In this document: positions 1 to 57,562 of the stretch, in pieces
Position numbering within the stretch: the first letter of the stretch is position 1
Layout: each line of letters opens with the position of its first letter
Virus record (IMG/VR): IMGVR_UViG_3300020021_000179
Coordinates: 1 to 57,562 of that record
Length of the DNA: 57,562 bases
Direction: 5' to 3' (one strand)
Origin: a virus
Program-made: the position numbers and the translations under genes
The notes under the pieces: generated by a model
The model's database searches: none
Seen by the model: the letters and a program-made list of their open reading frames with translations, nothing else
What the model was told of the DNA's origin: nothing

Positions 1-300
1 GATCAGGTTGGGGCTCAGGTTTGGGATCAGGTTGGGGATCAGGTTGGGGCTCAGGTTCGGGATCAGGTTCGGGATCAGGTTTGGGCTCAGGTTGGGGATC
101 AGGTTTGGGCTCAGGTTGGGGCTCAGGTTTGGGATCAGGTTGGGGCTCAGGTTTGGGCTCAGGTTCGGGATCAGGTTGGGGCTCAGGTTTGGGCTCAGGT
201 TTGGGATCAGGTTGGGGCTCAGGTTGTGGCTCAGGTTGGGGATCAGGTTCGGGATCAGGTTCGGGATCAGGTTCGGGATCAGGTTTGGGATCAGGTTCGG
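1..300. repeat. 12-bp coding tandem array, left-end part (25 units)
   Basis: There are twenty-five uninterrupted 12-bp units of the form gMtcaggttNgg. The second base is A (14 units, Asp) or C (11 units, Ala). The last codon is ggg (9), tgg (8), cgg (7) or gtg (1). The bases coding Gln-Val never vary and there is no synonymous change. The array continues at the right end of the window. Confidence 0.97.
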
Positions 301-954
301 GAATATATAGATTTTTCTGGCAACGCTAATATTTGGGACTACGGATGGATTTCATTTTATGATTTCTTCCAATCTCTTGGATTAGTAAAATATCCTCAGT
401 TCAATCAGTACAAAGAGCTACTAAAATCTGGCATTTATGACATGATCCAACTCAAGGGATTTTGTATCGTATCAAATCTTCCGGATAAAATAAAACGTGA
501 CAATCAAAACAGACTTCATTGTGACAACGGGTCTGCCATTCATTTCAGAGATGGGTATGAATTATTCTTTTGGCACGGATCGGCTGTTCCGGCTATGTGG
601 ATTATGAACCCAGAGTCCATTACAGAAAAAGATATTAAATCCGAAACAAATGCAGAGAAGCGTCGTGTATTGCGTGAGATAATTGGTGCAGATAAATATT
701 ATGCAATTTTCGGTGGTGTAAGGGTTATTGATGAAGATAAAGACAACCAGGGTAACCAAATGCGCTTGCTGGAAACAAACCAGCCCGATGAACTAATTAA
801 AAAGAAGGTTCAGATACTAGAATGCGTTTGCCCAAGCACCGGAAGAATTTATAATATCTACCCGCCGGATCAGAAATCAAAGAATGTGTGGGGAGCGAAG
901 GCGTCGACTTTTGGGAAAAAACAAAAAGAGTTTAACCCGGCTTACGAATCATAA
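1..954 (+). CDS. DUF6745-type repeat protein, C-terminal part (gene continues from the right end)
   Basis: The reading frame is open from base 1, so the gene is cut by the window edge. Residues 1-100 are 25 copies of a four-residue unit, D/A-Q-V followed by G, W, R or V. After that comes a globular domain with [21 protein letters not shown] and later [19 protein letters not shown], typical of DUF6745 proteins, which often carry such QV repeats. The missing N-terminus is the partial ORF at 57185-57562, which stops in the same frame in the same array. The biochemical function of the family is unknown to me. No transmembrane segment is visible. Assignment to DUF6745 rests on the repeat and domain style; that the two ends form one gene is a strong inference. 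Confidence 0.85.
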
Positions 955-980
955 TATACTCGAAATCAAAACGCATAACC

Positions 981-1277
981 ATGTTAATCAAAAAAAAGAC
1001 CGTAACCACAGAACAATTTGATGTCATCCTTCAGACGCCCGCTTACTTTAAGAAAAAGACGGCTGATATATTTTACGCCATCACGGAGGACAATATCATG
1101 TGCATCATTGGGGATTCTCATATAAGTACAAAAACCACAAAATCATATTTCTGGGATTCCGAGCTGAATGAGGCCATTTCACATGAGCAATCAACGGAAG
1201 CCGAATTCCTTGCGGCTTATGTTGCTGCCCGGGCGAAGACGGAATATTCATTACCTGAAACCATATCACATGCCTAG
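981..1277 (+). CDS. hypothetical protein
   Basis: This 98-residue soluble protein has no motif I recognise. It starts at an ATG after an A/T-rich leader, 26 bp behind the DUF6745 gene. Its stop overlaps the ATG of the next small ORF (atgcctag), the tight packing typical of this early block. Confidence 0.7.
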   Translation: MLIKKKTVTTEQFDVILQTPAYFKKKTADIFYAITEDNIMCIIGDSHISTKTTKSYFWDSELNEAISHEQSTEAEFLAAYVAARAKTEYSLPETISHA

Positions 1278-1503
1278 AATCGGAAATACCTACTATCCGG
1301 ACGACCCGTTGCCGAAGAAGGAATGGGAATCCTATATCGAAAACACCTTATTTGAAATCTTTAAATCTAAGCCCGATGATACAATATTTAAACACCACTC
1401 AGGGAACCATTTTAGGCCTGTTGATAGTCCTCACTTACACGATAGTGATGATGCTGATCGGGGCGTTCATCGGATACCAAATATGCAAGAAAGACAAAAT
1501 TAA
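1270..1503 (+). CDS. hypothetical protein, overlapping a small membrane ORF
   Basis: The chosen ATG at 1270 overlaps the stop of the upstream gene; a longer frame upstream lies wholly inside that gene. The first 35 residues look like ordinary protein (MPRIGNTYYPDDPLPKKEWE). The last third is His/Asp/Arg-rich and runs out of frame with a convincing transmembrane ORF at 1376-1510. The gene may really be shorter, a frameshift may exist, or two genes may overlap. No function can be assigned. Confidence 0.45.
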   Translation: MPRIGNTYYPDDPLPKKEWESYIENTLFEIFKSKPDDTIFKHHSGNHFRPVDSPHLHDSDDADRGVHRIPNMQERQN

Positions 1504-1510
1504 AATATAA
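1376..1510 (+). CDS. small single-pass membrane protein (44 aa)
   Basis: The ATG at 1376 opens a 44-residue ORF. Residues 11-36 form one strong hydrophobic span (TILGLLIVLTYTIVMMLIGA) followed by a Lys-rich tail (CKKDKIKI), a typical small inner-membrane protein. It overlaps the 1270-1503 ORF in another frame by 128 bp. The hydrophobic profile is more protein-like than the competing frame. The function is unknown. Confidence 0.5.
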   Translation: MIQYLNTTQGTILGLLIVLTYTIVMMLIGAFIGYQICKKDKIKI

Positions 1511-1514
1511 CACC

Positions 1515-1769
1515 ATGTCATTCCTCCCGGCCATCCTGATAGTTATCTGTTTCCTGTATATCTGGATTGACTTTGATAACCACAAGGAAGTAAAGAAGCC
1601 AGCGGAGCCGGAGGAAGACGACACCACAAAATTTTATCACACAGACCCATTAACCCATTTCAAACATGAGAAAGTTATTGATGTTATTGCTGACGATCAC
1701 GCTTGTATCGTGCGGGACATTAAGACCGGAATGCTACACGCAAAAGACAGTGAAACAGCAAGGCCCTAA
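1515..1769 (+). CDS. small membrane protein, candidate inner-membrane spanin (Rz-like)
   Basis: This 84-residue protein has an N-terminal transmembrane span at residues 3-19 (FLPAILIVICFLYIWI), then a charged linker and a small periplasm-sized domain. A second ORF beginning with a lipoprotein signal (1666-1785) is nested in its 3' end in another frame. A membrane protein with an embedded lipoprotein is the layout of Rz/Rz1 spanins, which fuse inner and outer membranes at lysis. No sequence similarity to Rz is claimed. The pair lies away from the endolysin at 51522, although on a circular map it is downstream of it. Confidence 0.5.
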   Translation: MSFLPAILIVICFLYIWIDFDNHKEVKKPAEPEEDDTTKFYHTDPLTHFKHEKVIDVIADDHACIVRDIKTGMLHAKDSETARP

Positions 1770-1785
1770 AAGAGTAAGTTTTTAA
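1666..1785 (+). CDS. nested small lipoprotein (39 aa), candidate Rz1-like spanin
   Basis: The ATG at 1666 opens a 39-residue ORF with a textbook lipoprotein signal: MRK, a Leu-rich core and the lipobox LVSC with the acylated Cys at residue 16, followed by a 23-residue tail. It overlaps the end of the 1515-1769 gene in a different frame for 104 bp and runs 16 bp past it. Outer-membrane spanin subunits are similarly tiny lipoproteins, but are often Pro-rich, which this is not. The signal is clear; the spanin role is inference. Confidence 0.5.
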   Translation: MRKLLMLLLTITLVSCGTLRPECYTQKTVKQQGPKRVSF

Positions 1786-1852
1786 TCAATAGTTAAGCAA
1801 TAGGATTAAGGTTTAACGGGTTGGCTTTTTATCCGACCTAATTTTTAAAATA

Positions 1853-2056
1853 ATGTTCAGCAAAAGAATAAAGGATCTACAGATTGGCGACGAATTTTAT
1901 TTTAGCGCGGTATGGCGAAAAGTAAAAAAGAAAGATGCAAAATTCTTATACTATTATACCGAACAAAAAAGAGATAAGTATAAGCCCTTTTTTGTAAACG
2001 AAGACACCATAATGGTAAACTCTCAAATGATTGTGGAAACTAAAAACGAAGAATAA
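1853..2056 (+). CDS. hypothetical small basic protein
   Basis: This 67-residue protein begins MFSKRIKDLQIGDEF and is rich in Lys and aromatic residues. It is probably soluble and cytoplasmic. It lies 26 bp upstream of the replication block. No family was recognised. Confidence 0.6.
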   Translation: MFSKRIKDLQIGDEFYFSAVWRKVKKKDAKFLYYYTEQKRDKYKPFFVNEDTIMVNSQMIVETKNEE

Positions 2057-2081
2057 TTACAAAAACTAAAACGACAATTTT

Positions 2082-2699
2082 ATGATTTTAGCAACGACAA
2101 ACGGAGTCGCGAAGGAGCTGATCCCTGCCGGGAACTATATCGCCCGGTGTTACCAGATGCTTGAAATAGGCACCGTGGAAGAAGCCTACCAGGGAGAAGC
2201 CAAGACTCAGAAGAAAGTCCGTATCGGATGGGAACTTCCTACGGAACTCCGGGTATTCAATACCGAAAAGGGAGAACAACCAATGGTTATCTCTCAGGAA
2301 TATACCCTTTCCATGCATGAGAAATCAAACTTGCGCAAGACGCTGGCTTCATGGAGGGGTAAGGATTTCACGGAAGGTGAAGCGAAGTCCTTCGATATCA
2401 CAAAACTTCTCGGAGCGGCTTGTATGCTCAATATCATCCACCGCCCGGGGAAGACAGATCCGTCAAAAATGTATCAGGCTATTTCCAGCATATCTGCTAT
2501 GCCGAAGGGCGTTACTGCCCCTAAAGCTATCAATAAGCCAGTTATACTTTCCTATGACGGGTGGGATGAAGAATTATTTAATATTCTTCCCGATTTCATC
2601 CGGGATAAAATGAAGGGATCGCAGGAGTATAAACAAATGCAGCATCCGGAATCGGTACAGATGCATCAGGAATTAATTGATGATGGACTTCCTTTCTGA
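2082..2699 (+). CDS. putative phage single-stranded DNA-binding / replication protein
   Basis: This 205-residue protein has the pattern of a family I recall from Bacteroidota prophage replication loci. The N-terminus is IPAGNYIARCYQM, a central stretch reads HEKSNLRKTLASWRGK, then comes FDITKLLGAACMLNIIH. The acidic C-terminus ends DDGLPF, a short acidic tail like those of SSB proteins. A beta-rich, OB-like core is plausible, so a single-stranded-DNA-coating role is inferred, supported by the neighbouring recombination and initiation genes. Its TGA shares one base with the ATG of the next gene, suggesting translational coupling. Confidence 0.6.
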   Translation: MILATTNGVAKELIPAGNYIARCYQMLEIGTVEEAYQGEAKTQKKVRIGWELPTELRVFNTEKGEQPMVISQEYTLSMHEKSNLRKTLASWRGKDFTEGEAKSFDITKLLGAACMLNIIHRPGKTDPSKMYQAISSISAMPKGVTAPKAINKPVILSYDGWDEELFNILPDFIRDKMKGSQEYKQMQHPESVQMHQELIDDGLPF

Positions 2700-2968
2700 T
2701 GATCATAGCAACGAGTGATATCATTGATTTAACGCCACTGGTTCCAAACAGTACCTGGAACTACATAGAATCGCTTTTAGAAACATCGGTTTTGGATGAA
2801 CGGCAAAGAAAATACTTTATGATGGATATTGAAGATATAGACGAAGCCGGTGCAGAGAAGGCGATTCTTTACCTACTTACCAATCAGCAGAACCCGGTAA
2901 CAGAGCGCGGAGCATATAAGGCAACAGAATTATCGAAATTTTTAAAAAAGAAATGCCATGAGGACTAA
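2699..2968 (+). CDS. hypothetical protein in replication block
   Basis: This 89-residue acidic protein ends with a Lys-rich segment (LSKFLKKKCHED). It is coupled to both neighbours: its ATG overlaps the previous stop by one base and its end overlaps the next start by 11 bases. It is probably an accessory factor of the upstream putative SSB. No family was recognised. Confidence 0.65.
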   Translation: MIIATSDIIDLTPLVPNSTWNYIESLLETSVLDERQRKYFMMDIEDIDEAGAEKAILYLLTNQQNPVTERGAYKATELSKFLKKKCHED

Positions 2969-3362
2969 TGGACAGATCATGTCGGAGTTAACGGAGATTA
3001 ACAACTTTCTCATGAAAGGTATTCCAAGTGCTGATATATCTCAGATGCTTCAGACATTAAGCGCCCTGGTAACCTATCTAGCAAGCACTGCTGCCCTTAT
3101 CAATGAGGCGTCCGCTCTTTACCAGTATACGAAGATGGTAGCCTACAACAGCATTAAAAACACTGTAGACGCATCCGGGAAAACAAAGCCCGCATCCCTG
3201 ATCCGGGAATATGTCAACGCCAGGTGTTGGGATGAGGGTTCAACGTATGAATTTTCAACAAGGGTAAACGCGGCGGTAACGCATACGATAGAAGCGGTCA
3301 GGACGAGTATTTCGGCAGAGAAAAGTTTAAACCAGGCTATGGGCTATAGTCAGACACGATAA
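2958..3362 (+). CDS. hypothetical helical protein
   Basis: This 134-residue protein is predominantly helical, with a Leu/Ala-rich middle and no signal peptide. It overlaps the upstream gene by 11 bp, so the two are probably translated together. Its position in the recombination and replication block suggests a DNA-metabolism accessory role, but nothing specific is visible. Confidence 0.65.
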   Translation: MRTNGQIMSELTEINNFLMKGIPSADISQMLQTLSALVTYLASTAALINEASALYQYTKMVAYNSIKNTVDASGKTKPASLIREYVNARCWDEGSTYEFSTRVNAAVTHTIEAVRTSISAEKSLNQAMGYSQTR

Positions 3363-3386
3363 AATGGTAGAATCAAAATAAAAAAC

Positions 3387-3623
3387 ATGAAAGTAGGAAG
3401 GCCGTCATTGCCGGGTACTTCGGAGAGACTGGAATTCATATCCGCCAATCAGGGACTTTCTGTCAGGGAAATGAGCGTAGAGCTTCAGATCAGTGAACCT
3501 CGGGTATGGAATCTGATCAAACGGTATAAATTAAATCATGGTGGACATAGGAAGTTATCTAAAATCCTTCCCCCTCAAATCAAATATTTCAATATCTATT
3601 CACGCGCTAATTGGTTAATCTAA
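3387..3623 (+). CDS. small helix-turn-helix DNA-binding protein
   Basis: This 78-residue protein begins MKVGRPSLPGTSERLEF, an AT-hook-like GRP start. An HTH-type segment follows (GLSVREMSVELQISEPRVWN, about residues 25-44). The C-terminus is basic. It could be a regulator or a nucleoid-type protein. It ends one base before the HNH gene. Confidence 0.6.
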   Translation: MKVGRPSLPGTSERLEFISANQGLSVREMSVELQISEPRVWNLIKRYKLNHGGHRKLSKILPPQIKYFNIYSRANWLI

Positions 3624-3624
3624 A

Positions 3625-4053
3625 ATGGGACTGGCAGAAATAAGGGCTATTAAAAAAATGGACGGTTTATATAACGGCGAAGTGGCTACGGCAAAGGTTG
3701 TGGCTTCACTTCTGCCTAAAGTAAAAAAACCTATTGCCAAACAATCAGCCAAGGCTAAGGCAAAAATAGTTGAGGATAAGGAAGTTTTTAATCAGGATAA
3801 AATATTCTATGCTGAGATATGGGCTGCTTCTCCGCATAAATGCGAAGCTTGCAAGGCCAATTTAGGGAAGGAACCGTTAACAACCTTTTTTCATCATGCA
3901 CTTCCTAAATCATTATATCCTGCCTTCAGGCATACTTATGAAAACATAATAATTCTTTGCCCGGCTTGCCATAATCAGACGGAAAATAATTTAGAAAAAA
4001 TTCCTTACGTTAAAAAACGTGTCTATCAGATCAAGAAACAACTTTTAGATTAA
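3625..4053 (+). CDS. HNH-type (NinG-like) nuclease
   Basis: This 142-residue protein has a Lys/Ala-rich N-terminal linker (about residues 32-50). A zinc/HNH module follows: CEAC at 73-76, FHHALPK at 89-95 and ENIIILCPACHNQ at 106-118, matching the Cys2...HH...N...CxxCH layout of HNH/NinG-type nucleases. Lambda NinG-like proteins act in phage recombination. Here the gene sits between an HTH gene and ParB-like proteins, consistent with a recombination or junction-processing role. Catalysis is inferred from the motif only. Confidence 0.7.
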   Translation: MGLAEIRAIKKMDGLYNGEVATAKVVASLLPKVKKPIAKQSAKAKAKIVEDKEVFNQDKIFYAEIWAASPHKCEACKANLGKEPLTTFFHHALPKSLYPAFRHTYENIIILCPACHNQTENNLEKIPYVKKRVYQIKKQLLD

Positions 4054-4057
4054 TAAT

Positions 4058-4639
4058 ATGGAAAACCAATCGTTAGTTCTACGCGATAAAATCAAAAATG
4101 AATTATTGCAAATCAAAACCGTAGAGGAAGGGGTTACGCATCTCAATAGGTTAAATACAATTGAGGTCTGGGTCAAATCAGAAAAGAAGGATGCAGAGCT
4201 TCAAAATATTATTGCTGAACAGAAACTCCGGACACAACGGATATTGGGCAATCTTCTGAAAGAAACCGAATTAGATAAAGGAGGTAGACCTATAACCGGT
4301 AACCTACAGGAACCGGTTAATCCGACTCTTTCTAAAATCGGCATTAATAAAAAGCAATCTTCCACATTCCAGCAAATAGCTTCCATTCCGGAAGATGATT
4401 TTGAAGAATTTATTGCCGAGAAAAAAGAAGCTGTAAATAATGCCGTTGCCGAATTGACCACGACCGGAGCCGTTCGGCTTGCCAAATCCATAAAGCAACA
4501 ACGCGAGGATCTCCATGTCGTAACGGGGATTAATGAACGGCTGAGTATTGAAAAGGAGCTGAAAGAACTTGCCAATTCCATCAATTTAAAATACACCAAA
4601 GACCAAAGAATTTTATTCGTTCGTTTCATTAAAATTTAA
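4058..4639 (+). CDS. ParB-module-associated protein of unknown function
   Basis: This 193-residue protein has a charged helical N-terminus and a core with LSKIGINKKQSSTFQQIASI (about residues 90-109), a helix-turn-helix-like pattern common in phage proteins encoded beside ParB-type or methyltransferase genes. It precedes the ParB-like gene by 16 bp and probably shares its transcript. A DNA-binding role is inferred. Confidence 0.6.
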   Translation: MENQSLVLRDKIKNELLQIKTVEEGVTHLNRLNTIEVWVKSEKKDAELQNIIAEQKLRTQRILGNLLKETELDKGGRPITGNLQEPVNPTLSKIGINKKQSSTFQQIASIPEDDFEEFIAEKKEAVNNAVAELTTTGAVRLAKSIKQQREDLHVVTGINERLSIEKELKELANSINLKYTKDQRILFVRFIKI

Positions 4640-4655
4640 AATAAAAACAACAGTT

Positions 4656-5513
4656 ATGAATCCAAGCACAATGACCGCCCCGTCTAACGGGCATGCAAAA
4701 AAAGTCAATATCGAATTTCCGGTGCCCACAAAAAAGGGTAAGGATACCAAGGGGGATATTGTATTCCAGGTTTTCAAGACTTTTAATTATGACATGTTCA
4801 ATATCATGTCCAGTAACCGAAACATCAACCTAAACCATGTGAGCCGGCTGGTTGATTCCTTCAAGCAAAAACATCTGGTTTCTCCCATTATTGTAAATGA
4901 AAAATTTGAAGTGATTGACGGCCAGAATCGTCTTGAGGCCAGTATTCAAACAGGGATGCCGATTCTTTACATCGTTGTTCCGGGTTACACCATTGATGAG
5001 GTTGTAAAATATAATGTCAACCAAAAGAACTGGCTTAAAATGGACTATCTCCATTCTTTTTGCGCTCAGGGAAAAAGGAATTACTTGGAGTTCAAGGAAT
5101 TTATGGACCACTTCCCCGATTTCCAGATCAAGGCTGCGGAAAGGATTATTGGCCTTCGGAGTGGAGCGAGTGCGAATCGTAAGGTTATTAACGGTAAGGA
5201 AGTTCAGATGAAGGATTTTGAAAATGGTAAACTGGTAATACCGAATATTACCAAATCATATATCATCGCCCGCAGGATTATGGACTTCAAACCATTCTTC
5301 GCAAATTTCAATACACCCACGTTCATTTCAACGCTCGTCCCGCTCCTTTATAAAAGCAAGGTTTATGATCATAAGGAAATGCTTCATAAACTCAACAATT
5401 GCCCTATACGGCTTACGGACTGCGTGAACGTGGCCGCTTACCGGATGCTCCTGGAAGATATTTATAACTACAAAAGACAAAAGGATAATAAGGTATCCTT
5501 CAAATACGAATAA
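4656..5513 (+). CDS. ParB N-terminal-like domain protein
   Basis: This 285-residue protein has the ParB/sulfiredoxin-type domain near residues 35-110: NINLNHVSRLVDSF, then a P-I-I-V strand, and DGQNRLEA at about 88-95, which corresponds to the G-x-x-R box (here G-Q-N-R). Such proteins bind DNA and CTP in partitioning, or act in phages as regulators or nucleases. No ParA is present in the window, so plasmid-type partition is unproven. The second half has no recognised domain. It opens the replication-initiation cluster. Confidence 0.75.
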   Translation: MNPSTMTAPSNGHAKKVNIEFPVPTKKGKDTKGDIVFQVFKTFNYDMFNIMSSNRNINLNHVSRLVDSFKQKHLVSPIIVNEKFEVIDGQNRLEASIQTGMPILYIVVPGYTIDEVVKYNVNQKNWLKMDYLHSFCAQGKRNYLEFKEFMDHFPDFQIKAAERIIGLRSGASANRKVINGKEVQMKDFENGKLVIPNITKSYIIARRIMDFKPFFANFNTPTFISTLVPLLYKSKVYDHKEMLHKLNNCPIRLTDCVNVAAYRMLLEDIYNYKRQKDNKVSFKYE

Positions 5514-5577
5514 TTTTTGTTTTTAATCCGTCCATTATTTTTTATCCGCACCTTATAAATGTGAAAGCGATATCCGA

Positions 5578-6297
5578 ATGGCCAAAGATCCAGCGTTTTT
5601 GTTTTACCCGGGAGATTATTTGAGAGATACACAATGTTTAAGCGAGCATGTTCAGGTTGCTTACGACCGTATCATATGTGAACATATGAGGAACATATGT
5701 ATAAGACAGGACCAGCTCAATTTCTTCACAAAACGATTCACCGAGGAGCAAAAAAACGAATTGATGATGGTGCTGGAAAAAAAAGATGATGGATTTTGTA
5801 TTCCCTGGGTCGCTGAAAGTATCTGTAAACGAAGGGATTATAGCCAGTCGAGGCGTGAAAACAGGGCAGGTAAACACAAGGATCATATGATTGACATATC
5901 TGAAACATATGATTCACATATGGAAAATGCAATTGTAAATGAAGATAAAGATGTAATTAATATAAATGTACCGTTCGAAGATTTTTGGAATGCTTACGAA
6001 AAAAAGGTTGGTGATCAGACTAAGATCGAAAAGAAGTGGAATGCGCTAAAAGACGGGGACAGGTTGCTCATTATGGCTCACCTGCCCAAATACAAACTAT
6101 CCGAACCTCAAAAAAAATTCCGCAAAAATCCGGAAACCTATCTAAACAACAAATCCTGGCTTGACGAAATAATTTCAAACAATGGAACAAATCAGCGAAT
6201 TATTACCGGAAGTAGCAAAACAGCAGGAACTAATGAAGTCCTTGAACGACTTGCCGAAAAACTTGCTGCCAGAGGAAAAACAGATTTTAACTGTTAA
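5578..6297 (+). CDS. phage replication initiator-like protein (DUF1376-type)
   Basis: This 239-residue protein opens with AFLFYPGDYLRDTQCLSE, the signature of DUF1376-type phage proteins, which are winged-helix replication or primosome components. After a charged linker the C-terminal half contains FEDFWNAYEKKVGDQTKIEKKW, a pattern common in phage replication proteins of the lambda O/DnaD type. It probably recruits host replication factors at the origin, since the window shows no polymerase or helicase. The 3' end overlaps the next gene by 116 bp in another frame. Confidence 0.75.
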   Translation: MAKDPAFLFYPGDYLRDTQCLSEHVQVAYDRIICEHMRNICIRQDQLNFFTKRFTEEQKNELMMVLEKKDDGFCIPWVAESICKRRDYSQSRRENRAGKHKDHMIDISETYDSHMENAIVNEDKDVININVPFEDFWNAYEKKVGDQTKIEKKWNALKDGDRLLIMAHLPKYKLSEPQKKFRKNPETYLNNKSWLDEIISNNGTNQRIITGSSKTAGTNEVLERLAEKLAARGKTDFNC

Positions 6298-6991
6298 GTA
6301 CCAATCCAAATCTTTTGGATCCATGGATACTGATGAGATTGATCTGTGGACGGATTCGGTTATTTTAAAAATCCAGGCTATAACCGGATGGATTATTCCG
6401 GAAAAAAATGTCCTTCTCATCTTCACCGATCAGCTCAAAAAGAAGATAGTAGAATCATATTCAACTGTTAATGTGGATGAAATCGAATACGCATTCAGGC
6501 AATACGGTACGGTTGTAAAAGATTGGGGGAAACAAATGAACCTGTCCCTGATTGACGAAGTAATGATCCCTTACCTGGCTAAACGTTTCGAAATCAGCCG
6601 GATTGAAGAACAGCAAAAAAACAAACTATTGAATAATTCAGAACCAGAAATAACAGATGATCAGCTTTGGGATATAACAGAACTGGCCGTGAAAAAAGGA
6701 GGTTATCCGGTTGATCTGATCCCGCCGGGTCTTTATGACTGGATGGATGTAAATGGGAACATCCTTACCAATAAGGAAGAAAAACATAAATACATGGAAC
6801 GGGCTATCCTTTACCGGCATAGTAAAATAGTGGCTGATTATGAGCGCAATACAACAGACCGATGTTCCCGGACTGCTATGGTTGAGTTTGGCAAGATGCG
6901 TGAGGAAGGCAAATACTCCGGGCCTGAACTGGAAATACTAAAGCAGCTGGCAAAAAATATGGTTGTATTCGATTTAATGATGGCAAGATGA
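6182..6991 (+). CDS. replication-block protein of unknown function
   Basis: This 269-residue protein follows the initiator-like gene and resembles proteins I recall at that place in Bacteroidota prophages. Motifs include LWTDSVILKIQAITGW and ERAILYRHSKIVADY. The first 39 residues overlap the initiator gene out of frame. An internal ATG at 6323 (MDTDEIDLW) would almost avoid the overlap, but the residues before it look like real protein. It may be a loader or primosome accessory protein. Its stop shares bases with the next ATG. Confidence 0.7.
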   Translation: MEQISELLPEVAKQQELMKSLNDLPKNLLPEEKQILTVKYQSKSFGSMDTDEIDLWTDSVILKIQAITGWIIPEKNVLLIFTDQLKKKIVESYSTVNVDEIEYAFRQYGTVVKDWGKQMNLSLIDEVMIPYLAKRFEISRIEEQQKNKLLNNSEPEITDDQLWDITELAVKKGGYPVDLIPPGLYDWMDVNGNILTNKEEKHKYMERAILYRHSKIVADYERNTTDRCSRTAMVEFGKMREEGKYSGPELEILKQLAKNMVVFDLMMAR

Positions 6992-7332
6992 TTACAGCAG
7001 GCGAAACATATATGGAATTAACAGCTTCTGACATAACAAAAGACGCGCTTATCATCCTGCAATCCAGGAACTGCAAAGCGTGGCGACAAAATAACTTAAC
7101 TGTAAGGCACAGGAAGGGCATTGTGAAAAAGGGAGTTAGCGATATTCTTTTTTTCAATAAATCAACGGGACTTTTCGGCGCATGCGAGGTGAAAAAATTA
7201 GGAGATGTATTAAGCGATGATCAGATTATTTTTCTTTCTGAAGTACATGCATCCGGAGCCATTGCCATTATAGCGACTCAATTCAGAGACAAGACAGAGT
7301 TAATTCCTTTTACAGAATATTATAAAGACTAA
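6988..7332 (+). CDS. VRR-NUC domain nuclease
   Basis: This 114-residue protein has the VRR-NUC restriction-fold pattern: GVSDILFF (49-56) with Asp52, CEVKK (66-70) with Glu67 and Lys69, then DDQIIFL (77-83). These supply the D...ExK metal site. Stand-alone phage VRR-NUC proteins are thought to cut Holliday junctions or branched DNA. ATGA coupling to the previous gene supports a start at 6988, although ATG 7012 (MELTASD) is equally protein-like. It closes the replication and recombination block. Confidence 0.85.
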   Translation: MITAGETYMELTASDITKDALIILQSRNCKAWRQNNLTVRHRKGIVKKGVSDILFFNKSTGLFGACEVKKLGDVLSDDQIIFLSEVHASGAIAIIATQFRDKTELIPFTEYYKD

Positions 7333-7389
7333 TTCCCTATTCACCCATGCACAAGATAAAACCATGATCCGTCAGATAAAATATGATTT

Positions 7390-7590
7390 ATGAAAGTGAT
7401 TAAAAAAATTCCATCATTATCCCAAGGTGATATTTCAAGATTTTGGAGTTACGTTAATGTATGCTCAGACATGAATAAATGTTGGGAATGGAATAAGACT
7501 TTAAACCCCGGTGGATATGCACAAATGGGCAAACGGTGTTTCCGTAGTGGTGACGACAATGAACGAGCTGTAAAAATAGTATGGAACTAA
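7390..7590 (+). pseudogene. truncated HNH homing-endonuclease-like remnant
   Basis: The 66-residue ORF matches only the N-terminal recognition part of HNH homing-type endonucleases: DISRFWSYVNV, then CWEWNKTLNPGGYAQM. The His-Asn-His catalytic half that should follow is absent. The ORF runs straight into the methyltransferase gene, whose ATG at 7581 lies within its last codons. I read it as the decayed remnant of a mobile nuclease beside the methyltransferase. Alternatively it is a small independent protein. Confidence 0.6.
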
Positions 7591-8498
7591 ATAAGATAAT
7601 ATTAGGGGATTGCCTGGATGGGTTAAAAGGCCTGCCATATAATAGCGTGGATTGCTGCGTCACTTCACCGCCTTATTTCGGGTTAAGGGATTATGGCCAT
7701 GCCGATCAGTTAGGGCTTGAGGAAACGCCGGATGAATATGTTTCAAATATGGTTAAGGTATTTGGTGAAGTTAAAAGAGTTTTAAAAAAGGAAGGGACTC
7801 TGTGGTTAAACATTGGTGATTCGTATTATGGGTCAGGAAAAGGAGGCGGAGGCTTGAATAATAACGATAAAGGAACAAAAATTAGCAGTTTAAACCAAAA
7901 CAGAAAAGCAGTGCAAGGGCTAAAGGCAAAGGATTTAATCGGTATCCCCTGGATGCTGGCCTTTGCTCTCCGGGCTGACGGATGGTATCTCAGGCAGGAT
8001 ATTATTTGGGCGAAGCCGAACCCGATGCCCGAAAGTGTTACTGACAGGTGTACGAAATCACATGAATATATTTTTATGCTTTCAAAATCGGCAAAGTACT
8101 TCTATGATGCGGAATCTATAAAAACAGCCATGACTGGAAGCGATCACGATAAGAGGATGCGCGTTAGTATAAAAAGATTCCCTACTGATATGATTAATGG
8201 CATACGCTGCGCAAACGATGTAATCCGAGAAATGGCAAACAAGCGAAGTGTATGGACTGTTAACCCCAGACCCTATTCAGAAGCCCATTTCGCCACGTTC
8301 CCGGAACGGTTGATAGTTGACTGCATAAAAGCCGGATGCCCCGAGAATGGGCTTGTATTGGATCATTTCATGGGATCCGGAACTACGGCACTGGTAGCGC
8401 GAAAGCTGAACAGAAACTTTATCGGGTTTGAACTGAATCCGGAGTATATAGAAATCGCAGAGAAAAGACTGAAAAAAGAATTGGGAATGTTTCTATAA
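7581..8498 (+). CDS. DNA methyltransferase (N4-cytosine/N6-adenine, beta-type order)
   Basis: This 305-residue S-adenosylmethionine-dependent DNA methyltransferase has catalytic motif IV, TSPPY, at residues 28-32, and the SAM-binding motif HFMGSGTTALVARKLNRNF at about 262-280. The catalytic-before-SAM order and the length fit the beta class. TSPPY is found in both N4-cytosine and N6-adenine enzymes. No cognate restriction enzyme is adjacent, so it is a solitary phage enzyme, probably protecting phage DNA or marking it for regulation. The recognition site cannot be deduced. Confidence 0.92.
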   Translation: MELNKIILGDCLDGLKGLPYNSVDCCVTSPPYFGLRDYGHADQLGLEETPDEYVSNMVKVFGEVKRVLKKEGTLWLNIGDSYYGSGKGGGGLNNNDKGTKISSLNQNRKAVQGLKAKDLIGIPWMLAFALRADGWYLRQDIIWAKPNPMPESVTDRCTKSHEYIFMLSKSAKYFYDAESIKTAMTGSDHDKRMRVSIKRFPTDMINGIRCANDVIREMANKRSVWTVNPRPYSEAHFATFPERLIVDCIKAGCPENGLVLDHFMGSGTTALVARKLNRNFIGFELNPEYIEIAEKRLKKELGMFL

Positions 8499-8542
8499 CA
8501 GCCCAACAATCAATGTTTTAACACCCAGATAAAAAACAAACC

Positions 8543-9196
8543 ATGAAAATAAAATTGCAAATTAAGAACAGGTTCACCGGATCTATCATCTTCGAATATG
8601 AAAAGGAAGATAATACCATTAAGGAGACGGTAGTGGAGGCTATAAGCAAGCGAGCCGATTTGCAGGGAGCCAATTTGCGGGGAGCCAATTTGCGGGGAGC
8701 CGATTTGCAGGGAGCCAATTTGCGGGGAGCCGATTTGCAGGGAGCCGATTTGCAGGGAGCCGATTTGCGGGGAGCCAATTTGCGGGGAGCCGATTTGCGG
8801 GGAGCCGATTTGCAGGGAGCCGATTTGCGGGGAGCCAAAGATGCCGACTATGCCATAGCTATGACCAGAATATGCGCCGAAGGGGATATCATTGGGTATA
8901 AAAAAGCCATCAGTCCGGAAGGAGATGTGGTGATAGTCGAATTGTTGATCCCATCCACCGCCAAGCGAAACAATGCCTTTGGAAGGAAATGCCGGGCGGA
9001 ATACGCGACCGTTATGGAAATTAATAAGATTGACGGCATAGCAGTCAAGGCAGCCAAATCACAGCACGACGGAACCTTCAAATACGAGATAGGTGATACG
9101 ATCAGACCGTCAAAGCCCTATGACGAAGATTTCCAGAACGAATGCTCTTCAGGAATCCATTTTTTCATAACTAAGCTGGAGGCGATAAACTATTAA
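8543..9196 (+). CDS. pentapeptide-repeat protein with C-terminal DUF5758-like domain
   Basis: This 217-residue protein has an N-terminal 37-residue lead and 12 perfect pentapeptides of type A(D/N)L(Q/R)G (residues 38-97). The C-terminal domain contains [17 protein letters not shown], a pattern I associate with DUF5758 in pentapeptide proteins. Pentapeptide repeats form a right-handed quadrilateral beta helix; some mimic DNA and inhibit gyrase, but 12 units make a short three-turn helix and no such role is shown here. The DNA of the array is a 15-bp tandem repeat with no synonymous variation. Confidence 0.85.
8654..8833. repeat. 15-bp coding tandem array (12 units)
   Basis: There are twelve in-frame 15-bp units of form gccRatttgcRggga. 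Only two positions vary: G/A in codon 2 (Asp/Asn) and A/G in codon 4 (Gln/Arg). Unit order is DQ NR NR DQ NR DQ DQ DR NR DR DQ DR; Asn occurs only with Arg. Confidence 0.97.
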
Positions 9197-9205
9197 ACCT
9201 AATTT

Positions 9206-9583
9206 ATGAACCAGGAACAACAGGCAAGGGAAGCAGCAGTAAAGTACATGAACGAAACCGGCAATAATTGTCCAACATGCTTCATCGCCGGCTGGAACGC
9301 CCGTCCGGGTTTGGTATGGGTCAAGGCATCAGATCGGTTGCCGGAAATAGATAAGTTAGTTTGTATGCGCGGGGATGGCGGTGGTTGCTATCACTACGAG
9401 ACAGCGGATAGATCCATGTTAATTCAAAGACTGAAAGACGACGAAGGTGTTGATCATAAATATAATCCCGAATGGCTGTCGCAACAAGAAATTGATTTTC
9501 AACACAACCAATTAGAAAATTTAGGGCGGCAAATAGGATTTCTCAAAGCAATCTCTTGGCTCCAATCAAGGATGGGGAAGTGA
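9206..9583 (+). CDS. hypothetical protein (DUF551-like motif)
   Basis: This 125-residue protein contains WVKASDRLPE (about residues 38-47), a motif seen in DUF551-type phage proteins, and two Cys in CPTC near residue 22. It is probably cytoplasmic. It lies ten bases after the pentapeptide gene. The function is unknown. Confidence 0.65.
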   Translation: MNQEQQAREAAVKYMNETGNNCPTCFIAGWNARPGLVWVKASDRLPEIDKLVCMRGDGGGCYHYETADRSMLIQRLKDDEGVDHKYNPEWLSQQEIDFQHNQLENLGRQIGFLKAISWLQSRMGK

Positions 9584-9603
9584 ACATTTAAAATAATTGA
9601 GTT

Positions 9604-10104
9604 ATGAAGGAAGTCATATTTAGACCTTTGCGCAGGATTAAAAAGATAAATAAAGTTACCGTAGCCTCTTACACGCAATGGCGAAAGGTGATGACTGCCG
9701 ATTATAATAAATTCAACCTTGTAATTGATGATGAGTATAAAAAATTTCCGATGGATGAATATGTTTATAATCACAAAGGTGAGCTACTGTATTTCTTCGA
9801 ATACAATCCGGGTGACGTGCCTGTTTTCCAATTTAATCCATTGTTTGATTTAGAGGCAATACGAGCCAGTAATAAGTATTACGGTATTCGATGGGATATT
9901 GATAGCCACATAAATTACAATACTCCATTGACTGACTGCGATGGCGTCCCAACCTTTTCTCATTGGACTGCTGATTATATTGCTGATTACTATAAGGAAG
10001 TAAATTATTTTGAACCGCTAACTGTTAAAGTAGTACTTAAATGGTTTGGGTGGTTCATTTTCCAGTTAAATAATTCATATCTAAAAATTGGTATAAACTA
10101 TTAA
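9604..10104 (+). CDS. hypothetical protein
   Basis: This 166-residue protein is rich in Tyr, Asn and Asp, with a basic N-terminus (KEVIFRPLRRIKKINK). No signal peptide, clear transmembrane span or known motif was seen. Confidence 0.65.
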   Translation: MKEVIFRPLRRIKKINKVTVASYTQWRKVMTADYNKFNLVIDDEYKKFPMDEYVYNHKGELLYFFEYNPGDVPVFQFNPLFDLEAIRASNKYYGIRWDIDSHINYNTPLTDCDGVPTFSHWTADYIADYYKEVNYFEPLTVKVVLKWFGWFIFQLNNSYLKIGINY

Positions 10105-10108
10105 ACCA

Positions 10109-10510
10109 ATGAAACTATTCCTCCTTGTTTTATTATCAACGAATCTTCACGCCCAGCTCACAGGAGTCGACGGCAACGGCTCTCGCTGGCATCCCAAGAG
10201 GTACGCAACACTGGAGCGATGCCTTGATTTAGAGAAGTGGGATACGGTGCCGCATGCAATAAACGATTCTGCATATTTAGACAGTATTATTAAAATTGGG
10301 AATATTGGATGGGGATCAACGAATAGTGAAATATATGGGCCGCGTAATCTGACGTTAGGAATAATCACTGGGCCGGTAAGTTATGAAATCTACGACGATG
10401 CAGGTGCATGGTTAATCTGGAAGAAAGATTCCGACACTTTAGAGCTAATAAAACCCACCAAAGTGCATTGGTTGAAAGTAGGTAAGAAACTAATAAAAAT
10501 TGAACGGTGA
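10109..10510 (+). CDS. exported protein with Sec signal peptide
   Basis: This 133-residue protein starts MKLFLLVLLSTNLHAQ, a signal peptide with an A-Q cleavage site of the Bacteroidota type. The mature part (about 117 residues) looks like a small beta-rich periplasmic domain. It may change the host envelope during infection or lysogeny. No family was recognised. Confidence 0.6.
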   Translation: MKLFLLVLLSTNLHAQLTGVDGNGSRWHPKRYATLERCLDLEKWDTVPHAINDSAYLDSIIKIGNIGWGSTNSEIYGPRNLTLGIITGPVSYEIYDDAGAWLIWKKDSDTLELIKPTKVHWLKVGKKLIKIER

Positions 10511-10546
10511 AATGATAACCAGGATAGAGAAACATTTAAATATAAA

Positions 10547-10867
10547 ATGATGGGAAGCAGGATCGTCATTAGGAGGAATATACTTTTTAAGGCATCACCA
10601 CTTTGTCAAAAATGCGGTATTGAATTAGTTAGGCCTGAGGATTTGCCGAATTATTGGCCATCAAAGTATATTCCAATATACGAACAACCAGATAATATGG
10701 CGACCCTGCAACACAAATACTGCAAAGGGGATCGTAAAATACACCCTCATTGCCAACCAGATGAACAACGATGGTTTTTGTGGTGCAAAAAATGTAATAT
10801 GGAAGATGCGCAGGAATGCATGAAACGTCAAAAAAATGCTCGACATAATAGCATAAATAATTTATAA
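10547..10867 (+). CDS. zinc-binding HNH-like small protein
   Basis: This 106-residue protein carries metal-ligand pairs CQKC (about 20-23) and CKKC (about 83-86), with MATLQHKYCKGD between them, the spacing of an HNH or zinc-ribbon fold. A start at either ATG 10547 or ATG 10550 is possible. A nuclease role is possible, but the catalytic His pair is not clear. Confidence 0.55.
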   Translation: MMGSRIVIRRNILFKASPLCQKCGIELVRPEDLPNYWPSKYIPIYEQPDNMATLQHKYCKGDRKIHPHCQPDEQRWFLWCKKCNMEDAQECMKRQKNARHNSINNL

Positions 10868-10901
10868 CCCATCTGGAGGAAGAAGTTAAAAATTTTAAGA
10901 A

Positions 10902-10988
10902 ATGACAAACGGAGATTACATAGTATTAGCGGCGATTATTATTTTCTATATAAAATTTGGATTACACGCAAAATCACCAAAAGATTAA
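10902..10988 (+). CDS. small membrane peptide (28 aa)
   Basis: The ATG at 10902 opens a 28-residue ORF with a single hydrophobic span (IVLAAIIIFYIKF) and a basic tail. It lies eight bases before the next gene. It fits the pattern of tiny membrane ORFs that fill this region; the function is unknown. Confidence 0.45.
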   Translation: MTNGDYIVLAAIIIFYIKFGLHAKSPKD

Positions 10989-10996
10989 ACCAGGAT

Positions 10997-11497
10997 ATGA
11001 ACACAGATAAAACACCTCTCCCGACCGATGAAGAAATAGAACAGGCGGCAGATTTTTATACAAATAACATTGGAAGATTTGTAATGAGTAATGATATTGC
11101 TTTTGCCGAAGGCGCAAAATGGCTTCTATCCAGACTGCAACCATCCTCCCCCCAGACAGGTAGACAAGCCGTAGTCATCGAATCAGTAGGGGATCACATT
11201 ATCGAATGGGGGCTATCATTTTCAGATCATAACCCAGAGGCGAAGGATTATTTTAGAATGCATGACAAAGAAACCGCTTTCCGGTTGAAAGAATATCTCC
11301 ACCAAACCCCCACAGATAGAACATATAGCGAAGAGGAATTAATACATTTTTATAACTGGTTTTCGGAACAGGAACCAAGATGGGATACGGAATCAGAAAC
11401 ATTTGGAATTTACGAAAACAATAGTGGGCCTGAAACATTTTATACTGAAAAACAGATAATTGAACAATTCCTAAAATATCTAAACACTCTAAAATAG
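10997..11497 (+). CDS. hypothetical protein
   Basis: This 166-residue acidic cytoplasmic protein begins with LPTDEEIEQAADFY, a start often seen in modular phage early proteins, and has a C-terminal segment rich in aromatic and acidic residues. No catalytic motif was seen. It is spaced six bases from the next gene. Confidence 0.65.
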   Translation: MNTDKTPLPTDEEIEQAADFYTNNIGRFVMSNDIAFAEGAKWLLSRLQPSSPQTGRQAVVIESVGDHIIEWGLSFSDHNPEAKDYFRMHDKETAFRLKEYLHQTPTDRTYSEEELIHFYNWFSEQEPRWDTESETFGIYENNSGPETFYTEKQIIEQFLKYLNTLK

Positions 11498-11503
11498 AAC
11501 ATC

Positions 11504-12181
11504 ATGAGTACGAATAAAGACGATATACACCCTATCCAATCCCACCAACCAACATCCAAGGAGAGAGAAGGTTATGATCTTGTCGCTCATCTGCATAGGC
11601 AAAAGAGGTTTTCAGTAGATACATTCGGCCCGGGAGATAGATTACTGGGAGTACTTGATCACATTCGCCGTGAGTTAAAGGAAATCGAATCTAATCCAGA
11701 GGATTTATCAGAATGGATTGATCTGGTATTATTGTCCTTTGATGGAGCGTGGAGACGCGGGTTTACTCCTGAACAGATTGCAAAAGCGTTGGCGGAAAAA
11801 CAATCTAAGAATGAAAAGCGCAAATGGCCTGATTGGAGAACTCAGGCAAAAGATAAGGCGATTGAGCATATTAAATCCGAACCAACATCCAAGGAAAACC
11901 TGACAGGGGAACAGGGAGTGGATGATTATAAGAAAAGATATCATCAAGCCCAAGAGGATGTGTGGAAACTTGAATCCGAAATCACCTCTCTCAAAGAGCA
12001 ACTAGCCAGTGCGGGGGCAGTAAGGTGGACGGACATGCATATGTATGCAGCTTTTGAACAGGGATGGGATAATAGTTATCGTGAGCATTTAAATAAACCA
12101 GGAAGCAAATCTCTTAATATTGATTTTGAAAAACTAAAAGAATCAATTTTCCTTAAACCCCAACCACCCATATCTAAATAG
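11504..12181 (+). CDS. dATP/dGTP pyrophosphohydrolase-like (DUF550) protein
   Basis: This 225-residue protein has a domain at about residues 32-110 with FGPGDRLLGVLDHIRRELKEI, then EDLSEWIDLVLLSFDGAWRR, ending KRKWPDW. This is the helical dATP/dGTP pyrophosphohydrolase (DUF550) pattern, in which Glu/Asp of ExxE and ExxD bind Mg. Such enzymes hydrolyse dATP or dGTP to the monophosphate and adjust the nucleotide pool. A linker and a coiled-coil C-terminal segment follow. The phrase PTSKE occurs twice (about 16 and 127), an internal repeat that is also visible in the DNA. Confidence 0.8.
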   Translation: MSTNKDDIHPIQSHQPTSKEREGYDLVAHLHRQKRFSVDTFGPGDRLLGVLDHIRRELKEIESNPEDLSEWIDLVLLSFDGAWRRGFTPEQIAKALAEKQSKNEKRKWPDWRTQAKDKAIEHIKSEPTSKENLTGEQGVDDYKKRYHQAQEDVWKLESEITSLKEQLASAGAVRWTDMHMYAAFEQGWDNSYREHLNKPGSKSLNIDFEKLKESIFLKPQPPISK

Positions 12182-12198
12182 CAAAAACAAAATAGTAT

Positions 12199-12351
12199 AT
12201 GAGAACTAGAATTTATATGGTTATATCCGATGCGTGGTACAAAAACGATATAGTGGAGCGCATTTATAATTATAATCTGTATCTCGGGAAAGACAAGCGG
12301 TACACTTATTACTACCCCATTTCATCACTTTATTTTATTGGATACCTCTAA
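12199..12351 (+). CDS. small hypothetical protein (50 aa)
   Basis: The 50-residue ORF is strikingly Tyr-rich (11 Tyr) with no stop until TAA at 12349. It begins 17 bp after the pyrophosphohydrolase gene and ends 16 bp before the next start. Spacing and frame support a gene; the function is unknown. Confidence 0.45.
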   Translation: MRTRIYMVISDAWYKNDIVERIYNYNLYLGKDKRYTYYYPISSLYFIGYL

Positions 12352-12367
12352 CCTAAAAACTAATTGT

Positions 12368-12580
12368 ATGAAGTATAAAATATTCGAAGTGCAAAGTTTA
12401 GGAGAAAAAAGGTGGTATGAACTTATGGTATTGCAAAAAGATGGCGAATTTAAATACATAAAAACATACGGATTGGGTGCATCAAAATGGAATAAAACAT
12501 TCGATAGTATGAAGGCCGCTATTAAGTGTGCTAAATATGAATTAAACAGCATTGAAGAATCAAGAAAACTAATTGTATGA
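12368..12580 (+). CDS. hypothetical protein, possible WGR-like fold
   Basis: I start this gene at ATG 12368 (MKYKIFEVQ) rather than ATG 12338, which overlaps the previous ORF. The 70 residues include KRWYELMVLQKDGEFKYIKT and YGLGASKWNKTFDSMKAA, a beta-hairpin then helix layout loosely like WGR domains. This is weak evidence; the function is unknown. Confidence 0.55.
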   Translation: MKYKIFEVQSLGEKRWYELMVLQKDGEFKYIKTYGLGASKWNKTFDSMKAAIKCAKYELNSIEESRKLIV

Positions 12581-12630
12581 CAAAAGAAGAAGCTGCTGCA
12601 CAGGAATTTCCTTTTCAGGAAAATGATTAA
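12577..12630 (+). CDS. possible micro-ORF (17 aa)
   Basis: A 17-codon acidic ORF starts with an ATGA overlap on the previous stop. Its only support is that overlap pattern, which recurs throughout the region. Confidence 0.2.
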   Translation: MTKEEAAAQEFPFQEND

Positions 12631-12647
12631 TTTAAAGCAATTAACCA

Positions 12648-12893
12648 ATGATAAAACATTTAAACGATATATGGTCAGATGTTATGGCTGTTCAATGGTC
12701 TATAATGGTATTTACATTGTCTATGTATGGCTTATACTGCTGGATTTGGCCGTCAAAACAAGAAAAAGCAGGCCATATTGACATGAAAAGAACGGATATG
12801 GGATTTAAGATATTTGCTATTCAAGCTGTTTTATTGTTATGGTCCGCCGGCTTTTCATTTTATTTAATGCATAAAGAATTTCCAAATATTTAA
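12648..12893 (+). CDS. two-pass small membrane protein
   Basis: This 81-residue protein has two hydrophobic spans, about residues 18-34 (SIMVFTLSMYGLYCWIW) and 56-73 (IFAIQAVLLLWSAGFSFYL), separated by a Lys-rich loop. It belongs to the membrane and exported protein cluster 12.6-13.7 kb. Confidence 0.6.
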   Translation: MIKHLNDIWSDVMAVQWSIMVFTLSMYGLYCWIWPSKQEKAGHIDMKRTDMGFKIFAIQAVLLLWSAGFSFYLMHKEFPNI

Positions 12894-12896
12894 ACC

Positions 12897-13190
12897 ATGA
12901 AAAAACTCTTATCCATCCTTCTTATTTGTGTTTGTGGGTGTAATTCAGTAATTAAAGCACCAACCAAACTAGATAGCTTACTGCAATCATCAAGGTATAG
13001 CGACACGGCGATATATTATTTATCAAAGCAATCCGATGCTATTTCAAAAGAAATTAAATACGGATTTGGAACAGATGGGGTAAAGCAGGACGTTGATAAA
13101 AGTCATATTTACGGCGATTCAGCAAGGCGTTATTGGTCAGACAGTATTACATATTTTGTCAAATTAGCCGATAAAATTAATCCGAAATGA
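12897..13190 (+). CDS. small lipoprotein
   Basis: This 97-residue protein has signal MKKLLSILLICVCGCN; the lipobox Cys is residue 15. The mature part is helical and charged (YYLSKQSDAISKEIKYG). It is probably anchored in the host inner or outer membrane and could act in surface exclusion. This is inferred from localisation only. Confidence 0.6.
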   Translation: MKKLLSILLICVCGCNSVIKAPTKLDSLLQSSRYSDTAIYYLSKQSDAISKEIKYGFGTDGVKQDVDKSHIYGDSARRYWSDSITYFVKLADKINPK

Positions 13191-13249
13191 ACCCCCAAGA
13201 ACTCCGTATCGGCAACTGGGTAATAGCCCAGATAAAATATCAACCATGA
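13187..13249 (+). pseudogene. 20-aa remnant of an 'ELRIGNWV' phage protein
   Basis: The 20-residue ORF MNPQELRIGNWVIAQIKYQP has the conserved opening of a family of Bacteroidota phage proteins that normally continue for 100 or more residues. Here it stops after 20 codons. Both ends overlap neighbours through ATGA, so it keeps coupling while probably having lost its domain. Confidence 0.4.
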
Positions 13250-13563
13250 ACAGGCTGCAGATTAAAATAGTAGTAGTTATTCTGATCGGCCTTATGCTGG
13301 ATGTGATTTCCTACCATGCCATGTCCACCGATCCGATCAATTATACAAATATCGTATTAACCCGTTACGAACAGGGATGGGAAACGCCGGTATTTGTTTT
13401 AGGATACGCGCTCTGGCTTCTTGCAATGGTTTATGCCGGATTATCAAACCTTACTAACCGTAACAGTGATTCATGGGATACATGGATATATAAAAATGCA
13501 TACTATCTATTAATTCCTATCACAATACTCAATCTAATCGGCCTTTATTTTCTTTTAAAATGA
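13246..13563 (+). CDS. multi-pass membrane protein
   Basis: This 105-residue protein has three hydrophobic spans (about 6-25, 49-67 and 86-104) and a short soluble loop between the first two. It overlaps the upstream remnant by four bases. The function is unknown; superinfection exclusion or holin-like roles are possible. Confidence 0.6.
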   Translation: MNRLQIKIVVVILIGLMLDVISYHAMSTDPINYTNIVLTRYEQGWETPVFVLGYALWLLAMVYAGLSNLTNRNSDSWDTWIYKNAYYLLIPITILNLIGLYFLLK

Positions 13564-13667
13564 TAACATTCATCTGTATTTATTCCACGATGTGCCTGAT
13601 TATCGGAGGCCTTACCCTATGGCATTATCTCACCCACGAAGGTAAACCCAAGAAAAAACCTAAATGA
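13560..13667 (+). CDS. small membrane protein (35 aa)
   Basis: The 35-residue ORF has a span of about 18 residues (ICIYSTMCLIIGGLTLW) and a KPKKKPK tail. It overlaps the previous stop (ATGA), and its own stop overlaps the ATG of the next gene, consistent with a translated link in the operon. Confidence 0.5.
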   Translation: MITFICIYSTMCLIIGGLTLWHYLTHEGKPKKKPK

Positions 13668-13882
13668 TAAAAACCCAATTCCTAGGGATAAAACTAACCA
13701 AACTCAGAAAGAATAAAAACCTCACTCAACGCGAAATGGCCGCTATCATTAACATCCCGCTAAGATCATACCAGTCTTACGAGGAAAACAAATGCGAGCC
13801 GTGTCTTGCCATTCTGCTTCGGCTGTGCGCCTTTCATCAAATCAGTATTACCGAAACCGGCGACATCAAATGTGTTAAATAA
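13664..13882 (+). CDS. XRE-family HTH regulator
   Basis: This 72-residue protein is almost entirely an XRE/Cro HTH: LTKLRKNKNLTQREMAAIIN (about residues 10-29), then SYQSYEENKCEPCLAILLRL. As a stand-alone HTH lying just before the sigma-like gene it may control the middle-to-late transition. It has no dimerisation domain beyond the HTH. Confidence 0.75.
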   Translation: MIKTQFLGIKLTKLRKNKNLTQREMAAIINIPLRSYQSYEENKCEPCLAILLRLCAFHQISITETGDIKCVK

Positions 13883-13962
13883 TTTAGTATTCCTTACCAA
13901 AGCATTTAGTTTTTTGGCGGTCACGTGAAACGCGAATAGTAGTTTTAACAAACGCTAATCGG

Positions 13963-14613
13963 TTGTTAGAGAAACGGGATCAGATCATAGGGGATTTATT
14001 CATCAGCAAGGATTTCAATGATTTAATAGGCAGGATTGAACCGGCTCATCTTCGCGACGATTTAAAGCAGGAAGCCATCTGCATTTTACTTGAACTCCCT
14101 TACGAGCGTGTCGAACAGCTTCACAGTAACGGCGAACTTTCATTCTACCTGGTTCGGTGCGTCTTCAATATGGTCACCAATAAGTACCATCCATTCTTTA
14201 AGAAATTCAGGGACGTTAATATAGAATATAAGGAAATGCTTTCCGAATCATGGTTTGAAGCCATTGATAATAGCGAAGACTTTTATAAGCCCGATGGATT
14301 TGCAAAGCGTCATGATTGCGATGAATCAGAAGCCTTTCGGGATAATGAACGCAATCAGAAGGAAGAACTGGAAGACTACACGCTTGAACAAATCGAAAGC
14401 CTGTACTGGTATGACCGGGATCTGATTAAAATCTACCTGCAAATCGGAACCTACCGGGGGATTCAGGGACTGACCGGCATCCCTTACCAGAGCTGTTACA
14501 AAAACATCCAAAAATCACTGGAGATACTCAGGCAAAAAGCACTTGCCCCTAAACCTATTTTCACAAAAGAGGAACTAAACTTTATACAAAATGGCGACAA
14601 AAAAGATAGTTAA
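13963..14613 (+). CDS. phage sigma-70-like protein
   Basis: This 216-residue protein resembles Bacteroidota phage sigma-like proteins. The N-terminal half reads RIEPAHLRDDLKQEAICILL and ELSFYLVRCVFNMVTNKYH, a region-2-like helical layout. The C-terminal half reads TYRGIQGLTGIPYQSCYKNI (HTH, region-4-like). No ATG fits; the best start is TTG at 13963. It may redirect host RNA polymerase to the late genes that begin about 8 kb downstream. The 5' flank (13883-13962) remains open in frame, so the start is uncertain. Confidence 0.65.
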   Translation: MLEKRDQIIGDLFISKDFNDLIGRIEPAHLRDDLKQEAICILLELPYERVEQLHSNGELSFYLVRCVFNMVTNKYHPFFKKFRDVNIEYKEMLSESWFEAIDNSEDFYKPDGFAKRHDCDESEAFRDNERNQKEELEDYTLEQIESLYWYDRDLIKIYLQIGTYRGIQGLTGIPYQSCYKNIQKSLEILRQKALAPKPIFTKEELNFIQNGDKKDS

Positions 14614-15022
14614 AAAGAGGCCCGAACTGCTGGCTATATTCGACACGCGATTATCAAGCGGAGATCCGGTAATTATAGGAAATCCTGCAAAGAAAACACA
14701 CTGGATCAGCACGACCGTTCAGTACATCATCCTAGCCGCAATAGTGGTCTTATGCTTTCGGGGTTGTGATTATCACCTGCAATTCCCTAAGCTAACGATG
14801 AGCTGGTATATGGTCGTACCGATAGCCCTTTCACTGGCTTATGTCTGGGTGGATGTGTTCAAGATTGGAGTGGTAAAGCCATTTAACTGTATTTCTTGTA
14901 TGGCCGGATGGTTTAGTTTGATCATTGCCTTTGCCTTTCATGTTCCGCTGTGGTTCTTTTACGCATCGATCGGAACGTTTACTGGGGCTATTTATTCATC
15001 AATCCGTATGCGCTGGTTATGA
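14591..15022 (+). CDS. membrane protein with CxxC motif (DUF1360-like)
   Basis: This 143-residue protein has four hydrophobic spans (about 42-56, 72-88, 103-117 and 119-134) and the motif KPFNCISCMAGW at about 96-107. The CxxC plus the C-terminal RMRWL resembles small phage membrane proteins of DUF1360 type. Its ATG overlaps the sigma-like gene by 23 bp and its stop overlaps the first glycosyltransferase start (ATGA), placing it at the head of the glycan cassette. Confidence 0.6.
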   Translation: MATKKIVKKRPELLAIFDTRLSSGDPVIIGNPAKKTHWISTTVQYIILAAIVVLCFRGCDYHLQFPKLTMSWYMVVPIALSLAYVWVDVFKIGVVKPFNCISCMAGWFSLIIAFAFHVPLWFFYASIGTFTGAIYSSIRMRWL

Positions 15023-16065
15023 AGATACTTTCTTACATACGAGCCAGTTCAGCGCCTTGCTACCATCGCCTCATAATGCCGATTATGATGATGGACAACC
15101 GGGATGTGCTGTTCGCAAACGAGTTCGTTGAGGAACATTATACTGATGAGCTGGATATTGTAATCTATAACCGGGTTATCGGAGATGAATATATTGACAA
15201 GATTAAGGTGCTTAGGGAAAAGTTTGGGTTTAAAATAATTGTCGATGTGGATGATATCTGGCATTTGGATGATCACCATATTCTAGCCAAATATTACATA
15301 GAAGAACAGTTCGCGGCAAGGCAGATAAGACAGATTCGTAATGCGGATATAGTCCTGACCACGCATGCCCGTATGGCGAAGTATATCAGTTCCTTCAATT
15401 CCAATGTTCATGTATGCCCGAATGCTATTCCACATCAGGGGCAGTTTGATATCACACGCGAAGAATCAGAATTCACGCGTCTGTTCTGGCAGGGATCTAT
15501 AACACATAAGGAAGATATACGAATCCTTACCCGGCCCATTGAAGCCCTTGGACCAGTGGCCGAACGAATTAAAATGGTTCTTGGTGGATATACGCGGTAC
15601 GACGACAATGAAACGCCAAAGACAGCAGAAGAAAAGCAGACTGAAGCCGAATGGAGTGAAATGGCTATGATCTTCACGGCCAAGGCGAAACATCAGTATA
15701 AGCTATTGCCACCCGAACCGGTAACGAATTATTACAGCATGTACGCCCATGCTGATATATGCCTTGTTCCGCTGGTTAACAGCTTCTTTAACCGGATGAA
15801 ATCAAATCTGAAGGTACTGGAAGCTGCAAACCTAAGCCTGCCCGTAATCGCCTCCGACGTGCATCCCTATAAGGATTTGCCAATCCGGTATTGCAAGCAT
15901 CCCAATGACTGGATCAAGCATATCACTGATTATTTAAAAGAACCCGAAAAGGCAAAGGAAGACGGATTGAGGCTTAAAGATTTCTGCAATGAGTTTTACA
16001 ATTTTTCAAAGATAAACCTTGAAAGAAGACAAATTTTGGAAAATTGTAAAAAACAGATAGCATGA
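15019..16065 (+). CDS. GT4-like glycosyltransferase
   Basis: I start at ATG 15019 (MKILSYIRAS), which overlaps the previous TGA, rather than the frame-open ATG at 14950 inside that gene. The 348-residue product shows a two-domain GT-B pattern: an N-terminal fold with VDVDDIWHLDDHH and NADIVLTTH, a hinge with RLFWQGSITHKEDI, and a C-terminal donor site with FNRMKSNLKVLEAANLSLPV then IASDVHPY. These fit GT4-type sugar-nucleotide enzymes. It is probably cytoplasmic. It opens a run of glycan genes. Confidence 0.8.
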   Translation: MKILSYIRASSAPCYHRLIMPIMMMDNRDVLFANEFVEEHYTDELDIVIYNRVIGDEYIDKIKVLREKFGFKIIVDVDDIWHLDDHHILAKYYIEEQFAARQIRQIRNADIVLTTHARMAKYISSFNSNVHVCPNAIPHQGQFDITREESEFTRLFWQGSITHKEDIRILTRPIEALGPVAERIKMVLGGYTRYDDNETPKTAEEKQTEAEWSEMAMIFTAKAKHQYKLLPPEPVTNYYSMYAHADICLVPLVNSFFNRMKSNLKVLEAANLSLPVIASDVHPYKDLPIRYCKHPNDWIKHITDYLKEPEKAKEDGLRLKDFCNEFYNFSKINLERRQILENCKKQIA

Positions 16066-16295
16066 GTCCGGAAAACAAAGCAGTCTTTCAGGAATGCAGG
16101 CAATATTATTTAATCATGCTTACCGAGGGTAGGCCGCGCGGGATTTCATATCAGCAAAGAATGAACCTAGAAAAAGCAATAGCAGAAGAATTTCAATCCG
16201 GGTTCACGGCTAACCGGGATTGTGAAGCATGTATTAATTCAATGATGTCATTGGCCTATTATTATTACGATACTTATGAAGCAGGAAAACATTAG
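16062..16295 (+). CDS. small CxxC protein, copy 1 of a tandem paralogue pair
   Basis: This 77-residue protein has the core EFQSGFTANRDCEACINSMM followed by LAYYYYDTYEAGK. The next gene repeats the same pattern (EFMPGYPAPHDCGNCLFNLV, then LYEKFDAYMA), so the two are paralogues by tandem duplication. The CxxC may bind metal or be redox-active. Coupled to the glycosyltransferase by ATGA. Confidence 0.6.
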   Translation: MSPENKAVFQECRQYYLIMLTEGRPRGISYQQRMNLEKAIAEEFQSGFTANRDCEACINSMMSLAYYYYDTYEAGKH

Positions 16296-16635
16296 GTTTC
16301 TTCAAGACAACAGAGCTTGTTACCGCGAGGTAAGCAATGTGGTTGGTGGTCGTTCGGCGCAGATTGCCCACCGGATAACGGGTGAATTACTTCAGATACT
16401 CCGCGAAGAATTTATGCCCGGTTACCCGGCGCCACACGATTGCGGTAACTGTCTGTTTAATCTGGTTACCGTGCTTTATGAAAAGTTTGACGCATACATG
16501 GCAGCAAACCTGGAGCCGGTCGTGGTCGCGGCAACGTTCCCTAAGAATGATGCGCCTGCTGACCCGGACTATGCAGCGTTTCTGAAATGGAAGGCATCGC
16601 AAGGCAAACCGAAAAGGAAGGCAAAAGCAAAATGA
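16276..16635 (+). CDS. small CxxC protein, copy 2 of a tandem paralogue pair
   Basis: This 119-residue paralogue of the preceding gene has an added C-terminal extension rich in Lys/Ala/Pro (ASQGKPKRKAKAK). The start overlaps copy 1 by 20 bp. The shared part is helical with one CxxC; the basic tail suggests nucleic-acid or protein binding. No known family was recognised. Confidence 0.6.
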   Translation: MKQENIRFLQDNRACYREVSNVVGGRSAQIAHRITGELLQILREEFMPGYPAPHDCGNCLFNLVTVLYEKFDAYMAANLEPVVVAATFPKNDAPADPDYAAFLKWKASQGKPKRKAKAK

Positions 16636-16703
16636 CGTACTGGATAATAGGATTATTGTTACTGGCTGCCGTTGTGGCTACACCTAAAGCGAAAGACGAA
16701 TGA
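16632..16703 (+). CDS. micro membrane peptide (23 aa)
   Basis: The 23-residue ORF consists of one hydrophobic span (YWIIGLLLLAAVVAT) and a charged tail. Both ends overlap the neighbouring genes via ATGA, which supports translation. Confidence 0.4.
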   Translation: MTYWIIGLLLLAAVVATPKAKDE

Positions 16704-16915
16704 TTATCAGAAAAGGATTAAGGTTTGAATCAAGAAACTTCGCGGCTAATATCGAAGTTCAGGAAGTTAAAAAAGAAACCAATGAAATCGTTTTACTTAT
16801 GATGCCAAGCGATAGACATGATTTTATAGTTACGTGGCCGTTGGATGAAGTGGTGAATGGATTTGTAACTAAAATATATAAAGAAATCGGAACGGAAACA
16901 AATTTTGGAATATGA
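16700..16915 (+). CDS. hypothetical protein
   Basis: This 71-residue probable beta-rich soluble protein is ATGA-coupled at both ends. No motif was seen. It belongs to the small-ORF filler between glycan genes. Confidence 0.55.
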   Translation: MIIRKGLRFESRNFAANIEVQEVKKETNEIVLLMMPSDRHDFIVTWPLDEVVNGFVTKIYKEIGTETNFGI

Positions 16916-17109
16916 ATAAGATAGAATTATCACAGATTGCATCCAAACTCAAAAGTGATTGCATATCTCTATTGAGAAAATTTGAAGATGAAACAGGATT
17001 ACCAGCAAAGATTATTGCAGAAGGCAATTACAATCTTCAAAATGGGACGCAATATTACTCGTGCAATATAGATATACATATCAAATCATATCAAAGATTA
17101 GAGCCTTGA
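16912..17109 (+). CDS. hypothetical protein
   Basis: This 65-residue protein has an N-terminal helix (KIELSQIASKLKSDCISLL). Its stop overlaps the putative TTG start of the following glycosyltransferase (TTGA), like the ATGA overlaps elsewhere. Confidence 0.5.
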   Translation: MNKIELSQIASKLKSDCISLLRKFEDETGLPAKIIAEGNYNLQNGTQYYSCNIDIHIKSYQRLEP

Positions 17110-17813
17110 ACCTGCACCATTTTTACCATATATACGCAGACGGTGATTGCGAAACGCCAATCCGGGAACACATCCGGGCGCTGAAAGAATCAGGACTCTA
17201 CGAAGCGCTTACTTCGTTCCATATCGGATTTGTTGGTCAGCCCCATAAGATTCAGGAGGTATTCAATTGCCTGAATTCTCTGGAAGTTGTTTTCCATGTG
17301 GCAGGTAAATCCAATGACGGATGGGAGCAAGTGACCATGATACCCATGTGGGAATTCAGTAAGATAAACGAAGGCGCTATTTTATATGCGCACACAAAGG
17401 GGGCCAGCAATCGCAGCGAAGTCAATGAACGATGGAGAAGGTCAATGATCTACTGGAACGTAATCAGGTGGCGGGATGCCGTGGCAGAGCTGGCAACGCG
17501 GGCAGAAGCCTATGGCTGTCACTGGATGCAACCTACGCTGAACATGCCCGAACATACGATGGGTAACTTCATGTTCGCCGGGACTTTCTTTTGGTTGCGT
17601 TGCGAAACGATGGCAAGATTTCCCAAGCCAGCTCTTACTCACCGGCATGAGGCAGAGGGATTTTGTGGCTACGGCTGGCATGAGAAACCGTATTCCGTTT
17701 ACGATCCAACGCCCTACTTTCCTAATTCAGCGCCATTCGCAGACCAGTGGGTAAATCATCCGCATGGTATTAATTCATTACCCGAATATTATCCACCAAA
17801 ATTTTATCCATGA
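17106..17813 (+). CDS. glycosyltransferase-like protein
   Basis: The frame is open from GTG 17061, but TTG 17106 overlaps the previous stop (TTGA) and starts at the conserved point LHHFYHIYADGD, so I choose it. The 235 residues match a family found in glycan clusters: FYHIYADG at the N-terminus, IGFVGQ, then ILYAHTKGASNRSE (about 91-104), WRRSMIYWNVI, and FAGTFFWLRCETM late in the protein. I regard it as a sugar-transferring enzyme; the donor is unknown. Confidence 0.65.
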   Translation: MNLHHFYHIYADGDCETPIREHIRALKESGLYEALTSFHIGFVGQPHKIQEVFNCLNSLEVVFHVAGKSNDGWEQVTMIPMWEFSKINEGAILYAHTKGASNRSEVNERWRRSMIYWNVIRWRDAVAELATRAEAYGCHWMQPTLNMPEHTMGNFMFAGTFFWLRCETMARFPKPALTHRHEAEGFCGYGWHEKPYSVYDPTPYFPNSAPFADQWVNHPHGINSLPEYYPPKFYP

Positions 17814-17977
17814 TGAAGATTTTAAAACCATTGTTAGCAATTGGATTTGCATTATCCATATTGAATATGATAATCAATATCTGTAATCAAAATATAGAAG
17901 GCGCATTAGGATGGGCGGATTCTGTTATATATAGCTCTATCGCTATGTCATTAGCATATAAATGGATCAAGATATGA
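17810..17977 (+). CDS. small membrane protein (55 aa)
   Basis: The ATG at 17810 overlaps the previous TGA. The ORF has a hydrophobic N-terminal half (LLAIGFALSILNMIINI) and a second span near the C-terminus (VIYSSIAMSLAY). It ends at 17977, overlapping the next glycosyltransferase ATG. Unknown function; perhaps a membrane partner of the glycan enzymes. Confidence 0.5.
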   Translation: MMKILKPLLAIGFALSILNMIINICNQNIEGALGWADSVIYSSIAMSLAYKWIKI

Positions 17978-18708
17978 ATTTCTTACTTGGCGGACGCATG
18001 GGTGATCTGATTCATCAGCTTTGGGTGGTAAAGAATACCCCCGGACGACATGATCTATTCGTAACAGATAAACGCGAATTACATTCGGACGGGTTCCAGC
18101 TACCACTTAACGAAACGTGTTTGGAATTGTATCCGATATTGGATCGGCAAGATTGGTTTGGAGAACTTATTGACGAAGATATGGGATTGTTTAAAGAAGA
18201 CCAAACAGGCGAATACATTAACCTCAATATGTGGCGCAGATACGCTTACTCAGCAAGCTGGACGCCATTGCTTGCCAATACTTTCGGACTGCAACCCAAC
18301 GGAGAACCATGGATATTTTTACCAAAGATAACCGGGTGGGAAGATAAGATAGTCTTTCATTGCTCGGTTCACGCGGCCCGTCGCGGAGCCTGGAATATAC
18401 CGATAGACAAATACAACGATGAACGCGCTGTCTTCGTGGGCAACGCGGAGGAATATAGAATCTTTGGATACGAGATGGCATTCTATGAACCTAAGTCTTT
18501 ACTGGAGCATTTCAATATTATTAACTCATGCAAGTTCTTTGTAGGCAATCAGTCCATGCCGCTGGCAGCAGCGCATGCAATGGGAGTACCCAGGTTAGCC
18601 ATACTAAACAAGGTAGATGAAATCGCATACATGGGTGAGGAAAAATGGCATAAGAACTTCTATTGGATTTCGGATGGTAATTTTTTTTTCGAGGGTATAA
18701 ACTATTAA
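17974..18708 (+). CDS. GT9/heptosyltransferase-like glycosyltransferase
   Basis: The start is placed at ATG 17974 (MNFLLGGRMGDLIHQLWVV), overlapping the upstream stop; ATG 17962 is an alternative. The 244-residue product shows GGRMGDLIHQL, the typical G-x-x-GD opening of ADP-heptose-type GT-B enzymes, and a late CKFFVGNQSMPLAAAHAMG (about 187-205) with the donor-binding S/T...AAHA layout. It could add a sugar to LPS or a surface glycan. It is shorter than typical GT9 proteins (about 330-350 aa). Confidence 0.65.
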   Translation: MNFLLGGRMGDLIHQLWVVKNTPGRHDLFVTDKRELHSDGFQLPLNETCLELYPILDRQDWFGELIDEDMGLFKEDQTGEYINLNMWRRYAYSASWTPLLANTFGLQPNGEPWIFLPKITGWEDKIVFHCSVHAARRGAWNIPIDKYNDERAVFVGNAEEYRIFGYEMAFYEPKSLLEHFNIINSCKFFVGNQSMPLAAAHAMGVPRLAILNKVDEIAYMGEEKWHKNFYWISDGNFFFEGINY

Positions 18709-18738
18709 CGCGTTGGTTAATTTCTTTAACAAAGTAAT

Positions 18739-19104
18739 ATGCATCTTACTTCTGGTGATATCTATAAGCACCTTGTTGATAACCTTACCGGTAGGAATAA
18801 TTTATTTACTGAGCGGCGGGAAGAAACGGGAATTACCGTTATTGCCAATGATATGGGCAGCGAATCTAAAAGGAAATCAATGGATACAATAGCAGAATTA
18901 TTTGACAAGCTAACAATTGTGAATCTTAAAATCTTTAAGTATGAAGATATCAAGCGCATGCCGTGCGTACCGGACAAGGATATAGCGGATGCTACACGCG
19001 CAACCAATATACTCAATACGCAAAGAGGGCAATTAAAGAATGAAATCAACGAGTTTTTTAAATCCGGAACATCGGAAGTAAAATCATATGGAAAAACTAT
19101 TTAG
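18739..19104 (+). CDS. small helical protein of the glycan cassette
   Basis: The core of this 121-residue protein is AELFDKLTIVNLKIFKYED then DATRATNILNTQRGQLKNEI, a helical layout I have seen in small proteins encoded among sugar-biosynthesis genes (DUF6165/DUF4254-like, not certain). The 3' end overlaps the C-methyltransferase gene by 17 bp. The function is unknown. Confidence 0.55.
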   Translation: MHLTSGDIYKHLVDNLTGRNNLFTERREETGITVIANDMGSESKRKSMDTIAELFDKLTIVNLKIFKYEDIKRMPCVPDKDIADATRATNILNTQRGQLKNEINEFFKSGTSEVKSYGKTI

Positions 19105-20317
19105 CCTTGGAGAGATTTACGTGAGCGACTTCCTGAAGCCGGATGAGTTCGCTAAACCAGAACGGCTGCACGAACTGGAATTGGTCATGGACAAATCCAT
19201 AGGAGCGGCAAGGCTGAAGACAACCAAACCCCTTGGAGATATGTTCGGAAAATACTGGTATCGCAGTGGGACGAATGCCAGTATGAAAGCCGCGTTAAAG
19301 AATGTCGTGGATTCTATATTGCCATTTGTTTATTATGGACCCAATGATGGGGTATTGAGATTAAGCCGATGGTTGGATATTGCCAGCAACGATGGCACAC
19401 TATTAAGTCTTGTTCCAAATACTTTCAGTAGATTAGGTTTTGATCCTTGCGAAGGTGATATTTATGAACAAGCTAAAAAACATGCAGATATAATTCAAGG
19501 CTATTTTAATCCATTTACATTTAGGATAACTGGTGAAAGATTTAATGTTATCACAACAATCGCCATGTTCTACGATCTGGAAGACCCGGACACATTCATC
19601 AAAGATGTTTACGAAGTACTGGACGACGAAGGTCTGTGGGTGCTGCAGTTAAGCTATACACCATTGATGTTAAAGCAATTGGCATTTGATAACATTTTAT
19701 CCGAGCATGTATTTTATCACACGCTCGGCAGCATGAAGACCCTACTGGAACGCAACGGTTTCAGGATCGTGGACTGTACGCTTAATGATGTGAACGGGGG
19801 AAGCATGCGGGTATTTGTTCGCAAAGAGAAAGCAAGCGTGAAGAACTTCGGAACCCAGGCATACCGTGATGTATGCAACTACCGGATCGAATCCCTGTTA
19901 TCGGAAGAACTTTCCAACGGCGTTTCCTTCCCGGAAGTATGGCAGAATTTTCACAGAGACATTTTAAAACTGAAAGCCGAAGTGGTGGACTTTATCACCT
20001 ATGCTAAGAAGCGGGGGAAGACGGTCATGGGCTATGGGGCATCAACAAAGGGCAACACGCTCCTGCAATTCTTTGGGCTGGATCATACCATGATTGATGC
20101 GATCGCAGAGCGACAGGAATGCAAATGGGGACTGAAGACTATCGGGACTAACATACCAATTATCAGCGAACAGGAAATGAGAGAACGCAAACCGGATTAC
20201 CTATTGATATTACCATGGCATTTTATTCAATCTTTTGAAGAAAGAGAGGCCGAATATCTCAACAATGGAGGCAAGATGATTGTTACTAATCCAGTGTTCA
20301 TTATAATAGAAAAATGA
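19088..20317 (+). CDS. NDP-sugar C-methyltransferase-like protein, N-terminal zinc pair missing
   Basis: This 409-residue protein has the multi-domain layout of sugar C-methyltransferases (TylC3/NovU type). The N-terminal part reads LFSLGEIYVSDFLKPDEF, the SAM motif is LDIASNDGTLL (about 97-107), with FYDLEDPDTF later. The C-terminal domain has MGYGASTKGNTLLQFF (about 313-328). Members normally start with a CxxC zinc pair just before the LGE strand; here the gene begins after that point. The reaction would be methylation of a keto-sugar nucleotide carbon, which fits the neighbouring glycosyltransferases. Confidence 0.8.
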   Translation: MEKLFSLGEIYVSDFLKPDEFAKPERLHELELVMDKSIGAARLKTTKPLGDMFGKYWYRSGTNASMKAALKNVVDSILPFVYYGPNDGVLRLSRWLDIASNDGTLLSLVPNTFSRLGFDPCEGDIYEQAKKHADIIQGYFNPFTFRITGERFNVITTIAMFYDLEDPDTFIKDVYEVLDDEGLWVLQLSYTPLMLKQLAFDNILSEHVFYHTLGSMKTLLERNGFRIVDCTLNDVNGGSMRVFVRKEKASVKNFGTQAYRDVCNYRIESLLSEELSNGVSFPEVWQNFHRDILKLKAEVVDFITYAKKRGKTVMGYGASTKGNTLLQFFGLDHTMIDAIAERQECKWGLKTIGTNIPIISEQEMRERKPDYLLILPWHFIQSFEEREAEYLNNGGKMIVTNPVFIIIEK

Positions 20318-20350
20318 AAGTAGTGAATTATCAAAACAATATCACGCAGC

Positions 20351-20572
20351 ATGAAACGATACATTCTATTTACTGGAAGCAATTACTATCCATCAGGCGG
20401 CTGGGAAGACTTCAATGCCACCTCCGATGATATTGCAGACTTAGCGGATATTATTAAAGCTGACTTTACTGAGCAGGAATTAAATACATGGTGGCACATA
20501 CTGGACACAAAAACAATGGATATAATTTATGACATACCACTCCCAAGCAGGACAAGACAAATGGGTTCATGA
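20351..20572 (+). CDS. hypothetical small phage protein
   Basis: This 73-residue acidic protein begins KRYILFTGSNYYPSGGWEDF, an opening I know from small phage proteins of unknown role. Its last 44 bases overlap the FkbM methyltransferase gene in another frame. Confidence 0.6.
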   Translation: MKRYILFTGSNYYPSGGWEDFNATSDDIADLADIIKADFTEQELNTWWHILDTKTMDIIYDIPLPSRTRQMGS

Positions 20573-21122
20573 TATCATTGGTGATAAAGGTTTCTTCGTA
20601 GACATTGGCGCTTACGACGGAGTGCAGACAAGTAATACCTATGCACTGGAATACCTGGGATGGAAAGGGATATGCGTGGAAGCCGAAGTAAATGCGTATA
20701 ACAAATGCATCCGGGAAAGAACAAACGTTAGCGTCAATAAGGCTGTGACCAACTATAAGGGAATAGCCATGTTTGCCGGGGATAGGATAGGCGGGGAAAT
20801 ATCAGTGAAGTGCGACACATTGCAAGGAATTCTAAGGGATTATACAGCGCCAAGTGTCATAGACTATTTAAGCATGGACATTGAAGGCCATGAGTTCACG
20901 GTATTAAACGCATTTCCTTTCGATGAGTTCCGGTTCAAGCTAATGACAATCGAACACAACCTGTACTGTGACGGCCCGACAAACAAGGACGCGCTGTACG
21001 AACTATTAACACGTAACGGTTACATCAGAGTGGTGGAAGACGCGCCATGCCTTGACCCTACCCCGGCCTGGTATATGCAGCCGTATGAAGACTGGTACCG
21101 GCATGAATCATTTAAAATATAG
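20529..21122 (+). CDS. FkbM-family methyltransferase
   Basis: This 197-residue protein has SAM-binding motif I at FFVDIGAYDGVQTSNT (about 22-37), then WKGICVEAEVNAYNKC, and the late motif YLSMDIEGHEFTVLNAFPF (about 114-132), diagnostic of FkbM-type O-methyltransferases. In glycan loci such enzymes methylate sugar hydroxyls. It follows a hypothetical gene with a 44-bp overlap. The acceptor is unknown. Confidence 0.85.
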   Translation: MTYHSQAGQDKWVHDIIGDKGFFVDIGAYDGVQTSNTYALEYLGWKGICVEAEVNAYNKCIRERTNVSVNKAVTNYKGIAMFAGDRIGGEISVKCDTLQGILRDYTAPSVIDYLSMDIEGHEFTVLNAFPFDEFRFKLMTIEHNLYCDGPTNKDALYELLTRNGYIRVVEDAPCLDPTPAWYMQPYEDWYRHESFKI

Positions 21123-21125
21123 TAT

Positions 21126-21383
21126 ATGACAAAAGAACAGAAAGTATTAAGGGATGTGATCATGATGGCCGTTTCTAATCATGAAAAGAATACGTTGGAA
21201 AGAATATCCGGTATTACAATGACAAATGAGGGTGATGAATTTACTGGAGGGCGCTCATGGGATTTCAACTTCATGACTGATCCAACGCTTCATTTGGTTA
21301 ATTTAAATGAGAAAAGTAAAGAGGGCAATATGCATGCATGGGTGAGAGCGGAAATAATCGAATCTTCATTTATTAAAATATGA
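21126..21383 (+). CDS. hypothetical protein
   Basis: This 85-residue soluble protein has no recognised motif. It ends by ATGA overlap with the next small ORF. Confidence 0.55.
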   Translation: MTKEQKVLRDVIMMAVSNHEKNTLERISGITMTNEGDEFTGGRSWDFNFMTDPTLHLVNLNEKSKEGNMHAWVRAEIIESSFIKI

Positions 21384-21550
21384 AAGAGCCAATTGAAATA
21401 GTAAATGATGAATTACAATTCGCAAAGCATCGTATTTCAACATTGGAAAATATCCTTAGAATTATTGTTACTCATTATTTGGGGCATACATGGGAAATAG
21501 ATAGGCAAACTCTTGAAGTATGGCTTAGTGATTTAAAGATAAAGAAATGA
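21380..21550 (+). CDS. small hypothetical protein (56 aa)
   Basis: The 56-residue ORF has a helical N-terminus (VNDELQFAKHRISTLENILR, coiled-coil-like) followed by a short aromatic segment. It overlaps both neighbours by ATGA, so it is very likely translated. Confidence 0.5.
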   Translation: MKEPIEIVNDELQFAKHRISTLENILRIIVTHYLGHTWEIDRQTLEVWLSDLKIKK

Positions 21551-22389
21551 AAATACTATTCATAACCCGTGATTCTGAACGCTGTGGTGTAGCAGACTAC
21601 GGAAGACGGTTATTCTCCATCCTGAAACCAGCATTGGACATCACGCTCCATGAGTCAGACGGCGTAAGCCCAATCAATTACGAAGGCTATGACGTTGCTC
21701 TATACAACTACCACCACGCCACACTACCAAATGTGGATTGTTTTAACCGGAACATAAAACACGTAGCCCTATTCCATGAAGCCTTCATGAACATAACGCC
21801 AGACGTTATCATTCGCGTGGCAGGGATAGCAAGACCGCTGATCGGAAACTACTACGCAGAGAAGCCCCTAAACAGAATACCGGTTATCGGCTCCTTTGGA
21901 TTTGGGTTCCCAGATAAGAACTTTCCGGGCATTGCAAAGCTGGTTACCGAACAATTCAAAGAGGCCAGACTAAGGCTTAACATCCCATTCGCTGAGTTCG
22001 GCGATAACGACGGGGCCATGGCAAGGAATGAGGCATACAAATGCCAGCAAGTAATTCAGGGAACGGCTATAACACTGGAAGTCAATCACAACTTCCTCAG
22101 CCAAACAGAACTCCTGGAATGGAACCGGGCCAACGACCTGAATGTATTCCTTTACGCTGACAGCCACGGACGCGGGATAAGTTCGGCAACAGACTATGCC
22201 CTAAGCGTACGTCGACCTATAGCCATCAGCAGATCGGAAATGTTCAAACACCTACCACGTGAAATATGTGTGGACAACGCAACGCTCCCCGATTTACTGG
22301 AATATGGCGTTGAATTCCTTAACACGGTTTACCTGCAGAACACCAATGAAAGGCTTATCAATCAAATCACCGAATATTTAAACAAATAA
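21547..22389 (+). CDS. GT4-like glycosyltransferase (short)
   Basis: This 280-residue protein begins KILFITRDSERCGVADYGRR, the CGVADY opening common in GT4-type mannosyl or glucosyl transferases, and shows a Rossmann-like layout with a late segment DSHGRGISSATDYALSVRRP that resembles the donor-site region. It has about 90 residues fewer than typical members, so it may be a degenerate or specialised variant. It is the last glycan gene before the packaging genes. Confidence 0.65.
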   Translation: MKILFITRDSERCGVADYGRRLFSILKPALDITLHESDGVSPINYEGYDVALYNYHHATLPNVDCFNRNIKHVALFHEAFMNITPDVIIRVAGIARPLIGNYYAEKPLNRIPVIGSFGFGFPDKNFPGIAKLVTEQFKEARLRLNIPFAEFGDNDGAMARNEAYKCQQVIQGTAITLEVNHNFLSQTELLEWNRANDLNVFLYADSHGRGISSATDYALSVRRPIAISRSEMFKHLPREICVDNATLPDLLEYGVEFLNTVYLQNTNERLINQITEYLNK

Positions 22390-22391
22390 AT

Positions 22392-22604
22392 ATGGGAAGA
22401 GTTAATGTTTTTATTCACGGGAAGGAGAAACTTTCTTACACCAGTATTAGCGAAGATGATAATACGGAAATATTTGCAAAAAATGCCATTAGATCATCGG
22501 AATATGGAATGGCAATAGAATGCAAAGATCGAGTTATCTATTTAGGAGCTGATTTGTGCAGAAATGCGATTATCGAATATATACCATTTAAACAAATAAC
22601 ATGA
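22392..22604 (+). CDS. hypothetical protein
   Basis: This 70-residue beta-rich small protein lies two bases after the glycosyltransferase stop and overlaps the next gene by four bases. No motif was recognised. Confidence 0.5.
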   Translation: MGRVNVFIHGKEKLSYTSISEDDNTEIFAKNAIRSSEYGMAIECKDRVIYLGADLCRNAIIEYIPFKQIT

Positions 22605-22783
22605 ACTACATCTATGAAAGAAAGCTGGAAGAAATAACCGATAAGGCTTACGAAGACAAGCGACAACTTAAAAACAAGCTGGCCTACAACTGGTATGATA
22701 TGCTTAACGCTAAAATCTGTTATATCGGTATCGGATTTACCATCGGTCTTATCCTTACTTATCTGTTAATGAGGAACGCTTAA
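22601..22783 (+). CDS. small tail-anchored membrane protein
   Basis: This 60-residue protein has a charged helical N-terminus (YERKLEEITDKAYEDKRQLK) and a C-terminal transmembrane segment (IGIGFTIGLILTYLLM), a tail-anchored topology. It is the last small gene before the packaging genes. Confidence 0.55.
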   Translation: MNYIYERKLEEITDKAYEDKRQLKNKLAYNWYDMLNAKICYIGIGFTIGLILTYLLMRNA

Positions 22784-22798
22784 AACAAAATCGGGGAA

Positions 22799-22815
22799 TT
22801 GACATTTATTGAGGT
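22799..22815 (+). promoter_or_regulatory. recurrent late-gene motif, copy 1 (before TerS)
   Basis: The stretch ttgacatttattgaggt ends two bases before the TerS start. The same 17 bases recur before 24643, and shorter versions precede 32114, 32725 and 35172. It may be a promoter or a translation-start element. Confidence 0.55.
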
Positions 22816-22817
22816 AA

Positions 22818-23240
22818 ATGGGTAAGCATAAATATATTGACAATCCGGAAAAATTAATGGATTTGTTCCTTTCTTATGAAAGGTATATCAAGACCAATCC
22901 TAAGCTAAAGAATAATTTTGCTGGCAAAGATGCAATAGAAGTTCATTTTGAATTAGAGAGACCATTAACTATGGAAGGCTTTGAAACTTATACATTTAGG
23001 CAAGGCTTCAATGCTGATCTGGGTGATTATTTCTCCAATAAGGACAACCGTTATGCGGATTATGCGGCTATCTGTTCGCGTATTAAGAAAGAAATCCGCG
23101 CTGATCAAATTGAAGGCGGCATGACGGGCATATACAATCCATCTATTACCCAACGATTAAATGGACTTGTTGAAAAGACTGATAATAAAAATGAGAATAC
23201 AGAAATTAAGAAGAAGTATAAGCTCACAATGAATTTATGA
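22818..23240 (+). CDS. terS: terminase small subunit (Gp3-package-like)
   Basis: This 140-residue protein starts KYIDNPEKLMDLFLSYERY, then TFRQGFNADLGDYFSN and YADYAAICSRIKKEIRADQI, the pattern of Gp3-type DNA-packaging small subunits. Small terminases recognise phage DNA and regulate the large subunit. It overlaps the large-subunit gene by four bases (ATGA). The start follows a recurrent motif also found before other late genes. Confidence 0.8.
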   Translation: MGKHKYIDNPEKLMDLFLSYERYIKTNPKLKNNFAGKDAIEVHFELERPLTMEGFETYTFRQGFNADLGDYFSNKDNRYADYAAICSRIKKEIRADQIEGGMTGIYNPSITQRLNGLVEKTDNKNENTEIKKKYKLTMNL

Positions 23241-24493
23241 CCACTGAAGAAGTGGAAATAGAATGGCAGCGGCCATTTGTTTACCCATATCAGCAAGCAA
23301 TCCTGGACTGTCCCGCAAGATATACCGTATGCGAGGCATCCACAAAGGTCGGAAAAACAGCCAGCCATATCATTTGGCTATTCGAGCAAGCAATCAAACT
23401 TAAAAACGAGAATGAATCAGTGTGGTGGGTAGCCCCTACAGTTGCTCAGGCTAAGATCGCATACAACCGCATGAAGGTTCAAATTAGCGATAAGGGTTTC
23501 GTATCGTTCAATGAAACCAATAGGATCATAACTCTTGTTACAGGCGCTAAGATAGAGTTTAAGACTGCCGAAAACCCAGACAACCTATACGGTGATGATG
23601 TATATGCCTTCGTATTCGATGAATTTACCAGAGCCAGGGAGGCGGCATGGTTTGCGCTCAGGTCTACCATTACAAGTACTGGAGGAAGCGGTAAGTTTAT
23701 AGGCAACGTTAAGGGCAAAAAAAATTGGGGACATAAGCTGGCCATGAAGGCAAAGACGGGTGAAGATCCTGATTTTGTCTATTTCAAGATTACCGCTTAT
23801 GATGCAGCCGATGCCGGTATGAAAACCAAGGATGGGCGACCATTTCTCGAAGAAATCACAGCAGCTAAAAGAGATTTACCAGAATACATATTCAATGAAC
23901 TGTATCTGGCTGAAGCCTCAGAGGATGGCAGCAATCCATTTGGACTAAAGTTTATTGCCCAATGCTGTCAGGCGGCTTTGTCTATTGAAAAAAGCGTTTG
24001 TTATGGTATTGATGTCGCGCGTAAGGTTGACTTTGTATCTATTATAGGCATTGATAAGTTGGGCGTTATGAGCCATTATCATAACTTTAATAAGGTTGGT
24101 TGGGATCAAACTATCAACACCATCAAATATCTACCAAATGTTCCAATGGCTATCGACAGCACTGGAGTTGGGGATGTAGTTGTTTCACAGGTGGAGATAG
24201 CGCAATCCCAGATCGAAGCATTCATATTTACCGAAAGAAGCAAGCAAACAATTATGGAAGGATTGGCAATAGCCATACAGGGAAGAAAGATTATTATTGC
24301 CGATGATGGCAATGTTCAAACCGGCACCGGAAAACTTAGACATCAGCTAGAACAGTTTGAATTTGAATATACCAGAACAGGAATACGATATTCTGCACCC
24401 GACGGAGAACACGATGATGATGTTTGCGCCCTTGCCTTAGCATGGCATAAATGGGGAACCGCTGCATTATCCGGAAACATATCAGTATGGTAA
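23237..24493 (+). CDS. terL: terminase large subunit
   Basis: This 418-residue packaging motor has an N-terminal ATPase with Walker A ASTKVGKT (34-41) and Walker B AFVFDEF (124-130) with the catalytic Glu129. The C-terminal RNase-H-like nuclease shows YGIDVARKVD (about 255-264), AIDSTGVGD (about 305-313) and HDDDVCALALAW (about 391-402), which supply the metal-binding Asp residues. The enzyme translocates and cuts DNA at the portal. Length fits the family. Confidence 0.93.
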   Translation: MTTEEVEIEWQRPFVYPYQQAILDCPARYTVCEASTKVGKTASHIIWLFEQAIKLKNENESVWWVAPTVAQAKIAYNRMKVQISDKGFVSFNETNRIITLVTGAKIEFKTAENPDNLYGDDVYAFVFDEFTRAREAAWFALRSTITSTGGSGKFIGNVKGKKNWGHKLAMKAKTGEDPDFVYFKITAYDAADAGMKTKDGRPFLEEITAAKRDLPEYIFNELYLAEASEDGSNPFGLKFIAQCCQAALSIEKSVCYGIDVARKVDFVSIIGIDKLGVMSHYHNFNKVGWDQTINTIKYLPNVPMAIDSTGVGDVVVSQVEIAQSQIEAFIFTERSKQTIMEGLAIAIQGRKIIIADDGNVQTGTGKLRHQLEQFEFEYTRTGIRYSAPDGEHDDDVCALALAWHKWGTAALSGNISVW

Positions 24494-24609
24494 TCAGTGA
24501 ATGCATGTTCATTACATCGGGAGGCATCCTTATCTACAAGGGTCATTACAATGCGCTGTATGAAATCCTTGGCGGCAAGAACGGAGGACTCAACCTCCGG
24601 CAGATCTAA
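24487..24609 (+). CDS. small protein after terL (40 aa)
   Basis: The 40-residue ORF starting at ATG 24487 overlaps the terL stop by seven bases. It reads ITSGGILIYKGHYNALYEIL, is uncharged and small, and ends 33 bp before the next gene. It would fill an otherwise unexplained gap. Confidence 0.4.
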   Translation: MVISECMFITSGGILIYKGHYNALYEILGGKNGGLNLRQI

Positions 24610-24625
24610 AAACAATCCCTAGTTT

Positions 24626-24642
24626 TTGACATTTATTGAGGT
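24626..24642 (+). promoter_or_regulatory. recurrent late-gene motif, copy 2
   Basis: The stretch ttgacatttattgaggt lies directly before the ATG at 24643 and is identical over 17 bases to the copy before terS. Confidence 0.55.
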
Positions 24643-25254
24643 ATGAGTATTGGTAAATCTCAAGCCCTTGCGATAGCATCCGATGTCCTGAATGGTTCGG
24701 GGAGTATCGGTGATCTGTCTCCGCGTGAAACGGTTTCAGAACTTATATTACTAGCCGCAGAATTCATTGAAGATGCTCAAGCAAACCTGAATGAATCCAA
24801 CTCAAACGCTTCAGGTTCATTGTCGGCCTCATTAGAATCAGGCCCACCAACAACAACCGGAACTGTCGTTAAGATAGATATCTCCATGCTTCCTTACGGA
24901 CTCTTTGTTAACTCAGGCGTTAAGGGAACCAAATCAGGACAGAGTAACGCGGGATACGCTTTTAAGAAAGACATCCCTAGCGCTGACTTCATTAAATCCA
25001 TTATGGCATGGCAGAGCAAAGCAAGGTCAAGTGTGACTAATTCCAGCAGAAGCAAATCAATCAGCCGCAATGAGATAAAGAACCATTCCATATCGGCATT
25101 GAGTAAGTCATTCGCGATAGCGCGTAGTATCATGCAACACGGTTTAAAGCCTACGGGATTCCTTGACAAAGCCGTTAGGACAACAACGGCAAAGGTCGAA
25201 GACAGACTCGGCAAAGCCCTTGAAATAGATATCATCACCGCTATAAAACGATAA
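24643..25254 (+). CDS. virion neck / tail-completion protein (HK97 gp10-like guess)
   Basis: The N-terminal half of this 203-residue protein is helical (RETVSELILLAAEFIEDAQ). The middle has LPYGLFVNSGVKGTK and YAFKKDIPSADFIKSIMAWQ, a pattern seen in tail-completion proteins of the HK97 gp10 type. No signal peptide. The gene directly after terminase suggests a connector role. Identification is tentative. Confidence 0.55.
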   Translation: MSIGKSQALAIASDVLNGSGSIGDLSPRETVSELILLAAEFIEDAQANLNESNSNASGSLSASLESGPPTTTGTVVKIDISMLPYGLFVNSGVKGTKSGQSNAGYAFKKDIPSADFIKSIMAWQSKARSSVTNSSRSKSISRNEIKNHSISALSKSFAIARSIMQHGLKPTGFLDKAVRTTTAKVEDRLGKALEIDIITAIKR

Positions 25255-26432
25255 TGGCCCTAAACATCAAGTTCACGCCCGCTATATTCTCATCCTTTCA
25301 GGACGACCTCATCTTCACGGTACTCGATCCGGTCACGGTTGCCGATCCGGTTACATATCCCAATTTCAAATATATTGGCGATATCTATATTGGCGGCGTG
25401 CTGGTTGCCAGAGTGAAAAAGATTCCAGACCCCGCTACGGGCGTGGGGGTATTCAATATAGGACAGATCGTCCGCAGCTACGCTACTACAGTCTTTAATC
25501 CGGGATCTGGTTTGGTCGCTCAGATTCTTAGCGACGGCGCTTTCACCCTTCAGATTACCATGCACTTCGGGGAGTCATATTCCTTTACCGACTTCCTGGA
25601 TATCGTAGTAGATTCAACAAGGTTCTTTTTTAATAACGCCAACAACAGACTAAACAATGTCGTCTCTACAATAGTCACTAAGCTGGATCTGTTCGCCACC
25701 AACCGCCCGTTAACGCAAGGCAAAGTATTGTTTTCTTCTCAGTTTTTCTTTATGCCATTCCTTCCGGCATCGATAGCCTCTTATCCTGTTGTTATAACTC
25801 CTATCCTTTCAGATGGAACAAGCGGAGCGCCCTTCACCACATCGGTAACAGCTGCACTCGCTTACGATTTCCAGCAGCTAAATGTATCCCCGCAGGCGCT
25901 TAATACCTTGAGTCCCGGATTGATTACACCTTATATGCAAGGCTATACAGTCAAGGTCGGAACATTGGCAACGGTAACGATTTATATAATCTGCGAAACA
26001 CAATACAAAACATGGATGCTGCACTTCCTGAATCAATATGGAGGCTTTGACAGCTACCTATTTACGAAAGTCAATAAGAGTACAATCAATATCACAAAGG
26101 AGATTTTCGGGCGCCTATCGTATGCGGTGAGTAATACGGGTAACGTATCCTTCCGCAATGCAAACGGGGTGTACAATGAAACCGATTCAACGTATTCCAG
26201 TCAGTATACCGAAGGGCTTGAACTCAATTCCGATCTGATAACTGATGGTGAATACCTGTGGTTGAAAGATTTAATGCTATCGCCATTGGTGTACGTGGAA
26301 GATTCGGGTAGTTTCTATTGTGTCCAGATTACAGAAGATACCTATGAGGCCAAGAAGAATATCAACGACGAGTTAACGAACCTGAATATCAACCTGACAT
26401 TTGGCAACCAGTTAAACCAACAGTTCCGCTAA
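25254..26432 (+). CDS. tail structural protein, type unknown
   Basis: This 392-residue beta-rich protein has an opening FTPAIFSSFQDDLIFTVLDP and IGDIYIGGVLVARVKKIPDP, then a large Ser/Thr/Asn-rich body. The style matches Bacteroidota prophage tail-tip components. The start overlaps the previous stop. A role in the distal tail or baseplate hub is inferred from position and composition. Confidence 0.55.
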   Translation: MALNIKFTPAIFSSFQDDLIFTVLDPVTVADPVTYPNFKYIGDIYIGGVLVARVKKIPDPATGVGVFNIGQIVRSYATTVFNPGSGLVAQILSDGAFTLQITMHFGESYSFTDFLDIVVDSTRFFFNNANNRLNNVVSTIVTKLDLFATNRPLTQGKVLFSSQFFFMPFLPASIASYPVVITPILSDGTSGAPFTTSVTAALAYDFQQLNVSPQALNTLSPGLITPYMQGYTVKVGTLATVTIYIICETQYKTWMLHFLNQYGGFDSYLFTKVNKSTINITKEIFGRLSYAVSNTGNVSFRNANGVYNETDSTYSSQYTEGLELNSDLITDGEYLWLKDLMLSPLVYVEDSGSFYCVQITEDTYEAKKNINDELTNLNINLTFGNQLNQQFR

Positions 26433-26578
26433 TGGTATACGGTCCGCTCGAAATAGTAGTATATAACGGAATCATTTGTAAATGGTCACTACTCCAGTAT
26501 TTCATTGACGCTAAGATATGTATATCCATAAGACGGGCGACAGAAGAAGAAAAAATAAGGCATGCTAAACGTCCTTGA
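26432..26578 (+). CDS. small hypothetical protein (48 aa)
   Basis: The 48-residue ORF's ATG overlaps the previous stop (TAATG). It contains IVVYNGIICKWSLLQYFI and a basic C-terminus (RRATEEEKIRHAKRP). It overlaps the next ORF by 17 bases. Confidence 0.4.
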   Translation: MVYGPLEIVVYNGIICKWSLLQYFIDAKICISIRRATEEEKIRHAKRP

Positions 26579-26744
26579 CATGACGATATATCCTACGAAA
26601 TGCGAAATCGTTCATTCCAGAATGGTCAAGCTAGACGGTGGTTTAATAGCCGATGTGATCATATTCGCAGAAGTTATTGAGAATCAATTTCTGGACATGA
26701 TCATTCATCTTGATACGACAATCTTTGAATTAAGCTGTAACTGA
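26562..26744 (+). CDS. small hypothetical tail-region protein
   Basis: This 60-residue protein lies between two tail genes and overlaps the next by one base. It appears to be a small beta-rich protein. No motif was recognised. Confidence 0.5.
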   Translation: MLNVLDMTIYPTKCEIVHSRMVKLDGGLIADVIIFAEVIENQFLDMIIHLDTTIFELSCN

Positions 26745-28906
26745 TGGTAACGCAAACGGAGATATTTGTTGAAGGGTATAAACTTGATATATCAGATGAT
26801 CTGGATTCACTGATTACGTTTGCAATTGACGATGTGAAAAACTTTGCCAGCAGGCAGACGGCATTCAGTAAAACGGTTGTCCTACCCGGAACGGCTAATA
26901 ACAATACCATCTTCGGAAGTATTTTCGACACGGGTATCAGCAACGTATATGATTCCGCCATGAAGAACGTCGGCATCAACTTCAATGCCATGGTATCGGC
27001 GGCATGTATCATCTTCCAGGATAACGTACAGACCTTCAAAGGAACGCTCAGGCTTCTGGAAATAGATATCGATAAGAAAAGAATCGAATACCAGGTAGCC
27101 CTTAACGGGAATCTTACTACGCTAAACGTTGCCCTTAGTTCAGGATATATTGCCGATCTGGATTTCTCTGCCTATAACCAGCTATGGACAGCGGCTAACA
27201 TTACCGCCAGCTGGGACAATCCGGGCGGCTCTGGTATATACTTTCCGCTCATGGACTACGGGAACTATTCGCAAGGAAAACATGATTGGGATTTCAGAAC
27301 CATGCGTCCCGCGTTGTACGTGAAAGAGTACATCGACAAGATGTTTGCTAGTGCTGGCTTCCGGTATTCATGCGATCTATTCAATACCCCCCGGTTTAAA
27401 TCCCTGGTTGTTCCCCATAATCAAAAAACACTTTTGAGTCAGGTCAGCAGAGTCCTGACGGCAAACGAAACCTCCAGCCATACGATTATCAATACCGGGA
27501 TCGGAACTACATCCGGATTACTTCCATGGGATACGATCATAGCCGGTGGATTCTCTTATTCACTCGGGACGTTCACCTATACACAGCCCACAGCCCTTAC
27601 GGCTATTATATCATGGAATCTGGGTGGTGACCGGTTTTCAGCAACGCCCGGGAACTTCATCGTCAACATACGCAGAAATGGATCAGTAATCGCAACCACT
27701 ACGATCACAACATTCAATGTACATATTACATGGCAATGGATTTCATCGGTATCCGTACCCGTAGTTACCGGAGATACCTTTGACGTGCAATTAGTTTACG
27801 GCGGGACAGGAACAGGTATGATCATCACGGCATCAAGTCCGAATCTGTTAACGATGGATTCAGCTATCCCTACGCTTCAGCCTGTGGATTATAACCAAAT
27901 GATTACGCTGAATGATATTTTACCACAGAATATCCGTAAGGTAGATTTCCTGGTATCTATTGTAACGCTGTTCAACCTGTATGTATACGAGGACAAATGG
28001 GATGAAACGCTCATTCATATCAGCCCGTTTATAAACTTCTATTCCGGAACCGATACCGTAGACTGGACATACAAATTAAACCGAGATGGATCGATCAGTA
28101 TAAAACCCATGTCGGAGTTAACCAGTAAGCTATACAATTTCAATTATGCCAGTGATTCTGATTACTGGAATGATTTATATAACAAGCGCTACAACCAGGT
28201 ATACGGTTCTTATATTTTCGATAGCCAGTTCCAGTTTGCCGATCAGACCAACACGGCTACGCTGATCTTTGCGCCCACACCACTGGTCGGATATGTAGGG
28301 GAAGAAAAGGTCTATGGAACACTATTCAAACGCACGGGTAATATAACGGGAGCCGGCGAAGAAAACGTGGATAGCGTTATCCGGATCATGCAGACCAAAA
28401 AGATCATGGGAGTCTCAACCTGGCAGATCAAGAACGTGGCAACGGTTCTCTTAAGCCTGAGCTATTATGGCTATGCCGGGCATTTCGATGATCCCGACGC
28501 GCCTACCAATGATTTGAACTTCGGGGCGCTGAATGAATTGTTCTTTATTCTGGCTACAGGCGACCTAACCAAAACACAGTTCAATGTGTACTGGTCGGCT
28601 TATATGGCTGAGATAACGAATAAGGATTCAAAACTATTAACCGCACAGTTCTATCTGAAGCCAAACGATATCTTCAATCTTGATTTTTCTCATTACGTCT
28701 ATGTGGACGGAAGCCTGTACCGGTTAAATAAAATCACTGATTACAACTGTACGCAACCGGCGCTTTGCACCGTAGAGCTTTTAAAAGTAATTAATACAAC
28801 CTATCAATACGTCACCTTCCCGCCAATCGTAGATACATTCAGATGGCTGGATGCGGACGGGTCGTTCGTTTTAGATTCCGATAACTCAGTAATACTACAT
28901 CAATAA
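26744..28906 (+). CDS. tail tip / hub structural protein (large)
   Basis: This 720-residue beta-rich protein has an opening TQTEIFVEGYKLDISDDLDS and a later RPALYVKEYIDKMFASAGFR, a phrase I know from Bacteroidota phage tail proteins. It is the largest gene of the tail-tip group. It might form the baseplate hub or distal tail. The next gene starts at the last base of its stop (TAATGG). Confidence 0.6.
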   Translation: MVTQTEIFVEGYKLDISDDLDSLITFAIDDVKNFASRQTAFSKTVVLPGTANNNTIFGSIFDTGISNVYDSAMKNVGINFNAMVSAACIIFQDNVQTFKGTLRLLEIDIDKKRIEYQVALNGNLTTLNVALSSGYIADLDFSAYNQLWTAANITASWDNPGGSGIYFPLMDYGNYSQGKHDWDFRTMRPALYVKEYIDKMFASAGFRYSCDLFNTPRFKSLVVPHNQKTLLSQVSRVLTANETSSHTIINTGIGTTSGLLPWDTIIAGGFSYSLGTFTYTQPTALTAIISWNLGGDRFSATPGNFIVNIRRNGSVIATTTITTFNVHITWQWISSVSVPVVTGDTFDVQLVYGGTGTGMIITASSPNLLTMDSAIPTLQPVDYNQMITLNDILPQNIRKVDFLVSIVTLFNLYVYEDKWDETLIHISPFINFYSGTDTVDWTYKLNRDGSISIKPMSELTSKLYNFNYASDSDYWNDLYNKRYNQVYGSYIFDSQFQFADQTNTATLIFAPTPLVGYVGEEKVYGTLFKRTGNITGAGEENVDSVIRIMQTKKIMGVSTWQIKNVATVLLSLSYYGYAGHFDDPDAPTNDLNFGALNELFFILATGDLTKTQFNVYWSAYMAEITNKDSKLLTAQFYLKPNDIFNLDFSHYVYVDGSLYRLNKITDYNCTQPALCTVELLKVINTTYQYVTFPPIVDTFRWLDADGSFVLDSDNSVILHQ

Positions 28907-29268
28907 TGGATCAGCAAATAAGTTTAAAGCCAGCGTTAACCAATGTTCAGGTTGACGATAATACCAAGATCGTTCCATGGGTGGTAGGGGCAACTGGGTT
29001 TGTCAATAAGGCAACGGTCGCGCAGTTGAAGCTAATATTCAGCACCCAACAGCTCGTATATACCGCAACAGGAACAGAGGGGACGGCGCTGGTTATATCA
29101 GCACTAGCCGCCAAAGCCGTATTGATGATCGCCCGGGAAGGGTCAACACTGTATCCTGTTGTATCGGCTCCTGATTCTGTTTCTTATATCTGGGACTTCA
29201 CTACGATCACCTTTGGACTGGCTTTAAATTTCGGAGAACGGTTTTTAATCCTTTACAAGAATGTCTAA
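28906..29268 (+). CDS. small virion protein
   Basis: This 120-residue protein of small-residue-rich, strand-like composition has no recognised motif. It lies between the hub-type gene and the chaperone, so a small tail or decoration protein is inferred. Confidence 0.5.
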   Translation: MDQQISLKPALTNVQVDDNTKIVPWVVGATGFVNKATVAQLKLIFSTQQLVYTATGTEGTALVISALAAKAVLMIAREGSTLYPVVSAPDSVSYIWDFTTITFGLALNFGERFLILYKNV

Positions 29269-29947
29269 CTGGAATAAAATAACACTATTTAAGTTTCAGC
29301 AGATAAGCGAAATCAATGCGAGAGAGAATACTTCCGATATTGATAAGGCGCTGTTTGCCACTTGCGTAGTATTTGACCTGACCGAATACCAGTTGGATAA
29401 TATGAACCCGCGCAAGGCGTCAAAACTGTTAGCAAAAGTTACTAAGATATTTAGCCAGGAACTTAAACCAGAACCCAAGGCAACGATTGGGGATTATGTG
29501 ATTAACTACACTCCGTCAAAACTAACGTTCGGGCAGTTCATCACACTAGCCTTCTATGTTTCGCGCAATGCCATTCAGTTTGCACACCAAATCTTTGCCA
29601 CGCTGGCCGACCCGGACGATACGTTCCAGCAGGAACGAGCTGACTTCTTTTTAAAACAACCCATTGCCAAGATGATCGGTAGCCTGAAACTATTTGTGGA
29701 ACGCTTCCGGGCTTTCAACCGGGAATACGAAACGCTGTTTGGAGTCGGGACGGAGGAAGGAAAGAAGATTGAACAAGATCCTTTTCAAAAACAATACGGC
29801 TGGATTTATTCGGCAACACGCGTGGCTGATCACAACCGGATAACCCTTGACGAAGCCTTTGGGCTTCCCGTTCGGGTAGCCTTTAACGATCTGGCCTATC
29901 TGAAAGCAAAGGACAAGTTCGATGAACAACAATTTAAAAAGAAGTAA
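29261..29947 (+). CDS. putative tail assembly chaperone
   Basis: This 228-residue, helical, Lys/Phe-rich protein begins WNKITLFKFQQISEI and lies directly before the tape measure gene, the standard place for tail assembly chaperones that bind the tape measure. No second, frameshift-extended product was convincing: a -1 shift at the A-rich stretch near 29936 would add only a short tail. The start overlaps the previous stop by eight bases. Confidence 0.6.
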   Translation: MSNWNKITLFKFQQISEINARENTSDIDKALFATCVVFDLTEYQLDNMNPRKASKLLAKVTKIFSQELKPEPKATIGDYVINYTPSKLTFGQFITLAFYVSRNAIQFAHQIFATLADPDDTFQQERADFFLKQPIAKMIGSLKLFVERFRAFNREYETLFGVGTEEGKKIEQDPFQKQYGWIYSATRVADHNRITLDEAFGLPVRVAFNDLAYLKAKDKFDEQQFKKK

Positions 29948-32079
29948 TGCCAACAACCATCGTAGCGGCAACGCTGCAAGTAGATACCGGTAATTCCAAC
30001 GCCAACATAAAGGAAGTCAATCAAAATCTTGATCAGACCCAAAAGGCGCTTGCCGGAACTACCAGTTCTGTAAAGACTTCACAAACCGCTTTCGGAAACC
30101 TAAAGACTCAAATGTCTGCACTTCCGGGGCCGTTGCAGGAAGCAACAGCAGGCGTTGATAGTCTTTCCGCATCCTTCAAGGCCATGCTGGCTAATCCGAT
30201 AGTCCTTGTCATCGTGGCAATCGTTGGGGCGCTAGCTTTCCTTTATAAATCATTCACCAATACTTCCGAAGGGGCTGAAGAAATGGAACAGAAGTTTGCG
30301 GGGATTAAGGCTGCCGCGCAAGCAGTGCTGGACGCTATCTTTCAACTCGGTGGTGCTATTATCAAATTCTTCAAAGGGGATTTCTCCGGAGCCTTCGATG
30401 ACGCTAAGGCGGCGATAACGGGAGTCGTGGGAGCGGTTGTTAATGCATACAATGTTGCTTCAACACTTACAAAACAGCTGCAGGATTTACATAAAGAACA
30501 ACTCGTTGCCGATGTTGCCGCTGCCCAGCGCGGAGCTGAACTGGCTAAGTTACGCGAACAGGCGCTGGATCCTGATATTCCCGTTGCCAAACGCAAGGCA
30601 CTCATCAAACAGCTTGCCGATGTGGAAGACAAAGCGGCTGAAGATGATATAGCCCGAGCTAAGAAAGTAACCGATGCAAAGATTAAACTGGCATCTCTGG
30701 AAGCCGATGGGGTGAATAAGAACCGCGATGAAATAGCGAAACTTCGGATTGATGAACTCAACAAAGAGACCGATGCCGAAAATGAGAAAAGGAGAATTAA
30801 CCGCCTGCAAAAACAGGCCGACAGGGAAGAAGACGCAGCAGATAAGGCAGCAGCGAAAGCCGCAGCCGATGCGGCCAAGAAAGACCGCGAACAGTTAGAG
30901 GCTTTCAACGCCCAGCTCACCAAACTCAAACAGCAGAATGTACTTGCCGGGATTACCGATCAGTACGCCAAGGAAAAGCAGTTACTCGAAAATAAGATCG
31001 CTGATGAGCAGGCTTTGATTGCCAAAGAGTTTGCAGACGGCAAGATTACCCGCGATCAATTTAACCAGCTAAATCAACAGCAACAAATCAGTGCCAATGC
31101 ACAGCGCGACGCGTTAACAGCTAAACATCAGCAGGAGATTGCCGATAATGAAGCGAAGTTTCAGCAGCAATTATCTGACATCCACGCCAAGACGCAGCTG
31201 GACGGACTGAACAATGCGCAGGCCAAGGAAGCCGCAGCCCTCGAGATCGCTCACCAGAAAGAATTGCAGCAGGCCATTAAAGACTATGGCGCTAACTCTG
31301 AACAGTTCTTTCAGATCAAACAAGCGATTGATCAAGAGTATGCCGCCAAGCAGGAAGCCCTTGACGAAAAGAATAGGGTAGCTGCGGAAAAGAAAAAACT
31401 AGATGATGCCAAGAAACATACATCCACAGTTCTGAACGATCCAAAGTCACAGTTCAAAGCCCGGCAGGCAGCTATTGACGCAGAACAATTACAGGTTAAG
31501 AAAGCATTCGATGCAAAAGCGCTGACTGAATCCGAATACAACGACACGATTGAACAATTTACGCAAGACCGGATTAAGATCAAACAGGAGGAGCAGAAAC
31601 AAGTATCCACGATCAATAACGCAATCGGCGATGCCTTCACGACACTGGCGGATATTGCGGGACAGCAAACCGCAGCAGGCAAAGCGTTAGCGATTGCAGG
31701 AACAACGATCAAAACCATTCAGGCCGGTTTCGATGCCTTCGCTGGAATGGTTTCTGAAATCCCTGGTCCGATAGGTATTGCTCTTGGAATAGTAGCAGCA
31801 GCGGGAGCCGTTGCCGCAGGGGTGAAAGCCGTATCAAATATATTGGCAGTTCCAATACCCGGTCAGGGATCAGTGGGATCAACGCCAAGTATTCAGGCTC
31901 CGACAATTGCTGCACCCGTCGCACCAACGCAATCCAGCACATCATTAAATCAAAGCAGCATAAACCAAATGGGTCAGGTTCAAACTTCCGTACGCGCATT
32001 CGTAGTGGAATCTGATTCAGCCGCCGCTGCAAACCGGGCTGCAAGATTATCAAACGCGGCAGTCTTAGGAGGGCACTAA
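29947..32079 (+). CDS. tape measure protein
   Basis: This 710-residue protein has a charged, Ala/Lys/Gln-rich coiled-coil central region (about 190-560), an early hydrophobic span (PIVLVIVAIVGALAFLYK, about 81-98) and a hydrophobic C-terminal region (about 575-640). These are tape measure hallmarks; the protein sets tail length, about 105 nm at 1.5 angstrom per residue. No sheath protein was found nearby, so a siphovirus is likely. Confidence 0.85.
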   Translation: MPTTIVAATLQVDTGNSNANIKEVNQNLDQTQKALAGTTSSVKTSQTAFGNLKTQMSALPGPLQEATAGVDSLSASFKAMLANPIVLVIVAIVGALAFLYKSFTNTSEGAEEMEQKFAGIKAAAQAVLDAIFQLGGAIIKFFKGDFSGAFDDAKAAITGVVGAVVNAYNVASTLTKQLQDLHKEQLVADVAAAQRGAELAKLREQALDPDIPVAKRKALIKQLADVEDKAAEDDIARAKKVTDAKIKLASLEADGVNKNRDEIAKLRIDELNKETDAENEKRRINRLQKQADREEDAADKAAAKAAADAAKKDREQLEAFNAQLTKLKQQNVLAGITDQYAKEKQLLENKIADEQALIAKEFADGKITRDQFNQLNQQQQISANAQRDALTAKHQQEIADNEAKFQQQLSDIHAKTQLDGLNNAQAKEAAALEIAHQKELQQAIKDYGANSEQFFQIKQAIDQEYAAKQEALDEKNRVAAEKKKLDDAKKHTSTVLNDPKSQFKARQAAIDAEQLQVKKAFDAKALTESEYNDTIEQFTQDRIKIKQEEQKQVSTINNAIGDAFTTLADIAGQQTAAGKALAIAGTTIKTIQAGFDAFAGMVSEIPGPIGIALGIVAAAGAVAAGVKAVSNILAVPIPGQGSVGSTPSIQAPTIAAPVAPTQSSTSLNQSSINQMGQVQTSVRAFVVESDSAAAANRAARLSNAAVLGGH

Positions 32080-32099
32080 AGTAGACAAACGACTTGTTC

Positions 32100-32113
32100 C
32101 TGCATTTATAAGC
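32100..32113 (+). promoter_or_regulatory. recurrent late-gene motif, short copy 3
   Basis: The stretch ctgcatttataagc lies directly before the ATG of the protease gene and shares catttataagc with the copy before 32725. Confidence 0.45.
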
Positions 32114-32713
32114 ATGCAATTACAGGTTTATAAAGCCTACATAGATCCATCCTTTGATTCTGATTTGGAAGTAGACTTCATCAGTCTGGTCGAACGCCCA
32201 GCCATCGAACGGAACTTTCAGGCCTTCGATGAAGACAAAAAGAAACTCAAGTTCGCAGTAGATACCGAACGCCGGATTATCTCCGGGCCTGCGATGATCG
32301 CGGGCATGCCGCTTTATCGCAACGATCAGATGCTAGGTGAATACATGGTTGAGTTCGACGCTCCGTCCATCTTCACCATCGTAAACAAATTCGCCGCCAA
32401 GGGTAACATGCAAAAGGCAAATCTTTTCCATGACCCCAATCTCACACTGCAAGGCGTAACCTTCTTCAATTCATTTATCACCGACGAGCAGATGGGCATC
32501 ATGGCCCCGAAAGGATTTGAAAACATTCCATTCGGAAGCTGGTTCGTATCGGCCTACATCGGAAACGACATGGCATGGGAAGCAATTACGTCCGGAAAAG
32601 TAATGGGCTTTAGCGTGGAAGGAATCTTCAAATATGTCCCGGTGAAAATGACGATGGAGCAAGCAGTAAAACGCATCGAACAAATCTTAAAGCAGACAGA
32701 CCTAATCAATTAA
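32114..32713 (+). CDS. prohead protease (XkdF-like)
   Basis: The opening of this 199-residue protein, MQLQVYKAYIDPSFDSDLEV then VERPAIERNFQAF, and the middle HDPNLTLQGVTFFNSFITD match the XkdF-like putative serine protease of Bacillus PBSX-type phages. Such proteases cut scaffold and capsid proteins during head maturation. It immediately precedes the scaffold and capsid genes, as expected. Catalytic residues were not pinned down. Confidence 0.75.
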   Translation: MQLQVYKAYIDPSFDSDLEVDFISLVERPAIERNFQAFDEDKKKLKFAVDTERRIISGPAMIAGMPLYRNDQMLGEYMVEFDAPSIFTIVNKFAAKGNMQKANLFHDPNLTLQGVTFFNSFITDEQMGIMAPKGFENIPFGSWFVSAYIGNDMAWEAITSGKVMGFSVEGIFKYVPVKMTMEQAVKRIEQILKQTDLIN

Positions 32714-32724
32714 CATTTATAAGC
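32710..32724 (+). promoter_or_regulatory. recurrent late-gene motif, copy 4
   Basis: The stretch ttaacatttataagc lies just before the ATG of the scaffold-like gene and overlaps the upstream stop codon. Confidence 0.45.
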
Positions 32725-33483
32725 ATGACAGCAAAAGAAATTCTTGCAAGTATAAAAGCAGTGTTCGACGGGCCTCCAGCTCCGCAAGCGCCACAGCCCG
32801 CACCATCTGCACCCGCAGCGCCTTCTGTTCCCGCACCAACTGTTTACACTTTGGTTGATGGAACTCAAATCGCAATTTCCCAGGCAGGCGCTTCGCCCGC
32901 TCCCGGAGATACCGTAACCATCGCAGGAGCACCAGCTCCGGAAGGAGTTCTGACACTTGCCGATGGAACAGCGCTCACCGTGGATGCAACCGGAACGATC
33001 ACCCAATGTGTTCCCGGTGTACCGGCAATGGCCGCAGCTCCAGCAGCAGCGCCCGCACCGGCTCCCGTAGTTCCTGTCACGCAGAATGCAATGGCCGAAC
33101 ACGTAGCAAAATTCGCAGTAGGTGACCCTGAACAAAGGCTTACTAATCTGGAAGTGGTTTGCAAAGCGCTGATGGAATCCGAATTCGGTTATCAGATTTC
33201 TGCTAACGAACGAATCGAATCTCAAAACCAGGCTATAGCAATCTATCAGACCACACTACAGGATCAGGCAACTGAGCTGGCAGCAGCAAATCAGAAGATT
33301 GAAAAATACGGAAAGGTGATTGAAGGAATGTTCACGCTGATTGAAAAGATTACGGAACTGCCAACAGCAGAACCTAAAACCCTAACCGGTTTAAAGAAAG
33401 AAAAGTTCGATCGTGTCAATGAGAAGGAAGCGAAGATAGAAATAATCGCAGCCGCAATGAGAGAAATTAAAAAAGGTAAATAA
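32725..33483 (+). CDS. scaffold-like head assembly protein
   Basis: This 252-residue protein has an Ala/Pro-rich N-terminal linker and strand-like repeats such as YTLVDGTQIAISQ and LTLADGTALTVDATG. The C-terminal coiled coil is Lys/Glu-rich and ends REIKKGK. Its place between protease and capsid is the standard scaffold location. Alternatively it is a decoration protein, given the repeated DGT beta motif. Confidence 0.65.
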   Translation: MTAKEILASIKAVFDGPPAPQAPQPAPSAPAAPSVPAPTVYTLVDGTQIAISQAGASPAPGDTVTIAGAPAPEGVLTLADGTALTVDATGTITQCVPGVPAMAAAPAAAPAPAPVVPVTQNAMAEHVAKFAVGDPEQRLTNLEVVCKALMESEFGYQISANERIESQNQAIAIYQTTLQDQATELAAANQKIEKYGKVIEGMFTLIEKITELPTAEPKTLTGLKKEKFDRVNEKEAKIEIIAAAMREIKKGK

Positions 33484-33507
33484 GTCAATAATTAAAATTA
33501 TAATAAA

Positions 33508-34485
33508 ATGGCATTAAGTGTAGCCGCCCTGGTAAGTTATATCATCGAGAACGAAGACCTACTGGTCACCAAGTCGCTGTTCTCTGGTAAAACGTCCGAT
33601 CTGATCGCATCTGAAGGCACTGTTATGACAGGCGTGAAGTATGCTGAACAGATTAATATCTTAGCAACTGATGCCATTTTCCAGAATGGTACAGGTTGTA
33701 CGCGTGTATCCTCTGGTAACACCGCAATCTCTCAGCGTATCGTTAAGATCGGAGATATTGCCGTTGTAGAAGATATTTGCGTAAAGACATTGAATACCGT
33801 TTACCTGTCGAAGAAACTCGCTAAGGGATCGGAAGTCAATGACATTCCTTTTGAACAACAGTTCGGGGAACTCAAAGCCGCTACCATTGCAAAGCAATTG
33901 GAAGTAGCGCTCTGGCAGGGTGACACCAACTCGGCTGGTAACTCTACCATTGCATTCTTTGACGGTCTGATCAAATTGATTGATCTGTCTGGTGTTTCCA
34001 TAAACGCAAACACTACACCGTTTATCGCTGGTGGTGCAATTTCCGCAGCTACAGGTATCATATCTACCAATGTAATTAGTATCGTGAATGCTATGTGGGG
34101 TGCAATCCCTGCAGATGTTCAGGGCCAGCAGGATGTTCGCATCTTCTGCGGATGGGATGTGTTCTACACATACATCGCGGCTTACACAGCACTGAACCTT
34201 TACAATTTCTTCCCTAATGGAAAAGAAGTTGGAATGGCAAGCGGAGAAATCACGATCCCTGGTACAATGTATAAGCTGACAGCCGTTCACGGACTGGATG
34301 GTAAGTTCAGACTGTTCGGAATCAGAACCAGCAACCTTTACATGGGTGTGGATCTGGAAGACGAATACAGCCAGTTCAGCCTGATGGAAGATCAGTTTAA
34401 AGATTTCGTTCGTTTCAAAGCGCATTTCAAAGCCGGTGTGAACATTGCGTTCCCTGCTGAAATCACAAACTACAAAGGAACCTAG
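33508..34485 (+). CDS. major capsid protein
   Basis: This 325-residue protein follows the protease and scaffold genes and is preceded by an A/T-rich, strong-looking leader. Its size and composition fit an HK97-fold capsid protein. It has an early segment SLFSGKTSDLIASEG, a middle RIFCGWDVFYTYIAAY and a late EDQFKDFVRFKAHFKAGV typical of Bacteroidota phage capsids. It is followed by a clear terminator. It is presumably the most abundant virion protein. Confidence 0.75.
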   Translation: MALSVAALVSYIIENEDLLVTKSLFSGKTSDLIASEGTVMTGVKYAEQINILATDAIFQNGTGCTRVSSGNTAISQRIVKIGDIAVVEDICVKTLNTVYLSKKLAKGSEVNDIPFEQQFGELKAATIAKQLEVALWQGDTNSAGNSTIAFFDGLIKLIDLSGVSINANTTPFIAGGAISAATGIISTNVISIVNAMWGAIPADVQGQQDVRIFCGWDVFYTYIAAYTALNLYNFFPNGKEVGMASGEITIPGTMYKLTAVHGLDGKFRLFGIRTSNLYMGVDLEDEYSQFSLMEDQFKDFVRFKAHFKAGVNIAFPAEITNYKGT

Positions 34486-34492
34486 TAAATAT

Positions 34493-34527
34493 TGGGGAGG
34501 ACAACTACTCCCCATTAATATATTTTT
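34493..34527 (+). terminator. intrinsic terminator after major capsid gene
   Basis: A perfect 7-bp stem (tggggag/ctcccca, bases 34493-34499 and 34508-34514) with an 8-base loop is followed by a T-rich tract (34522-34527). Confidence 0.75.
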
Positions 34528-34556
34528 CGAATTATTCTGTTTAAATAATATTCATA

Positions 34557-35081
34557 ATGGCTTCATGCGCGTTAACCCAGGATTATTCGTTCGGTTGCGC
34601 CGTCGGATCAGGCGGTACACTGGAATGCTGGATAATCGAAACGGGTAATATCGTTTCATATACTGAATCTTCCGGAACACTCACAGCCATAACAAAAGCT
34701 ACCGGTAAGATCTTCCGCAAATACCAACTGGTTTTAGAAACCGGCGCATTCCAGGAAGACATCGTAGGAAACCGCGCCAATGGTACGCTCTATTACGATC
34801 AGAAAGGCACTATCATCTTAAACGTTCAACAGGTAGCTGTAAGAAACGAAATCATGCTCCTTGCTGTAAACAACCTGACGATCATCATCCACGATAACAA
34901 CGACACTTACAGGCTATATGGCCGTGTCAATGGATTGAGACTGCTCACAGGTTCGGCAGCAACAGGAACGGCTTTCGGAGACAGGAACGGGTATACATTG
35001 AATTTTGACGGCAAGGAAGCACAGCTCTCCCCATTCGTTCTCAATACCGTGGCCGCTACCTTCCAGACGCCTGGCCCATAA
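34557..35081 (+). CDS. probable tail tube or head decoration protein
   Basis: This 174-residue beta-rich protein ends with TGTAFGDRNGYTLNFDGKEA, a pattern I associate with virion beta-barrel proteins of Bacteroidota phages. It is separated by terminators on both sides, so it may be expressed as its own highly transcribed unit. A tail tube identity is a guess; no sheath or second tube candidate is seen. Confidence 0.5.
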   Translation: MASCALTQDYSFGCAVGSGGTLECWIIETGNIVSYTESSGTLTAITKATGKIFRKYQLVLETGAFQEDIVGNRANGTLYYDQKGTIILNVQQVAVRNEIMLLAVNNLTIIIHDNNDTYRLYGRVNGLRLLTGSAATGTAFGDRNGYTLNFDGKEAQLSPFVLNTVAATFQTPGP

Positions 35082-35105
35082 TATTCTATTCTGTCCTTGC
35101 GCTAG

Positions 35106-35135
35106 AAGCCTCCAGTAAAACGGGGGCTTTTGTGT
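35106..35135 (+). terminator. intrinsic terminator after 34557 gene
   Basis: An 8-bp stem (aagcctcc 35106-35113 with gggggctt 35122-35129, one G-U pair) and an 8-base loop are followed by U-rich bases. It competes with a second hairpin (35117-35155). Confidence 0.7.
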
Positions 35136-35155
35136 TATGAACAGAACCCCGTTTT
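35117..35155 (+). promoter_or_regulatory. alternative hairpin overlapping the terminator
   Basis: The segment aaaacgggg (35117-35125) pairs perfectly with ccccgtttt (35147-35155), using the same G run as the upstream terminator. The two structures are mutually exclusive, and the second also precedes a T run. An attenuator or a double terminator is possible. Confidence 0.55.
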
Positions 35156-35171
35156 TGACATTTATAAATAT
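35156..35171 (+). promoter_or_regulatory. recurrent late-gene motif, copy 5
   Basis: The stretch tgacatttataaatat lies just before the chosen ATG at 35172 and shares gacattta with the terS copy. Confidence 0.45.
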
Positions 35172-35558
35172 ATGCTGGAATTCAAACAAAGCGACACGGC
35201 AGCAACGATAATCCTTACGCTGACGGAGTTGGTAACGATTCCAGCTCCCTTCTATCTGTTTGTCTTTAATCATGTGAACACCAGTGACGTTGTATCCTTT
35301 GTGCTGAATTCTACAGCAGATTTAAGCCTTTTCCAGAAACGCTACAATCAATTCCTTATCAATCCTTCAGTTCTTTTTGCAGGCCACGAGCCGGGACAAT
35401 GGAATTACAATATTTATCAGCAGGCAAGCGCCGTCAATACCGATACCGCTTTAACGCAAGGGATATTAGAGTCCGGGCAAATGATCTTGGATAGAACAAC
35501 CGATTTCGATTATGCGAAATACACAGCAGTCACTAACTACAAAGTTTACAACGGATAA
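35172..35558 (+). CDS. virion protein of unknown role
   Basis: I choose ATG 35172 (MLEFKQSDTAATIILTLTEL) because it follows the recurrent motif; an open frame from TTG 35130 would run through the second terminator hairpin. The 128 residues look like a small tail or adaptor protein, with an N-terminal beta-rich segment and FQKRYNQFLIN mid-way. Its stop overlaps the portal start by one base. Confidence 0.6.
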   Translation: MLEFKQSDTAATIILTLTELVTIPAPFYLFVFNHVNTSDVVSFVLNSTADLSLFQKRYNQFLINPSVLFAGHEPGQWNYNIYQQASAVNTDTALTQGILESGQMILDRTTDFDYAKYTAVTNYKVYNG

Positions 35559-37657
35559 TGGAAGACCCACAGGATAAAAATTTACCACAGATTGCCGTTG
35601 TCAAATTCTCCGACAGCAAGATTCCACTATTCAAAGAAACAAAGAATAAGGCTTACGTGCTTTATGGGGAAGACAATAAATACCCAGAATACTTAACGGG
35701 CCTGTTTGATAAGTCAGCCAAACACAATGCTATCGTTACCGGTAAGGCAGCTTATATCTTCGGCAACGGATTTGCCAATGGTGACTTTGAAATCAATGTG
35801 CTTGGGGAAACACTGAACGATTTAGCGCAAAAGGCAAGTCTGGATATAGAATCCTACGGCGGTTTCAAATGGGAAATCATTTTTAATTACCAGGGTATTG
35901 TGTCGGAAGTATACCACGTGGATTACTCTACGATCCGAAAGGCAAAGGACGGTGGATTTTATTTCAAAGAGAAATGGGGCGATCAGTTCGACCGCAACCC
36001 TGGCGAATACATACCCGCTTTCGATCCGGCGCATATCAATACCTCACAGATTTACGAGTATAACGAATACCGCCCGATGACCCGGTTCTATCCGCTTCCG
36101 GGATACATCGCCTGTAACAACTACATAGAAATCGATATTGAGATATCAAAGTTTCATCTGTCCTCCATCCGCAACGGTATGATGCCGTCCAAGATGATTC
36201 AGTTCTTCAAAGGTGAGCCTACGGAGGAAAAAAAGAACGAAGTAGAGAAAAGACTGGCCCGCAAGTTTGCCGGATCCGAAAATGCCGGTAAATTCTTATT
36301 GGTCTTTAACGATGCCAACAGTACAGGGTCGAAAGTTACGGTTGACGACCTGTCGGCTAACGAGCTGGATAAACAGTTTGATATCCTGAACAAAACATGC
36401 CAGCAGGAAATCTTTTCCGGCCACCGGGTGACTTCTCCGATGCTTTTTGGTATCAAGGAAGAAGGGCAGCTCGGAGGAGCAACAGAACTGGCTACATCGT
36501 ATGCGATTTTCCAGAACACGTATTCCAAACCGAAAGCACAGGTTCTTTCAAAAGAAATTCAATATCTCTTAAGCTTCACCAAGTTTAAAGGCCTTTATGA
36601 ACTCAGATCAACCGATCCGATAGGTGTAATTATAAACCCGCATGATGTTGTAAACTCACTCCCAAAGAAATTTGTATTTGAAAGCCTTGGCATACCGCCG
36701 GAAGATTGGGACGGCGAAAACATCGGGGCGGACAACCGGCCAACACAGACGATTCCTATCGCTCCGGCGACAACGATTGGCGCGCCCGATCCGGGAACGC
36801 TTTCTTCAGTTCCGCCAGCACCCGTTAACGAAAACATTAAAAACCTCACGGCAAAGCAGCATCAACAGATGTTGAGAATCATTCGTCAATATACCAAAGG
36901 ACTTCTCACCGCCGCAACGGCAAAAATATTACTACGCCAAGGTCTGGGACTTCCGGACAAAGATATCAATGAGATCCTGGGTATCCCCACAGCCTCAGGG
37001 GCGATGAGTTTCGATGCCGAGGAAGATCGCATCATCGGAATGTTTGACGCCGCTGGCGAGTCTAAGAATGACTACCAGATAGTAAAGTCTAAGCCCGTAA
37101 ACTTCGGAACGGATGTAGAAGCAGAATTTGACGAAGAAGTTTATATCAAGGAAGCGTTTTTAACCACTACGGATTTAACCGTTTCTGAATCTCGTATCCT
37201 GGATCTGATCAAAAAGGATAAACTCATTTCAGCCGTAACCATTTCCGGATTGATAGGCGAAACCGTTGCCTATGTGCAAGGGAAGATTGATGCACTCATC
37301 ACACGCGGATACATTCAACAGAATACTACCAGTGACGGGCTGGATGATATTATCGAACGCGTAGTAATCGAACAACCGGTTATTCCACCGACTACGATTG
37401 ACAACACGCCTATCAGCAAGATTTCTATCATGTATTCCTACGAAGGCCCGCAGGATTCCAGGAATAGGCCTTTCTGCGCCCGCATGATGGAGCTGAGAAG
37501 GCTTTACACAAGAAAAGACATTGAAGATATCAGCGCCCGGCTGGGGTATAGCGTATTCGACCGGCGCGGTGGATTCTGGACAAGGAAGGGAACCCATGAC
37601 ACTACCCCGTACTGCAGACATTCATGGAAAAGTAATATCGTAATTAAAAAAGGATGA
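35558..37657 (+). CDS. portal protein with C-terminal winged-helix and MuF-like segments
   Basis: This 699-residue protein has a portal core at about residues 1-450, with ITKY-type features and the late GHRVTSPMLFGIKEEGQLGG (about 289-308), typical of phage portals. A winged-helix-like region follows at about 537-598 (SESRILDLIKKDKLISAVTI, then KIDALITRGYIQQ). The C-terminal 75 residues have RNRPFCARMMELRRLYTRKD and CRHSWK, resembling the MuF-type minor head module. Portal, HTH-like and MuF-like segments in one chain is unusual. Start and ends are coupled to neighbours. Confidence 0.8.
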   Translation: MEDPQDKNLPQIAVVKFSDSKIPLFKETKNKAYVLYGEDNKYPEYLTGLFDKSAKHNAIVTGKAAYIFGNGFANGDFEINVLGETLNDLAQKASLDIESYGGFKWEIIFNYQGIVSEVYHVDYSTIRKAKDGGFYFKEKWGDQFDRNPGEYIPAFDPAHINTSQIYEYNEYRPMTRFYPLPGYIACNNYIEIDIEISKFHLSSIRNGMMPSKMIQFFKGEPTEEKKNEVEKRLARKFAGSENAGKFLLVFNDANSTGSKVTVDDLSANELDKQFDILNKTCQQEIFSGHRVTSPMLFGIKEEGQLGGATELATSYAIFQNTYSKPKAQVLSKEIQYLLSFTKFKGLYELRSTDPIGVIINPHDVVNSLPKKFVFESLGIPPEDWDGENIGADNRPTQTIPIAPATTIGAPDPGTLSSVPPAPVNENIKNLTAKQHQQMLRIIRQYTKGLLTAATAKILLRQGLGLPDKDINEILGIPTASGAMSFDAEEDRIIGMFDAAGESKNDYQIVKSKPVNFGTDVEAEFDEEVYIKEAFLTTTDLTVSESRILDLIKKDKLISAVTISGLIGETVAYVQGKIDALITRGYIQQNTTSDGLDDIIERVVIEQPVIPPTTIDNTPISKISIMYSYEGPQDSRNRPFCARMMELRRLYTRKDIEDISARLGYSVFDRRGGFWTRKGTHDTTPYCRHSWKSNIVIKKG

Positions 37658-38271
37658 GCGCAAATACACTCTTAATATCTGCCACGATGCTCAAAGAGCG
37701 CACATCCATGCACGGCAATGTGGATGACAAACTACTTTACCCTGATATCAAGTACGCCCAGGATGTTCATATAAAACCCGTTCTGGGTACAGCTCTTTAT
37801 GAAAAGCTACAGGCGCTTATCATAGGGGTTGGTGCAAACAATATTTCTGATCCTTCCCAGGCAGATTACAAATATTTAGTAGATACCTATCTGGTTGATG
37901 CGCTACTTTATTTTTCCTGGTCGTACCTGGTTATGTCCGTTTCTTTTCAACTCTGGAACAAAGGAGTCGTACGCAAACAAGGGGAGGATACCGAAGTACC
38001 CAGCATGGCCGAGATCATGGATCTGGCTAACGGGTATAAAAACAGGGCTGAGTATTATAACAACCGGATGAAACTGTTCATCCAGGATCAGTCGGCCAGG
38101 CTTCAGAAGTATCCTGAATACCGGATGCCCGGAAGTACCGTGGATACGGTTACGCCAGAACAAAGAAATTTTTCATCCCCAATATGGCTTGGTGGAAGTG
38201 ACTCGGATAACAGACCCGATAATCCATGGTGTAATTCCGGTGGATTTAACGGAGCGCCATATCATGATTAA
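37654..38271 (+). CDS. head-tail connector protein (DUF6712-like)
   Basis: This 205-residue helical protein has DVHIKPVLGTALYEKLQALI and YLVDTYLVDALLYFSWSYLV, a layout I associate with DUF6712 connectors of Bacteroidota phages. It overlaps the portal gene by four bases, as expected for a head-completion protein. The C-terminus is Gly/Asn-rich. Confidence 0.65.
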   Translation: MSANTLLISATMLKERTSMHGNVDDKLLYPDIKYAQDVHIKPVLGTALYEKLQALIIGVGANNISDPSQADYKYLVDTYLVDALLYFSWSYLVMSVSFQLWNKGVVRKQGEDTEVPSMAEIMDLANGYKNRAEYYNNRMKLFIQDQSARLQKYPEYRMPGSTVDTVTPEQRNFSSPIWLGGSDSDNRPDNPWCNSGGFNGAPYHD

Positions 38272-38274
38272 CCT

Positions 38275-38445
38275 ATGCCCAAGGGAATAAGTAATAAGAA
38301 CGAAACGAAGTTAAGAGACTATTTAAAAAAAGCGAATGCCATTAAGCCTAAACAGTGTTCAAAGCAAAATTGCTGCCGTGTGCATGAATCACAAGATGGT
38401 AAACAGCTTTTTCTACGGACTCAAAACGGATCTGCTAACCGCTAA
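38275..38445 (+). CDS. possible small overlapping ORF
   Basis: The 56-residue ORF starts three bases after the connector stop and begins MPKGISNKNETKLRDYLKKA, a plausible basic start. Its last 110 bases lie out of frame inside the next gene, so only the first third is independent. Confidence 0.3.
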   Translation: MPKGISNKNETKLRDYLKKANAIKPKQCSKQNCCRVHESQDGKQLFLRTQNGSANR

Positions 38446-38794
38446 GACGACCAAATACCCGGCGGCATTTCTGGATGACAACGGGTTTACGATCAGCCCC
38501 AGTGGTCACGCGATAACACTTATCTGGCGGCTGTGGTTTCTGGATCTGGTGAATGTAGCCAATTATTCAAACCAGAATGATGTGGACGTAATCAGTGACA
38601 TGCTGGGGATAGCAACGGACATAGTAACAGAATTGAACCGGGATTCAAACGGATGGATTCTGGCTGGTGGCGCAGGGCAACAGGTAGCAGAACAGGACAA
38701 CGATATGCCGTGGGGGGTGTATGTGGATTTTACCCTTCGATTCCCTTATGCTCAAAACAATTGTGAAGTACCAACAACGTCGCCCGTATTATGA
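38336..38794 (+). CDS. neck/tail-completion protein
   Basis: This 152-residue protein begins LSLNSVQSKIAAVCMNHK then VNSFFYGLKTDLLTAKTTKY, a signature that matches tail-completion type proteins of Bacteroidota prophages. The conserved opening supports ATG 38336 as the start despite an overlap with a small upstream ORF. It closes the head-neck block. Confidence 0.6.
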   Translation: MPLSLNSVQSKIAAVCMNHKMVNSFFYGLKTDLLTAKTTKYPAAFLDDNGFTISPSGHAITLIWRLWFLDLVNVANYSNQNDVDVISDMLGIATDIVTELNRDSNGWILAGGAGQQVAEQDNDMPWGVYVDFTLRFPYAQNNCEVPTTSPVL

Positions 38795-41346
38795 AGAAAC
38801 TATTTATTTTTTTACTTTCTTTAACTGCTTTCAGTTCAGCCTTCAGCCAGACGGGGAACGATACGACCAAATATAGCCGGTTTAAAAACTACGGCGACAG
38901 GAAGGCAAGATATTGGGCCGACTCGGTTCTGAATCTACCGAGCGATACTACGTTAAGCAAATGGGGATTGGCAAGGAAAGGATTGCTTCTTTATGTCGGC
39001 GACGGTACGCAGTGGGCACAAACGGGTGGAGGTGGTGGTGGTGGAAGTTTTACTGCCGATGAGCTGACGCTTCATCTTAGCGGCGCGAATGTCTTTTCTA
39101 TTAAATCCACTTATACCGGCCAGCCTTCTATCAACCAAGTGGGCGCACTAGCAAACGGATCTATCATTGCTGGATTTACCCCTATCGGAGACGGACAGAT
39201 ATCTAGTTCCGGTATATGGAATGCTAAATTAACCTCTACGCTTCCTTCTGGAAATATATTCGTAGGCAACGGATCTAATATTGCTACGGCGGTTTCTGTC
39301 AGTGGCGACGGAAGTTTTAATAACTCTGGCGTTTTAACACTAAGCAATACCACTGTTACCCCAGCCAGTTATACGAACGCCAATATAACCGTAGATTCAA
39401 AGGGTCGCGTAACGGCGGCGGCAAACGGTACAGGAGGCGGGGCAAGCACCCCATTCCCTGACAACTCCGCTATAGTTGAAGCGAATGCCGATCACACTAA
39501 ACTTCTTATCCTAAATGCCAGCTCAATCACCACGGCGACAACGCGAACGCTAACTTCCCCCGATGCATCTGGAACGATTGATCTACAAAACAACGCAGCG
39601 ACATTAACAAATAAATCTATTTCAGGATCGACCAATACGATCACCAATATATCGGAACCCGCGTTTCTATTCTCCAATATCACGACAGCCAATGCAACCA
39701 CTTCGCAGCACGGGCTATTGCCAAAACTCCCAAATGATACTACGCTATTCCTGAATGGACAAGGGGCATATACCGTCCCCTCTAAATTCATTTTACCTCA
39801 TACTTTAATTGGCATAGGTAATACCGCTGGATTTTTAGCTTACTCTACTTCTTTCTTTTATGATTCGTCGGCCTCTTATGCGCGGCTGGTTGGTGGCGTT
39901 GCCGGAACCGGGGATCAATTTGAAATCGGAACCAAATCCGCAAATACGCTTTGGTTAACCAATAATCCGGGATCGCTTCAGGCCAGTGTCAAAAGCAATT
40001 TCACGATGATCGCCCCTGCTCCGTCAGCAGCAGAATGCACCAACTGCACAGACATAGGAGGCACGGTTGGCAGCGGTGGAAACAACGTAAGCGTAGGGCA
40101 GCTTGCCGGTGGACGAAGCGGAAGCACGGGTGCAAACAATACGATCATCGGTTACCGGTCTGGAACTTTCGATAATACCCATCCGACCACAACAACCTTT
40201 AACGGAGATATTTTTCTAGGGTCTTTCACCGGGCCAGATAATACGCAGTTGAATCCTTCGATTTCCAATAGCACCATGATTGGGAACTCGATAAATATTG
40301 ACAGTAACAACGTTGCCATATTCGGGAATGCCAATCAGAGAATCATTTTAGGATTGACCAATGGTGCCACTCCCGGCGGCGTTACTTCTGATATGCTGGC
40401 TTTTTCGCCCATGGTAGGACAGATCTTTTACAACCAGGACAGCGCAGTCTATTGTATGTACAACGGAACCAAATGGATTAAATGGGGTGGTGGTTCGGGC
40501 GGAGGTGGTGGTGGCTTTGCCGATCCGCTTACAACGACTTATGATGTGATGTATCGCAACGGAAGCAACGTAACAACGAGGCTTCCCAAAGGAGCTAACA
40601 ATACCGTTCTGTTAACGGATAACAGTGGCGTGGTGGGATATAATCTTTTGATTAATTCCAACATGGCTACGATGCCAGCGCATACCCGCAAAGGGAATAT
40701 ATCCGGATCATCGGCCACACCAGCAGATATAACCAGCGCACAGGAAACAGCGGACTTGAATTTATTTACAACGTCTTTGCAGGGTCTTGTTCCGGCATCT
40801 ACTGGCGCGGTAACGGATTTCCTTCGGGGTGATAAGACATGGTCCCCACTACCTACAGATACTTTTTCACTAAGAACTCCGGGAACAGGTTCAGGAGCGT
40901 TAGCGCTTGCCTTTGCCAATGCAGGCGCTTTGGTCATCCCCAAGATTGCACCGGGAACGAATATCACATTCTCTGTTGCGGGGGATAGTTTGCTGACGAT
41001 AAATGCATCTGGTGGAAGCTCCGGCGTTGCCCTTGATGCCACACAAACTTATACAACAGGGGCAACACTTACAGTTACAAACGGAAATAATTACGTATAT
41101 GTAAATCCATCAACAGTACAGGCCGCCCTCACGATAACCCTTCCGACCACATGGCATAATTCAAATAACGTGTATATAATTTTTGGCGGCACAATAACGT
41201 CCGGTAATCCGGTTATCACTTCTTTTTCAGTAACAGGCGGAGTTGGGCAGACGAAAGTCGAAGCGGTAACGCCGTCAGGGACTTTTAATTCCGGCGAAGT
41301 CATTTTATATCATTTGAACGGGACTCTTGACAACAGAATATTATGA
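38791..41346 (+). CDS. tail-fibre-like protein with Sec signal peptide
   Basis: This 851-residue protein has signal MKKLFIFLLSLTAFSSAFSQ (1-20, A-F-S-Q cleavage region). Then a segment RKARYWADSVLNLPSD, a Gly-rich linker, and long stretches of tail-fibre repeats: SYTNANITVDSKGRVTAAAN, a YadA-head-like region NNVSVGQLAGGRSGSTGANN, and a second Gly-rich linker. It is probably a trimeric fibre or adhesin; the exported N-terminus is unusual for a virion part. It overlaps the next gene by four bases. Confidence 0.65.
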   Translation: MKKLFIFLLSLTAFSSAFSQTGNDTTKYSRFKNYGDRKARYWADSVLNLPSDTTLSKWGLARKGLLLYVGDGTQWAQTGGGGGGGSFTADELTLHLSGANVFSIKSTYTGQPSINQVGALANGSIIAGFTPIGDGQISSSGIWNAKLTSTLPSGNIFVGNGSNIATAVSVSGDGSFNNSGVLTLSNTTVTPASYTNANITVDSKGRVTAAANGTGGGASTPFPDNSAIVEANADHTKLLILNASSITTATTRTLTSPDASGTIDLQNNAATLTNKSISGSTNTITNISEPAFLFSNITTANATTSQHGLLPKLPNDTTLFLNGQGAYTVPSKFILPHTLIGIGNTAGFLAYSTSFFYDSSASYARLVGGVAGTGDQFEIGTKSANTLWLTNNPGSLQASVKSNFTMIAPAPSAAECTNCTDIGGTVGSGGNNVSVGQLAGGRSGSTGANNTIIGYRSGTFDNTHPTTTTFNGDIFLGSFTGPDNTQLNPSISNSTMIGNSINIDSNNVAIFGNANQRIILGLTNGATPGGVTSDMLAFSPMVGQIFYNQDSAVYCMYNGTKWIKWGGGSGGGGGGFADPLTTTYDVMYRNGSNVTTRLPKGANNTVLLTDNSGVVGYNLLINSNMATMPAHTRKGNISGSSATPADITSAQETADLNLFTTSLQGLVPASTGAVTDFLRGDKTWSPLPTDTFSLRTPGTGSGALALAFANAGALVIPKIAPGTNITFSVAGDSLLTINASGGSSGVALDATQTYTTGATLTVTNGNNYVYVNPSTVQAALTITLPTTWHNSNNVYIIFGGTITSGNPVITSFSVTGGVGQTKVEAVTPSGTFNSGEVILYHLNGTLDNRIL

Positions 41347-43805
41347 GAAATTTAATAACGATATTATTTGTTATGCTATGCGCCGTATCCTTTGGACAGG
41401 GCGTACACGTAACAGCAAACAACCCAGGACATCCTTATTATGCAAAAGATTGGGGATTCAAAGGAGATAGCTCGACAGACAATACACCGATATTCAGAAA
41501 TTTCATACTAATAACGCCTTCCGGTTCCGATCTGTGGTTTGACAACGGTAAATTTTTATTTTCCGACAGTGTGCTATTTAAAGGATACAGCATTCACATT
41601 CACGGGACAGGTATGGGTGGCGAAAAAGTATTTAGCGATACAACTGGGAATCGTTCTTTCCAGTGTGCGTTTTATTACACCAGTTCTACAAAAAACTTCC
41701 TCGTATTCGACACATCGGCGACAAATACATCGCCCGGAATTTCAATAGACAATATCGCTATCATCAATTCATCTTCGGTCGTACCAACGGCGGGAGCGGC
41801 GATAGTAGTTAAAAATAACGTGAACTCATTCCATTTCGAGAACCTTCGGGTACGCAGGTTCTTTATCGACTACGATTTCCAGGCAACTTATTACTGGTCG
41901 ATGGTCAACTGCCGGATCGACTGGCCGGTGAAAATAGGCATACGGCTTGGTAATAACATCGATGCCGATCTGGGTGACTGGTCTATCGTCGGTTGTATTT
42001 TCCAGTCGGGTTTCTACAATGTAACCGACTGCGTTGGGTTCCTTTGGCTGGCAGGCGGCGGCGGTAAGGTTGTAAACTGTAAATGGAATTCATCTGATTA
42101 TTCCACAACGCCGGCGCATCATTTCAGTAAATGTATTTACGCAACATTCACACAAGGGGCTACATCTGATTTCGTGTGTAATAATACTTCATTCGAAAAC
42201 TTCGACTCGACAGCCATCAAGATGAATAATCTTTCGGGTGGTCTTGTATCTCATATACAGATTGATAACGTTCAGATTTCACCGGTCAATAACGCATCCA
42301 GTGTTCAGTCGGCTATTGATTTAAATAATTTTGCGCTGGTAACAATTAATAATGCAGTAGGTCGAAACTATGTCGGATCAATTTCGCATCCCTTTATCCT
42401 GCTTCAAAATATTGTAAGCGGAAGTATCAGCGGTCAGATTTCAGTAGTGGATTATAGCAGCGTCTACAGTATGGTAAGCTGCACGAATGTTACGGCAGAT
42501 TATCTTCTTAGTAACCAGATTTCTCTTGCATCCGACGCCACAAAGAATGGTGTATTAGTTGGTACGCTTGGAATGGAGTGTACAGGTACGAACTCTTGTC
42601 TTGTTCAGGAAAACAGCACATATAGCGCCGGTTATACAAGAAATGCAACAGGATGGGCGGACAACTTTTTCTTTGGCGCTGGTGAAATAGCGGCTCAAAT
42701 GTCAACCGTATCAGCAGCGGGTGGAACAATACCAACATTTAAAATTCCACTCCGGTGGAATGCAACACAAGTGGCAATCGGTGGCGACGTACAAAGCCCA
42801 ACGCTTGCGGGCCTGTCTTCTTTATATGTCGATGCCACAAGTATAAAAGTGGCTGATTTTGCCGTTCCCAATGGCACTACATCCGATTCCGTTTTGGTTG
42901 GAACAACTTCAGCGGGAATCATGACGGTGAAGAAAGTCGCCCAGTCATCCATTGGCGGAAGCGGCCTTTCGGGTCTTACGGCTACTGATTTAATGGTAGC
43001 TCAAACATCTTCAAGTATCGGTGGAGATGCAACGCTTACCTACGTAACATCAACGGGTCAGCTTGCCTTAAATAAAAGCCAGAACGCGGGAACACAATTC
43101 ACAGTTACAAACAATAACGGCGGTACGGGTACTAATGCAACTGTCACCGTTACAGATCTAACACACTATGCACAGATAGGAATTTTCGGAACGGGGGCAA
43201 CGCCTTATGGCGCTGTCGGAGCTGATAACGGATACTTTTATTCCAACGCGCCGAAGTTCATTTTTATGAATGATAACGCATCTGGAGAAATAGATATCGC
43301 TATTGGAACAACACCATCAGCGCAGGATAAATTTAAGGCCAACGGATCAATTGTCTTTGGGCTTTATGGTGCGGGGACATTTACTGGAACCGCAACTAAA
43401 ACAGCGCAGTTCGATGCATCCGGAAATCTAATTGAAGGCGACGCCGTTTCCGGTGGCACATGGGCATCATCTCCGGCCAACACGACGAATATTGCATCCA
43501 GTTCCGAAACAAATGTAAGATATCACAGAGTCGGTAATACTGTTTTTTGTCAGGTTGGTTACGGGATTACGCCTTCACTTGGAAGCGGCGCGCAGACCGT
43601 TTTAACGCTCACACTTCCATTTAATACCGCAACCACAACGCAAGGGGCGGCGGGAACCGGCACTTGGTCAGATAATGCAGGAGCGGGTGTTTATACCGGG
43701 GCGGAAGTTCAGATACAATCGGCATCAACGGCAACAATACATTTTCAGGCAACATCAACGGCAGCCGGAATATTAACGGCATCATTCGCTTATAAATTAA
43801 ACTAA
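41343..43805 (+). CDS. exported pectate-lyase-fold tailspike-like protein
   Basis: This 820-residue protein has signal MRNLITILFVMLCAVSFGQG, then DWGFKGDSSTDNTPIF (about 37-52), the start of pectate-lyase-type beta helices in tailspikes. The helix-like body is followed by fibre-type C-terminal repeats (GNLIEGDAVSGGTW, SSSETNVRYHRVGNTVFCQV). It may be a glycan depolymerase or receptor-binding spike. The Sec signal is again notable. Confidence 0.65.
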   Translation: MRNLITILFVMLCAVSFGQGVHVTANNPGHPYYAKDWGFKGDSSTDNTPIFRNFILITPSGSDLWFDNGKFLFSDSVLFKGYSIHIHGTGMGGEKVFSDTTGNRSFQCAFYYTSSTKNFLVFDTSATNTSPGISIDNIAIINSSSVVPTAGAAIVVKNNVNSFHFENLRVRRFFIDYDFQATYYWSMVNCRIDWPVKIGIRLGNNIDADLGDWSIVGCIFQSGFYNVTDCVGFLWLAGGGGKVVNCKWNSSDYSTTPAHHFSKCIYATFTQGATSDFVCNNTSFENFDSTAIKMNNLSGGLVSHIQIDNVQISPVNNASSVQSAIDLNNFALVTINNAVGRNYVGSISHPFILLQNIVSGSISGQISVVDYSSVYSMVSCTNVTADYLLSNQISLASDATKNGVLVGTLGMECTGTNSCLVQENSTYSAGYTRNATGWADNFFFGAGEIAAQMSTVSAAGGTIPTFKIPLRWNATQVAIGGDVQSPTLAGLSSLYVDATSIKVADFAVPNGTTSDSVLVGTTSAGIMTVKKVAQSSIGGSGLSGLTATDLMVAQTSSSIGGDATLTYVTSTGQLALNKSQNAGTQFTVTNNNGGTGTNATVTVTDLTHYAQIGIFGTGATPYGAVGADNGYFYSNAPKFIFMNDNASGEIDIAIGTTPSAQDKFKANGSIVFGLYGAGTFTGTATKTAQFDASGNLIEGDAVSGGTWASSPANTTNIASSSETNVRYHRVGNTVFCQVGYGITPSLGSGAQTVLTLTLPFNTATTTQGAAGTGTWSDNAGAGVYTGAEVQIQSASTATIHFQATSTAAGILTASFAYKLN

Positions 43806-43808
43806 AAC

Positions 43809-44066
43809 ATGAAACTATTAACAATCGCTTTTTTATTTATTGGTTCATCGGGTTTCGCGCAGAAAAATATCGTAGCTCCGCCTATTCCACACGACACGAC
43901 TTATGTCCTGCAAATAGACGCGGCGATATGGCAAAAAATTCAGTATGTGATCAGTAAATCAAATGCCGAACATCTGGTATGGAAGGAAGTAGATGAATAT
44001 ATCAATCCCGCCGATCCCAAGAATAGAAAAATTAAAATGGTCGTTGATTCGGTAATAAAGAAATAG
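43809..44066 (+). CDS. small exported protein
   Basis: This 85-residue protein has signal MKLLTIAFLFIGSSGFAQ (about 1-18). The mature part is helical (IDAAIWQKIQYVISKSNAEH) and charged. It lies between two larger exported proteins and may be a chaperone or accessory of the fibre cluster. Confidence 0.55.
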   Translation: MKLLTIAFLFIGSSGFAQKNIVAPPIPHDTTYVLQIDAAIWQKIQYVISKSNAEHLVWKEVDEYINPADPKNRKIKMVVDSVIKK

Positions 44067-44068
44067 CT

Positions 44069-46654
44069 ATGAAGAAACTTCTTATCGTCCTTTTATCTCT
44101 GATCTCTTTCGCGCAGGCGCAAGTAACCACGACTTCCTATACCCGTCTGGCAGGTGACTACATACGTCCGAACGGAAGTTTCGAGCATTGGGGTACCTCA
44201 GATTGGGGGGCGTTCAATGCAACGCCGCAGATACCGGCCGGCAACTCGGTAGCAATGGATTATTACATGCGTCTGAACTGGACGGATATCGAATCCACAA
44301 CAACGCAAGGAACTTATTCGTGGACAATATTTGACAATGCGGTCAATCAATGCATAGATGCGGGCGCGATGTTTCACATGGCTGTCATGGATATGTGTTC
44401 CGCCTGCGGGCTTCCGGCCTTCGGGTATCCTACTTACTTGCATAATTTAATGCAAGCGGAAACAGCAAATTCCCGTGACTGGCAGGATGCCGATGGCGTG
44501 TGGATTCCAAACTGGAACTCGCCAAACTATATCGCACGGTATTCGGCTTTGATGACAGCCATTGCCGCTCATATCGCCGGGACTTCTCACTCAGGCCACA
44601 CCTACGCGTCTGCTTTTTCAAGTTGGGATATCCGTTCTTACGGAGACTTCGGGGAAGGGCATACCTACCCTTGGACAGGAACGGAGCCGACAGGCAGAAC
44701 AGCTACCACGGCTTCACTGGAGGCCTTGATTAATGCAGCGATTACCACGTTCCCGGGTGTGCAGATCACCAACCCGATGGCTTATTTCGATCACGGGCAT
44801 GCATCTGATCTTCCATTAGATTTCTGTTATTTCATGCTCACGGCTCAAAACGCTTATGGACATTTCGGATGGAGGCGCGACAACATCGGAGACGACGGGT
44901 ATAACGCTTATCTGAACGCCGATCCGAATACTTTTTCCGGACATCTGTTTCAGCCGATCATCATGGCCGCATGGCAGTTTGCGCCCATTGGCGGCGAACC
45001 GGCAAATGATTTAAATGGCACGAGTCGTTGCGGATCTATTCAGTGCGATCTGAATAACGAAATTAATATGTTCCACATTACCTATTGCGGCAATGGGAAC
45101 TATCCCATACCCACCAACGACCCGACAAACGGAACGGCTCTTGTAAATGCTATCCGGGCAGGCAATGCCATCATGGGTAATAAACTCGTACTGGATACGA
45201 CAAGAATAACGACTTCTCCCTCAACCGGCGGAACATTTAACATCAGTGCGTACTGGAAAAATATTAATGTCGCGCCCATTTACGAAAAGAAATGGAAGAT
45301 TATCTACGAACTCCGCAAGACCTCCGATCAGTCTGTTCAGTGGCGCGACACTTCCAAATTCAAACTTTATTTATTTCTGCCGCAGGCGAAAGACTCCGTA
45401 TTCAACGATAACTATTTACTCACCGGCGTGGCGGCATCTACCTACGATCTGCACATGTTCATCAAAGATTCAACTGGGTACAGACTTCCTTATCCTTTGG
45501 GGATCACCGGCAGACAAACAGACGGAAGCTATATCATTCGCGCGGGCATAGTAGTCAATACCAGCGGCGTACCAACGGCCAATGCCGGAGCCGATCAGAC
45601 GATTGCCCTTCCTTCTTCATCGGTAACGGTGGATGGATCGCTTTCCTCAGGTGCTTTAACGAGTTTTCTTTGGACTAAAATATCAGGGCCGAACACGCCT
45701 ACGATAGTAAGCCCTACAGCAATATCAACGATTATCGGTGGACTGATTCAAGGAACTTATGTTTTTCAACTTGGTGTTAATGGCGGCACGACCGGCTCTT
45801 TCATCGATCAGGTAACAGTTATTGTCAATCCCGCCCCACCGGCAGGAGCCAACGCCGGCAGCGATCAAACGATTACCCAACCGGCGGCATCTGTTGTTCT
45901 GGATGGATCTGGATCAACCGGGACAATCGCGTCTTACGCATGGACAAACGTCTCTGGGCCGGTCACGCCAGTTATTGCGACATCGACAAGCGTATCCACA
46001 ACCGTAACGGGAATGAGCGCGGTCGGTACTTACGTATTCCAACTTTCTGTAAACGGCGGTGTGTCGACCGATCAGGTAACGGTAAATGTAAATGCGCAAC
46101 CGTCAAACGGGGTTCACATATTTACAGCTCAGATCCCCGCAGGCGGAACAGGCGGTCCTGATGTAGCAGGAGGAATTGAACTTGGAGTTAAATTCAAATC
46201 AACACTCTCGGGATATATCACAGGAATACGTTTTTATAAGACTTCTGGCCTCACAGGAACCCATACCGGAGAGCTTTACACGGCAGCAGGCGTACGACTT
46301 GCTTCAGCCATATTCACCGCCGAATCGGCTACAGGATGGCAGAGCGTGTCTTTTGCGGCGCCCGTTGCAATCACCGCCGGAACGACTTATATCGCGGCTT
46401 ATTTAAGCAGCGCGGGACTTTATGTGAACGATGAATTTGGTTTGCAGGCAGCGATTACCAATTCACCACTTCAGGCATTGGCTGACGGCGCTTCCGGAGT
46501 AAACGGACTTTTCGATTATACCAGCGTCGCCAAAGTTCCGACATCATCTTTTCACTCGACAAATTATTGGGTGGACGTTATTTTTTCAGCAACCAATCCC
46601 AATAAAACCATTCATTTAAAATCAAGTCATATTTATTTTATACCCGCACCATGA
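44069..46654 (+). CDS. exported glycoside-hydrolase-like multi-domain protein
   Basis: This 861-residue protein has signal MKKLLIVLLSLISFAQAQ (1-18). Residues about 20-490 look like a TIM-barrel plus sandwich (MDYYMRLNWTDIES, SSWDIRSYGDFGEG, FHITYCGNGNYPI), reminiscent of DUF4832-type hydrolases. Two PKD-like domains follow (NAGADQTIALPSSSVTVDGS and NAGSDQTITQPAASVVLDGS), then a DUF4082-like C-terminal domain (about 680-845, VKFKSTLSGYITGIRFYK). The layout is of a secreted or cell-surface glycan enzyme. No C-terminal sorting domain for type IX secretion is visible. Confidence 0.65.
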   Translation: MKKLLIVLLSLISFAQAQVTTTSYTRLAGDYIRPNGSFEHWGTSDWGAFNATPQIPAGNSVAMDYYMRLNWTDIESTTTQGTYSWTIFDNAVNQCIDAGAMFHMAVMDMCSACGLPAFGYPTYLHNLMQAETANSRDWQDADGVWIPNWNSPNYIARYSALMTAIAAHIAGTSHSGHTYASAFSSWDIRSYGDFGEGHTYPWTGTEPTGRTATTASLEALINAAITTFPGVQITNPMAYFDHGHASDLPLDFCYFMLTAQNAYGHFGWRRDNIGDDGYNAYLNADPNTFSGHLFQPIIMAAWQFAPIGGEPANDLNGTSRCGSIQCDLNNEINMFHITYCGNGNYPIPTNDPTNGTALVNAIRAGNAIMGNKLVLDTTRITTSPSTGGTFNISAYWKNINVAPIYEKKWKIIYELRKTSDQSVQWRDTSKFKLYLFLPQAKDSVFNDNYLLTGVAASTYDLHMFIKDSTGYRLPYPLGITGRQTDGSYIIRAGIVVNTSGVPTANAGADQTIALPSSSVTVDGSLSSGALTSFLWTKISGPNTPTIVSPTAISTIIGGLIQGTYVFQLGVNGGTTGSFIDQVTVIVNPAPPAGANAGSDQTITQPAASVVLDGSGSTGTIASYAWTNVSGPVTPVIATSTSVSTTVTGMSAVGTYVFQLSVNGGVSTDQVTVNVNAQPSNGVHIFTAQIPAGGTGGPDVAGGIELGVKFKSTLSGYITGIRFYKTSGLTGTHTGELYTAAGVRLASAIFTAESATGWQSVSFAAPVAITAGTTYIAAYLSSAGLYVNDEFGLQAAITNSPLQALADGASGVNGLFDYTSVAKVPTSSFHSTNYWVDVIFSATNPNKTIHLKSSHIYFIPAP

Positions 46655-47061
46655 AAAAACTAATCATTATAGGACTTCTTATTGTTGCCGCCATTTCTGT
46701 AACATACGCACAAACGGTCATCAGTCCATCCACGACAGTGCTGGCCTTTAGCGCAATGAACACGGGTCAATACCGGTTTATCAACTCCGGCGATACAGTG
46801 TATTTCAATAAGGATACACTAGGAATTAAAATCGTTTCGATTACAGTTCACGATACAATTCCAAAGATTTGCCCGGTTTGTAAGGTATTTTCTAAAGCGG
46901 ATACTGTAGCTATTCAGGCATTGAAAATATGCCCTCCGCCAATTATCTGTCCGGCATGTCCGCCAATACCAAAACAGAGAACAGCGACAGGAATTAGCTG
47001 GGATATTATTTTAAATAAGAAAACAATCACGTACGATAACGGAACTACATCAACCCTATGA
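46651..47061 (+). CDS. small exported Cys-rich protein
   Basis: This 136-residue protein has signal MKKLIIIGLLIVAAISVTYAQ (1-21). The mature part has CPVCK and CPPPIICPACPP, a Pro/Cys-rich stretch that could form disulfides or bind metal. It is ATGA-coupled to the next gene. The function is unknown. Confidence 0.55.
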   Translation: MKKLIIIGLLIVAAISVTYAQTVISPSTTVLAFSAMNTGQYRFINSGDTVYFNKDTLGIKIVSITVHDTIPKICPVCKVFSKADTVAIQALKICPPPIICPACPPIPKQRTATGISWDIILNKKTITYDNGTTSTL

Positions 47062-47234
47062 CACATACGAATCCAACTGGCGTTCCTGGACTTTTATTAA
47101 TATCCGTTAGTTGGATACTTCACTTTATGAATCTATTCGATAAGGCTAACATAACCTTTATTCTTGGCGCCGTAGCGTCACTGGCAGCAATTATTTATTA
47201 CGTCATACAAATTAAAAAATCACTTAAAAGCTAA
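47058..47234 (+). CDS. candidate holin (58 aa)
   Basis: The 58-residue ORF begins with ATGA overlap on the upstream stop. It has two hydrophobic spans (GLLLISVSWILHFM, about 11-24; ITFILGAVASLAAIIYYVIQI, about 32-52) and a basic C-terminus (KKSLKS), typical of small two-pass holins. It precedes another membrane protein. Holin identity is inferred from size, topology and position. Confidence 0.55.
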   Translation: MTHTNPTGVPGLLLISVSWILHFMNLFDKANITFILGAVASLAAIIYYVIQIKKSLKS

Positions 47235-47238
47235 ATCA

Positions 47239-47556
47239 ATGACACAGATTGTAACAACAAAAACATCGGCAAATATTCTTGGGCTAAGCGATTGGCTTAA
47301 AGGGTTTTTAGTAGCCATTATTTCCTCCGTGCTGACGGTAATTTATACCAGTTTTAGTGCAGGTTCTTTGACTTTCGAATATAAATCAATCGCACTCGTT
47401 GCCGGAACATCAGGAATAGGGTATCTGCTAAAGAACGGATTTTCGCCAGCCGTAACTACGATAACGCCACCTCCTGGAACTGTTGCTGGTGAAACAGTTA
47501 CCGTTCAGATTCCAGCACCGGGTAAGACAATTACAGAAACAATTACAAAACCATAA
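47239..47556 (+). CDS. membrane protein, possible holin or holin partner
   Basis: This 105-residue protein has a span at about 22-40 (WLKGFLVAIISSVLTVIYTS) and a weaker one around 52-66, plus a Pro/Thr-rich C-terminal tail. It resembles membrane proteins I recall upstream of lysis genes in Bacteroidota prophages. It may act with the 58-aa holin candidate. Confidence 0.55.
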   Translation: MTQIVTTKTSANILGLSDWLKGFLVAIISSVLTVIYTSFSAGSLTFEYKSIALVAGTSGIGYLLKNGFSPAVTTITPPPGTVAGETVTVQIPAPGKTITETITKP

Positions 47557-47570
47557 TTCAAATTTAATTT

Positions 47571-48047
47571 ATGTCAATTTTCACAAAAGCATGGGACTGG
47601 CTAAAAGGCGTTTTCGGATCAGTAGGACAGTCAGCAGATTCAATCGCAATCGTTATCACAGAACAAATTCAGTCAGCATTGAAATCGGGCGTTGCGGGAT
47701 TTCTGGCAACGGTCATTGATGGCCTGACAAAATCCAACGTTGGGGATGAAGTCCTGAACCTCTTAAAGAAATATATTCCGGAAGTGCTGGCCGTTGAGCT
47801 TGCCATTCAGGGATTGCCCGCCAATCCAACGGAAGCTGATATTTTAGCTTTCGAACAGCGTGTACTTGCTGCATTTGGCGTTACAGATAACACATCAAAG
47901 CTATACACAACTGTCGCCGCGCAATTATATGGGAGACTTCAGGAAGCGTTGCTTGACAAGAAATTAACCTTCGCCGAATGTGTTGCTATCGTTGAAGGAA
48001 CTTATCAGGATTATGTAGGAGATCAGAACGCCACGCCGGATGCATAA
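47571..48047 (+). CDS. hypothetical protein of the lysis/tail region
   Basis: This 158-residue helical soluble protein has WDWLKGVFGSVGQSADSIAI at the start and a Leu/Ala-rich body with an amphipathic pattern. It recurs at similar positions in Bacteroidota prophages as far as I recall. The 3' end overlaps the next gene by eight bases. Confidence 0.55.
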   Translation: MSIFTKAWDWLKGVFGSVGQSADSIAIVITEQIQSALKSGVAGFLATVIDGLTKSNVGDEVLNLLKKYIPEVLAVELAIQGLPANPTEADILAFEQRVLAAFGVTDNTSKLYTTVAAQLYGRLQEALLDKKLTFAECVAIVEGTYQDYVGDQNATPDA

Positions 48048-49653
48048 ATGGTTCTTCATATTATTTCTTGTCGGATGTTCAACGCACGTTCCACCGATCA
48101 TCTACGGGCCTACTCCGGTTTCACCGGTTCCCACGCCCATGCCTGTAATAATTGACACGACAGCTTCGGCGATTGACACGACTCAGTTTGCATTCAACGG
48201 AGAGATCAGTGTAAAATATTTCGGTGCAAAAGGTGACGGCATAAGCGATGATTATATACCTATTCAAAACGCATGTAATTATTGTATCGTTCATCCATGG
48301 GTATGCTCGACCGTTGGTATTCCAATTGGCCATTACCGTTCTTCTCAATCAATTAAACTCAGCAATCATGGAAAATTCTTTACGGTCAGACTACAGGGGG
48401 ATGTATCAAACAAATCGGCAAGCGATCCTTACCTGTCGCAGATTACTTTCGACAATATAGCTGGGTACTGCATTGGCATCCAACTTGGCCGAAGTATCGA
48501 AATCGAAAATCTTACCCTTATTGGAAAATACGGATTCCCAAATACGGTTAACAATCAAAACATTGGAACTCTTAAATTCTCAGATTGGGCTGATGGATCA
48601 GTTGTCGATTCGAGATATGCACCGTACGCCGGAATCAGTATCGACCCAGAAGCAAATGCCAGCGGGTCGCGTGGCGGGACATCAGACGTTACAATAAAGA
48701 ACTGCGCGATCAAACAATTTATGGTGGGCATTTGCCTTACACCAAATGCATCTACGCTTAACGATGAAATAGCAAACATTCTGGAAGATGATATTGAAGC
48801 CTGCCGGGTGGCAATAGCGATAGGTCAGGATCAATCGAAAACAATAAATATAAAAGGCCTGAAAGTCTGGGCCTCCGTTCACACGATCATTGACGGGATA
48901 AGTTATGGCCGAGGCACCGGTGGCGGATCGTTGTTTTGCGAAAACTGGAATGTTGCCGGAAATGTGAATGAGCTCTTTAATCTCAGCACAACTACTTTTC
49001 CGCTTTCCTGTAAGGATATTTATTCTGAAAGTCTTTTCCGTTTTGGATATGTCGGTAACGGTGCGGGAACAAACTGCTTGAACTGCCAGATTGATTTTCT
49101 TTCCGGACCTGGTTGGCCTGCTCCAGATTATCTGATCGCCGGGCAGATCAATTTCAGCGGTGGAATGCTCAGATATTACGACAACAGCCAGACTCACCGC
49201 ATGAACCTTTCGAATGTAAGCGGGGCTTTCCGGGATATGACCATGAACGTGCAGCCGTTAGTCATTGGCCTTTACGGCTCACCGAACCCACAACCCACAT
49301 TCGATAATGTCCATAATTACTACGGAAACGGTTTTATTAACCCACACGATACCTTAATTTATTTCCACACGACGCCAACGCTCATCATAGACCGCATTAA
49401 TTGGATCGGTAGCGTGGTTGTGCCAGACCTGGTTGCAAAACAGTCTGCGATCGGGGATTATATCATTGCGCAACCAGCCAGCTGGGGAAGGGGCGCGTAC
49501 GACCCTTATCTGAACGCTCAGAATTTGAATACCATTCAGATCGGACGCATCACATCAATTTCAGGCGACACTTTAAAACTTGACGATATAGGCATTAACA
49601 CATATTCAGGATCTGGATACGATTTAATGTTCTTGGGTAAGATTGTTCACTAA
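48040..49653 (+). CDS. lipoprotein with pectate-lyase fold (depolymerase-like)
   Basis: This 537-residue protein has a lipoprotein signal MHKWFFILFLVGCST with the lipobox Cys at 13. After a Pro-rich linker it shows YFGAKGDGISDDYIPIQNA (about 60-78), the conserved opening of pectate-lyase-type beta-helix tailspikes, then a long helix-like body. It may cut capsule or exopolysaccharide, but a lipid-anchored form would sit on the cell surface rather than the virion. Confidence 0.65.
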   Translation: MHKWFFILFLVGCSTHVPPIIYGPTPVSPVPTPMPVIIDTTASAIDTTQFAFNGEISVKYFGAKGDGISDDYIPIQNACNYCIVHPWVCSTVGIPIGHYRSSQSIKLSNHGKFFTVRLQGDVSNKSASDPYLSQITFDNIAGYCIGIQLGRSIEIENLTLIGKYGFPNTVNNQNIGTLKFSDWADGSVVDSRYAPYAGISIDPEANASGSRGGTSDVTIKNCAIKQFMVGICLTPNASTLNDEIANILEDDIEACRVAIAIGQDQSKTINIKGLKVWASVHTIIDGISYGRGTGGGSLFCENWNVAGNVNELFNLSTTTFPLSCKDIYSESLFRFGYVGNGAGTNCLNCQIDFLSGPGWPAPDYLIAGQINFSGGMLRYYDNSQTHRMNLSNVSGAFRDMTMNVQPLVIGLYGSPNPQPTFDNVHNYYGNGFINPHDTLIYFHTTPTLIIDRINWIGSVVVPDLVAKQSAIGDYIIAQPASWGRGAYDPYLNAQNLNTIQIGRITSISGDTLKLDDIGINTYSGSGYDLMFLGKIVH

Positions 49654-49663
49654 AAACTGATTC

Positions 49664-50737
49664 ATGGCATGGTCAAAGGAAGAAAGGAAGATATACGATC
49701 AGAAGAAATATCAGGAAACGCTTGGAAAAGAAGGCGGATATATTAAGAAGGGGTATGAAGGCAGGAAGAAAAATCCTGGACTTGCCAAGGAATGCGACGA
49801 TGTAGGAATTGATTTTGAAAATGTAAATCATTTTTGGTATACGGGGAAGCATTACAGTATTCATGTTGCGGGACAGAAACAAAAAACATACGATGAAGTT
49901 AAGGACGAGATTATTCAGCAGATGCAGGAATACGCGCCCAAATACCCGAAGATCCATTACACCAAACACAAAGACGGCCATTTGTTTGTTGTTGATCCAG
50001 CCGATATCCATGTTGGTAAAATCGCAAGTTCTTTTGAGACAGGAGAGGAATATAATTCGCAGATAGCGGTAAAAAGAGTAAAGGAAGGGATAGATGGATT
50101 AATAAGCAAAGCGGCGGGATGGAATATTGATGAAATCCTTTTGATAATCGGAAATGATATTCTTCATGTAGACAATCCTAAAAATACAACAACCGGTGGA
50201 ACAAATCAGGATGTGTGTGATATGTGGTATAATAATTTTACGATAGGGAAACAAATTTACATTGACGCTATTGAAAGGCTTATACAAATTGCGCCTGTTA
50301 CCGTTCAGTATGATCCGAGTAATCATGATTATGCAAGCGGATTTTTCTTGGCAGATACGATAAGCAGCTGGTTTAAAAACTGTAAAAATATTGAATTTAA
50401 TGTTAGTCCGGCACATAGAAAATATCACAGGTATGGTAAAAATATAATCGGTACGACACATGGCGATGGCGCGAAACAAAAAGATTTGCCTTTGCTGATG
50501 ACGCATGAAGCCTCCGAATTTTGGCATGAATGCAAGCACAGATATTTTTATACACATGACAAGCATCACAAAATCAGCGAGGACATTATGAGTGTATGCG
50601 TTGAAACACTGAGAAGCCCGAGCGGAACGGATAGCTGGCATCATCGTAACGGATATCAGTATTCACCGAAAGCAATAGAGGGATTTATTCATCATCCAGA
50701 ACACGGACAGATAGCGCGGTTAACACATCTATTTTAA
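49664..50737 (+). CDS. calcineurin-like metallophosphoesterase
   Basis: This 357-residue protein has the phosphoesterase signatures: PADIHVGK (about 113-120, D-x-H), LLIIGNDILHVDN (about 161-173, G-N-D), SNHDYASG (about 221-228, N-H-D), and GTTHGDG (about 264-270, T-H-G-D). The N-terminal 100 residues are a charged extension. The role may be phosphodiester hydrolysis during DNA processing, similar to SbcD-type or phage-specific enzymes. Confidence 0.8.
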   Translation: MAWSKEERKIYDQKKYQETLGKEGGYIKKGYEGRKKNPGLAKECDDVGIDFENVNHFWYTGKHYSIHVAGQKQKTYDEVKDEIIQQMQEYAPKYPKIHYTKHKDGHLFVVDPADIHVGKIASSFETGEEYNSQIAVKRVKEGIDGLISKAAGWNIDEILLIIGNDILHVDNPKNTTTGGTNQDVCDMWYNNFTIGKQIYIDAIERLIQIAPVTVQYDPSNHDYASGFFLADTISSWFKNCKNIEFNVSPAHRKYHRYGKNIIGTTHGDGAKQKDLPLLMTHEASEFWHECKHRYFYTHDKHHKISEDIMSVCVETLRSPSGTDSWHHRNGYQYSPKAIEGFIHHPEHGQIARLTHLF

Positions 50738-50747
50738 AAAACGAAAC

Positions 50748-51065
50748 ATGAACAGGGAATTACAACAGAAATTTTTCAGTGACTTTACGACAAAAATGGC
50801 AGAACTCATCTTTAAAAAAGGAGACGACTACGCGACAGAAGCTGACCGATTGATCAATTTTAAGCGATCATCTTTTATTCTTGGCGAGAAACCGGAGAAA
50901 GCGGCTCTCCATCAGATCGCCAATAAGATTGCCCGGCTTTCTGAACTACTTGGCGGCAAGATTCCGAAGAATGAATCCATCGAAGATTCCCTTTTGGACT
51001 GCGCCAATTATGTGATTTTACTTGCCATGATTGTTCAAGACTCAAAACCATCCATCGCCGTATGA
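50748..51065 (+). CDS. DUF1599 (nucleotide modification associated) protein
   Basis: This 105-residue protein matches DUF1599: KKGDDYATEADRLINFKRSS (about 23-42), NKIARLSELLGGKI, then NESIEDSLLDCANYVILLAM. The pattern is characteristic; function is unknown but the family is associated with phage nucleotide metabolism. Its stop overlaps the next ATG. Confidence 0.8.
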   Translation: MNRELQQKFFSDFTTKMAELIFKKGDDYATEADRLINFKRSSFILGEKPEKAALHQIANKIARLSELLGGKIPKNESIEDSLLDCANYVILLAMIVQDSKPSIAV

Positions 51066-51274
51066 CAAATGAAGATCAGTTAAAAGCACTTCAGTATTTA
51101 AAAAAGAAATTCAAGACAAAGACAGCCTGCGAACTGAATATAGTGGTTGAAAAACTGGCAATGATAATCCGAAAGGAATCGCAAAAAGAAGGAAAGGCAT
51201 ATAGTAGTTATAAATCGCAGTTTTCGGCAGACATACCCTTTGAAGCAGAAAGACTTTTAAATAAGGACGAATGA
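51062..51274 (+). CDS. hypothetical small basic protein
   Basis: This 70-residue helical, Lys-rich protein is ATGA-coupled at both ends. No motif was recognised. Confidence 0.5.
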   Translation: MTNEDQLKALQYLKKKFKTKTACELNIVVEKLAMIIRKESQKEGKAYSSYKSQFSADIPFEAERLLNKDE

Positions 51275-51525
51275 CGGAAGAAAGACCCAACCCCGATGTA
51301 GTTCACAGGAAACTAGGAAAGCACAAAGCTGACGGGCTGGCTTGGGTGGATGAAAACATTATTGAAATAGATAGTAGAATAACAGGGTTTAGGCAACTGG
51401 AAGCCGTCGTTCATGAAATGATGCACATCCTAAATCCGAAATGGGGTGAAATAAAAATTGACGGCCATGCCAAACGGATGGCAAAAATATTATGGGATCA
51501 AAACTATAGGAGGGTAATGCTATGA
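51271..51525 (+). CDS. HExxH-type small metalloprotease-like protein
   Basis: This 84-residue protein has the zinc-protease signature VVHEMMHILNP (46-56) with HEMMH at 48-52 and a possible third ligand His66 (DGHAKR). It appears to be a minimal zincin. It sits directly before the endolysin with an ATGA overlap. Substrate unknown. Confidence 0.65.
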   Translation: MTEERPNPDVVHRKLGKHKADGLAWVDENIIEIDSRITGFRQLEAVVHEMMHILNPKWGEIKIDGHAKRMAKILWDQNYRRVML

Positions 51526-51986
51526 CACCAATCACAAAATCAGCTTTAGATATCGCTATATCTCAAGTCGGACAAACCGAAAGCCCGCTAGGGAGCAATT
51601 GGGGTCATCCCGTGCAGGATTATCTGGCGACTGTTGGACTTCATTTCCCGGCTAGTTGGTGCATGGCGTTTCTGTATTGGTGTTTTGACAAAGCCGCATT
51701 GAAATTAAATACTGTCAGCCCACTGGATAGAACCGGTGGCGTACACCTTCAATGGAATGCGCGAAAAGAAAACCAGATTTATTCCGGGCCACAGGTCGGA
51801 GATATTTTCATCATGGATCTTGGGCATCAATTGGGACATACAGGAATCATCGAATCACTCAATCCTGACAATAGTTTAAACACTATAGAAGGGAATACAA
51901 ATCATGATGGATCTAGAAATGGCGTTGATGTAGAGAAAAAAAGAAGACAACAGGGGAAACCAATTATCGGATATCTGCGCTTTTAA
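51522..51986 (+). CDS. endolysin (CHAP/NlpC-type peptidoglycan peptidase)
   Basis: This 154-residue protein has ASWCMAFLYWCFD with the putative catalytic Cys47, then GDIFIMDLGHQLGHTGIIES with the catalytic His around 106, and IEGNTNHDGSRNGVDV, which matches CHAP-type peptidoglycan amidase/endopeptidase proteins in Bacteroidota phages. It would cut cell-wall peptides at the end of infection. No signal peptide, so holin-mediated release is expected. Confidence 0.85.
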   Translation: MTPITKSALDIAISQVGQTESPLGSNWGHPVQDYLATVGLHFPASWCMAFLYWCFDKAALKLNTVSPLDRTGGVHLQWNARKENQIYSGPQVGDIFIMDLGHQLGHTGIIESLNPDNSLNTIEGNTNHDGSRNGVDVEKKRRQQGKPIIGYLRF

Positions 51987-51988
51987 AT

Positions 51989-52744
51989 ATGGGAACCGTG
52001 AAGATTTATTACTGGAAAGAGAAAAAGAATTTTGGAGACTTGCTTGGGGGGTTGTTACTGAAAAGATTCACACGCCTGGAATCGCAATGGTCAACAGCAA
52101 AGGAAGCCGATATAGTTATTGTCGGCTCTGTGTTGGAGCATTTACCAGCGGATTGGAAAGGTGTAATCGCGGGCGCCGGAAAGCTGCATGAAAAATCAAA
52201 ACTCGGTTTCCCTAATGCTAAAATCTTAGCACTACGCGGGCCATTGACAGCAAGGGGATTTAAAGGCAGCTTTGCACTGGCTGATCCGGGATTACTGGCC
52301 GACGAACTGGTACCAATTGAAGAAAAGGAATTTGATTTAGGAATAGTTCCGCACTGGACAGATACAACGCTGGAAAAAAATCCAGTATTTAAACAGTTTA
52401 ATCCAAAGATTATTCGGGTATCGGACGACCCCTTAAAAGTGATCAGCGAAATCGGAAGGTGTAAAAAGATAGTCAGTTCATCCCTTCATGGGATCATTCT
52501 GGCCGATGCTTTCGGCATACCACGCCGGATTGAAATTCCACCACGGTCACTCAGTCACCCGAATCAGGAAGGCGGTTTGTTCAAATGGCAGGATTATAGT
52601 TCAAGCCTTGGCGTAAAACTGGTAATCGGAACAACACAATTAATTAACCGGAATAAAATAATAGAACTTCAGCATGAGTTATTCGACGTTTTCGAGGAAG
52701 TGGCGGCGATTTTTAATCACCATAGGATTAATTCACAGGCCTAA
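51989..52744 (+). CDS. polysaccharide pyruvyltransferase-family protein
   Basis: This 251-residue protein begins VKIYYWKEKKNFGDLLGGLL, then VIAGAGKLHEKSK, LALRGPLTARGF (about 80-91), and the late KIVSSSLHGIILADAFGIP (about 161-179), the standard pattern of polysaccharide pyruvyltransferases that add pyruvate ketals to glycans using PEP. It follows the endolysin and precedes another glycosyltransferase, with a 71-bp overlap. Confidence 0.85.
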   Translation: MGTVKIYYWKEKKNFGDLLGGLLLKRFTRLESQWSTAKEADIVIVGSVLEHLPADWKGVIAGAGKLHEKSKLGFPNAKILALRGPLTARGFKGSFALADPGLLADELVPIEEKEFDLGIVPHWTDTTLEKNPVFKQFNPKIIRVSDDPLKVISEIGRCKKIVSSSLHGIILADAFGIPRRIEIPPRSLSHPNQEGGLFKWQDYSSSLGVKLVIGTTQLINRNKIIELQHELFDVFEEVAAIFNHHRINSQA

Positions 52745-53501
52745 GATTAGTTTATTGATTCCGTTTTCGTCCACTGACCATATCAGAAGGAGGAACTTTA
52801 AATGGTTATTGGAATATTGGAGAAGCGAACTGCCACACGCTGAAATTATCATCGGTAAATCGCGCAGTAAAGTATTCTGCAAGGGAGAAGCACTGAATCA
52901 TTGCCTGAACAAGTCCAACGGAAAGGTGCTGGTTGTGCTGGATGCAGATGCTTATATGCCGGGCCACATCATTAACCGGTGCGCCAATAGAATACTGGAA
53001 GAACTTGATCACGGATTATGGTATGTTCCTTACCGGCATTTGTACCGACTGACGCAGGAAATAACGGATCTTGTTATCCATTCAAACCCGGAATATCCAT
53101 TTAGAATACCCGTTCCACCACCGGATTGCTGGATAGAAAATCAGGGGGATATATCAAAATATGGAAGCCGCTACGGGGCTATGATAACCATATTCCCGCG
53201 CGAAGCGATCAGGACGATCAAATGTTTCGACGAACGATTTAAGGGTTGGGGTGGTGAAGATATTGCTTTGCTCCGGGCGCTGGATACTCTGTATGGAAAA
53301 CACAAGACGACACGCAATGCGGTCTTTCACTTGTGGCATCCCTTCCACGGGGATACGTACAGGACAAGGGTTTGGGATAGCCAGAAATATCCCGGTAATA
53401 ACAGCCAGCTGGCGAATAAATATAATTCAGCTACGAGGAACCTGAAGAAAATGAATGAGATCATAAGAGAGAGCCACGACTACTATAAGAAGAATAACTA
53501 A
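52674..53501 (+). CDS. glycosyltransferase (GT2/GT7-like)
   Basis: This 275-residue protein has ISLLIPFSSTDHIRRRN, the DXD-type motif VVLDADAYMPG (about 87-97), and YGAMITIFPREAI followed by FKGWGGEDIALLRAL (about 190-204), a signature of beta-1,4-galactosyltransferase-like C-terminal domains. The start overlaps the pyruvyltransferase out of frame by 71 bp; a downstream start would lose the strand at about 25. It is the last plus-strand gene before a terminator. Confidence 0.8.
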   Translation: MSYSTFSRKWRRFLITIGLIHRPKISLLIPFSSTDHIRRRNFKWLLEYWRSELPHAEIIIGKSRSKVFCKGEALNHCLNKSNGKVLVVLDADAYMPGHIINRCANRILEELDHGLWYVPYRHLYRLTQEITDLVIHSNPEYPFRIPVPPPDCWIENQGDISKYGSRYGAMITIFPREAIRTIKCFDERFKGWGGEDIALLRALDTLYGKHKTTRNAVFHLWHPFHGDTYRTRVWDSQKYPGNNSQLANKYNSATRNLKKMNEIIRESHDYYKKNN

Positions 53502-53524
53502 GTTTTCATGTTCAGTTGTTTTGT

Positions 53525-53560
53525 GCCCCTCGTATGTCTATACAGGGGCTTTGTATTTTC
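53525..53560 (+). terminator. intrinsic terminator at the end of the long plus-strand gene run
   Basis: Stem gcccct...aggggc (53525-53530 and 53544-53549), continued by gtat/atac after a single bulged C, caps with gtct and is followed by tttgtatttt. It separates the plus-strand genes from the minus-strand gene at 53617. Confidence 0.8.
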
Positions 53561-53616
53561 ATACGAATATCCCTTAAATAAGTATTTTAATACGAATGTT
53601 CGTCATCCAGCGGGAA

Positions 53617-53913
53617 TTAGGCTCGGCGCGCTTTTGGGCCGCGTTTATGTATTAGAATATCAGCATCCTGCAGCTTTCTTCCGAGGATATCATCTGCTCC
53701 AAGCTTTTCAATATCTTGAACAAGGCCTAAAACAAATAATATTTGTACCAAACTTGACACCCTAACATTCCCTTTTCCGCTTTCTATTAACCACAGGGTT
53801 GTTCTTCCAATCCCACTTCTTTCACAGACCTGATCGGTTGTAAGTTTTCTTCTCAGACGCGCGAGTTTAATATTTTCCCCCATAACAGATATAGCCTTAT
53901 CTGCGTTTGGCAA
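53617..53913 (-). CDS. XRE-family regulator, HipB-like
   Basis: This 98-residue protein has an XRE HTH: IKLARLRRKLTTDQVCERSG (about 15-34) and IGRTTLWLIESGKGNV. The C-terminal part has LGADDILGRKLQDADILIHK, a motif I associate with HipB-type antitoxins that pair with HipA kinases. No HipA is found in the window. It may be an orphan antitoxin or a phage regulator. It converges with the terminator of the plus-strand genes. Confidence 0.7.
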   Translation of the reverse strand: MPNADKAISVMGENIKLARLRRKLTTDQVCERSGIGRTTLWLIESGKGNVRVSSLVQILFVLGLVQDIEKLGADDILGRKLQDADILIHKRGPKARRA

Positions 53914-54058
53914 TAATGCAATTCGCTTGTATTTAATTGAAATAGTTGATGTGGGTTTAGTTAATTCTATTTTTGCCCACTCGATAATTTCTGGATGAGG
54001 GTAAAACCATTCTCCATAAATAGAGTGTTTACTGAATCTTTGATGTTCCGATGTTCAG

Positions 54059-54078
54059 GGTAGTCGATGTAGTCAATT
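54059..54078 (+). repeat. iteron-like 20-mer, copy 1
   Basis: The sequence ggtagtcgatgtagtcaatt matches copy 3 (opposite strand) at 18 of 20 bases; the first 14 bases form a perfect inverted repeat with 54255-54268. Confidence 0.75.
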
Positions 54079-54143
54079 TAAAAAGTGCAGAACAAAACTA
54101 AACTACCATCGAAATGCTTACTGAGACAGGGTTTCATTCTTAT

Positions 54144-54163
54144 GGTAGTCAAAGTAGATGATT
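54144..54163 (+). repeat. iteron-like 20-mer, copy 2
   Basis: The sequence ggtagtcaaagtagatgatt differs from copy 3 at three of 20 bases. Its first bases also form the right arm (atggtagt, 54142-54149) of an inverted repeat with actaccat at 54102-54109. Confidence 0.7.
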
Positions 54164-54248
54164 ATTTATAAAAAGATAGTTGAAAATAAATAGTAGAATA
54201 ATAAACGAAAACGGTGTAAAAATGTATTCGCATAAACTTTTGCAAAAA

Positions 54249-54268
54249 AATCGTCTACATCGACTACC
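54249..54268 (-). repeat. iteron-like 20-mer, copy 3 (inverted)
   Basis: Read on the minus strand it is ggtagtcgatgtagacgatt. Perfectly inverted over 14 bases relative to copy 1, about 190 bp away. Confidence 0.75.
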
Positions 54269-54422
54269 TATAGTATTTAAGAGCATGAGAAGCAATTATT
54301 TAACCACGTAGATGAAATATTATAATGCAGGCAAAAATTAAAATACGGGAGATCAGATCGGCTACCATTATAGCCATTCCGGCGGAATTCATCACCGGCA
54401 AGGAATTTAAGAATCGCGAACT

Positions 54423-54478
54423 ATACCCGATGGGGTGTAAATGGTGTAAAATACTTGACATTATACCCGTTCGGGTAT
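54423..54478. promoter_or_regulatory. palindromic operator-like sites 40 bp apart
   Basis: The perfect site atacccg-tt-cgggtat spans 54463-54478. An imperfect copy atacccg-at-ggggtgt starts exactly 40 bp upstream (54423). A TTGACA hexamer lies between them (54455-54460). The 40-bp spacing is close to four helical turns, suggesting cooperative protein binding. Confidence 0.55.
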
Positions 54479-54510
54479 CGCATCAAATCAGATATATATT
54501 ACCGATTATA

Positions 54511-54552
54511 TCCTAATCTCCAAATTTTAGGACAATTTAGGAGTCATTAGGA
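54511..54552. promoter_or_regulatory. phased TTAGGA array
   Basis: Direct TTAGGA hexamers lie at 54527, 54537 and 54547, exactly 10 bp apart, with one inverted copy (tcctaa) at 54511-54516. They fall on one face of the helix, as expected of protein-binding sites. Confidence 0.5.
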
Positions 54553-54637
54553 ATTATATTACTGATATTATATGCAATTCAACCTATGAGCTGAATTAAT
54601 TGAGAAATATTCAATCTTGAGGCTGCAAATTGAAACC

Positions 54638-54994
54638 TCAATAAGCGAGTGTCATCATTTGACTGAACTGCGCAGACGTGCCGATATATTCGATTTGGTA
54701 TTGCATGGGGCTGGCATCGCTATAATGGGGGCATTCGACAATCTGCGAACCGTCTTTAACTACCACATCATATTTATAGTTCAGGCTTGTATTATCGGTT
54801 TTGTAGATGACCAGTTTAACCTGGTTGTAGGATGCCGACTTTACAATATTAACCTTAACATCCATGACCCCATTGGCAACCGTAGCACTCACGACAGTAA
54901 CGGAAGGTTGTTGCGCCGGCGGCGGGGTTGTTGGTTGGTCGTTGCTTTTGGAGCAGGCGACCAGAAGCATCAGAGGTATTATTATCTTTTTCAT
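54638..54994 (-). CDS. lipoprotein
   Basis: This 118-residue protein has signal MKKIIIPLMLLVACSKS with the lipobox Cys at 14, a Pro/Thr-rich linker and a small beta-rich domain. It sits among the minus-strand genes of the regulator region and could be expressed from the lysogen as a cell-surface (conversion or exclusion) factor. This role is inferred from position. Confidence 0.65.
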   Translation of the reverse strand: MKKIIIPLMLLVACSKSNDQPTTPPPAQQPSVTVVSATVANGVMDVKVNIVKSASYNQVKLVIYKTDNTSLNYKYDVVVKDGSQIVECPHYSDASPMQYQIEYIGTSAQFSQMMTLAY

Positions 54995-55089
54995 ATCCTA
55001 AAAGTATAACAGAAATAATAAATCTGCAAGTCACCCGTTTATCTAAGGGTAAACACTTAGTCTAATTTGCATGAATTTTTAATCAAATT

Positions 55090-55386
55090 TCATGCACTTT
55101 TCTTCTTCTTTACGATGATTGAAGGCTCATCTTCAACCCGATCCATAAAGGGCGTTAACTTATGGATAACAATCTTGAGTGCCTGGATCTCCTTGTTGAA
55201 CCGGGCCTCGACGGCCCGCTGTCGGGTCTGGTTGAGTTTATGTCGGACGGAATCTTCCCACCATTTAAACTGTCGTAGTTCTTCATTAAGAATGATCTGC
55301 AACCGTTCACGGACGGCCTTCTTCGTTCCTTCGTTCAATAATTTGGATAGCATTAGTTTCTGCAATTGAGAATAGGCGAGCTTCAT
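55090..55386 (-). CDS. small basic helical protein
   Basis: I start at the internal ATG 55386 (MKLAYSQLQKLMLSKLLNEG) rather than 55509, because the upstream stretch has no protein-like pattern. The 98 residues are basic and helical, ending KKKKSA. Possibly DNA- or RNA-binding. It lies directly downstream of the repressor-like gene. Confidence 0.55.
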   Translation of the reverse strand: MKLAYSQLQKLMLSKLLNEGTKKAVRERLQIILNEELRQFKWWEDSVRHKLNQTRQRAVEARFNKEIQALKIVIHKLTPFMDRVEDEPSIIVKKKKSA

Positions 55387-55540
55387 AATCGTGGTTTGTA
55401 AAGGATTGGATAATAAAGGCCTAACGCTCACATTAACAAAACGTATATACGAAGTGGGAAAAAATCCCGCGCTTACTGTTTTCTCATAATTTATATTAAG
55501 GTTAAACACATAAACGAAGGATTTTCAAGGGGTACGGTTA

Positions 55541-55945
55541 TCAGGTTTTACCCGATAGCATGGCCTTCAATTCCTTGACTTCTTTTCTTATTTCAAGAAG
55601 CATTTCAGAATGAAGCTCTACGGTCTTTACCAAACTACTCTGGGGCTGATCTTCTTCCGGCTTGGCAATCTTCATGTGCTTGTCGGTAAGGGTATAGGAA
55701 TGGCTGATCATACTGGTGGCATGATCTTGACGGGGAATAGACTCAACATATTTTTTGACTTCTTCCTGGAATTCGGGTGAAAGTTTCTCCCTTCCGTTCA
55801 TTACGCGGGAAACGTAGGTGCGGTCGTACTTGATATTATCGGCAAATTCACCCCATGTAAGCACTACACGCGCATCCTTCAATTGACGGAATGCGGTCTT
55901 AATGCCATTAATGTCATATTTCTTCACGGTAACAAGTGCTTCCAT
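55541..55945 (-). CDS. CI-like repressor (XRE HTH)
   Basis: This 134-residue protein has an XRE HTH at about residues 28-57 (VLTWGEFADNIKYDRTYVSR, then VMNGREKLSPEFQEE) and a C-terminal coiled-coil segment (about 100-130) for oligomerisation. It diverges from the Cro-like gene at 56077 across an operator-rich gap, as in lambdoid switches. It has no peptidase-type self-cleavage domain. Confidence 0.75.
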   Translation of the reverse strand: MEALVTVKKYDINGIKTAFRQLKDARVVLTWGEFADNIKYDRTYVSRVMNGREKLSPEFQEEVKKYVESIPRQDHATSMISHSYTLTDKHMKIAKPEEDQPQSSLVKTVELHSEMLLEIRKEVKELKAMLSGKT

Positions 55946-56076
55946 TGAATTTTATTCAATAAATCCAGTCAATTATTAAATCCAAACGAAATCTTTACAT
56001 TTGTAACAAATAAATTTGGTAATGTAACAAACCTTGTTGTATATTTACATTATCGAATTAAATGTACAATTAAACA
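55946..56076. promoter_or_regulatory. switch region with four TTACATT-type sites
   Basis: The 131-bp divergent gap has TTTACATT at 55994-56001 and 56044-56051 and its inverse AATGTA(A/C) at 56021-56028 and 56061-56068. The first is part of TTACA-TT-TGTAA, a small palindrome. TAnnTTTG boxes, like the Bacteroidota -7 element, occur at 55996-56003 and 56011-56018. These are probably operators for the divergent regulators. Confidence 0.6.
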
Positions 56077-56322
56077 ATGGAAACTACAAAAAATGAAATT
56101 CTTCGTGAAAAAGAATATCTGACACGGGCAGAGATCAACAACTTGAAAAAACAGGTATTGGGTTACGGCAATTTCAAAAGGACGGCACTGAGGCTAGAAA
56201 TGCCAGCCACCACGCTTCGGGATGTTTTAAACAAGGAATATGGAGAACCGGTGACAATAGAAAAGATCAGAAAGGCATTTAATGCCGATCAGGCCGCAAA
56301 CGTACTAAGTGAAAACCATTAG
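56077..56322 (+). CDS. Cro-like small regulator
   Basis: The 81-residue protein has an HTH-like segment (YGNFKRTALRLEMPATTLRD, about 30-49) and a second charged half. It is divergent from the CI-like gene. Function as antirepressor or Cro is inferred from position. Confidence 0.6.
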   Translation: METTKNEILREKEYLTRAEINNLKKQVLGYGNFKRTALRLEMPATTLRDVLNKEYGEPVTIEKIRKAFNADQAANVLSENH

Positions 56323-56352
56323 ACAAAGCGTGAAAGTACTCATTAAATAAAA

Positions 56353-56384
56353 ACGCCGCCGGGTATAGAAGACCCAAACGGCGT
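56353..56384 (-). terminator. hairpin, terminator-like only on the minus strand
   Basis: Stem acgccg/cggcgt (56353-56358 and 56379-56384) with an inner ggg/ccc pairing. On the plus strand it is followed by an A-run; on the minus strand it is followed by TTTTTATTT. No minus-strand gene lies just upstream, so it may block antisense transcription into the switch or act as an RNA structure. Confidence 0.5.
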
Positions 56385-56403
56385 AAAAAAACCAAAAATT
56401 CCG

Positions 56404-56694
56404 ATGACACAGATTGCAAAAGCCATACCGTCAGTAGAAAAGTGGATTAAAGAACAGATCCCCACGCCTTCGGACTTGGCTATGGATGCTTTCCGGAAGC
56501 AGTTTAAAATGATCTGCAATTGCCATGTATCCCTCGATGGGAAAAGAATGACCTACACCTTCCCGCTCCTGCAACATCTTGGGGAAGAACTTATCCGGGC
56601 ACATAAAATCATTCAGGACAACAGGCTGCCCCTTCTGGCCTCCGGGTACTCTCATTATACTTCACACATACTTTCTATAAAATTCTATCTATAA
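56404..56694 (+). CDS. hypothetical protein
   Basis: The 96-residue helical protein has no recognised motif. It is the second gene of the early plus-strand operon. Starts after an A/T-rich leader with a hairpin. Confidence 0.6.
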   Translation: MTQIAKAIPSVEKWIKEQIPTPSDLAMDAFRKQFKMICNCHVSLDGKRMTYTFPLLQHLGEELIRAHKIIQDNRLPLLASGYSHYTSHILSIKFYL

Positions 56695-56713
56695 CCGCTT
56701 TAAAACCAAAACC

Positions 56714-56812
56714 ATGAACACACTAAAACACAACATCGCCGCCAGAGTCATCGCGCTTTTAACCATAGCCTTCGCGCTGGCTGCTTATGGATTCCTTATC
56801 GAACCAAAATAA
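56714..56812 (+). CDS. small membrane protein (32 aa)
   Basis: A 32-residue ORF with one span (VIALLTIAFALAAYGFLI) after a basic start. It lies between two early genes with an accATG leader like its neighbours. Confidence 0.45.
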   Translation: MNTLKHNIAARVIALLTIAFALAAYGFLIEPK

Positions 56813-56823
56813 ATATAAATAAA

Positions 56824-57165
56824 ATGACAAAGAAAGAACTTAAAAACAGAATCATTGCCAGGGGCGAATCCAGTAATCACAGTCATGTTATTACAGGAGA
56901 TGCTATCATCAGAAACAAAAACGGGGAAATCCTTATCGAAATTGGCGCCGAGGGTGCGATATTAAAACACCTTCTAGAAACAGAATGGTTAACCGGTCGG
57001 GAAGTTTGGACAAAAGAGCATGCTGATATTGATCTTGGATCGCTTCCTGTACAAATCAGACACGGGGATGTACTTCTGGATAAGGTAGGCGAAAGAATCT
57101 ACAAATATATCCAACAGATGGAGTATGATCCGTACAATGAAATCATCAGACAGGTGAGAGATTAA
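56824..57165 (+). CDS. hypothetical protein, partner of DUF6745 genes
   Basis: The 113-residue protein has IIARGESSNHSHVITGDAII near the start, and YDPYNEIIRQVRD at the C-terminus. I recall proteins of this type encoded next to DUF6745 genes in phages and bacteria. Here it lies 19 bp upstream of the DUF6745 N-terminus, so the two are probably co-transcribed. Function unknown. Confidence 0.7.
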   Translation: MTKKELKNRIIARGESSNHSHVITGDAIIRNKNGEILIEIGAEGAILKHLLETEWLTGREVWTKEHADIDLGSLPVQIRHGDVLLDKVGERIYKYIQQMEYDPYNEIIRQVRD

Positions 57166-57184
57166 TTAATCTTCAATTAAAACA

Positions 57185-57562
57185 ATGAAAAAGCTCGAAT
57201 CCCTTTCCGAAGAGCAGATTGAAAAAATGGAGGAAATAAGAAAGCAATGGCTTGATTATATCTTCTCCTGCAAAAATTCTCTCAATCGGGAGTCCGCCTC
57301 GATAAATATCGACTGGTTATATAAAACCGCTAATCTAAAAAACCCGGTTATTATTTATATGGAAAGCCCCATAGGATGCCAAATGGCTATGCCTTACCTG
57401 AAGGCAATTTTTAAAGATGGTGCGTTGGCTCAGGTTTGGGCTCAGGTTCGGGATCAGGTTGGGGATCAGGTTTGGGCTCAGGTTGGGGATCAGGTTGGGG
57501 CTCAGGTTGTGGCTCAGGTTGGGGATCAGGTTCGGGATCAGGTTCGGGATCAGGTTCGGGAT
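57185..57562 (+). CDS. DUF6745-type repeat protein, N-terminal part (runs off the right end)
   Basis: The ATG at 57185 opens a frame that stays open to the window end. Residues 1-81 are the non-repeat N-terminus (KKLESLSEEQIEKMEEIRKQ, later NPVIIYMESPIGCQMAMPYL), and then the [D/A]QV[G/W/R/V] repeat begins at 57428. The C-terminal half is at 1-954. Joining the ends through the identical 77 bp gives one gene of at least about 350 codons. Confidence 0.85.
   Translation, partial: MKKLESLSEEQIEKMEEIRKQWLDYIFSCKNSLNRESASINIDWLYKTANLKNPVIIYMESPIGCQMAMPYLKAIFKDGALAQVWAQVRDQVGDQVWAQVGDQVGAQVVAQVGDQVRDQVRDQVRD
57428..57562. repeat. 12-bp coding tandem array, right-end part (11 units)
   Basis: Eleven complete units plus gat. 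Bases 57488-57562 equal 205-279, with two more matching bases on the left, showing that the window ends overlap inside the array. Immediately before that the units differ (Gly here, Trp at the left end). Confidence 0.95.

Follow-up and report, generated by a model that had tools for sequence, protein, structure and literature searches.

Gtr serotype-conversion cassettes of temperate phages comprise a GtrA flippase, GtrB and a membrane glucosyltransferase. Freeman et al. 2023 is reportedly the source cited for virion glycosylation in cluster O phages. In Corndog-like members of this cluster, according to two reports, three glycosyltransferases and an O-methyltransferase modify the capsid and tail tube (PMC11600133, PMC12363180). 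Mycobacteriophages such as Corndog, Che8 and Myrna have soluble glycosyltransferases grouped with a methyltransferase and drawing on host sugar nucleotides. Glycosyltransferase genes are also clustered in Phapecoctavirus/Stephanstirmvirinae (phAPEC8 gp071-gp074), a lytic myovirus of 148 kb in which they adjoin the primase and DNA polymerase genes; our literature search found no function for these four genes. Turnover within a packaging module is documented in a Mu-like cryoconite phage, where DNA methyltransferases are inserted or deleted and one variant has an acetyltransferase (PMC7468147). Phage glycosyltransferases are usually viewed as isolated morons with a role in host conversion or DNA protection. 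In the phages considered here, by contrast, one glycosyltransferase (GT_A) is inherited with the terminase over dozens of lineages, and the adjacent glycan enzymes are exchanged singly between near-identical phages. The arrangement resembles that of the mycobacteriophages in its soluble enzymes, associated methyltransferase and use of host sugar nucleotides; it differs in the unrelated host phylum, the clade-common GT_A within a terminase operon, the C-methyltransferase and the exchangeable cargo, and its action on the virion is putative.

The window, that is, the whole analysed stretch of 57,562 nucleotides, is an IMG/VR virus record from an uncultured phage akin to Bacteroidota prophages; its terminase relatives include Mucilaginibacter prophages. 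When 50,697 phage records were searched for near-DNA matches to it, there were none, and no close cultured relative was found among them. All named ORFs are present at the coordinates originally given, uninterrupted and on the + strand (Table 1). The possibility that the cassette is decaying or recently inserted foreign DNA was ruled out, as the ORFs are intact and GC and GC3 match the rest of the phage. The glycan cassette exceeds chance, given its family matches and its recurrence in relatives. Scans for sigma-70 promoters and terminators gave the same counts as shuffled sequences, and the full Bacteroidota promoter pattern matched at chance level.

Table 1. Features of the terminase-proximal module and of the second glycan site in the window.
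Feature	Position	Strand	Remarks
Sigma-70-like small protein, module head	13963..14613	+	homologue in same position in relatives, 31-42% identity; assignment weak
Membrane protein, NCxxCM motif, three TM-like segments	14591..15022	+	immediately 5' of GT_A in closer relatives
GT_A, soluble glycosyltransferase common to the clade (GT-B, GT4-like)	15019..16065	+	phrog_7162
s1, small CxxC protein	16062..16295	+	family adjoins GT_A in relatives
s2, s1 paralogue with basic C-terminal tail	16276..16635	+	
Three coupled small ORFs	16587..17109	+	16587-16703, TM-like; 16700-16915, homologue in L070; 16912-17109
GT_B, probable GT-A-fold glycosyltransferase	17106..17813	+	TTG start; YAHTKG and GTFFW motifs
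Small membrane ORF	17810..17977	+	TM-like segment
GT_C, GT9-like glycosyltransferase candidate	17974..18708	+	weak fold match to WaaC/TibC
DUF4254-like protein	18739..19104	+	PF14063, E=1.7e-5, just below cut-off; neighbour of GT_C here and in L012
CMT, sugar C-methyltransferase, TylC3/TcaB9 type	19088..20317	+	SAM domain and PF08484 C-terminal domain
Two overlapping small ORFs, reality uncertain	20314..20572	+	20314-20430; 20351-20572
FkbM-family methyltransferase	20529..21122	+	PF05050 and TIGR01444
Two coupled small ORFs	21126..21550	+	21126-21383; 21380-21550
GT_D, candidate glycosyltransferase	21547..22389	+	often adjoins C-methyltransferase in viral contigs
Two coupled small ORFs	22392..22783	+	second (22601-22783) with TM-like segment
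Putative small terminase TerS	22818..23240	+	by position and overlap with TerL
Large terminase TerL, downstream border of cargo slot	23237..24493	+	phrog_2, 1.5e-27; relatives up to 75%
Polysaccharide pyruvyltransferase	51989..52744	+	PS_pyruv_trans PF04230, 6.5e-11
GT_E, galactosyltransferase-like glycosyltransferase	52674..53501	+	Glyco_transf_7C PF02709, 1.8e-5; phrog_1721, 2e-11

GT_A matched its PHROG family over the whole domain (E=4e-55, spanning residues 28-365 when the GTG start is used) and carries GT-B-type invariants in an NxxKSxLKxxEA-type motif, with K261, S262, L264, K265 and E268 invariant in 21 sequences; the KSxLKxxEA part is predicted to supply the donor-binding Lys and Glu. 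Homologues, gathered through TerL relatives, lie 5' of or overlap TerL in 24 of the 36 non-redundant TerL lineages with sufficient upstream sequence, and GT_A distances follow those of TerL (Mantel r=0.83, p=1e-4, 25 lineages; r=0.71 in the 16 nearest). On account of this adjacency and parallel divergence, GT_A is a common phage gene inherited with TerL and not cargo. It is missing beside TerL in 12 of the 36 lineages and is therefore dispensable. Among 251 host-family genomes only one contained GT_A at full strength, located in the prophage, and a viral-contig scan with GT_A patterns matched nothing.

The interval between GT_A and TerL was occupied in 14 relatives by GT2 and PLOD-type glycosyltransferases, hexapeptide acyltransferases, CmcI/TylF/FkbM and other methyltransferases and a DegT aminotransferase, and was nearly empty in some relatives; none of these slot enzyme families occurs among the 25 families listed for 86 ORFs outside the slot in these loci. 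Where relatives share 96-99% TerL identity, their final cargo genes differ (25-29% identity) and homology resumes at the gene border. The GT_A-to-TerL stretch is thus a slot whose content turns over by gene-by-gene swaps. The relatives' genes tested are under purifying selection (dN/dS 0.05-0.19), and their sugar genes lie at the same place without decay, so the loss and decay that the original prediction had named as evidence against itself were not seen. Such exchange among close relatives suggests that the phages vary a coat of sugars, either that of their particles or that of the host.

The cargo could instead be a loose assortment of unrelated morons, sharing no pathway, in a recombination-prone slot by the terminase. 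The packaging module of the cryoconite phage provides a precedent for terminase-adjacent gene turnover between near-identical phages (PMC7468147), although its slot holds mostly DNA methyltransferases and those of the relatives examined here mostly glycan enzymes; moreover, some relatives carry cargo unconnected with sugars (DNA methylase, HNH and SprB-repeat protein), so that the slot is not exclusively glycan-specific. We nevertheless consider this assortment improbable, given the recurrence of glycosyltransferases, acyltransferases and small-molecule methyltransferases in the slot, the translational coupling of the ORFs, and the presence of GT_A, DUF4254, GT_C, GT_D, FkbM and C-methyltransferase genes together in L012, a 71-kb contig of a different phage. 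From a reading of its sequences, L012 also appears to encode GDP-mannose-dehydratase-like and epimerase-like proteins.

Both predicted cargo methyltransferases were supported by family searches. CMT (PF08484, 4e-43; PF13489, 4e-11) resembles the sugar 3-C-methyltransferases TylC3 (5e-35) and TcaB9 (3e-24) over the whole length and shares with them a C-terminal YGA-x-x-KG motif; its SEHVFYH motif aligns with HEHLSY of TylC3 and DEHFFL of TcaB9, preserving a Glu-His pair that is presumably the active site. Unlike these enzymes, it has no N-terminal zinc-binding cysteines (residues 1-60 contain zero Cys, and PF08421 gave no match) and no dedicated deoxysugar pathway adjacent. Related genes occur in 65 viral-contig loci, with identity up to 57%. 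The FkbM enzyme scored well above cut-off with PF05050 (3.5e-16; 60.2 bits against 22.7) and just above it with TIGR01444 (39.1 against 37.7), and is 54% identical to its L012 counterpart. Some of the cargo methyltransferases may act on non-sugars. The DUF4254-like gene had been overlooked in the original prediction.

The four glycosyltransferase-like genes proposed for the cassette fared unequally: GT_A is supported by its profile, GT_B and GT_C by fold only, and GT_D is unproven. Family searches with GT_B and with GT_C (including Pfam) were without match, and PDB sequence searches with all three cargo candidates gave no credible match. The AlphaFold model of GT_B (pLDDT 71, pTM 0.75, 4 sequences; pLDDT <50 in residues 190-235, the C-terminal fifth) resembled the nucleotide-diphospho-sugar-transferase folds of IspD, GlmU, GtrB and ArnC in Foldseek comparisons with the PDB (E 1e-4 to 1e-3, TM 0.35-0.5), pointing to a probable GT-A-fold glycosyltransferase, with relatives in three other loci. 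GT_C (pLDDT 71, pTM 0.78) resembled the GT9 heptosyltransferases WaaC, WaaF and TibC (best E=3.6e-5, TM 0.40-0.50) and is probably GT9-like; homologues occur in L012 and six TerL relatives. Structure prediction, suggested as a check, gave for both weak matches (TM <=0.5) to folds of such enzymes. GT_D was without match in Pfam, PHROG, NCBIfam and the PDB, and a single member of its 14-sequence family matched Glycos_transf_1 weakly (E=0.0084); it lies near the C-methyltransferase in 20 of the 65 CMT loci (~13 non-redundant). A kinship of GT_D with GT_A was rejected, since it shows no relation to GT_A profiles.

The anticipated tiny coupled ORFs, several of them membrane proteins, were likewise found: from 14591 to TerL there are 12 four-base start/stop overlaps (11 ATGA, 1 TTGA), and TM-like segments occur in 14591-15022 (three), 16587-16703, 17810-17977 and 22601-22783, with zero in the cassette enzymes. 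The membrane protein at 14591 has homologues in eight loci, L162 and L163 among them, and matched nothing in Pfam, PHROG, NCBIfam or the phage records. In the s1 family alignment (n=15), the first Cys of CxxC is invariant and the second nearly so. A homologue of 20351-20572 was absent from the loci searched. The putative TerS is 45% identical to an L162 ORF that precedes the sigma-like gene there. The sigma-like assignment draws on a joint scan of 22 module proteins, of which one matched Sigma70_r2 weakly (E=0.0064).

Our leading, still tentative, reading is that the packaging operon of this Bacteroidota phage contains a module that builds a glycan in the cytoplasm, acting most likely on one or more virion proteins. 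The clade-common GT_A is flanked by the CxxC membrane protein and the small CxxC protein, and the slot between GT_A and the terminase would hold interchangeable sugar enzymes, which here would synthesise a branched, methylated sugar and transfer it to the acceptor. CMT would methylate an NDP-4-keto- or 3-keto-6-deoxysugar from the host; GT_B, GT_C and perhaps GT_D, all soluble, would add sugars to a residue placed by GT_A, and FkbM would O-methylate the resulting product. We infer this reaction order, the donor and the acceptor, and position and coupling suggest late expression. Flippase, polymerase and sugar-nucleotide synthesis genes were not found in the window, so that the cassette would depend on host precursors, as originally proposed. 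If the acceptor is a virion protein, a cargo swap would consequently alter the sugar type of the particle. Less probably, a large uncultured Bacteroidota phage group might practise such modular virion glycotype variation through a clade-common GT_A and single-enzyme swaps, including C-methylated sugars.

The same enzymes might instead remodel host lipid-linked or LPS precursors at the membrane's inner face, making lysogenic or infected cells resistant to superinfection or keeping released phages from re-adsorbing to debris, a plausible although less probable explanation. The enzymes are of polysaccharide type, GT_C is akin to LPS heptosyltransferases, DUF4254 and the pyruvyltransferase hint at glycans of the cell envelope, GT_A could be tethered by the neighbouring CxxC membrane protein, and integrases are seen in two relatives and an L163-type prophage in the genome of the isolate Mucilaginibacter pedocola TBZ30. 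As in Gtr cassettes, these phage glycan genes could potentially alter the host surface. However, the window yielded neither a flippase or polymerase nor a membrane-bound transferase of Gtr type; the enzymes have no TM segments, and none of the small TM ORFs has more than three. The enzymes, many more than in Gtr cassettes, are coupled to the terminase on one side and not placed near an integrase, and a PF00589 search found no integrase in the window. Together with the coinheritance, as opposed to sporadic occurrence, of GT_A, this argues against the enlarged serotype-conversion set originally envisaged. Virion protein is slightly favoured as the putative acceptor, followed by the host envelope, with DNA unlikely.

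Placement of the sugars on phage DNA was also put forward originally; as a hypermodification against restriction it now seems very improbable. One member of the phAPEC8 cluster shares ~30% identity with GT_A across 94% of its length, the cluster's four genes are close to those for primase/helicase, DNA polymerase and an adenine methylase, and the window encodes an N6/N4 DNA methylase. Against this, the module lies away from replication genes, and a thymidylate-synthase-family hydroxymethylase homologue (PF00303) was absent from the window and six other phage records, which may be incomplete, other routes also being possible. To our knowledge, neither C-methylation nor pyruvylation occurs in phage DNA glycans.

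The pattern of a terminase-linked glycosyltransferase with exchangeable neighbours offers a testable case of diversifying selection on a phage-made glycan. Natural pairs, in which the same phage has one enzyme exchanged, could reveal both acceptor and benefit, and as relatives reside in a sequenced Mucilaginibacter isolate, an experiment may be feasible.

The pyruvyltransferase and glycosyltransferase predicted after the endolysin are upheld by their profile matches (Table 1). The former has no homologue in the loci of the relatives checked and GT_E is absent from eight relatives' records, ruling out a single conserved island of all glycan genes in the window; the pair is therefore a separate, lineage-specific addition.

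The linear IMG/VR virus record whose 57,562 bases make up the window encodes terminase, portal, tape-measure-like, pectate-lyase-like and CHAP endolysin proteins, nearly all on the + strand. A search of 50,697 phage records with the window gave no near match, and identity to its large terminase (TerL) reached about 31% at most among them. Relatives of TerL were found in uncultured viral contigs (identity up to 75%) and in prophage-like stretches of a Mucilaginibacter MAG (63%), the isolate M. pedocola TBZ30 (61%), other Bacteroidetes and Fibrisoma, which points to a Bacteroidota bacterium as the probable host.

The original prediction had named a cassette of sugar-modifying genes interleaved with tiny coupled ORFs; all of these ORFs are present and intact, and the enzyme calls were supported for those with family matches (see table). 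GT_B and GT_C had no Pfam or PHROG match, and their predicted structures moderately resemble a GT-A-type nucleotide-sugar transferase and GT9 heptosyltransferases, respectively; with TM-scores at or below 0.5, these are fold-level leads short of proof. GT_D is an unproven candidate glycosyltransferase. Twelve four-base overlaps from 14591 through TerL argue for a single, translationally coupled unit.

Coordinates of features in the window and in two related loci
Feature	Position	Support or remark
GmrSD N-terminal (DUF262-like)	4656-5513	weak match; counterpart in relative L162
N6/N4 DNA methylase, early region	7581-8498	PF01555, 3.7e-55
dATP/dGTP pyrophosphohydrolase	11504-12181	PF04447, 4e-21
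GT_A	15019-16065	Pfam/PHROG (phrog_7162)
Small CxxC proteins, duplicated	16062-16635	also in L067, L069, L070, L073, L078, L089, L109, L112, L162, L163
GT_B	17106-17813	fold
GT_C	17974-18708	fold
DUF4254-like	18739-19104	Pfam, 1.7e-5, just below the cut-off
C-methyltransferase	19088-20317	Pfam/PHROG
FkbM methyltransferase	20529-21122	Pfam/PHROG
GT_D (candidate)	21547-22389	
TerL	23237-24493	
Tail-fibre-like protein	44069-46654	DUF4082 and PKD domains; signal- or lipoprotein-like N-terminus
Pectate-lyase-like protein	48040-49653	signal- or lipoprotein-like N-terminus
Pyruvyltransferase	51989-52744	Pfam/PHROG
GT_E	52674-53501	Pfam/PHROG
Small, apparently exported slot protein before TerL	L079:4338-4829	taken to match SprB repeats
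Small, apparently exported slot protein before TerL	L080:8168-8611	taken to match SprB repeats

The relatives L067-L070, L073, L074, L162 and L163 (the M. pedocola prophage) share a gene order of sigma-like ORF, CxxC membrane protein, GT_A, small CxxC protein, variable interval and TerL, most of which is also shared by L078; among remoter relatives, GT_A and TerL frequently overlap or lie almost end to end. Thirty-six non-redundant lineages have 1.2 kb or more of sequence upstream of TerL; 24 of them carry GT_A there, and GT_A and TerL distances are correlated (r = 0.83, p = 1e-4, 25 lineages; 0.71 among the 16 nearest). Occurrence and correlation thus indicate an old phage gene, mostly vertically inherited, which certain lineages have lost or relocated. 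The prophage was the only strong GT_A match in 251 genomes from the family of the host M. pedocola. The small CxxC proteins, often with a basic tail, stay beside this module in many of these phages.

In relatives, TerL lies as little as <100 bases and as much as 4.3 kb from GT_A; the window's interval of 7.2 kb is the longest seen. Pfam matches among 46 interval ORFs of relatives, with several families possible per ORF, comprised glycosyltransferases (GT2, 6; PLOD-type, 3), hexapeptide acyltransferase (4), DegT aminotransferase (1) and small-molecule methyltransferases (Methyltransf_23, 3; Methyltransf_24, 2; CmcI, 2; TylF, 1; FkbM, 1). DNA methylase, HNH and small-terminase-like genes also occurred, and SprB repeats matched two ORFs. 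None of the sugar families was among the 25 listed, out of 42, for 86 control ORFs from the same loci. Sugar genes recur at the homologous place before TerL. Five relatives (L075, L076, L077, L079, L080) have TerL proteins 95-99% identical to one another, yet the gene immediately ahead of TerL encodes any of three different methyltransferases, 25-29% identical across types. The glycosyltransferase before that gene is common to L077 and L080 (83%); their DNA similarity ends near its end and returns within a few bases of the last gene's end, a pattern of exchange at gene borders. The dN/dS of the GT_A and cargo pairs tested (0.05-0.19) indicates that these genes are kept by selection once acquired.

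IMG/VR contigs, some of which may not be viral (L028 looks doubtful), yielded 65 loci related to the C-methyltransferase. Near it lie homologues of GT_D in 20 of these loci, of FkbM in many, and of DUF4254 in several. The 71-kb contig L012, apparently a different, larger phage type with PhoH-like and dUTPase-like genes, carries GT_A, DUF4254 directly adjoining GT_C, two GT_D, FkbM (54% identical) and C-methyltransferase (53%). Its GT_A is only 28% identical to ours whereas the two methyltransferases exceed 50%, which makes a joint transfer of the cargo between phage types probable. L012 also has sequences reading as GDP-mannose 4,6-dehydratase and epimerase, which suggests, short of proof, GDP-4-keto-6-deoxymannose as the methyl acceptor. 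Such synthesis genes are absent from the window, in keeping with the predicted dependence on host precursors, and its C-methyltransferase would draw on the host pool.

No cassette enzyme has transmembrane segments, which would place their action in the cytoplasm or at the inner membrane face. Attachment of sugar to DNA would require a hydroxylated base, and no hydroxymethylase was found in the window or six other phage records. The hallmarks of serotype conversion were not found: the window yielded no integrase, and the enzymes no transmembrane segments. We slightly favour a virion protein, with the envelope close behind, because of this result, because GT_A is coinherited with and coupled to the terminase, and because capsid and tail tube are reportedly modified in mycobacteriophages that carry an O-methyltransferase and a group of glycosyltransferases (PMC11600133, PMC12363180).

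Variable slots beside the terminase (PMC7468147) and phage glycosyltransferase clusters are already known; what appears new is their combination in phages of Bacteroidota, a terminase-linked glycosyltransferase and a slot of exchangeable glycan genes, of which we found no description in the open-licence papers searched.

Two further features were observed. The pyrophosphohydrolase belongs to the family of MazZ, an enzyme of 2-aminoadenine phages; no PurZ-sized ORF was noticed near its gene. On the window's + strand, the Bacteroidota -7 promoter element TANNTTTG occurs less often than expected (7 seen vs 19.0 +/- 4.0 expected), and the first 22.9 kb (1-22912) has none.

Follow-up and report, generated by a model that had tools for sequence, protein, structure and literature searches.

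Bacteroidota-type export signals in the fibre-slot gene cluster of a virus and on virion-annotated proteins of other phages

The sequence analysed, hereafter the window, comprises 57,562 bases and was taken from the IMG/VR virus records. The slot of interest is marked by genes for the portal (35558-37657, 699 aa, identified by a PHROG match), a connector (37654) and a head-closure/tail-completion-like protein (38336-38794, plus strand). At its C-terminus the portal carries a long extension, possibly a fused head-morphogenesis domain, whose last part is a Cys/His-containing stretch (FCARMM...YCRHSW) conserved in relatives. Eight plus-strand genes follow between 38791 and 49653. The first, fibre 1 (38791-41346, 851 aa), consists of a 19-aa signal peptide with Gln at +1 (38791-38847), a conserved mature N-terminal module (38848-39027; ..NDTTKY..YG.R..R.WADS...P.DTT.., from alignment) and a variable body. 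Fibre 2 (41343-43805, 820 aa) has an 18-aa signal of the same kind, called Q-rule below, a pectate-lyase-like opening and a fibre-like C-terminus. Next come a small exported-type protein of 85 aa with a Q-rule signal peptide (43809-44066), a possible spanin or periplasmic helper, and an enzyme-like protein of 861 aa (44069-46654) in which a Q-rule signal is combined with a DUF4832-like domain, two PKD domains and DUF4082. A second small exported-type protein with a Q-rule signal (46651-47061, 136 aa) contains CPVC/CPAC motifs and is possibly related to lysis; small Q-rule proteins are also encoded downstream of the portal in two other sequences, L047 and L053. Two signal-free genes encode a putative holin-like small membrane protein, so assigned from hydrophobic segments in its translation (47239-47556), and a protein of 158 aa (47571-48047). 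The last gene encodes a pectate-lyase-like lipoprotein of 537 aa with tailspike-like matches (48040-49653). Elsewhere in the window, regions 51989-53501 and 15019-16065 hold genes for a polysaccharide pyruvyl transferase, a galactosyltransferase-like protein and another glycosyltransferase, possibly used by the phage to modify glycans of the host or the virion.

Instead of SignalP, signal prediction used a home-made rule set that considers the hydrophobic core, the charge, the -3/-1 rule and the lipobox. The rule-based scan recovered what a preliminary description of this DNA had reported: Sec signal peptides open five of the eight cluster genes (38791, 41343, 43809, 44069 and 46651), and a sixth, 48040, is signal-bearing through its lipobox. 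In the whole window 8 of 85 non-overlapping ATG ORFs were positive. Six of these lie among the eight cluster genes, compared to two among the remaining 77. The controls gave 2 positives among 121 spurious ORFs and, after shuffling of the same genes' N-termini, 3.9% with any signal and 1.8% with a signal followed by Gln. The predicted sites (a slash marks the cut) are MKKLFIFLLSLTAFSSAFS/QTGND in 38791, MRNLITILFVMLCAVSFG/QGVH in 41343, MKLLTIAFLFIGSSGFA/QKN in 43809, MKKLLIVLLSLISFAQA/QVTT in 44069, MKKLIIIGLLIVAAISVTYA/QTV in 46651 and, at the lipobox of 48040, MHKWFFILFLVG/CSTH. Thus, Gln at +1, the 'Bacteroidetes Q-rule', is readable in five of five SPI signals of the window, the sites in 41343 and 44069 having been chosen by this rule where the generic -3/-1 rule or an earlier Gln also fits; because of these alternatives the exact cut in the two proteins is a prediction. 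Since Gln follows A/G/S in 3.2% of cases elsewhere in window proteins, five of five has a chance probability of about 3e-8. For Bacteroidetes SPI substrates the published mean frequency of +1 Gln is 71% (PMC5837995).

Misplaced start codons as the source of the signals were considered and rejected. Four genes (38791, 41343, 46651 and 48040) begin before their predecessor has ended, so that start and stop overlap, and 44069 begins 2 bases past a stop. In 38791, moreover, about 400 residues pass without an internal Met. This coupling and the late Met support the annotated starts. Three further ORFs of the window deserve mention. A 133-aa protein distant from the fibre cluster (10109-10510) has the Q-rule signal MKLFLLVLLSTNLHA/QLTG, a 97-aa protein that starts with MKKLLSILLICVCGCNSV (12897-13190) is probably a lipoprotein that the rule set did not recognise, and a 118-aa minus-strand ORF with a good lipobox, MKKIIIPLMLLVACSKSND (54638-54994), overlaps a plus-strand ORF of similar length (54617-55009).

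Domain searches characterized the large proteins. The products of 38791 and 41343 are fibre-like: they are repetitive and lysine-poor, with C-termini of fibre type. Fibre 2 gave a weak tblastn match to a Shewanella phage protein and no match to Pfam; its AlphaFold model (pLDDT 38) was too poor for assessment of a trimeric right-handed beta-helix. Both pectate-lyase openings listed in the preliminary description are present, GFKGDSSTDNT in 41343 and FGAKGDGISDD in 48040. The latter protein matched PF12708 with E 1.6e-5 (25.3 bits, slightly below the Pfam cut-off of 27) as well as PHROG tail spike (E 1e-4) and tail fiber families. Its lipobox, FLVG/C, includes the Cys. In surface-exposed Bacteroidota lipoproteins an acidic export signal follows this Cys; no acidic residue, and hence no such signal, was found in C-STHVPPIIYG of 48040. 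The two PKD domains (K319L-type) and the DUF4082 domain of 44069, which had also been described earlier, scored well above cut-off. The match of this protein to the glycoside-hydrolase-like DUF4832 family was weak (E 0.0015, 18.7 bits, cut-off 29.2); its GDFGEGH motif aligns to G-W-GE of host DUF4832 members, and the AlphaFold model of the domain (pLDDT 41) was too poor to use. The PKD pair shows 62% identity to that of a Bacteroidota host protein which combines a Q-rule signal with a T9SS tail, and DUF4082 shares about 42% identity with host proteins. No T9SS sorting tail was detected in nine fibre-cluster proteins (four from the window, including 44069, and five from relatives), while the host homologue used as a control matched TIGR04183 with E 9.7e-13. 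Cysteine counting revealed no clear pattern. The original view of the locus as a fibre and depolymerase cluster does not extend to the small proteins 43809 and 46651.

Portal relatives led to two sequences, G001 and G002, whose same-slot fibres match 38791 from residue 1 to about residue 80, signal included. A scan with the 38791 N-terminus then gave 11 viral contigs, these two among them. In the resulting 12-member family, members were picked by homology and fibre slots by position. The order portal, connector, head closure, fibre is common to contigs with enough upstream sequence and is kept in L097/L098, L099 and L102-L112. Every readable family fibre starts with a Q-rule signal and continues with a conserved module of ~60 residues (consensus ..DSTKY....YG.R.PR.W.DS...P.DTT..), which we propose as a putative tail-docking domain in the window's fibre 1. 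The bodies vary and include a calcineurin-like phosphoesterase (L097), a GDSL esterase (L102) and a pectate-lyase-like stretch (L103); L102 and L103 each encode an additional fibre that likewise starts with a Q-rule signal. A cytosolic 120-aa tail-module protein of the window (28906-29268, plus strand), 34-38% identical to same-slot proteins of G001 and G002, is a speculative candidate for a fibre adaptor. Its grouping with phi10:1 gp090 into a single adaptor family found no support, the two being only 10% identical.

Direct searches of IMG/VR with 38791, 44069 and 48040 returned nothing usable, in contrast to the portal-based ones. The 38791 N-terminus had no tblastn match in phage records, and the N-terminal module had none in 395 Bacteroidota genomes in a run that, having no positive control, shows little. 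Distant portal relatives (e.g. L006, L008 and L013) have fibres without a signal in the same or a similar slot, and the corresponding fibres of Nonlabens P12024S and Cellulophaga phi46:1 are also signal-free. The signal-less fibres near the slot in L006, L008, L013 and L015 begin with MAIGIGIGIPFGRRRAG, a conserved start in which a short hydrophobic stretch is followed by arginines. Bacteroides phage B40-8 and Flavobacterium phage FCL-2 have no large Q-rule fibre, so such fibres are not universal.

In close pairs of family fibres, pN/pS is 0.25-1.0 in the signal compared to 0.05-0.18 in the next 58 residues, with synonymous sites close to saturation and a short signal region. While its sequence drifts, the signal stays hydrophobic; on the module, strong purifying selection acts. 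A disposable signal beside a working domain has this pattern, which is expected if the signal is removed. The 62% identity of the 44069 PKD pair to a host protein might suggest that the signals are leftovers with no role, acquired by recent capture of host genes for secreted proteins. However, the Q-rule is kept on fibre 1 even among phages in which only about a third to half of the residues of this N-terminus are shared, and Q-rule signals are kept in other phage families too. Such conservation disfavours the capture scenario, and we give it hardly any credence.

The preliminary description had proposed virion mass spectrometry as a check, and for other Bacteroidota phages GenBank records contain this information; we used the MS/MS annotation text as written, not raw data. 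According to these notes, 12 signal-bearing fibre-slot proteins of four phages are virion proteins, and 11 of the 12 have Gln at +1. They are gp091-094 of phi10:1 (consecutive genes, all with Q-rule signals), gp101-104 of phi19:1, gp085-087 of phi18:3 and gp08 of phiSM (both with Q-rule signals). In the one exception, phi19:1 gp104, Lys occupies +1 and the opening, VYGVVGDGVADDT, is pectate-lyase-like; the signal of this protein was read by eye, the rule set calling it only hydrophobic. We take the four phages to represent three tail types, siphovirus-, podovirus- and myovirus-type. Of the other MS/MS-noted virion proteins of phi10:1, phi19:1 and phiSM, 38 were checked and none has a signal. 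Conversely, phi10:1 and phi19:1 each encode two more signal-peptide ORFs that lack the MS/MS note, an argument against bulk contamination. The predicted mature N-terminus of phi10:1 gp094 is pyroGlu-TVEGTVGSDGSLIPYNVSGGLDETAVDTK. Virion presence is thus annotated for proteins of these phages and not for the window's phage. As the window fibres have no detectable homology to those of Cellulophaga phages, the virion conclusion is transferred to the window through slot, signal type and kinds of body.

The lyase body of phi10:1 gp093 recurs in phi46:3 gp081 behind a swapped, gp082-type signal and in Ingeline behind another signal. Without any signal, it is present in phi4:1 gp052 and in gp097 of the crAss-like phage phi14:2, both MS/MS-noted; homologous lyase bodies without a signal have another N-terminus where the signal would be. 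Comparison of phi10:1 and phi46:3, which belong to different families (L121 30343-37690 and L118 2701-5992), revealed shuffled fibre signals and bodies, with a signal always kept.

The preliminary description had left a choice between export signals repurposed as virion attachment tails and depolymerases or adhesins secreted by infected or lysogenic cells. Real export signals and the presence of their carriers in virions, as MS/MS-noted elsewhere, each retain one half of this choice; the uncleaved attachment tail fits the data poorly. An uncut signal acting as a hydrophobic plug or anchor inserted in the tail tip would account for the signal-bearing proteins annotated in virions and for the other N-terminus found at the signal's position in signal-free bodies. 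An anchor, however, has no need of +1 Gln, which is present in 24 of 25 non-redundant signals gathered across phages (a set partly collected by the Q-rule scan, so that the Gln share is biased upward). Nor does it fit the free drift of signals beside a tightly constrained mature N-terminus or their swapping between fibres, as in phi46:3 gp081. We consider such a plug quite improbable. In another reading, the signal would hold fibres at the inner membrane during tail docking and be cut late, which is compatible with both the signals and the virion presence. No membrane-docking genes were recognised, however, and +1 Gln suggests ordinary processing; we consider a tether very unlikely.

Secretion alone, in which depolymerases and adhesins released in free form by infected cells remove capsule or matrix for the progeny and are not virion parts, agrees with the functional appearance of the cluster signals and with the host affinities of the 44069 PKD and DUF4082 domains, one of the host proteins being T9SS-exported with a Q-rule signal. 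Phi10:1 gp095 and phiSM gp09, which have signals and no MS/MS note, would also fit, and secretion may apply to 44069 and 48040. Against it stand the 12 MS/MS-noted proteins, the signal-free homologous bodies that are virion proteins in phi4:1 and phi14:2, and the position of the cluster in the fibre slot with tailspike-type modularity. We therefore regard purely secreted products as unlikely. Nothing supports lysogeny, since no integrase, and likewise no repressor, was found among about 48 proteins scanned with PHROGs.

Our analysis favours a third reading, in which the export signals are genuine and their carriers nevertheless become part of virions. Specifically, we think it somewhat more probable than its negation that the large cluster proteins are fibre- or tailspike-type proteins which leave the cytoplasm before joining the virion. 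Translation from the annotated ATG would yield a Bacteroidota-type signal peptide, as read from the sequence. The Q-rule suggests that Sec export would follow, with signal peptidase I cutting before Gln and the host cyclising Gln to pyroglutamate. Proteins computed to have no T9SS sorting tail would be retained in the periplasm, 48040 as a lipoprotein. At lysis the fibres could then encounter tails coming out of the cytoplasm and attach to them by the conserved module that lies next to the cut, after which the variable enzyme or binding bodies, to judge from their domains, would face surface glycans. For the MS/MS-noted virion fibres, Sec export and signal cleavage are what we infer from the sequences. 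Pyroglutamate has been reported to shield exported proteins against proteolysis (PMC10653852), a benefit for fibres that wait there until lysis if they are parked in the periplasm. A phage might export its fibres because their folding requires it, or so that sticky fibres stay out of the cytoplasm. Several observations count against the export route: more distant portal relatives, P12024S and phi46:1 have signal-free fibres, phi10:1 gp095 and phiSM gp09 carry signals and no MS/MS note, the PKD and DUF4082 domains of 44069 resemble host secreted proteins, and lyase bodies reach the virions of phi4:1 and phi14:2 without a signal.

Textbook assembly of tailed phages is cytoplasmic; some phages may build part of the tail outside the cytoplasm. 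As a tentative generalisation, to which we assign slightly less than an even chance, some Bacteroidota tailed phages would assemble their receptor-binding apparatus extracytoplasmically, by means of Sec, SPase I, pyroglutamate formation and joining at lysis, as a modular trait gained or swapped across siphovirus-, podovirus- and myovirus-types. If virion fibres do pass through Sec, current views of their folding (calcium, disulfides, periplasmic chaperones), of the order of assembly and of the timing of lysis in Bacteroidota phages would need revision, and signal-bearing genes should be kept in searches for receptor-binding proteins or depolymerases instead of being dropped as bacterial. Porphyromonas gingivalis phages encode Q-rule proteins of unknown function (PMC10367356), and lyase proteins of Ingeline and Nekkels were described with 'signaling peptides' (PMC8776804). 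In a search mostly without subscription literature, we found no paper connecting signals, virion presence and fibre assembly.

The closest parallels are Cellulophaga phi10:1 and phi19:1 (Assiduviridae), phi18:3 and phi46:3 (Pachyviridae), phiSM, and Ingeline, which like the window have consecutive Q-rule genes in the fibre slot, lyase types included; the lipobox protein 48040 sets the window apart from the Cellulophaga phage cassettes, as none was seen among Cellulophaga fibres. With pectate-lyase-type tailspike depolymerases the window proteins share the GDG..DD opening, a variable enzymatic body after a conserved N-terminus and the position among tail genes, but ordinary tailspikes of this type have no export signal. 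The PKD pair and the signal type of 44069 are those of T9SS-secreted Bacteroidota enzymes with PKD domains, from which it differs by lacking the sorting tail. Finally, the window signals precede Gln just as in Bacteroidetes Q-rule SPI substrates (PMC5837995, PMC10653852); the known substrates are host proteins, whereas the carriers in the window are encoded by a phage.
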